The notes under the pieces: generated by a model
What the model was told of the DNA's origin: nothing
Database searches by the model: none
The model's input: the letters and a program-made list of their open reading frames with translations, nothing else
In this document: positions 1-25,097 of the stretch, piece after piece
Layout: the number at the start of each line of letters is the position of its first letter
Position numbering within the stretch: position 1 is the stretch's first letter
IMG/VR virus record: IMGVR_UViG_3300033153_011703
Span: 1 to 25,097 of that record
Reading direction: 5' to 3' (one strand)
From: a virus
DNA length: 25,097 bases
Translations under genes and position numbers: made by a program

Positions 1-49
1 TTAAATAACGATAGACGGCACTTGTTATCTTTTTATGTAATTTAATCAT
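1..49 (-). CDS. Partial leftward CDS, N-terminus only
   Basis: An ATG at 49-47 overlaps the TGA stop of the upstream leftward gene in a TGATGA arrangement typical of translational coupling. The frame stays open to the window edge and gives MIKLHKKITSAVYRYL. This is too short to recognise. Its support is the overlap and the shared direction with the operon to its right. It could equally be a chance open frame. Confidence 0.35.
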   Translation of the reverse strand, partial: MIKLHKKITSAVYRYL

Positions 50-927
50 CAATCCACTCCAGATTCAGAAAATGACATTATGGCAGTGTTTCTGAATGCT
101 TGATATATTATATTCTTATCCATTCTCAACATTTTATGATCTCCGTTTGAATGCCTAAGAGTGCCAAATATAAAAAGAGAATCATCTATATTAATCCCTC
201 TTGTGGCTATATGGCTTGATGATTTGCCATCTTGCTCTGGTAATATAAAATACGGATTAAAATTCTTTTTTAATGTTGGTTTGTGTTCAAGTGGAATACA
301 GAACCATTCGCCTTGCCTCAAAACTGGCTTTGTTTTTTCCGCTTGTTGGACTTGCAACGGTTTAAGCATTAAAAACGCCGATTCGATTGATTCCGCTTTG
401 TCTGGTAATAGTGATACAAAATAACTGTTTTCGTCCATTCCACAAATCCAGTATTTTCCGTCTTGCTCTAATAAACAACAGCCTGCACGATGAAACATTC
501 TGTATTCTGATTCAGTCCCGGCGTTTTTAATGCTTATACTTGTGCCTTGTGGAATTGGTTTGTCATTCGGCCATTTGCCGTTATAACTTTCATTATACCA
601 TAAATCCGATTCGGAATCAATCAAATTGCATTCTTGTGGATTTATACCGGCTCTTGATAATGCGGAAAATGATGTTGTCGGTTGTTCTATAAATACAGAA
701 TGAATGATTGACTGATGTTGCGTTGTTGTTATACTGTATTTATCACCATTGATTAAATACCATTCATTATGACTTTTTTGATTTGCACCACATTCTCTTT
801 TAAACACCAATGGAAAATGATGGCCGTAAGAATAGATTGCATCATGTTCAGAAAAGAAATTACTGCCATTTTTGTTTGTCTTACCGTCTCTAAATAATTC
901 GGCAATTGTTTGTTGTGAATATCCCAT
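49..927 (-). CDS. Conserved phage protein of unknown function
   Basis: This 292-aa protein is not assigned a function. From memory it matches a widespread uncharacterised family found in many tailed phages. The recognisable parts, in order, are YSYGHHFPL and NGDKYSITTTQHQ in the N-terminal third, YWICGMDEN near the middle, then VLRQGEWFCIPLEHKP, and RGI with TLRHSNGDHKM towards the C-terminus. There is no signal peptide or membrane segment. I chose ATG 927 because it lies 4 nt after the stop of the mini-ORF upstream, with GAAAGTGAG before it. An in-frame GTG at 939 would add four residues and has poorer upstream sequence. It is the largest gene of the leftward operon. In other phages I recall this family lying next to a small LLTGR-motif protein, which fits the mini-ORF just upstream. 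Confidence 0.8.
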   Translation of the reverse strand: MGYSQQTIAELFRDGKTNKNGSNFFSEHDAIYSYGHHFPLVFKRECGANQKSHNEWYLINGDKYSITTTQHQSIIHSVFIEQPTTSFSALSRAGINPQECNLIDSESDLWYNESYNGKWPNDKPIPQGTSISIKNAGTESEYRMFHRAGCCLLEQDGKYWICGMDENSYFVSLLPDKAESIESAFLMLKPLQVQQAEKTKPVLRQGEWFCIPLEHKPTLKKNFNPYFILPEQDGKSSSHIATRGINIDDSLFIFGTLRHSNGDHKMLRMDKNIIYQAFRNTAIMSFSESGVD

Positions 928-931
928 TTTA

Positions 932-1009
932 TTACTCACTTTCTTTATTATTCATAGTTAAAGATTTGCAACGGCCTGTTAATAGGCTGTCGGCTTTTTG
1001 ATAATTCAT
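932..1009 (-). CDS. 25-aa mini-ORF, apparent truncated LLTGR-motif protein
   Basis: The ORF starts at ATG 1009 behind a strong ribosome site (AGAGAGGTAAC) and stops at 932, 4 nt before the next gene. It encodes MNYQKADSLLTGRCKSLTMN followed by NKESE. The KAD-LLTGR-S-NN pattern resembles the N-terminus of a small phage family that I recall as roughly 70-110 aa and often adjacent to the family encoded next. Here it ends after the NN. It may be a deletion remnant kept as a translated leader, or a real short protein. Part of its 3' end forms the ribosome-binding region of the next gene, so its translation probably feeds that gene. Confidence 0.5.
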   Translation of the reverse strand: MNYQKADSLLTGRCKSLTMNNKESE

Positions 1010-1020
1010 TTTGTTACCTC

Positions 1021-1034
1021 TCTTTTAAAGGTTA
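1021..1034. repeat. 14-bp direct repeat, copy 1 (copy 2 at 1101-1114)
   Basis: TCTTTTAAAGGTTA occurs identically at 1021-1034 and 1101-1114, exactly 80 bp apart. On the leftward strand both copies (AATAACC or similar, then TTTAAAAGA) lie just before a Shine-Dalgarno. Each mini-ORF therefore has the same short leader, which points to duplication of a small expression unit. Confidence 0.75.
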
Positions 1035-1088
1035 ATAACCAATTTGATCTTGAATATTAATGATTGCCACGTTTTCTGATTCACTCAT
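1032..1088 (-). CDS. 18-aa mini-ORF with strong ribosome site
   Basis: ATG 1088 is preceded by GATGAGGAGTGCAA, a near-ideal Shine-Dalgarno with correct spacing. It encodes MSESENVAIINIQDQIGY and ends 22 nt before the next start. No family is recognised. The ribosome site and its place in a tight same-strand series are the only support. It may be a leader peptide. Confidence 0.4.
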   Translation of the reverse strand: MSESENVAIINIQDQIGY

Positions 1089-1114
1089 TTGCACTCCTCA
1101 TCTTTTAAAGGTTA

Positions 1115-1333
1115 TTATACTATTTCAATTTGTTTATGGAAACCAAAGACCCTATACTTGAAACCATATCTTTTAATATCATTCAATAATGCGGTGTAAT
1201 TCATTCTCTCAAGAGTATATCGATCTTGTATAGAACTTTTATTTGAAATAACTTTTAAATTACTTATATATTGAGCTGAAGTCATAAACAACAAAGCTAT
1301 TCTCAACTTAAGATTGGCAAATTCAAGTCTCAT
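1115..1333 (-). CDS. 72-aa hypothetical protein, first SD-led gene of the leftward operon
   Basis: The protein begins at ATG 1333 behind AAGGGAGATACA, a good ribosome site at proper spacing, and ends at TAA 1115-1117. It is basic, with a moderately hydrophobic stretch (roughly residues 8-22) that is too weak to call a membrane segment. The C-terminal half contains YTLERMNYTALLNDIKRYGF, which looks helical. I do not recognise the family. It lies about 280 nt downstream of the leftward promoter at 1616-1644 and would be on that transcript. Confidence 0.65.
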   Translation of the reverse strand: MRLEFANLKLRIALLFMTSAQYISNLKVISNKSSIQDRYTLERMNYTALLNDIKRYGFKYRVFGFHKQIEIV

Positions 1334-1366
1334 TGTATCTCCCTTTTAGAGTTTTGTTTTGCTTGA

Positions 1367-1609
1367 CTATAATATCGTATATAATGAGCAAACCACAATA
1401 CAAATATTGAATATATAAATGTTATTTGTAAGTTGTTGTGCTTGTTTTAGTTGTAGAGGGAGTTTGCACAATTTCTTTCTCGATTGAACGCAAACCGTGC
1501 AAAATAAATAATTGATGTTGTTAAGTTGTTGAGTGTGTTTGTGTTGCGTTGCACGTGTGAGATTATCTTTGCACGATTGCTCTCTTTTGTCTTGTGATTT
1601 GAATAACAT
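1367..1609 (-). CDS. Tentative 80-aa ORF on a leaderless transcript
   Basis: ATG 1609 lies 6 nt after the -10 hexamer of the leftward promoter, exactly where transcription should start, and no ribosome site is possible. The product is rich in Gln, Asn, Leu and Cys, charged at the N-terminus, and ends with a hydrophobic segment (about residues 63-80). Its composition is not clearly protein-like and I recognise no family. The alternative is that 1334-1609 is simply the long leader of the leftward mRNA. The same ATG-at-start-point geometry occurs at the rightward promoter, and that is the main reason to list it. Confidence 0.3.
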   Translation of the reverse strand: MLFKSQDKREQSCKDNLTRATQHKHTQQLNNINYLFCTVCVQSRKKLCKLPLQLKQAQQLTNNIYIFNICIVVCSLYTIL

Positions 1610-1615
1610 AGGGTG

Positions 1616-1644
1616 AATATAAACTTGTTTTATATTAATGTCAA
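1616..1644 (-). promoter_or_regulatory. Leftward sigma70-like promoter
   Basis: On the minus strand, TTGACA (1644-1639), a 17-bp spacer and TATATT (1621-1616) form a near-consensus promoter. The predicted start is at about 1609-1608, which is the ATG of the 80-aa frame. It would drive everything leftward from 1609 to the window edge. Confidence 0.75.
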
Positions 1645-1769
1645 GGTTTATTTTGAGTTGTTTTAATAATTATATAATGGTGTAGAATTAAATTAATATT
1701 GAAATGTTTTTGTGTTAATGAGGGAGAAAGATGGTTTATATATAGTGGTGTTGTTTGTTATGTGGTGGC

Positions 1770-1973
1770 TTCACGTGACAATAGGGAAAATATTTCCTTG
1801 TTTTGAGCAAAGTCATGTAAAGTCGCCTTTCATATAATACTAAAAGATATTTATATTAATTAGGGGTTATATATTAATTTAATATATATTAGGTATTATA
1901 AGAGACACGACATCACATGACTTTAGATTTTGGGTATATTTGGGAGATGTAGTGCTTATGAGATTCACGTGAC
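1770..1973. promoter_or_regulatory. Array of four TCACRTGAC sites (putative operators)
   Basis: TTCACGTGAC occurs at 1770-1779 and again at 1964-1973. TCACATGAC (one change) is at 1913-1921, and its inverse-strand relative TTACATGAC lies at 1820-1812. The 10-bp arms AAAGTCATGT (1809-1818) and ACATGACTTT (1915-1924) are exact inverted copies. The eight-base cores are centred at 1774.5, 1816.5, 1916.5 and 1968.5, so the outer pairs are 42 and 52 bp apart, about four and five helical turns. The last site is centred about 59 bp upstream of the predicted rightward start point, a usual position for an activator. The protein that would bind is not identified. Confidence 0.55.
1868..1888. repeat. AT-rich 21-bp palindrome
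   Basis: TATATATTAA (1868-1877) and TTAATATATA (1879-1888) are perfect inverted arms around one base. The element lies near the middle of the four-site array. In such AT-rich sequence it may be chance. If functional, it could be a DNA-unwinding or binding element. Confidence 0.4.
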
Positions 1974-1993
1974 CGTGCAAGGTTAGAAAGTTC

Positions 1994-2021
1994 TTGACAA
2001 TTATTGTTGAATTATTATATA
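1994..2021 (+). promoter_or_regulatory. Rightward late promoter, leaderless
   Basis: TTGACA (1994-1999), a 16-bp spacer and TATATA (2016-2021) give a strong sigma70-like promoter. An alternative -10 of TATATG has an 18-bp spacer. The predicted start is about 2028, the first base of the small-terminase ATG. No Shine-Dalgarno lies between the -10 and the ATG. It probably starts the late transcript covering all genes to its right. Confidence 0.75.
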
Positions 2022-2027
2022 TGATGT

Positions 2028-2513
2028 ATGGCAAACAAATATACAGATGAAGAGAAACGGGAGATAGTTGGTAAGATTATAATAATGTTACCGGATATGT
2101 CATTGAATCAAGCGTGTAATAAATTGGTGGTGAATAAATCAACAATATGGAATTGGATAGTCAAAGACAGCAACACAAAAGAACAATACGAGCGCGCGCG
2201 ATCATTATATGCTGACAATTTATTTGATAAATTAATGGAATTATCGAGTCAAAAGCCACAACTCAATTCCAAAGGTGATGTTGACAATGGAGCAGTAAAC
2301 AATAAGCGTGCTGAGATGGATGTTATCAAATGGGCATTGTCAAAGGTGAGAGCTGACAAGTTTGGAGACAGATTACAATTGGCAGGTGATAAGGATCAAC
2401 CATTAAAAGTAATACATGAAGTGGAACGAATTGTCGTTGATACAAACAAAGATAAATTAATCGGTGATTCGGAGACGGGGGTCGGGGTCGAAGTTCCTTT
2501 GATAGAAAAATAA
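2028..2513 (+). CDS. terS: Terminase small subunit (Sf6 gp1-like)
   Basis: This 161-aa protein should recognise the packaging site on phage DNA and load the large terminase. Residues 25-45 (SLNQACNKLVVNKSTIWNWI region) form a helix-turn-helix. The middle (about 55-75) carries the ARSLYADNLFDKLMELS oligomerisation-type helix, and residues 95-120 hold KRAEMDVIKWALSKVRADKF followed by GDR, a signature of Sf6-type small terminases. Length and position directly before the large subunit fit. The start is ATG 2028; no earlier in-frame start suits the promoter, and there is no ribosome site. The C-terminal coding stretch at 2471-2490 is unusually G-rich. Confidence 0.9.
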   Translation: MANKYTDEEKREIVGKIIIMLPDMSLNQACNKLVVNKSTIWNWIVKDSNTKEQYERARSLYADNLFDKLMELSSQKPQLNSKGDVDNGAVNNKRAEMDVIKWALSKVRADKFGDRLQLAGDKDQPLKVIHEVERIVVDTNKDKLIGDSETGVGVEVPLIEK

Positions 2514-2527
2514 ATAGGGTCCCCTAT
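2514..2527. repeat. Short inverted repeat after the small terminase stop
   Basis: ATAGGG and CCCTAT flank two bases immediately after the TAA. The hairpin would be small (five pairs with a four-base loop) and has no T-run that fits a terminator; TTTTT appears only about 5 nt further. It may weakly affect expression of the next gene, which has no clear Shine-Dalgarno. Confidence 0.35.
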
Positions 2528-2551
2528 CGACTTTTTACTGGATTGTAAATT

Positions 2552-3808
2552 ATGGCCAAAAGAAAATTACAAATACCAATTACTCGTAAAATGCTTCCAA
2601 TGTTGGAACCACACAGATACAAAGGAATACATGGTGGTCGTGGTGGAGGGAAGTCTTGGTTTTTAGCCGAACTGATGATAGAGATGTTGGTTGAGAAACC
2701 AAACTTGAGATGCATTTGTATTCGTGAATTTCAATCCTCAATTAGAAACTCAGTCAAGAGACTACTTGAAGATAAAATTGAAGATCTTAAAGTAGGAGAT
2801 TATTTTGAAGTCCAACAATCTATTATCAAATCAAAAGTGGGAAAAGGTGAAATCCACTTCCAAGGTTTACAGGATCACACAGCAGACAGTATCAAATCAC
2901 TTGAAGGTTTTGATATATTTTGGGTAGAGGAAGCTCAGTCTTTAAAACACAGATCATTAGAACTTTTGACACCGACAGCCAGAAAAGAAGGTGCAGAATT
3001 ATGGTTCTCATGGAACCCTTATTTACCAACAGATCCAATTGATAAATTGCTCAGAGGTAAAATCCTGCCAGATGATGCTATTGTAATTGAAGTAAACTAT
3101 CCGGATAATCCATGGTTTCCTAAATCTCTTAGAAGAGAGATGGAATTTAAAAAAAGAACAGATATAGATGCTTATTCCCATATTTGGATGGGTGGATATG
3201 TTAAAAATTCCGAAGCACGCGTCTTTAAAAATTGGATAATTGAAGAATTTACAATACCGCCGGATGCAATGTTCGATCAGGGTGCTGATTGGGGATTCGC
3301 AAATGATCCAACTGTTCTTATAAGATCTTACATTATCGGTCGCACACTTTATATCTGTGACGAAGCATATAAAATCGGTTGTGAAATTAATGATACACCA
3401 AAATTATTTGGTCAGATAACAGATTCTGAAAAATGGTCAATAGTTGCTGACAGCGCACGACCGGAAACCATAAGTTACATGTTAAATCACGGTTATCCCA
3501 AGATTTATGCCGCGGCTAAAGGTCGAAATTCAGTGATGGATGGTATTGAGTTTTTAAAGAGTTATGATATTATAGTGCATCCAAAATGTGTTAATACGAT
3601 TGATGAGTTGATATCATATAGTTTTAAAGTTGATCCTATGACAGGAAAAGTAACCAATATTTTACAAGATAAAAAGAATCATGTTATTGACGCACTCAGA
3701 TACGGAAATGAAGACCGCAGGCGTAAAGATAGATCAGGCCCGGACAATATTATAGTTCTTCCAAACCCGACAAAAAACTATTGGGGAAAGAAAAGTGCCC
3801 AAAACTAA
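2552..3808 (+). CDS. terL: Terminase large subunit
   Basis: This is the ATP-driven DNA packaging motor and headful nuclease, 418 aa, acting at the portal. Walker A is GGRGGGKS (residues 28-35). Walker B is DIFWVEEA (121-128) with catalytic Glu 126/127, and the coupling motif is SWNP (153-156). The RNase H-like nuclease follows, with Asp 246 (GADWGF), Asp 300 (VADSARPE) and Asp 380 (HVIDALRY). All catalytic positions are present, so the gene looks intact. It belongs with Sf6/P22-type large terminases. ATG 2552 lacks a good ribosome site, but the following residues fit the family N-terminus. Its end overlaps the portal start by 14 nt. Confidence 0.97.
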   Translation: MAKRKLQIPITRKMLPMLEPHRYKGIHGGRGGGKSWFLAELMIEMLVEKPNLRCICIREFQSSIRNSVKRLLEDKIEDLKVGDYFEVQQSIIKSKVGKGEIHFQGLQDHTADSIKSLEGFDIFWVEEAQSLKHRSLELLTPTARKEGAELWFSWNPYLPTDPIDKLLRGKILPDDAIVIEVNYPDNPWFPKSLRREMEFKKRTDIDAYSHIWMGGYVKNSEARVFKNWIIEEFTIPPDAMFDQGADWGFANDPTVLIRSYIIGRTLYICDEAYKIGCEINDTPKLFGQITDSEKWSIVADSARPETISYMLNHGYPKIYAAAKGRNSVMDGIEFLKSYDIIVHPKCVNTIDELISYSFKVDPMTGKVTNILQDKKNHVIDALRYGNEDRRRKDRSGPDNIIVLPNPTKNYWGKKSAQN

Positions 3809-5837
3809 CGATGAATTAAAAAAGATCCACTCTGATTCGATAAAAGAGTTTGATAAGATCCAATCCGCCGTGCGTTATGAACGAAGGCAGTGTTTAGAGG
3901 ACAGGCGTTTTTACAGTATTGCAGGGGCACAGTGGGAAGATGAACTTGGTAAACAATTTAAAAATAAACCGAGATTTGAAGTAAACAAGATACATTTGTC
4001 CGTAATCCGTATCATAAGCGAATGGAGAAATAACCGTATTACAGTCGATTTTGTTGATAAATTCGGATCTGGTGATGAAGCGTTGGCTGATATTTTAGAT
4101 GGTCTTTATCGCGCCACAGAGAAAGACAGTGGTGCTGATGAAGCATATGACAATGCATTTGAGGAAGCTGTCGGGGGAGGAATGGGTGCTTATCGTTTAC
4201 GGTCACACATGGAAGATGAGTATGACGATGAAAATGAATACCAACAAATTTCCATTGAACCGATTTATGATGCTGATAGTTGTGTTTTCTTTGATTTAGA
4301 TGCAAAACGACAAGATAAAAGTGATGCCAAGTCATGTTACGTTTTATATTCAATGACTCATGATTCATATATGGAACAATACCCCAAAGGAGGAATTCCT
4401 TCTTCGTGGGATAAGGATATTGAAAAAAATGAATTTGATTGGGTAAATGAAGATTTTATTTATGTTTGCGAAAAATATCAGGTAGAAGAAAAAATAATTG
4501 ATGTATTTACTTATAGATATTTTGATGATAAAGAGGTTAAGTATCGGGAAATTGATTTTGAAAACGATCCTGATTTAAAAGTTACTTTGAAAGCTACTGG
4601 CGCGAAAAAAGTTAAAACGTCTAAAGTGAAGATTCGCCGGGTGCATAAATATTTGATGTCAGGGATTAAAGTGTTAGAAGATCAGGGTGAGATCGCAGGG
4701 CCTAATATTCCTATTGTTCCTGTTTATGGAAAACGGTGGTTTGTTGATAATATTGAAAGGTGCATGGGGCATGTGCGTCTTGCAAAAGATTCGCAGAGAT
4801 TAAAAAATATGCAGTTTAGTAAACTTGCTGAGATTGCTGCATATAGCAGTGTTGAAAAACCGATCTTTCTACCGGAGCAAATAACCAGACATAAAAATAT
4901 GTGGGAAGAGGATAATGTATTAGTTTTTCCATATTTGATGGTTGATGCTATAAAAGATAAAGATGGTATAAAACAACCACTGGGTCCAGTGCAATATACT
5001 AAATCACCGGATATACCACCTGCACTTGCACAATTGCTTGCACTTACTGAAGTCGATTTGAAAGAATTGACAGGAAATCAGGAAAAAGCCGAGCAGGTTG
5101 TTTCTAATATTAGCGGTAAAGTAATAGAACAAGTCAAAGAAAATTTGGACATGCAGACTTTTATTTATTTAAGTAACATGTCCAAAGGCATTAAACGTGG
5201 TGGTGATATTTGGCAGGGTATGGCAAGAGAGATTTATGTTGAAACCGGTCGTGAGATGAAATCTATTGGTTCTGATGGTAAGTCATCAAAAGTTGTTATT
5301 AATCAACAAAATATGGATGATGAGGCTGGCAAAGAATTAATTAAAAATAATATTAGCAGAGCAAAATATGAAGTTGTTGCTGATGTTGGTCCGAGTTCAA
5401 GATCTAAAAGAGACTCAACTGTCAATGATTTGATTGCTATGTTACAATATACACAAGATCCTGAAATAGCTAAAATTATAAGTCACATGATAATGATGCA
5501 CATGGATGTCGAGGGTGTTGATAATGTAAGAGACTTCTTTAGAATGAATTTAATTAAGATGAAAGTTATTCCTCCGACTGATGAAGAAAAAGCCATCTTA
5601 CAGAAAGAAGCTGAGACTGCACCACCAGATCCTAACACTGAATTTTTACTGGCTGAAGCTGAAAAAGCAAAAGCGAATGCTAATAAAGCGGCTTCAGATA
5701 TTGAAGTTAATCAGGCAAAAATAAAACAAATGGAAGCAAAAATAAAACAAATGGAAGTTGAAAATATTGAAACGCTTTCTGAAATCGACCGTAAGGACGA
5801 AGAGGGAGCAGAAAAAGGAAAAGAGAAAAATGAGTGA
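3795..5837 (+). CDS. Portal protein, P22 gp1-like
   Basis: This 680-aa protein should form the dodecameric portal ring at one capsid vertex. The family pattern starts early: DRRFYSIAGAQWEDELGKQF, then RFEVNKIHLSVIRIISEWRN (about 60-80), and GGGMGAYRLR (about 127). YDADSCVFFDLDAKRQDKSD (about 160-180) is typical of P22-type portals. The last 70 residues are a charged helix rich in Ala, Lys and Glu (from FLLAEAEKAKANANKAA on), matching the long C-terminal barrel helix of P22. It starts at GTG 3795 behind GGGGAAAG and overlaps the large terminase. A 21-bp tandem duplication lengthens the C-terminal helix. The last 8 nt overlap the scaffold start. Confidence 0.95.
   Translation: MPKTNDELKKIHSDSIKEFDKIQSAVRYERRQCLEDRRFYSIAGAQWEDELGKQFKNKPRFEVNKIHLSVIRIISEWRNNRITVDFVDKFGSGDEALADILDGLYRATEKDSGADEAYDNAFEEAVGGGMGAYRLRSHMEDEYDDENEYQQISIEPIYDADSCVFFDLDAKRQDKSDAKSCYVLYSMTHDSYMEQYPKGGIPSSWDKDIEKNEFDWVNEDFIYVCEKYQVEEKIIDVFTYRYFDDKEVKYREIDFENDPDLKVTLKATGAKKVKTSKVKIRRVHKYLMSGIKVLEDQGEIAGPNIPIVPVYGKRWFVDNIERCMGHVRLAKDSQRLKNMQFSKLAEIAAYSSVEKPIFLPEQITRHKNMWEEDNVLVFPYLMVDAIKDKDGIKQPLGPVQYTKSPDIPPALAQLLALTEVDLKELTGNQEKAEQVVSNISGKVIEQVKENLDMQTFIYLSNMSKGIKRGGDIWQGMAREIYVETGREMKSIGSDGKSSKVVINQQNMDDEAGKELIKNNISRAKYEVVADVGPSSRSKRDSTVNDLIAMLQYTQDPEIAKIISHMIMMHMDVEGVDNVRDFFRMNLIKMKVIPPTDEEKAILQKEAETAPPDPNTEFLLAEAEKAKANANKAASDIEVNQAKIKQMEAKIKQMEVENIETLSEIDRKDEEGAEKGKEKNE
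5715..5756 (+). repeat. 21-bp tandem duplication in the portal C-terminus
   Basis: Two identical 21-bp units (5715-5735 and 5736-5756) encode AKIKQME twice. Seven residues is one heptad, so the duplication lengthens a coiled coil by exactly one heptad without changing its register. Confidence 0.85.
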
Positions 5838-6660
5838 TGAGAACAAAACTACCGAAGAAGAGATCAAACCTTCTGAGGAAGAAATCAAAACTGAAACCGA
5901 AGAGAATAAACCTTCGGAAGAGGATGAAATTGTTGTCACCATCGGTGAGAAAGAAGAAAAAAAACCTGATGAAACTGGAACAATAAAACATCTTCGAGAG
6001 GTCAATAATCATCAGTTGAAAAAGATTCGTAAACTGAATGCTCAGTTAGAAAAAACGGAAGCGGCGAAATTACCCGCAGATCCGGGACTAAAACCAACCT
6101 GGGAAAGTTCCAAATTCAGTGAAGCTGAATATGAACAAAAGTTGAGTGAATGGTTTAAAAAAACTCATGAGTATGAAAAACAGAAAAATGCTGAGAAACA
6201 AAAAGAAAAAATACAGGAAGATGATTGGAATAAACAGCTTGATAATTATAACGAGAAAAAGTCTGCCTTGACTCCTCGTTTAAAAGATTTTAAAGAAGCA
6301 GAAGACATCGCTCTTGAAAATCTTACTAAAAATCAATCAGGTCTGATCGTCAAACTTGCAAAAGATCCGGCATTAGTTATGTATTACTTGGGTAAAAACC
6401 CGGACCAACTTAATAAGTTGTCCGGAGAAAAAGACATAGCACGATTTATTCGTGATATGACACAGTTGGAGGCTCAGTTAAAAATGGAAACAAAGAAACC
6501 TACCACTTCTCCGGAAAAGAAAGTGACCGGTGCAACCGGTTCCGTTTCAGGTTCCGATGGAGAGGATGAACAACTTGATAAGTTGCGCGCAGAAGCTGCA
6601 ACGACCGGTGATAATACAAAGGTCGTTGCGTATAGAAAAAAACTGCAAGCGACTGGATAA
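5830..6660 (+). CDS. Scaffolding protein
   Basis: This 276-aa protein should guide coat assembly and leave the head before packaging. The N-terminus is very acidic, with repeated SEEE/TEEE blocks (residues 1-45). A helical, Lys/Glu-rich centre follows (about 50-220), with a low-complexity stretch KPTTSPEKKVTGATGSVSGS near the end. The C-terminus, LDKLRAEAATTGDNTKVVAYRKKL, is of the kind seen in podovirus scaffolds as coat-binding helices. I place the start at ATG 5830, overlapping the portal stop by 8 nt with AAGGAAAAGAG upstream. An upstream in-frame ATG (5758) would lie deep in the portal gene and adds a basic tail unlike scaffolds. Confidence 0.85.
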   Translation: MSDENKTTEEEIKPSEEEIKTETEENKPSEEDEIVVTIGEKEEKKPDETGTIKHLREVNNHQLKKIRKLNAQLEKTEAAKLPADPGLKPTWESSKFSEAEYEQKLSEWFKKTHEYEKQKNAEKQKEKIQEDDWNKQLDNYNEKKSALTPRLKDFKEAEDIALENLTKNQSGLIVKLAKDPALVMYYLGKNPDQLNKLSGEKDIARFIRDMTQLEAQLKMETKKPTTSPEKKVTGATGSVSGSDGEDEQLDKLRAEAATTGDNTKVVAYRKKLQATG

Positions 6661-6666
6661 AGGAGG
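6661..6666 (+). promoter_or_regulatory. Strong ribosome site fixing the coat start
   Basis: AGGAGG lies 6 nt before a TTG at 6673. No ATG or GTG in the coat frame is nearby, so this perfect site decides the TTG start. A rare start codon with an ideal site fits tightly set, high-level expression. Confidence 0.8.
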
Positions 6667-6672
6667 CCAATT

Positions 6673-7953
6673 TTGGCCAATGAATTTAGTAAAGAAGAGG
6701 TCGTTGCGTTTGAGGATCTTGTATTAGGATTCGATGATTATCTCGTAATGACTCGTAATGTAAACCATTATAATACCGATATGACCAACATGGAACGGTC
6801 AAATTATACAATTTGGCGGCCAATAACGTATATTGCTGAATCGTTTGATGGAACTGCCGGAACCGACATTTCATCGAACTTCACTGATATAACTCAGTTG
6901 TCTGTTCCTTCTCAGGTCAACATTAATCGAACTGTTGCCTGGAAGATGAATGCCCTTGAACTAAATGATGATTTGCAAAATAATCTTTTCGGTGACGCTG
7001 CGAAACAGAAACTTGCCAGTGACATTAACGTCAGTTTATTGGATCTTGCATCGGCGCAGGGAACTTTGGTTGTTAAACGGACAGGAGCTGCTGCCGGGTT
7101 TGCTGATATTGCTGAATGTGAAGCATTAATGAATGAACAGGGTGTGTCAACGGGTGACAGAATTATTGCTTTATCAACTCGTGATTATAACTTGATGGCC
7201 GCAGATCTTGGTGGTCGTGGAACCTTGGCACCACCTAAGACATTAAAGGCTTATGAAGAAGCTTTTGTTGGACGTGTAGCCGGGTTTGATGCGTGGAAGC
7301 TTGATTATGCCAATGCTGGCACAGCTGCTGCAGGAGCTACAGTGCAAGTTGATGGTGCGGATCAGGATCATACTCCTCTTGGTGGCGAATCTTCATCAAC
7401 TGCCGGAGAAGTCAATGTTGATAATCGATATCAAAGCCTTACTATTACTGTTACTTCAGGCGCAGTTGCTGTTGGTGATAGTTTCACAATCGCGGGTGTT
7501 TATGCAGTGCATCATATCACAAAGTTGAGCACTGGTCAGTTAAAAACATTTCGGATTATTAGCATTGTTTCTGGTGCAGGGGATGATGGTGTGATTAAGA
7601 TATCACCAGCCATCGTTGCTAATGCTGGAACTTCTGATGCAGAAGCACAATATCAGAATGTTGATTCTGTTCCTGCTGATGATGCTGCATTGGTATTTTT
7701 GAATGTTGCGGCATCGAAGATCAATCCGTTCTGGCGTAAAAATGCCTTAGAAATTCTTCCGGGACGTTTGGCTATTCCGACTGGCTCTGGCGCAGGAGTT
7801 ATAGTTGGAACAACGGAACAGGGAATTCAGTTGAAATTGACAAAACAATATGATATCAATACGGCGATAAACAAATATCGACTTGATACACTATATGGTG
7901 TAGTTTGTTTAAATCCTGAGATGTGTGGTATTATATTATTTAATCAAACTTAA
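6673..7953 (+). CDS. Major capsid protein, P22 coat (gp5) type
   Basis: This 426-aa protein is the main shell subunit with an HK97-like fold. The length is close to P22 gp5 (430 aa). The N-terminal part contains MTRNVNHYNTDMTNMERSNY and TIWRP. The middle holds the family stretch DNRYQSLTITV followed by AGVYAVHHITKLSTGQLKTF (about 250-295), then NPFWRKNALEILPGRLAIPT, and the C-terminus is YRLDTLYGVVCLNPEMCG. The region around residues 215-345 should include the coat insertion domain. It starts with TTG behind AGGAGG. A strong hairpin follows the stop, which would limit transcription of the less abundant connector genes downstream. Confidence 0.95.
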   Translation: MANEFSKEEVVAFEDLVLGFDDYLVMTRNVNHYNTDMTNMERSNYTIWRPITYIAESFDGTAGTDISSNFTDITQLSVPSQVNINRTVAWKMNALELNDDLQNNLFGDAAKQKLASDINVSLLDLASAQGTLVVKRTGAAAGFADIAECEALMNEQGVSTGDRIIALSTRDYNLMAADLGGRGTLAPPKTLKAYEEAFVGRVAGFDAWKLDYANAGTAAAGATVQVDGADQDHTPLGGESSSTAGEVNVDNRYQSLTITVTSGAVAVGDSFTIAGVYAVHHITKLSTGQLKTFRIISIVSGAGDDGVIKISPAIVANAGTSDAEAQYQNVDSVPADDAALVFLNVAASKINPFWRKNALEILPGRLAIPTGSGAGVIVGTTEQGIQLKLTKQYDINTAINKYRLDTLYGVVCLNPEMCGIILFNQT

Positions 7954-7961
7954 ACTTTAAC

Positions 7962-7995
7962 ATATCAAGAGGAGTATTTCTACTCCTCTTGATAT
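7962..7995 (+). terminator. Hairpin after the coat gene (attenuator or terminator)
   Basis: A perfect 15-bp inverted repeat (ATATCAAGAGGAGTA, loop TTTC, and its complement) begins 9 nt after the coat stop. Only AATTT follows, not a long T-run, so it is likely to be a partial terminator or an mRNA-stabilising hairpin. The next gene starts 20 nt later, so some read-through is needed. Confidence 0.75.
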
Positions 7996-8015
7996 AATTT
8001 GAAAAGGAAAACAAA

Positions 8016-8375
8016 ATGGCTAAAATTATTGTAGGACGTGGAACTGGTAAACAAACAAGTATGGTTTATAAACATCCCGGACCAACTCAGCTTCAGGATG
8101 GTGGTTATACAACCAAAGTCATTCCTATAAAGGAAATTGAAGAATATCTTAAAAAGGGATGGTTCAGAAACCCGGTTGAAGCAAAGAAAAATTCTACTGC
8201 ACCGGAACCTGTTAAAACTTCCGATGTAAAACAAATTGGAAAAGAACTTGAAAAAAAACAAGTTGAACTTGATTCAAATTTAAAAGATCTTGAAAAAAGA
8301 GAGAAAGAACTCTCTGATAAAGAAAAAGAATTTGATAATAAAGAAAAAGTTTTGCAGACAGGCAAAAAAAAATAA
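8016..8375 (+). CDS. Small coiled-coil protein between coat and gp4-like gene
   Basis: This 119-aa protein has two parts. Residues 1-55 contain YKHPGPTQLQDGGYTTKVIP and EEYLKKGWF, a pattern I have seen in small phage head-region proteins (HPG, then a GW motif). Residues 72-115 form a continuous charged coiled coil (LEKREKELSDKEKEFDNKEK). There is no signal peptide. It starts at ATG 8016 behind AAGGAAA, just after the hairpin. P22 has no equivalent gene here. Its position suggests a head-completion or decoration role, but that is only inference. Confidence 0.75.
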   Translation: MAKIIVGRGTGKQTSMVYKHPGPTQLQDGGYTTKVIPIKEIEEYLKKGWFRNPVEAKKNSTAPEPVKTSDVKQIGKELEKKQVELDSNLKDLEKREKELSDKEKEFDNKEKVLQTGKKK

Positions 8376-8385
8376 AGGTTAAAAT

Positions 8386-8868
8386 ATGCCGTGGACAAAG
8401 CGACAATTTATTGAAAAAGCTTATGGTGAACTTGGATTAGCCAGTTATTTTGCTGATTTAGATCCAAGTGAACTTGAAGATGCAATGCAGCGTTTGGATG
8501 CAATGATGGCAACTTGGAATGCAGCTGGCATCAGAATTGGATATCCAATCCCATCAAACCCAAAGAATAGTGATTTGGATCAAGACACTGGTGTTCTGGA
8601 TTCAGCTAATGAAGCAATATTTTTAAATCTTGCAGTGAGACTTGCACCAAATTTTGGTAAACAAGCTTTTTCAGATACAAAATCTTTAGCAAGAGAAGCT
8701 TACGATGGATTGTTAGCTTTATCGGCAAAACCAAGACAAAAACAATTACCGGAAACAATGCCAACTGGACAGGGGCAAAAAGGATGGAGAGATGGTCCTG
8801 GAACATTTTATCCAAGACAATCTGACAGATTAGAAGCTGGTGACGACAATACGATAGAATTTGAATAG
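8386..8868 (+). CDS. Tail accessory factor, P22 gp4-like
   Basis: This 160-aa protein should bind the portal after packaging and build the neck to which gp10 attaches; P22 gp4 (166 aa) also has peptidoglycan hydrolase activity. The family pattern is clear: W-KRQFIEKAYGELGL at the N-terminus, EDAMQRLDAMMATWNAAGIRIGYP (about 31-54), EAIFLNLAVRLAPNFGK (about 76-92), and an extended C-terminus ending in a GWRDGPGTFYP stretch. It starts at ATG 8386 with AAAGG upstream. Its place two genes after the coat fits the P22 order. Confidence 0.9.
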   Translation: MPWTKRQFIEKAYGELGLASYFADLDPSELEDAMQRLDAMMATWNAAGIRIGYPIPSNPKNSDLDQDTGVLDSANEAIFLNLAVRLAPNFGKQAFSDTKSLAREAYDGLLALSAKPRQKQLPETMPTGQGQKGWRDGPGTFYPRQSDRLEAGDDNTIEFE

Positions 8869-8876
8869 GAGATAAG

Positions 8877-9350
8877 ATGAAAATATTATTTTTAATTATT
8901 TTATTGATCTTGGTGTTAAGTTCTATTTCTTTTGCGCAAGATTATGATGGAAGATTTTCTGTTTCTTATTGGGACACTCTCATGCCAGATGATAGTGGAA
9001 CAATTAAAATCGATACGCTTTATTCTCCTTCGTTAAGGATGATTGGTAGATTTTTTAATTTTCTGGTGAATGTTATATCAGGAACAAAAGATACTAATTT
9101 TGTTGATGATTCAATGTTTATTGATTTACAGATGTCTTTTGATGGAATTACCTGGAAAACAATTCCAATTGATACTGCTCTTGATATAGGAAGGGTAATT
9201 CAAGAAGATATACTCGATGCTGATGCAACCGTTTTGCCTCCGTTTGGGAGAATGAGATTCATACATTGGGACAGCATTAAAGACGCAGAAGGTGTTGTTG
9301 ATACTCCTGTTTATAATAAAAGAATTGAACTTTTGTATAAAGGTATATAA
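8877..9350 (+). CDS. Exported protein with Sec signal peptide, gp4-gp10 interval
   Basis: Residues 1-20 (MKILFLIILLILVLSSISFA) form a typical signal peptide, with cleavage expected after SFA and Gln at +1. The mature part (about 137 aa) has no recognised family. FIDLQMSFDGITWKTI suggests a beta-rich fold, and there are no Cys residues or lipobox. ATG 8877 follows TAGGAGATAAG, a strong ribosome site. The gene is wedged between two core connector genes, so it should be made with the virion proteins yet exported. Whether the hydrophobic start is really cleaved is not shown by sequence alone. Confidence 0.8.
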   Translation: MKILFLIILLILVLSSISFAQDYDGRFSVSYWDTLMPDDSGTIKIDTLYSPSLRMIGRFFNFLVNVISGTKDTNFVDDSMFIDLQMSFDGITWKTIPIDTALDIGRVIQEDILDADATVLPPFGRMRFIHWDSIKDAEGVVDTPVYNKRIELLYKGI

Positions 9351-9351
9351 G

Positions 9352-9813
9352 ATGGCATATTTAAAAATAAATCAATTAACAGCAGTTGATTCGTTGCAAG
9401 CTGGTGATAATATTATTATTTTTGATGTGAGCAATAGTGATTCTCGAAAAGCATCATTAACAATTTTGACAGAATATTTGCAAGATCAACTGGTATTTCC
9501 AAGTTTAACAACACAGTATAATGCTCCATCAGCAACAGCCTTCTCCGTGCAGATAACAGACGGCAGTGCAAGTATTCATTTAATTTTGACACCAGTGGCT
9601 ACTTATGCAGATGGCGAAATAGTTCTACCCGCAGTAGCAAATTGTGTTGATAAACAAGAAGTTTTGGTTAATTGCACTCAAATTGTCACGACTTTAGTTG
9701 TTGATGGTAATGGAGCAACCGTGACCGGAGAACCATCTACACTTGCTGCAGCGAATGAATTTTTCAGGTTAAAATTTGATTCGATAACATCGACTTGGTA
9801 TAGGATCGGATAA
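9352..9813 (+). CDS. Conserved podovirus structural protein, unknown role
   Basis: This 153-aa protein begins MAYLKINQLTAVDSLQAGDN followed by IIIFDVSNSDSRKASLTILTEYL. That opening recurs in small podovirus proteins encoded next to tail genes. The remainder is beta-rich and rich in Thr, Ala and Val (ADGEIVLPAVANCVDKQEVL) and ends EFFRLKFDSITSTWYRIG, like a small beta-sandwich or fibre module. I use ATG 9352, 1 nt after the previous stop; an upstream in-frame ATG would lie inside the exported-protein gene. The last base overlaps the gp10-like start in TAATG. It has no signal peptide, unlike its left neighbour. Confidence 0.8.
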   Translation: MAYLKINQLTAVDSLQAGDNIIIFDVSNSDSRKASLTILTEYLQDQLVFPSLTTQYNAPSATAFSVQITDGSASIHLILTPVATYADGEIVLPAVANCVDKQEVLVNCTQIVTTLVVDGNGATVTGEPSTLAAANEFFRLKFDSITSTWYRIG

Positions 9814-11216
9814 TGAAGATCCCAATTATGAATGGAGTTTTTACGGATAAAAATTCTGATTTTAGGATTTCTTATCCGAGGAATTTAATTCCTGTGGCTC
9901 AACCAAATGGAATTTCAAATGGATATTTACGTCCAGCTGAAGGTATTGCGCCATGGATTTTTGGATCAGGTAAAGATCGTGGTGGAATTAATTGGAATGG
10001 TTTTTGTTATAGAGTTTCCGGTCAGAAACTTAATTTAGTAAATCGTGATGGTTCTGTTGTTGATCTTGGTTCAGTTGGTGGTAAAGGACAAGTTACACTT
10101 GATTATTCATTTGATTATTTAGGAATTGCATCGAGTAACAAATTTTATTTATGGGATGGAGCAGGGAATTTGACTAAAGTTACAGACCCGGATCTTGGTG
10201 ATGTTGTTGATTTTATATGGGTTGACGGATATTTTATGACAACTGATGGTGAAAGTTTGGTTGTAACTGATTTAGATGACCCTTTTTCAGTTAATCCGAA
10301 ACATTATGCTTCTTCAGAAGTTGATCCTGATCCTGTTTTAGCTTTATTGAAATTACATGATGAACCGTATGCATTAAATAGATATACAATTGAACCTTTT
10401 ACTAATGTTGGTGGAAAAGGTTTTCCATTTATACCAATTGAAGGTGCGTATATTGATCGCGGTGTGATTGGAACTCATGCATGTTGTGTTTTTCTTGAAA
10501 GAATTGCATTTCTTGGAAGTAATAGAAATGAACCTCCTTCTATATGGATAGGTGCAAATGGGCAGTCATCAAAATTAGCGACAAGAGAAATTGATATAAT
10601 TTTGAATGGATATAGTGAAGAAATTTTATCAGATGTTTTATTAGAATCTCGTTTTGATAGAGGTCATCAATTGCTTTATATTCATCTTCCGGATCAAACT
10701 CTTGTTTATGATGCAACAACTTCACAGGCAACTGAAACTCCTGTGTGGTTTAAATTAACATCTGGATTAAATGAAATTGGGCAATACCTTGCTAAGAATA
10801 TGGTGTGGTGCTATGACAAATGGATCGTTGGTCACCCCATAAATTCCAATATTGGAGTATTAGATTATGATATATCTTCTCATTGGGGTGAGGAAGTTAC
10901 ATGGGAATTTGGAACATTAATAATGTATAATGGTACGAATAATGCTATTTTCCATGAATTAGAACTTATTTGTTTATCTGGAAAATCTGTTTTAGGAGAT
11001 GATCCTAAAATCTCAACATCATATTCAACTGATGGAAAAGTATGGAGTATGCCAAAAAGTATTGGTATTGGAAAACAAGGTGAGAGAAATAAAAAAATAA
11101 GATGGTTTCGACAAGGAATAATGCAGAATTTTAGAATACAAAAATTTCAAGGAACCAGTAAAGCAAGAATTTCTATTGCTGGATTAGAAGCAAGACTTGA
11201 GGGGATGGCATTTTAA
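9813..11216 (+). CDS. Packaged DNA stabilisation protein, P22 gp10-like
   Basis: This 467-aa protein (P22 gp10 is 472 aa) should form the ring below gp4 that closes the portal and holds the needle. Matches to the family include PRNLIPVAQPNGISNGYLRP with the following EGI near the N-terminus. GINWNGFCYRVSG and LDYSFDYLGIASSNKFYLWD come next, then FIWVDGYFMTTDGESLVVTD, RIAFLGSNRNEPPSIW and YLAKNMVWCYDKWIVGH. This is a beta-propeller-like pattern. It starts at ATG 9813, overlapping the previous stop by one base, and is coupled in the same way to the next gene. It looks complete. Confidence 0.95.
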   Translation: MKIPIMNGVFTDKNSDFRISYPRNLIPVAQPNGISNGYLRPAEGIAPWIFGSGKDRGGINWNGFCYRVSGQKLNLVNRDGSVVDLGSVGGKGQVTLDYSFDYLGIASSNKFYLWDGAGNLTKVTDPDLGDVVDFIWVDGYFMTTDGESLVVTDLDDPFSVNPKHYASSEVDPDPVLALLKLHDEPYALNRYTIEPFTNVGGKGFPFIPIEGAYIDRGVIGTHACCVFLERIAFLGSNRNEPPSIWIGANGQSSKLATREIDIILNGYSEEILSDVLLESRFDRGHQLLYIHLPDQTLVYDATTSQATETPVWFKLTSGLNEIGQYLAKNMVWCYDKWIVGHPINSNIGVLDYDISSHWGEEVTWEFGTLIMYNGTNNAIFHELELICLSGKSVLGDDPKISTSYSTDGKVWSMPKSIGIGKQGERNKKIRWFRQGIMQNFRIQKFQGTSKARISIAGLEARLEGMAF

Positions 11217-11497
11217 TGGTAAGACCTATTGTTCCAACAGAATCTCAATTGTCAAAATTTCTTGAAGATCCTCGATTGGTTCGAGCTTTTGAAAATTTGT
11301 TTAAAGGTAGGAACAAAGGTGTTTTTTTTGATACAACAGATCAATTTGCATCTGAAATAAATACACCAACTGTGGTAACTTTTGATAATACACAAATTTC
11401 TCGTGGAGTAGAAATTGATACAAAGAATACTTCTCGAATTATAGTTTCAGAAGCAGGAACATATGAATTTAAATATACCTTGCAGTTAAAGGAGTAA
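11216..11497 (+). CDS. N-terminal half of a jelly-roll protein at the needle position
   Basis: The 93-aa product has a short helical start (SQLSKFLEDPRLVRAFENLF), then GVFFDTTDQFASEINTPTVV with TFDN, RGVEID, and finally SRIIVSEAGTYEFKYTLQL before KE and stop. This is the first half of a jelly-roll domain common in phage fibre and knob proteins, which usually continues past the QL strand into a -IWLRKNGTDVPNS- like segment. Here it ends at QLKE, and the codons for KE plus the stop form the next gene's ribosome site (AAAGGAGTAA). P22 has its needle gene (gp26) in this place, and Sf6's needle ends in a TNF-like knob. A truncated needle-type protein is my inference; it could also work as a half that pairs with 19625. 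Confidence 0.7.
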   Translation: MVRPIVPTESQLSKFLEDPRLVRAFENLFKGRNKGVFFDTTDQFASEINTPTVVTFDNTQISRGVEIDTKNTSRIIVSEAGTYEFKYTLQLKE

Positions 11498-11500
11498 AGA

Positions 11501-11959
11501 ATGCCTGGTTTTACAAATAAAGGAAAAACATGGTATTTAGAAATAACGCTTCAAGGTGGAACTTTAGTAACTAATTATTATATTGCATTAATCACGTCAG
11601 CTAATGTTCCGGATGCAGATACGAATTTGATGTCAGATCTTACAGAAATTAATACTGGGAATGGATATACGTCTGGAGGATATCAATTAACTCCAGATGC
11701 TACTGATTTTGATAATTTAACTGAAGATGATACAAATAATAGAGGATCGATTCAAATTAAAGATATTGTGTGGAATGCATCTGGTGGAACTATTCCATCA
11801 TCAGGTGATGGAGCAAGGTATGCCGTGCTTACTGATGATAATGGAACTGTTGCGAATAGAGAAGTTTATGGTTTTTTTGATTTACAAAGTAATCGCGCTG
11901 TTAGTGATGGTTCATCAATAACTTTACGAAATTGTGAAATCAGATTAAATGAGTCATAA
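11501..11959 (+). CDS. Conserved phage structural protein, unknown role
   Basis: This 152-aa protein matches a small family found in many environmental phage genomes: FTNKGKTWYLEI at the start, IALITSANVPDADTNLMSDL, EINTGNGYTSGGYQL, IQIKDIVWNASGGTIPSSGD with GARYAVLTDDNG, and EVYGFFDLQSNRAVSDG near the end. It is beta-rich and has no signal peptide. The start is ATG 11501 behind AAAGGAGTAAAGA, which overlaps the previous stop. A virion or fibre-base role is likely from neighbours, but no activity is known to me. Confidence 0.8.
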   Translation: MPGFTNKGKTWYLEITLQGGTLVTNYYIALITSANVPDADTNLMSDLTEINTGNGYTSGGYQLTPDATDFDNLTEDDTNNRGSIQIKDIVWNASGGTIPSSGDGARYAVLTDDNGTVANREVYGFFDLQSNRAVSDGSSITLRNCEIRLNES

Positions 11960-11968
11960 GGAGAAAAT

Positions 11969-14278
11969 GTGAATTATAATAGTAAAAGATCTTCTTTGGT
12001 TATGGTGGTATTGTTTATTGCATTTTTTGTTATTTTTGCAGTTAGATCACATACTTTTTCTCCACCAACTGATTCGTCTGATGTTAGATATTGGAATTAT
12101 ATGCACTATACCGGTGATGGCATGACCGGTGATCTTGATATGAATCAAAATGATATTCTTGATGTGAATAGAATCGATGTTGATACTGTTGGCGGGCCAG
12201 GAACAACTACTTCGGACACGATTGATGTGACTACGATATATACTGATACTCTTATTCTTAATGGTGTTAAAATTACTGATCTTGAAGGTTCTAATTTATC
12301 TGTTACAACGACCGTCTTAAACGCTTCTGGCGGCGGTGGAGGTTGGAATTTAACCGATTCACTTGGCCGCTGGGTTGGTTGGGGCGGCGTTGTTGTAACA
12401 TTAGCCGGAGATACCGTTTATATTCGATTTGAAGGCAGTTCAGATTTTGATACTTCTGGCGGTGTTGTTTCATTAGCGGCTGACCGAATCGATTCTACTC
12501 ATATAAAAAGTGGAGCGATTAGTTTACCCAGTGATTTAGCTATTTTTACTGAAGCAGAGCTTGAAGGAAGATTATCTGATGTAACGGCGTTGTTTACAAA
12601 TAATGTTACAGGGGACGTTACTGTTTCTGGTGGGACTTCGACTCTTGGTGCAAATACCGTAGAAACTGGAAATATTGTAGATCAGACAATTACTCTTGAT
12701 GATATTGACACATCATCAACTTTTGTAGTTGGAGAAATGTATCACGGAACTTCTGCCGATCCAACAGAAAGATATGCTACCGCTCAAATACTTTCCGACA
12801 GTCTTGCTCTTGCTCTACTTAAATCTGGTGGAACAATGGTTGGCGGGGCAACTATTAATATGAATAACGGTCACATTATTGGTGGCAATTTTTATCAAAC
12901 TGATACAATGGTTATTGGTAATGACACCAGTTATGCCGACCATATACTCGCTTATTTAGTAAGGCTTGAAGTTCACAATGCGACAGGACAGACTTTAGAT
13001 ATGGGAACCCCGGTTTATATTTCTGGAGCGACTGGTGACTTGCCTAACGCTGATTCAGCAAGGGCCGATAATGCTGCAATGATGCCTGCTATTGGGTTAA
13101 TTGAGCATGATATTACCAACGGTTCTGGTGGTTATGTTTTGTTCAATGGTAAAATGGGAGGGTTGAATACAAATGGTTTATCTGAAGGCGATCCTGTATA
13201 TGTAGCTCCCACTGGTGGATGGACGACAACAAAACCGACTGGCACTGATTTAATCCAAAAAATTGGTGAAGTTACCAGAGTTAATGTTTCACAGGGAGAT
13301 ATTTATATATTCGGAGCGGGTAGAACAAATGATATTCCAAATGTCGCTACAATCATAGGTAATTGGATCAATACCAATTATCCTTGGGCTGATGATGAAG
13401 TTGCTGATAATATCACGGCATCTAATTATTTATTAAGTTCCGTTTTTCCTGACAGTTCGTATTGGAAAATCGACACCGATACAATTTATTATTTACATTC
13501 TAATGGCGATACATTAATAAGAATTGAAATAGATGATGGCAATGATGCTGTTACAATGCGAGTTGATAACAGGTTATCATTTAAAGTTTTGGCTGATACC
13601 GTTGGGGAGCCGGGCAAAACGACATGCGATACTCTTGATGTGATTAATATAATTCCTGACACGGTTATGATTAGTGATGATAAAATTACTGATTTTCTTG
13701 GAGATCACTTAGCCCTTACCGGAAGCACTATTGGAGTTGAAAATGATTTTCTTTTAAACGATGGTGATGTTGGAACAGGAGTTTTTGATTTTGGTGGTGC
13801 AACTTCGCTTGAAATACCGAATGGAACTGCTCCTGCTCCAACTAACGAAGGTGAGATATTTCAAGATACTGACGATGATATGCTTGAAGGCACTGATGGA
13901 ACTGATGATTTCATATTTTCAGAAAGATATAAAACATTTTTGTTTGAAATTGATAATCCTGAATTATTAGAATGCGATACTATTAAAATTCCAATTAGAG
14001 GTCGATATCCGGGGGGAATAATTATAGATTCCATTGGTGTAATGACATCGACTTCGACTTCATACTCGTGTGATTTTGAAGAATGGACAAACATGGATCA
14101 TTCATCGGGTTCGGAAAGCGCGATTGCCACAGTTGCCACATCAACATCATTCGAGGCGGCATCCGGCTCGATTGCCCATACTATTGAATACGGAAATATT
14201 ATAGCTGTTGATCTTCCCGCAGACGATATTCGTCAAGTAACAATATGGATAAGATTTGAGGTTTTAGGAAATGATTAA
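11969..14278 (+). CDS. Large fibre-like protein with N-terminal membrane segment
   Basis: This 769-aa protein reads like a modular tail fibre. Residues 10-27 (LVMVVLFIAFFVIFAV) are a membrane segment or uncleaved signal, which is unusual for a fibre. GDGMTGDLDMNQNDIL (about 49-64) and GGTMVGGATINMNNGHIIGG (about 290-310) are fibre shaft-type motifs. About 335-450 is a beta domain with TPVYISGATGDLP and EGDPVYVAPTGGW, also seen in other phage fibres. DDEVADNITASNYLLSSVFP lies near 474. A segment at about 72-118 (DTVGGPGTTTSDTIDV, KITDLEGSNL) recurs at about 543-590 (DTVGEPGKTTCDTLDV, KITDFLGDHL). GTG 11969 follows AAGGAGAAAAT; the overlapping ATG reads straight into TGA. Confidence 0.75.
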   Translation: MNYNSKRSSLVMVVLFIAFFVIFAVRSHTFSPPTDSSDVRYWNYMHYTGDGMTGDLDMNQNDILDVNRIDVDTVGGPGTTTSDTIDVTTIYTDTLILNGVKITDLEGSNLSVTTTVLNASGGGGGWNLTDSLGRWVGWGGVVVTLAGDTVYIRFEGSSDFDTSGGVVSLAADRIDSTHIKSGAISLPSDLAIFTEAELEGRLSDVTALFTNNVTGDVTVSGGTSTLGANTVETGNIVDQTITLDDIDTSSTFVVGEMYHGTSADPTERYATAQILSDSLALALLKSGGTMVGGATINMNNGHIIGGNFYQTDTMVIGNDTSYADHILAYLVRLEVHNATGQTLDMGTPVYISGATGDLPNADSARADNAAMMPAIGLIEHDITNGSGGYVLFNGKMGGLNTNGLSEGDPVYVAPTGGWTTTKPTGTDLIQKIGEVTRVNVSQGDIYIFGAGRTNDIPNVATIIGNWINTNYPWADDEVADNITASNYLLSSVFPDSSYWKIDTDTIYYLHSNGDTLIRIEIDDGNDAVTMRVDNRLSFKVLADTVGEPGKTTCDTLDVINIIPDTVMISDDKITDFLGDHLALTGSTIGVENDFLLNDGDVGTGVFDFGGATSLEIPNGTAPAPTNEGEIFQDTDDDMLEGTDGTDDFIFSERYKTFLFEIDNPELLECDTIKIPIRGRYPGGIIIDSIGVMTSTSTSYSCDFEEWTNMDHSSGSESAIATVATSTSFEAASGSIAHTIEYGNIIAVDLPADDIRQVTIWIRFEVLGND

Positions 14279-15344
14279 ATATTTATTAATATTGTTGATA
14301 CCCGCTGTTTTATTGGGACAGGATGATTTTATTTACATAGGAAGTGAAGAAGAAAATTCGTCTTATTCAAATTACGCTAATCAAATGGGTTGGTTTGTAG
14401 TCACAGTTGGAGATAATGATGTAGTCGTAGATTCATTTAATATACGCTGTTATGCTTCTGATGATGATGTTAATGTAAAATTAGGACTTTATGATGATGA
14501 TAGTGGCTTCCCGGGTTCTCCGATAGATTCAACTTGGATAGGCGATCCCCCTGTTGGCATAGGAAATGTTTCTTGGGTTCGATTAGGGGCGATTGAAGGG
14601 GTCACATTAATAGCTAATACAGATTATTGGCTTGCTTTACAAGCTAATGATTGGGTAAGCCATTCGTTTTATGTTGGACGGAATTTGAATGGTGATGTTG
14701 GCGATGAAAGACATAAAAATAATGCCGAGCCTTTTGTTGAGTGGCCTGATCCTGCCGATGATGCTCTGAGCAGTATTGTAGTTCCTGATTTTTATTTGAC
14801 TGTATCGGAAAATGTTGTCATTTTAAGACCAGACAGTGATGAAACAACAACAGATTGGGATAAATATTTTAGCTCAACATATTTTTATGAAAATGTTGAA
14901 TTACTTGATACAAAAGAGTTATACTACATTCAAAGATACGAAGCGTTTTCAGCCGGATATGAGAATGCTATTATTTCTTTTGGAACAACTGCCCCGACTA
15001 TTGACGGGACGATTGATTCCGTAAAGGCTATTGCCTCGGTGAATAGGGGCGGGTCTAATGCAAATATAGATTCAGCAAGGGTGCGTTTTTATGATGGAGC
15101 AGACATTTCTTATGGCAATCTTTGGAATAATGATTCTTTACTTGATGATGTTTACACTGTCTATTATCAATTAATTGATTGTCCTGATGGAACTTGGGGA
15201 CAAACCGATATAGATGATTTAGAGATTGGATTTAAGGCAAGCGCACCTGATAAGTGGAGTGGATTTGTTTCCAACATGTTACATGCCAGGGTTTACTGGT
15301 CACCAGTAACCGGGAGTGGAAAGGTGATTGAAATAATACAATGA
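14271..15344 (+). CDS. Exported beta-sandwich protein
   Basis: This 357-aa protein has a 16-residue signal peptide (MIKYLLILLIPAVLLG) with Gln at +1. Residues about 20-130 resemble a carbohydrate-binding-like beta sandwich often found in secreted bacterial proteins: VVDSFNIRCYASDDDVNVKL, GLYDDDSGFPGSPI, and LIANTDYWLALQAND (the YWLAL strand). A second beta-rich half follows (about 190-350), ending MLHARVYWSPVTGSG. The gene overlaps the fibre gene by 8 nt and its own stop overlaps the next start (ATGA), so it should be translated in step with both. A ligand-binding or adhesion role is inference. Confidence 0.8.
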   Translation: MIKYLLILLIPAVLLGQDDFIYIGSEEENSSYSNYANQMGWFVVTVGDNDVVVDSFNIRCYASDDDVNVKLGLYDDDSGFPGSPIDSTWIGDPPVGIGNVSWVRLGAIEGVTLIANTDYWLALQANDWVSHSFYVGRNLNGDVGDERHKNNAEPFVEWPDPADDALSSIVVPDFYLTVSENVVILRPDSDETTTDWDKYFSSTYFYENVELLDTKELYYIQRYEAFSAGYENAIISFGTTAPTIDGTIDSVKAIASVNRGGSNANIDSARVRFYDGADISYGNLWNNDSLLDDVYTVYYQLIDCPDGTWGQTDIDDLEIGFKASAPDKWSGFVSNMLHARVYWSPVTGSGKVIEIIQ

Positions 15345-17047
15345 AAAAATTATTAATAATATTATCGATGGTTTTAATGCCGATTTTTGCATTTGCAACT
15401 GTTACTGAAACTAATGGTAATGATGCCGTTAATCAGACTATTCAAAGTATGGCTCCAGCAGAGAAGGATACTATTATTGTTCAAGCCGATGACACTTTAG
15501 AAATTACAGGCTCTTGGCAAGCAGGCACAACAGATACAACCTGTTCATTTATATATGTAAGACAGGATGGAGTGCTACGTTGGACTGGAAATTCAAGAGC
15601 AAATATTGCTCACTTATGGTTAGGCAATAAAGGTGATGGAGATCCTTGGGACATTGATTATGGTGGAACATTAGAATTAGGTGCATCCGACACTCTTGCT
15701 TTATGGAAATTAGCTGATAGACCTTCATCTGATTACAGTATTAGTGGTGATGGTGATGGAGGGGCAGGTGCCGATGCACAAGTGACTATTGACGGTGGTT
15801 CTTGGTCAACGATGGCAGTTATTATGGGAATGGAAGGACAAGAAGCTCGTCCAAGTCCTGTAATATGGTGGAACGATAATCAATTTCATTTTAATGCAAG
15901 TTATTGTAAATTTCGCAGGTTAGGCGATACAACGGGTTATCCGGGGTTAAGTTATTGGACGGTTGCAAGTGATGTAGTTATAGAAAATTGTATATTTGAT
16001 TCAGCTTTTTACTGGTCACCCGGCGGTGATGGCGATACCCTTTTAAATTGTTCTTTATTTATGTATGAAGATGCCAATTGGCCTGTTGTTAGTATTAAAG
16101 GAGATTTTGAGACTCGATATTCTATTAAGGATTGTGACTTTATAGGTAACCAAGAGAACGTAGAGGACGCAGGAGAAAGGGCATTATTAGGTGTGCAAAG
16201 ACTTGATTCATTAACGATTGATGGTTGCACCTTTGTTGGTATTAATGGGAATTTTACAAATGACTATGTTTTTGGATTGGGGATTGATGCTGATGATATT
16301 GACACTTTAACAATCCGGAGTTGTGTTTTTGATACTTTTACTTTTTGTATTAGTTTAGTTAATATTACAGAAGGAATGATTGAGGATAATCTTATAGGTT
16401 TTGGAAGGCACGAGGGATTAATCTATGACCCTAATGATGGTGACAATACTGTCATTCAGAATAATCAGTTTTATGGAACGAATAGTGCATTGGGACATTT
16501 ACTCTTTTATTTTGATTCTGATGGTAGTGATGATGGTGAAAATCCAAATATTTCAGTCTTATATAATACATTCGCATCTGAGGATGGTGAAATATCATTA
16601 ATGCAATGGGGATCACCAAGTCCGCCTGATGCCAGTGGTTTTACTATAAGTGGATGGGATATCATTGGCAATGCATTTGCAGGTGCTGGAAGTGATATTA
16701 CCTTAGACGATTCAACACATATAGTTTGTGATGAATTTAAACATAATGCTTATGATTCTATTGGGTATGATCCAAATTCTGATTTAATTATTTCTGGCTC
16801 TGCTTATTCTATTCCCGATTCAAATCTTAATGACCAATCATCTTATGGTTTTCTCGATTCGATTGTGCATGATTATAGACTTGCTGATGGTTCCCCGATG
16901 ATAGATGCCGCTGATTCAGTTTATTGGGTTCAAGTTTATATACCAGCTGACAGTTCAACTGCGCCAGGGAATATAGGATATTATCAAGTTGTTGCTGGAA
17001 TAATTAAACATGTTATGAAAACTCATTTAAGGAATGTTCATTTTTGA
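15341..17047 (+). CDS. Exported right-handed beta-helix protein
   Basis: This 568-aa protein begins with a 19-residue signal peptide (MKKLLIILSMVLMPIFAFA). Residues about 190-450 show repeating short strands typical of a parallel beta helix: VVIENCIFDSAFY, YSIKDCDFIGNQ, LTIDGCTFVGING, LTIRSCVFDTFT, GMIEDNLIGFG, TVIQNNQFYG. DYRLADGSPMIDAADS (511-526) is the closing motif seen in many secreted beta-helix proteins. Phage tailspikes use this fold to cut surface polysaccharide, but no catalytic residues can be assigned. ATG 15341 overlaps the previous TGA, with no ribosome site of its own, so translation depends on the upstream gene. Confidence 0.85.
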   Translation: MKKLLIILSMVLMPIFAFATVTETNGNDAVNQTIQSMAPAEKDTIIVQADDTLEITGSWQAGTTDTTCSFIYVRQDGVLRWTGNSRANIAHLWLGNKGDGDPWDIDYGGTLELGASDTLALWKLADRPSSDYSISGDGDGGAGADAQVTIDGGSWSTMAVIMGMEGQEARPSPVIWWNDNQFHFNASYCKFRRLGDTTGYPGLSYWTVASDVVIENCIFDSAFYWSPGGDGDTLLNCSLFMYEDANWPVVSIKGDFETRYSIKDCDFIGNQENVEDAGERALLGVQRLDSLTIDGCTFVGINGNFTNDYVFGLGIDADDIDTLTIRSCVFDTFTFCISLVNITEGMIEDNLIGFGRHEGLIYDPNDGDNTVIQNNQFYGTNSALGHLLFYFDSDGSDDGENPNISVLYNTFASEDGEISLMQWGSPSPPDASGFTISGWDIIGNAFAGAGSDITLDDSTHIVCDEFKHNAYDSIGYDPNSDLIISGSAYSIPDSNLNDQSSYGFLDSIVHDYRLADGSPMIDAADSVYWVQVYIPADSSTAPGNIGYYQVVAGIIKHVMKTHLRNVHF

Positions 17048-19056
17048 AAAAGTTATTATACATATTGTTATTAATTCCAATATTGGCGATTGCCATAGAT
17101 GAACCGGGCGATCATATAAATACTTGGCATTACTGTCTTGGATTCGGATGGGATGAGCCACATCCTCACCAAGAATTAACTCTTGATAGTGTAGGTGCGT
17201 TTGATTGGGTAGTATTTTCTACTAATTCAGATGATATTGATTCGATTAGAAACGCCAATCCCGATATTATAATTACTAATTATACAGACCATATGTTTGC
17301 ATCAGGCCATATATACAATGAGCTGTATAAAGGAAGTGTTGCTGGAGATTTTGACCCTGAAGGTGTAAGCTATCATTATGCTGTTGATGGAGTAATGACA
17401 AATGAGGTTGTAACTTGGACTATTGATGACGCAACAGAAGATAGATTTGGGGTAGATATTATTGATAATAATGGACAGGGTTGTTTTATTTACGATGCTT
17501 CAGTTCCGTCATTTACGGACATTACTGTGGCGGCCTATACTACCGGAGGGAATGAAGCGTTTTGTCAAGACGATGATGACTGTCTTTATTTAGGAACATT
17601 GGGACGTTTCAAAGAAGCCACGTTTGATTTATCAACTCCCGCTCATGCTGACTGGGCAGGGATATGGGAATATTATAATGGTTCTACTTGGTCGGCATTA
17701 TCTGGTATTTCAGACGGCACCAGTGATATGACTCAAGATGGTAAAGTTGAATGGACGGTTCCGACAACAGCACAATGGTCAAGAACTGATTCAGGAACGG
17801 TTGGCGATGAAGCACTGATTGATTGGTGGGTCAGACTTCGATGCACTGATGCCGGGACAACTCAGCCAAGTATGGTTAATGTCGTTGGGCAATCTTATAT
17901 AACTGATGAATCTGGCGACTTAGGTATTCCGGGTTGGGATCCGGCAAATGATACCGACGACGATGGCGTTTGGGACACTAATAATAATTCAGATGCGACA
18001 GCTACTTTTCCGCATCATTCAAGGATATTAAGTTTATGGGGATTTGATTTAAACAGTGGATATTATAATAAGCGGGATAGTATCTTTTTAAGGATGTATA
18101 GAGAGTATATATTTAATGATGTTGTTACAAAAAGTGGTAATGGTTATTATGGAGATGACTGGGGATTCATGGGACTCTTTGGTCTTGAAAGATTAAAGTT
18201 AGAGTGGTTCATTGATAATGCTTCTACTTGGCAGGAAGCTGATTCCTTCCAAAATTCTTGGTCTTGGAATTTACAGTGTCGAGCGGTTAGGGATACATTA
18301 GTCGCCGCCAATAGCCCTGATACCTTAGCTGGTGGAAATGTCGGAGCATTAGCATCTATCCGAAAGTATTGGCCTCACGATGATTCAACTACTTCTCCAA
18401 TGCACTATCAATTAGTTGAAGGTTGGTCTAATATGGAAAGTGGTGGGGCAAGATGGGTTGCGGATGTTAATGGGTCTGACAGAAGGTTGCTATTAGACCC
18501 ACTGGTTGCGGCGGCAAAGGGACAAAGCCTGTTATTGCAACAACTTTATCAGGATGATTGGCTTTCGGAAAGATGGGATAATTATACAATAGCCAGTCAT
18601 TATATGATACAAGGGCCGGGAATTTATTACGGAATAGGGAAAGATGGAGACTCTTATGGTAACAGGGATATCACTATGCCAGAAGCAGTAAAATTTGATA
18701 TTGGCGATCCATTAATAGCAAACGACACCTTAAATTTAGCGTATTTTGATTTAGATGATAGCGTGAGTTTTTCTTTTGACGCTACCGATTCAACAAGCCA
18801 TGAGGTTCACATATTAGGGAGATATTTTGATAACGCCTTAGTTTTATGTCGATATAAATGGGCTTGGAACTCTGTTTATGATTCAAGTAGTGGGATAGTG
18901 GTTACGCTTCCAAATTATTATAGAAGATTGAAATCGGATAGCACGGTATTAGATGAGGCTGATACAGTTGTTTTATTAGCGGGTGACGGTGCAATACTGA
19001 TGTTAGAAGAGGCCGAAGCACCAACTAATAAAAAATTAATGCTTAGAAGGGATTGA
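17044..19056 (+). CDS. Exported glycoside-hydrolase-like protein with inserted beta module
   Basis: This 670-aa protein has a signal peptide (residues 1-17, ending AIA). FDWVVFSTNSDDIDSIRNAN (about 57-76) resembles the opening strands of GHL15-type barrel hydrolases. A beta module (about 95-290, with IWEYYNGSTWSALSGISDGT and WWVRLRC) looks inserted into the barrel. DTDDDGVWD (303-311) fits a DxDxDGxxD calcium loop. The barrel resumes with NGYYGDDWG (366-374, possible acid residues), IASHYMIQGPGIYYGIG and PEAVKFDIGDPL, and the C-terminal beta domain (YFDNALVLCRYKW, YYRRL, GAILML) is typical of glycosidases. The start is TTG 17044, overlapping the previous TGA. A polysaccharide substrate is inferred; the catalytic pair is not proven. 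Confidence 0.75.
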   Translation: MKKLLYILLLIPILAIAIDEPGDHINTWHYCLGFGWDEPHPHQELTLDSVGAFDWVVFSTNSDDIDSIRNANPDIIITNYTDHMFASGHIYNELYKGSVAGDFDPEGVSYHYAVDGVMTNEVVTWTIDDATEDRFGVDIIDNNGQGCFIYDASVPSFTDITVAAYTTGGNEAFCQDDDDCLYLGTLGRFKEATFDLSTPAHADWAGIWEYYNGSTWSALSGISDGTSDMTQDGKVEWTVPTTAQWSRTDSGTVGDEALIDWWVRLRCTDAGTTQPSMVNVVGQSYITDESGDLGIPGWDPANDTDDDGVWDTNNNSDATATFPHHSRILSLWGFDLNSGYYNKRDSIFLRMYREYIFNDVVTKSGNGYYGDDWGFMGLFGLERLKLEWFIDNASTWQEADSFQNSWSWNLQCRAVRDTLVAANSPDTLAGGNVGALASIRKYWPHDDSTTSPMHYQLVEGWSNMESGGARWVADVNGSDRRLLLDPLVAAAKGQSLLLQQLYQDDWLSERWDNYTIASHYMIQGPGIYYGIGKDGDSYGNRDITMPEAVKFDIGDPLIANDTLNLAYFDLDDSVSFSFDATDSTSHEVHILGRYFDNALVLCRYKWAWNSVYDSSSGIVVTLPNYYRRLKSDSTVLDEADTVVLLAGDGAILMLEEAEAPTNKKLMLRRD

Positions 19057-19060
19057 TAAA

Positions 19061-19621
19061 ATGAAAAAATTAATAATCATCATTATGCTTTGTTTTCTGG
19101 CTATAATCAATTCTGTGGCTCAGAGATCAGTTGATAATGTGCCTGGATGGATTACTTTTAATAAAGCAATCCCATGTGATTCTGTTTTAATTTATATTGG
19201 TGATGATTCTACCAGTTGGGATTTAGGTCGAACTCACATGGTTGAGGTCTTTTCGGACGATTCAAAAAACTGGGCTTATAAGCCGACATTAACCGAAAAC
19301 GGAAATCAGGTCGTTAAAATCATTTATTATCCAACTGGTGGCGATTCTGCCTTTTTTGCAGGAACATGGTACAACGATTATGTTGAGTTAGATACGACAA
19401 TATTGGCCAGTGTTGGAGATGTGGCACAAGAAGTTCTTGACACAATGGGAATATATTTAACAATTATAGGAGGATCTAAATCTCATGCTGCTAAAGCATC
19501 CAATTGTGATTCAATATTTATTATAAACACAAGTGGAGATACTACTGATGTATTGGAATATTGGCATGTTGGAGGATCATCAGGTGATTTTCCTGATAGT
19601 GTTGTAGGAATAGATTGGTAA
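19061..19621 (+). CDS. Exported protein, last of the secreted set
   Basis: This 186-aa protein has a 20-residue signal peptide (MKKLIIIIMLCFLAIINSVA) followed by Gln at +1. Cys 11 lies within the hydrophobic core and not in a lipobox, so a lipoprotein is unlikely. The mature part is beta-rich and acidic, with WITFNKAIPCDSVLIYIGDD and a centre containing KIIYYPTGGDSAFFAGTWYN. No family is recognised. ATG 19061 follows AAGGGATTGATAAA. Its first 12 coding bases are identical to those of the beta-helix gene. Confidence 0.8.
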   Translation: MKKLIIIIMLCFLAIINSVAQRSVDNVPGWITFNKAIPCDSVLIYIGDDSTSWDLGRTHMVEVFSDDSKNWAYKPTLTENGNQVVKIIYYPTGGDSAFFAGTWYNDYVELDTTILASVGDVAQEVLDTMGIYLTIIGGSKSHAAKASNCDSIFIINTSGDTTDVLEYWHVGGSSGDFPDSVVGIDW

Positions 19622-19624
19622 ATT

Positions 19625-20086
19625 ATGGGCGGTGGAAGATATAGAGGAGCTGGCAAACGAGATCATCGATATGGTGATCGTGAAACTACTGTTAGTGATT
19701 CAATTGTTGTCACTCCAGATCCTATTTCAGCAGTAGTTACTGTAGTTGATCCAACAGTAATTCTTGGCTCAATTGTTGTCACTCCAGATCCTATTTCAGC
19801 AGTAGTTACTGTAGTTGATCCAACAGTAATTATATCAGATGCCGGAGTAATTACTGTTTGGGCAAGAGTGAATGGGGTTGATGTTCCGAATACTGGTGCT
19901 GTGAAAAAAGTTGTTGGAAGTGATGTTTTAACATTTATTCATGAGATTGAATTGGAAAAAGATGATTATTATGAATTAGTATTTGCTGTTGAAGATATAA
20001 GTGTTTATCTTGATGCAATACCAATTTCGTCAGTTGGCCCGGAAACTCCGTCAGCTGTCTTAAATGTAAAGAAGGCAAAAGTATGA
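19625..20086 (+). CDS. C-terminal half of a jelly-roll protein behind a repeat stalk
   Basis: The 153-aa product starts with a basic, Gly-rich stretch (MGGGRYRGAGKRDHRYGDRE), then carries the unit SIVVTPDPISAVVTVVDPTV twice (about residues 26-69). The rest is ITVWARVNGVDVPNTGAVKK, then HEIELEKDDYYELVFAVED and PETPSAVLNVKKAKV. This last part matches the second half of the phage jelly-roll domain whose first half is the 93-aa protein at 11216. There is no signal peptide. The stop overlaps the next start (ATGA). It may complete the split fold by pairing, or be a truncated copy on a new stalk. Confidence 0.75.
   Translation: MGGGRYRGAGKRDHRYGDRETTVSDSIVVTPDPISAVVTVVDPTVILGSIVVTPDPISAVVTVVDPTVIISDAGVITVWARVNGVDVPNTGAVKKVVGSDVLTFIHEIELEKDDYYELVFAVEDISVYLDAIPISSVGPETPSAVLNVKKAKV
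19700..19831 (+). repeat. Perfect 63-bp tandem repeat, 69-bp period
   Basis: A 63-bp unit (19700-19762) recurs without a mismatch at 19769-19831, separated by CTTGGC. It encodes 21 residues (SIVVTPDPISAVVTVVDPTVI) twice, with Leu-Gly between. Lack of any silent difference suggests a recent duplication or ongoing correction. It lies just before the split jelly-roll half. Confidence 0.9.
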
Positions 20087-20532
20087 CACATGATGAATCA
20101 TTAAAACTTCATTTAAAAGAAACACTCATTTTACCAAAAGATGCAGTTGATTGGCTTATGATGGTTTGGACTTCTATTCAAACTTTTGATGATTATGCAG
20201 ACGGTGATAAAGTGAAACGAGATGATCTTGATTCTTTAATATGGAATATGGTTATTGGAATGCCACAAAATACATTCTATTTTAAACATTCACAATCATT
20301 GTGGCCTGTTATGGCAACAGCAATATTAAAATGGCAGGCATCAGACACTGTTGAAAGATCTGGAAAAGCTGATGAAATGTCATTCGCTTGGCGTGCAAGT
20401 TTCTATGATGTTGTTTTATTTGTTTACGCGCTTGTTCACGGTCATGGAATGGCTACAAAAAATGCTCATATAATTATGAAGTTGTATGGAGAAGATTTTA
20501 AAAATTATATACAGGAGGTAAACAATGCCTGA
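20083..20532 (+). CDS. Conserved podovirus protein at the gp14 position
   Basis: This 149-aa, mostly helical protein contains LILPKDAVDWLMMVWTSIQT, KWQASDTVER, WRASFYDVVLFVYALVHGHG and YGEDFKNYIQEV. The WRASFYDVV and HG stretch recurs in podovirus proteins encoded before the ejection genes. In P22 the gene here is 14, of similar size, which assists ejection-protein incorporation. I assign by size and order, not by clear sequence identity to gp14. It overlaps both neighbours (ATGA at its start; 8 nt at its end). Confidence 0.75.
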   Translation: MTHDESLKLHLKETLILPKDAVDWLMMVWTSIQTFDDYADGDKVKRDDLDSLIWNMVIGMPQNTFYFKHSQSLWPVMATAILKWQASDTVERSGKADEMSFAWRASFYDVVLFVYALVHGHGMATKNAHIIMKLYGEDFKNYIQEVNNA

Positions 20533-21268
20533 TCCTGTTACTGGAATAACTGCTGGAGCCACTATTTTTTCCAGCGTTTCTAATGCAAATGCTCAAAAGA
20601 AATCCGCAGCCACGGCTGCTGGGGCACAAACAAGAGCAAGTGAAGCGGCTATTTCTGAGAATAGAAGACAGTTTGAAAGAACCCAAGAATTATTAAGTCC
20701 CTATGTTTCTGCCGGGACAGATGCTTTAAGTAGAGAAAGAGATTTATCCGGTCTTAATGGTCAAGAAGCACAGGCAAAAGCGATTGCCGCTATTGAATCT
20801 TCTCCGGGATTTCAAAATGTAGCGAGTCAAGGTGAGAAAGCGATACTCGCTAATGCCTCTGCTACAGGTGGATTAAGAGGTGGTAACACACAGGGTTTTC
20901 TCGCTGAATTTAGACCAAATTTATTGCAAGAATATCTTGAAAGAGAATCTGCAAGATTAACCGGATTAAGAACAGCGGGTCAAAATGCTGCTGCTGGAAC
21001 TGGCGCGGCAGGATTACAAACTGGCGCAAATATTGGTAATATACAGCTTGGAATAGGAGATATTCAAGCTCGTGAAGCTCTTGCTCGTGGTCAAGCTGGA
21101 ATAGATCTTACTGGTGGAATTACTGAAGGTATTGGAATAATAACTTCTGGTTATGAAAATAGAAATAGAAATAGGTCTGGTGATGGATATAATTATTTAC
21201 CATCATCAACTCCAATGGGGCCAGCTGGTCCTGCGGATGAAGCTGATTGGCCAAGAGGGGGATTTTAA
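20525..21268 (+). CDS. Ejection protein 1, P22 gp7-like
   Basis: This 247-aa protein (P22 gp7 is 229 aa) should be packed in the head and injected before the DNA. The family signature is strong: RRQFERTQELLSPYVSAGTD, IESSPGFQNVASQGEKAI, then NASATGGLRGGNTQG and FRPNLLQEYLERESARL. The C-terminal half is Gly/Ala-rich with repeated small residues (GQNAAAGTGAAGLQTGANIG), apt for a membrane-crossing role. It starts at ATG 20525 behind AGGAGGTAAACA, one of the best ribosome sites in the window, inside the previous gene's end. No P22-type N-terminal propeptide was checked. Confidence 0.85.
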   Translation: MPDPVTGITAGATIFSSVSNANAQKKSAATAAGAQTRASEAAISENRRQFERTQELLSPYVSAGTDALSRERDLSGLNGQEAQAKAIAAIESSPGFQNVASQGEKAILANASATGGLRGGNTQGFLAEFRPNLLQEYLERESARLTGLRTAGQNAAAGTGAAGLQTGANIGNIQLGIGDIQAREALARGQAGIDLTGGITEGIGIITSGYENRNRNRSGDGYNYLPSSTPMGPAGPADEADWPRGGF

Positions 21269-21269
21269 A

Positions 21270-22667
21270 ATGTCAATTGATTATAGATTAAATATACCAC
21301 CACCATCAGAAGGAATTACACGGGGTCTTCAAACTGGTGATTTTCTTGCTGCAAGAAGAACCGCCAGAGAACAACAACAAGCTGCTACGGAACAGCAGGC
21401 AAAAATCACTGAAGCCGTATCTGCTCTTGGTGATAACCCAACACCAGATGATTACCTTAGATTATCTAACAGAATGGCAGCGATTATGCCTGATATGTCT
21501 AAACAGATGTATGATAGATTTACTAATATGAAAACAGAAGCTCAGCAGGAATGGTTGAGTTTTTCAGGACAAGTCATAAATGCTCTTAAAACAAAACCAG
21601 AAGTCGGAATTAGATTGTTAGAAGAAAGAGCAGAAGCATATGAGAATGACACCGATAAAAGTAATGATGAACAAGCAAAGGCAATGAGGGTTGCGGCTGA
21701 AAGTGCTAAATTAGATCCGGCAGCCGGTGTTGATTCAATGGCATCTATCATTGCAGGACTACCTGGTGGTTTTGAAACATTAAAAGGATTGAATATCTGG
21801 AGTGAAGAAAAACGCACTGAAGAACTTCATCCGGGCGTAATGACTCTTCAGGAAATCGAACAGAATAAAGGCTTAACTATGATTGAAAAATGGAAAGCCG
21901 AAACAGACTTAACTCGTGCAAAAATTGAAACTGAGATCTTGCGCCCACAGATGATTCGAGATGAATTGGCCGCGGCTGGAGATCTTTCAACAAAAGATAG
22001 AACAGATATAGAAATTAAATATTATGATAGATATATAAAACAGATCCAACCTTATTATGTTGCGAGACAACAATACGATAAACTTCTTGCATCATCTCAA
22101 CAAGGAACTGGTGTTGGTGATCTTGCTCTTATTTTTGGATTTATGAGAATGCTTGATCCCGGATCCGTGGTGCGTGAATCAGAGTTTGCTCGTGCAGCTG
22201 CTACTGGTGGACTTATGAGACAACTTATGGTTTTAGGATATAAAATCGAAAAGGGAGAGTTACTCGAAAAAAGTCAAAGGAAAGAGTTTGCTGAGTTAGC
22301 AAAAATATATATGGAAGGTGCTGAGAATAGTGCAAGGAAAGATTACATTGATTTACGAGCACCTGTTGAATCTTATAATTTATCCGCAAGGAATGTTTTT
22401 GGATATGACCCTCTTGGAATGGGGATGCATGAAAAGACTCTTTTAGAGCTTGAAGAAGAATATGAAAGCGGGAGAATATCTGAACGATTCGATCTTGATG
22501 AACTTGACTTTAGTTCAAAAGGTGGCGCTTGGGGAGGAAGTAAAAAAAGTGAAGCCGCTGAGGTTGAAAAGTATTTGAATGAAAATTCCGTGGGTTGGGA
22601 TCAAGATTATGTTCAACCAGATGCCACTAACACAAATGATTTTGTAACAGATCTATTAGGTGATTAA
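21270..22667 (+). CDS. Ejection protein 2, P22 gp20-like
   Basis: This 465-aa protein (P22 gp20 is 471 aa) is largely helical. It has a Gln/Ala-rich stretch (RTAREQQQAATEQQAKI, residues 26-42), a long charged helical centre, and SGVGDLAL-type motif GTGVGDLALIFGFMRMLDPG with SVVRESEFA (about 285-315), which I associate with internal virion proteins of podoviruses. GYDPLGMG and an acidic C-terminus follow. I use ATG 21270, 1 nt after the previous stop; the longer frame starts inside gp7-like coding and lacks a ribosome site. Function follows from order and the motif. Confidence 0.8.
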   Translation: MSIDYRLNIPPPSEGITRGLQTGDFLAARRTAREQQQAATEQQAKITEAVSALGDNPTPDDYLRLSNRMAAIMPDMSKQMYDRFTNMKTEAQQEWLSFSGQVINALKTKPEVGIRLLEERAEAYENDTDKSNDEQAKAMRVAAESAKLDPAAGVDSMASIIAGLPGGFETLKGLNIWSEEKRTEELHPGVMTLQEIEQNKGLTMIEKWKAETDLTRAKIETEILRPQMIRDELAAAGDLSTKDRTDIEIKYYDRYIKQIQPYYVARQQYDKLLASSQQGTGVGDLALIFGFMRMLDPGSVVRESEFARAAATGGLMRQLMVLGYKIEKGELLEKSQRKEFAELAKIYMEGAENSARKDYIDLRAPVESYNLSARNVFGYDPLGMGMHEKTLLELEEEYESGRISERFDLDELDFSSKGGAWGGSKKSEAAEVEKYLNENSVGWDQDYVQPDATNTNDFVTDLLGD

Positions 22668-22668
22668 T

Positions 22669-25029
22669 ATGCCAAATAAACTATTACCAGAAGATCTAAC
22701 GCCGGAACAAATTAATACTTTATACAATCGGTTCCAAAATCGTGACTTGTCAAGTAAGCAAGCAATGAGATTTCTTAAATTTGTCAATGATGGTGATATA
22801 GTTCTTCCGGAAGGTTCAACATTAGATATTCCAGTTTTGGATCCAGAGATTGCCGCTGAATATAGATCCGGGAAGATGTCTCTGGAACAACAAGGACAAT
22901 TACAAATAGCACTTGATAAAGGTGTTATTAAATTACCTGAAGAAAAGGGGTTTTTAGAAAAGATTGCTGGTTTTAGTGAAATGATTACGGGAGAAAGACG
23001 TAAAACTCCAGAAAGTGAGACATTACCTAATTTATGGAGTATGCCAGAAGTTGGTAAAGTTAGTTTTAATGCTTTAAAAGCTATAATAGCAACAGCATCT
23101 ACCGATCCAAATGAAACATCTAAAATTATTCAAAATTTATTTCCAAATATAAAAGTTCGACAAGATGAAAAGGGAAATAATATTTATACTTCAGCTAAAG
23201 ATGGTAAAGAGTATATTGACACACCAGGATTTCAACAAAGTGATTTATTACGGGGATTGCTTACGGGTTTAGAATATTATCCCGCGGGAAAAACAAAAAC
23301 GATTTTAGGACAGACTCTTGCCGCTGGTGCAACGGAAACCGCTATTCAAGCCGGACAAAAATTGGCTGGTGGTGAATTTGATGTGGAACAAGTTGGAATG
23401 GCTGCTGGCGGGGCTGGAGCACTTGCCGCTGGTGGTAAAGTAATATCAGCAGGGAATTTGGCGGTGCAACGTGCATATAAAGGATTTAGAGGGAAACCTT
23501 TAACACCACTTCCAAAGAAAGATATCGTTGAAATTACTAAAAAAGCAGTAAAAGGAAATAAACATGCAATAAAAGAGTTAGCAGAACGAGTTGCACCAGA
23601 TCCTAAGGTTATAGCTGCCGCAAAACGTCTTGGTATTGATGAGTATCTTCAACCAGACCATATTACAACAAATCAACAATTTCGTGAGATGGCTCAATCG
23701 ATTAAATCTGTTCAATCTTCGCCGTCAAGAAAATTAGAGATAGAAGGTTATGAAGCAATTGGTAAACGCGCTGATGATCTTATTACTGAAATAGGTGGAA
23801 CTACAGATCTTAGTAAATTGGATAAATCGATAAAAGCGTCTTTTAAAAAGGTTCATTCTGAATTAGATAATGTTGGAACCAAAACTTATAAGATAGTTGA
23901 AGATGGTATTCCAGACGGAACTCCAACACCTGCTACAAATATTATAAGTTTTATTGAAAATAAAATTAAATCTTCTCAAGGAAGAGATATTTTAACACCA
24001 TTAGAAAAAGAAATTCATAAAAAATTAAAAATTATAAAAGGGGACTCTCCAAACTTTTTCACTGTTAATGAAATTCGTAAAAAAATAGGTCGTGGATTAA
24101 ACAAACAAGGAGAATATAAAGATGAAGCTCGTGGTTTATTAAAAAAATTATATAAAGAAATACTTTCAGATCAAAGACCAATTGCGGAAAAGTTTGGTTT
24201 AGTAAAAGAATTTGATCTATACCGCAGTGCAATTAAAATGAGAAAAGGTATTGAAGATGATATAACATCTCTGTTTGGAAAACAATTTAACAGAGATCTC
24301 ATTGAAGGAAATCTCAACACTAAATTAACAACTGCAACTAAAAAACTTGCAGAAGGTGACGTGAGTAAAATGAAAGCGTTGCTTGAAACAGTCCCAGAAG
24401 ATATTAAACAAGATGTTTTTTCTTCTGGTATCGCAACTGCTTTCAATAAATCTGCGATTGCCGGCAAATTAAATTTCAACACCTTCTCTAATTGGTATGA
24501 AGGTATAATGAAGAACAGTGAAGCCAGAAAATTTTTATTATCAAATTTACCAAAAGATTCTCGCAAAAGATTATCAGATCTATATCGTGTCTCAAAAGCA
24601 ATCAGTAAATCTACTAAAGAACGAATCACAACTGGAAAAACAATGGCAGATAGATTGCGCAGGGGTGATAGTTTTATGTATAAAGTTTATGACTTTGTAA
24701 AAAGAGACGTTGCTCCTACGGTGATAGCAGAAGGTGTTGGGAGGTCACTTGGTTTTCCATTTTTGGGGGCGGGTCTTGCTGCTGGATTTAGAACCGCCGT
24801 CAGGACAGGATCTCGCGCTAAAAAAGATATAATACTCGCTGCCGACGAACTTCTTAAATCACCTGCATTTGTCAGCGCAGTCCACAGTGGTAATGCAAAA
24901 CAATTTTCAAAGACACGAGCATGGAAAACTTTCTTTAATGCTATGGGAAGGCCACGCGAACTTTCTAATCCGGAGCAATGGATATTAAGTGCATTCCAAG
25001 CCGGAAAAAATATAAAAGGAGATGAATAA
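22669..25029 (+). CDS. Ejection protein 3, P22 gp16-like
   Basis: This 786-aa protein (P22 gp16 is 609 aa) should enter the cell envelope with the DNA. The N-terminus (LLPEDLTPEQINTLYNRFQN) is helical. Residues about 215-275 are Gly/Ala-rich and hydrophobic (LAAGATETAIQAGQKLAGGE, GGAGALAAGGKVISAGN), as is VAPTVIAEGVGRSLGFPFLG near the C-terminus; these may contact membrane. A long Lys/Glu-rich helical part lies between. I chose ATG 22669 because AGGTGA lies 5 nt before it; GTG 22660 would overlap the previous stop. The stop overlaps the next ATG in TAATG. Confidence 0.75.
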   Translation: MPNKLLPEDLTPEQINTLYNRFQNRDLSSKQAMRFLKFVNDGDIVLPEGSTLDIPVLDPEIAAEYRSGKMSLEQQGQLQIALDKGVIKLPEEKGFLEKIAGFSEMITGERRKTPESETLPNLWSMPEVGKVSFNALKAIIATASTDPNETSKIIQNLFPNIKVRQDEKGNNIYTSAKDGKEYIDTPGFQQSDLLRGLLTGLEYYPAGKTKTILGQTLAAGATETAIQAGQKLAGGEFDVEQVGMAAGGAGALAAGGKVISAGNLAVQRAYKGFRGKPLTPLPKKDIVEITKKAVKGNKHAIKELAERVAPDPKVIAAAKRLGIDEYLQPDHITTNQQFREMAQSIKSVQSSPSRKLEIEGYEAIGKRADDLITEIGGTTDLSKLDKSIKASFKKVHSELDNVGTKTYKIVEDGIPDGTPTPATNIISFIENKIKSSQGRDILTPLEKEIHKKLKIIKGDSPNFFTVNEIRKKIGRGLNKQGEYKDEARGLLKKLYKEILSDQRPIAEKFGLVKEFDLYRSAIKMRKGIEDDITSLFGKQFNRDLIEGNLNTKLTTATKKLAEGDVSKMKALLETVPEDIKQDVFSSGIATAFNKSAIAGKLNFNTFSNWYEGIMKNSEARKFLLSNLPKDSRKRLSDLYRVSKAISKSTKERITTGKTMADRLRRGDSFMYKVYDFVKRDVAPTVIAEGVGRSLGFPFLGAGLAAGFRTAVRTGSRAKKDIILAADELLKSPAFVSAVHSGNAKQFSKTRAWKTFFNAMGRPRELSNPEQWILSAFQAGKNIKGDE

Positions 25030-25097
25030 TGGCTTATAACTCTATAAAACAACCGTTTGTTCATATAACAGATTCAGATGGCATTGCTCTTGAAAAT
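25029..25097 (+). CDS. Partial CDS at the tailspike position
   Basis: ATG 25029 overlaps the ejection-protein stop (TAATG) and the frame stays open to the window edge: MAYNSIKQPFVHITDSDGIA then LEN. The N-terminus resembles the start of a head-binding domain of podovirus spikes or fibres (a short lead, then a D-DG-ALEN turn). In P22 the tailspike lies to the right of gene 16. Only 23 residues are visible. Confidence 0.6.
   Translation, partial: MAYNSIKQPFVHITDSDGIALEN

What the first reader, a model, noticed from the sequence alone, without database searches (positions are those of the whole stretch)
14271..19621. Cassette of signal-peptide proteins inside a P22-like virion operon
Seen: four consecutive genes (14271, 15341, 17044, 19061) start with clear Sec signal peptides, are coupled by overlaps or tiny gaps to each other, and sit between core virion genes. 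A fifth is at 8877. Known: podovirus structural proteins assemble in the cytoplasm and do not carry signal peptides. Inference: the phage encodes a set of periplasmic or secreted products (binding, beta-helix, hydrolase-like) expressed at the time of virion assembly, perhaps to modify the host surface, clear polysaccharide at release, or form an exported complex. Alternatively the hydrophobic N-termini act as docking or trimerisation segments on the particle.
Basis: partly seen in the sequence, partly recalled or inferred. Interest (0 to 1): 0.85.

Follow-up and report, generated by a model that had tools for sequence, protein, structure and literature searches.

The report
Signal-peptide adhesin cassette splits phage needle
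A P22-like phage carries, in the middle of its split tail-needle gene, a block of surface-binding and carbohydrate-processing-type proteins that bear export signals; similar blocks in marine Cellulophaga phages are found in the virus particles, so the likely meaning is that this phage sends its host-binding parts out of the cytoplasm before or while they join the particle.

Summary
In P22-like relatives about 1% of ORFs pass the same test (24 of 2,643); here 6 of 22 do.

(1) The cassette interrupts a gene. In relatives the gene after gp10/Hc3 is one tail-needle-like gene ending in a TNF/C1q-type knob. Here its first knob half is 11216-11497 and its second half is 19844-20083 inside gene 19625. 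The cut falls in a predicted 4-residue loop, and all nine invariant residues survive. (2) The arrangement has a precedent. In six Cellulophaga phages of three families almost every adhesin/pectate-lyase gene of the block starts with a mostly Q-rule signal peptide, and in two of them the records say products were found in virions by MS/MS.

Best explanation: an exchangeable receptor-binding/depolymerase cassette for an FCB-type host, whose products use Sec and then join particles. Virion location and cleavage are not shown for this phage.

The parts
8877..9350 (+). Signal-peptide protein (157 aa, ISFA|QDYDG), placed between Ad3 and gene 9352, which are adjacent in relatives
   Evidence: no relatives found
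9813..11216 (+). Hc3 / P22 gp10-like tail hub (upstream neighbour)
   Evidence: phrog_578 E 1e-96, PF11134, 80 relatives
11216..11497 (+). Tail-needle-like protein: N-terminal virion-binding motif, no shaft, first half of the TNF/C1q-like knob (11318-11494)
11501..11959 (+). Small phage protein, phrog_644 (unknown function), first gene of the inserted block
11969..14278 (+). Long fibre-like protein with hydrophobic N-terminus (signal peptide or anchor); aa about 335-460 match the middle domain of relatives' needles and tail fibres of other phages
14271..15344 (+). Signal-peptide adhesin-like protein (VLLG|QDD) with choice-of-anchor R domain
   Evidence: NF041539 30.9 bits, cut-off 30
15341..17047 (+). 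Signal-peptide, probable right-handed beta-helix protein
   Evidence: PF13229 E 5.5e-4, 20.0 bits, below the cut-off of 25.9
17044..19056 (+). Signal-peptide protein, 670 aa, function unknown; aa about 152-281 weakly match a 735-kb phage and PDB 9efk
   Evidence: structure prediction failed
19061..19621 (+). Signal-peptide protein, 186 aa (NSVA|QRS), no known family
19625..20086 (+). Protein with two exact PDPIS-type repeats fused to the second half of the needle knob (19844-20083)
20083..20532 (+). phrog_21390 protein; lies between needle and gp7-like gene in several relatives
20525..21268 (+). gp7-like DNA ejection protein (downstream virion neighbour)
   Evidence: phrog_598 E 1.7e-35

Best explanation
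Genes 11501-19621 (plus 8877) are an acquired, exchangeable receptor-binding and glycan-processing module of a P22-like phage of an FCB-type bacterium (Bacteroidota or Ignavibacteria-like). The block entered the tail-needle gene and split its TNF/C1q-like knob at a loop. The products are made with the late virion operon, enter the Sec pathway and lose their signal peptide to signal peptidase I. They fold outside the cytoplasm and end up on the particle tip or surface, joining at or after lysis, where they bind and probably trim surface carbohydrate. Shown here: signal-like N-termini, operon coupling, position, split knob, and a virion-located precedent in other phages. Inferred: export, cleavage, assembly order, carbohydrate role and host group.
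For: Sec-like N-termini, enriched over relatives. Three of five classical cleavage sites leave Q at +1, binomial p 6e-4 for an assumed 4% Q; high Q values are reported for Bacteroidetes and Ignavibacterium album (PMC5837995). Cellulophaga phages phi10:1, phi19:1, phi19:3, phi46:3, phi13:2 and Ingeline_1 have runs of signal-peptide adhesin/lyase genes; gp091-094 of phi10:1 and gp101-104 of phi19:1 are annotated from MS/MS proteomics. There one signal-peptide N-terminus is reused on different bodies and a near-identical lyase occurs in different phage families, as expected of an exchangeable virion module. Needle and fibre homology of 11969, adhesin domain of 14271, beta-helix hint in 15341. Split knob: 60 ORFs of fetched relatives hold both halves in one frame; the cut maps to the loop between strands 145-157 and 162-171 of the model.
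Against: No virion proteomics for this phage and no homologues of 8877, 14271, 15341, 17044 or 19061 in the collections searched beyond one weak domain match, so their place in the particle is by analogy. Signal peptides were judged by a home-made rule. The virion pectate lyase of Cellulophaga phage phi14:2 has no signal peptide, so export is not required for such proteins. The Cellulophaga proteins are not detectably homologous to these. Shine-Dalgarno use is 73% here, as in P22-like relatives and unlike the Flavobacteriia phages checked, so a typical Flavobacteriia host is doubtful. How exported proteins would find particles made in the cytoplasm is not known.
Confidence: 0.5

Rival explanations
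1. The products are secreted, non-virion accessory proteins (a moron-like set) that act on the host surface or surrounding polysaccharide during or after infection and never become part of the particle.
For: Clear Sec-type signals; Q-rule signal-peptide genes of unknown function in Porphyromonas gingivalis phages were proposed to modify the host envelope (PMC10367356); the block replaces no essential core gene; the needle tip domain is dispensable in P22 (PMC3741392).
Against: The block sits in the tail-tip position of the late operon with stop-start coupling and no promoter- or terminator-like excess; 11969 shares a domain with needles and tail fibres; comparable signal-peptide proteins of Cellulophaga phages are annotated from MS/MS proteomics as structural.
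Confidence: 0.27
2. The hydrophobic N-termini are not used for export; they stay uncleaved and dock or trimerise the adhesins on the virion, or insert into the host membrane at entry.
For: 11969 has a long, anchor-like hydrophobic stretch; in Cellulophaga phages the same N-terminus is reused on different bodies like a docking domain.
Against: The N-termini have full n/h/c anatomy and three of five leave Q at +1, which docking would not need; the virion pectate lyase of phi14:2 starts without such a segment.
Confidence: 0.13
3. The contig is a chimera: host genes for secreted surface proteins were joined to a phage by the assembler.
For: Single metagenome record; signal peptides and the choice-of-anchor domain are typical of bacterial surface proteins.
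Against: Both junctions lie in complementary halves of the same knob domain, which two independent assembly errors would hardly give; 11969 and 11501 are phage-like; GC content does not stand out; 8877 is a separate signal-peptide gene outside the block.
Confidence: 0.05

Closest known systems
Adhesin/pectate-lyase block of Cellulophaga phages phi10:1, phi19:1 (Assiduviridae), phi19:3, phi46:3, phi13:2 (Pachyviridae) and Ingeline_1 (Duneviridae)
   Same: Runs of coupled tail-region genes, nearly all starting with Sec-type signal peptides, mostly Q-rule; adhesin and lyase-type bodies; in phi10:1 and phi19:1 annotated as structural proteins from MS/MS. PMC8776804 notes signal peptides on lyases of Ingeline and Nekkels.
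   Different: No detectable sequence homology to the window proteins; not P22-like phages; the block does not split a needle gene; those phages rarely use Shine-Dalgarno sites.
Tail needle (gp26) of P22-like phages, Sf6/HS1 type with TNF-like knob
   Same: Position right after gp10/Hc3, conserved N-terminal motif within this phage group, TNF/C1q-like knob fold (PMC3741392).
   Different: Here the shaft is missing and the knob is divided between two genes, the halves about 8.3 kb apart; the link to gp26 itself is by position and fold, not sequence.
Q-rule signal-peptide genes in Porphyromonas gingivalis Nixviridae phages (PMC10367356)
   Same: Phage genes whose predicted signal peptidase I cleavage leaves N-terminal Gln.
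   Different: Their functions are unknown and the passage read proposes a role at the host envelope, not in the virion.

Membership tests
Sec / signal peptidase I substrates | Basic n-region, hydrophobic h-region, small residues at -3/-1 | tested here: met
   Classical cases 14271, 15341, 17044, 19061 plus 11969 by home-made test; 8877 by direct reading; 5 of 6 E. coli positives pass. SignalP not available.
Sec / signal peptidase I substrates | Export and cleavage in the host | not testable with these tools
   needs experiment
Bacteroidetes Q-rule substrates | Gln at +1 in most substrates | tested here: inconclusive
   3 of 5 classical sites (8877, 14271, 19061), p 6e-4 against an assumed 4%; small sample, sites assigned by eye
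Signal-peptide virion adhesin/lyase cassettes (Cellulophaga-phage type) | Consecutive signal-peptide genes in the tail region | tested here: met
Signal-peptide virion adhesin/lyase cassettes (Cellulophaga-phage type) | Products present in virions | not testable with these tools
   annotated from MS/MS only for the Cellulophaga phages
Signal-peptide virion adhesin/lyase cassettes (Cellulophaga-phage type) | Homology to the Cellulophaga proteins | tested here: not met
   phmmer against ORFs of the loci fetched by then, including L130 and L133, gave no hit for 8877, 14271, 15341, 17044, 19061
P22-like tail needle (gp26) | Gene directly after gp10/Hc3 | tested here: met
P22-like tail needle (gp26) | Coiled-coil shaft between N-terminus and tip | tested here: not met
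   about 7 residues between motif and knob, against 59-339 in nearly all relatives with the motif (one has 10)
P22-like tail needle (gp26) | Knob in one polypeptide with TNF-like fold | tested here: not met
   knob split into 11318-11494 and 19844-20083; the fold is TNF/C1q-like in an intact relative
T9SS cargo | C-terminal sorting domain | tested here: not met
   no such Pfam domain in any of the proteins at E 0.1
Moron | Own promoter and terminator | tested here: inconclusive
   no excess over shuffles in 6600-21000

The most novel reading that the evidence does not exclude
Part of a tailed phage's host-recognition apparatus is matured outside the cytoplasm: adhesins are exported by Sec, cleaved by signal peptidase I, and attached to particles only at or after lysis, while a tail-needle knob made as two polypeptides from both ends of the cassette reassembles at the tail tip.
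Probability: 0.25. Interest if true: 0.85.

Novelty: new variant of a known kind. Interest (0 to 1): 0.62.

Why it matters
Textbook tailed-phage assembly is cytoplasmic. Signal peptides on virion adhesins, here in a P22-like podovirus and, with MS/MS annotation, in Cellulophaga phages, would mean that some phages of FCB bacteria use the host export machinery to mature their receptor-binding parts. The literature found here mentions such signal peptides only in passing (PMC8776804, PMC10367356). The P22-like setting, where needle and tail assembly are well understood, and the split knob make the question testable.

Tried and rejected
Searches for relatives of 17044, 11969, 14271, 15341 and 8877 in IMG/VR (exact 8-residue seeds, so only fairly close relatives) gave none. 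tblastn against INPHARED phages gave no relatives for 14271, 15341, 8877 and 19061, only one domain of 11969 and a weak 17044 match. A scan of genome contigs with Hc3 found P22-like relatives in Acinetobacter, Massilia, Chromatiales, Spirochaetota and others, none with a signal-peptide cassette, so it did not fix the host. The genome search cannot draw relatives of a virus record. AlphaFold2 on 17044 without relatives failed (pLDDT 32), so no fold claim is made for it. An RNA intron joining the knob halves is not supported: no Rfam match. Clear target-site duplications or inverted repeats at the block's ends were not found. T9SS cargo was rejected for lack of a sorting domain.
Full report
Setting. 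The window is a 25,097-base IMG/VR virus record with a P22-like virion operon: TerL 2552, portal 3795, scaffold-like gene ending at 6660, major capsid 6673, adaptor Ad3 8386, gp10-like Hc3 9813, gp7-like ejection protein 20525. P22-like relatives were fetched with Hc3 (80 loci, 53-62% identity), with gene 19625 (29 loci), with the capsid protein (80 loci) and in bacterial genomes (13 loci).

The observation. Genes 8877, 14271, 15341, 17044 and 19061 start with basic, hydrophobic, small-residue segments of Sec type; 11969 has a longer hydrophobic stretch that may be cleaved or may anchor. The test is a home-made n/h/c rule; it accepts 5 of 6 textbook E. coli signal peptides, and SignalP was not available. 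Gene 8877 was judged by direct reading, because the script's automatic gene choice took an overlapping frame there. In relatives 14 of 1160, 2 of 403 and 8 of 1080 ORFs pass (loci partly overlap); here 6 of 22 genes do, Fisher p about 7e-7 against the first set. The genes are coupled by an 8-nt overlap, two 4-nt overlaps and gaps of 3-4 nt. No terminator- or promoter-like excess separates them from the operon.

The block interrupts a needle gene. In relatives the gene after Hc3 has an N-terminal motif (TRDQLAxFLxDxxxIRxFExLF), a variable middle and a C-terminal knob. AlphaFold2 on one intact relative gives the knob (residues 98-242) with pLDDT mostly above 90, and Foldseek places it among TNF/C1q-like folds: 4-1BBL, BclA, Caprin-2 C1q and the knob of the phage phi812 central spike. 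By position and fold this is the tail needle, whose Sf6/HS1 forms end in a TNF-like knob (PMC3741392); sequence similarity to gp26 itself was not shown. In the window the N-terminal motif is joined almost directly to the first knob half (gene 11216-11497), and the second half is residues 74-153 of gene 19625-20086. Joined in a script, the halves align end to end with relatives (E 5e-26). Sixty ORFs of fetched relatives contain both halves in one frame, and no relative was found with the halves in separate genes. The window's first gene ends at the position of relative residue 157 and the second half resumes after the loop 158-161, between strands 145-157 and 162-171. All nine residues invariant in 28 relatives are kept, so the halves are either still used together or were separated recently. 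The shaft is missing, and the 111-residue gene that follows the needle in many relatives is not found. The history is therefore more than a single clean insertion.

What the block encodes. 11501 is phrog_644. 11969 shares residues 335-460 with the middle domain of relatives' needles and with tail fibres of Synechococcus, Flavobacterium and other phages. 14271 has a choice-of-anchor R domain just over the NCBIfam cut-off. 15341 has a weak right-handed beta-helix match below the Pfam cut-off. 17044 and 19061 have no family; residues 152-281 of 17044 weakly match a 735-kb phage and PDB 9efk, and its structure prediction failed. The mature block proteins are very acidic (pI 4.0-4.2). A surface-binding and glycan-processing role is the natural reading but is not shown.

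A precedent. A survey of signal peptides in Bacteroidota phage records turned up Cellulophaga phage phi10:1, where five consecutive genes, two of them annotated pectate lyase and one tail fibre, all start with signal peptides, and gp091-094 are annotated as structural or virion proteins from MS/MS. phi19:1 gp101-104 are alike. The same holds for the adhesin/lyase blocks of phi19:3, phi46:3, phi13:2 and Ingeline_1, apart from one 71-residue protein in phi13:2. Most predicted cleavages leave Gln, the Bacteroidetes Q-rule (PMC5837995). One signal-peptide N-terminus is reused on different bodies, and a 97%-identical lyase occurs in phages of two families. So signal peptides and virion location occur together in nature. 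The counterexample is phi14:2, whose virion pectate lyase has no signal peptide.

Host. Three of five classical sites here leave Gln; high Q values are reported for Bacteroidetes and for Ignavibacterium album, low ones for spirochaetes. Shine-Dalgarno-like sites precede 73% of window genes, as in P22-like relatives (72% by a looser measure) and unlike the Flavobacteriia phages checked, where about 0-33% have one. An Ignavibacteria-like or other FCB host fits both; this is inference.

Mechanism and verdict. Most likely the block is a host-recognition module whose products are exported, cleaved and then carried by the particle; I give this 0.5. The main rival is a secreted, non-virion function (0.27); uncleaved docking segments (0.13) and a chimeric contig (0.05) are less likely. 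Export, cleavage and virion location are not shown for this phage. It is a new variant of a kind whose clearest known examples, the Cellulophaga phages, appear to have drawn only passing comment in the papers found here (PMC8776804, PMC10367356).

Noticed in passing
window 19700-19762 and 19769-19831: Exact 63-base direct repeat (69-base period) encoding SIVVTPDPISAVVTVVDPTVI, at the start of the gene carrying the second knob half; a similar repeat type fills a 1146-aa fibre-like protein in L110.
   Followed up: partly
L130 41847-48878, L133 27016-33153, L216 7365-15552, L217 720-9322, L218 3041-9449, L219 3336-9315: Cellulophaga phages from three families reuse near-identical signal-peptide N-termini (e.g. 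MKHTxxIVLFFILSLGLNAQT) on different adhesin and lyase bodies.
   Followed up: partly
window 17500-17890 (17044 aa about 152-281): A domain weakly shared with a 735-kb uncultured phage (LR756501) and with PDB 9efk orf18, apparently embedded in an unknown 670-aa protein.
   Followed up: no
window 1001-2000: GC drops to 0.29 upstream of the terminase small subunit, with only short minus-strand ORFs: a possible control region.
   Followed up: no
window 49-939 (-): Minus-strand gene matching PHROGs of unknown function 29643 and 7247.
   Followed up: no
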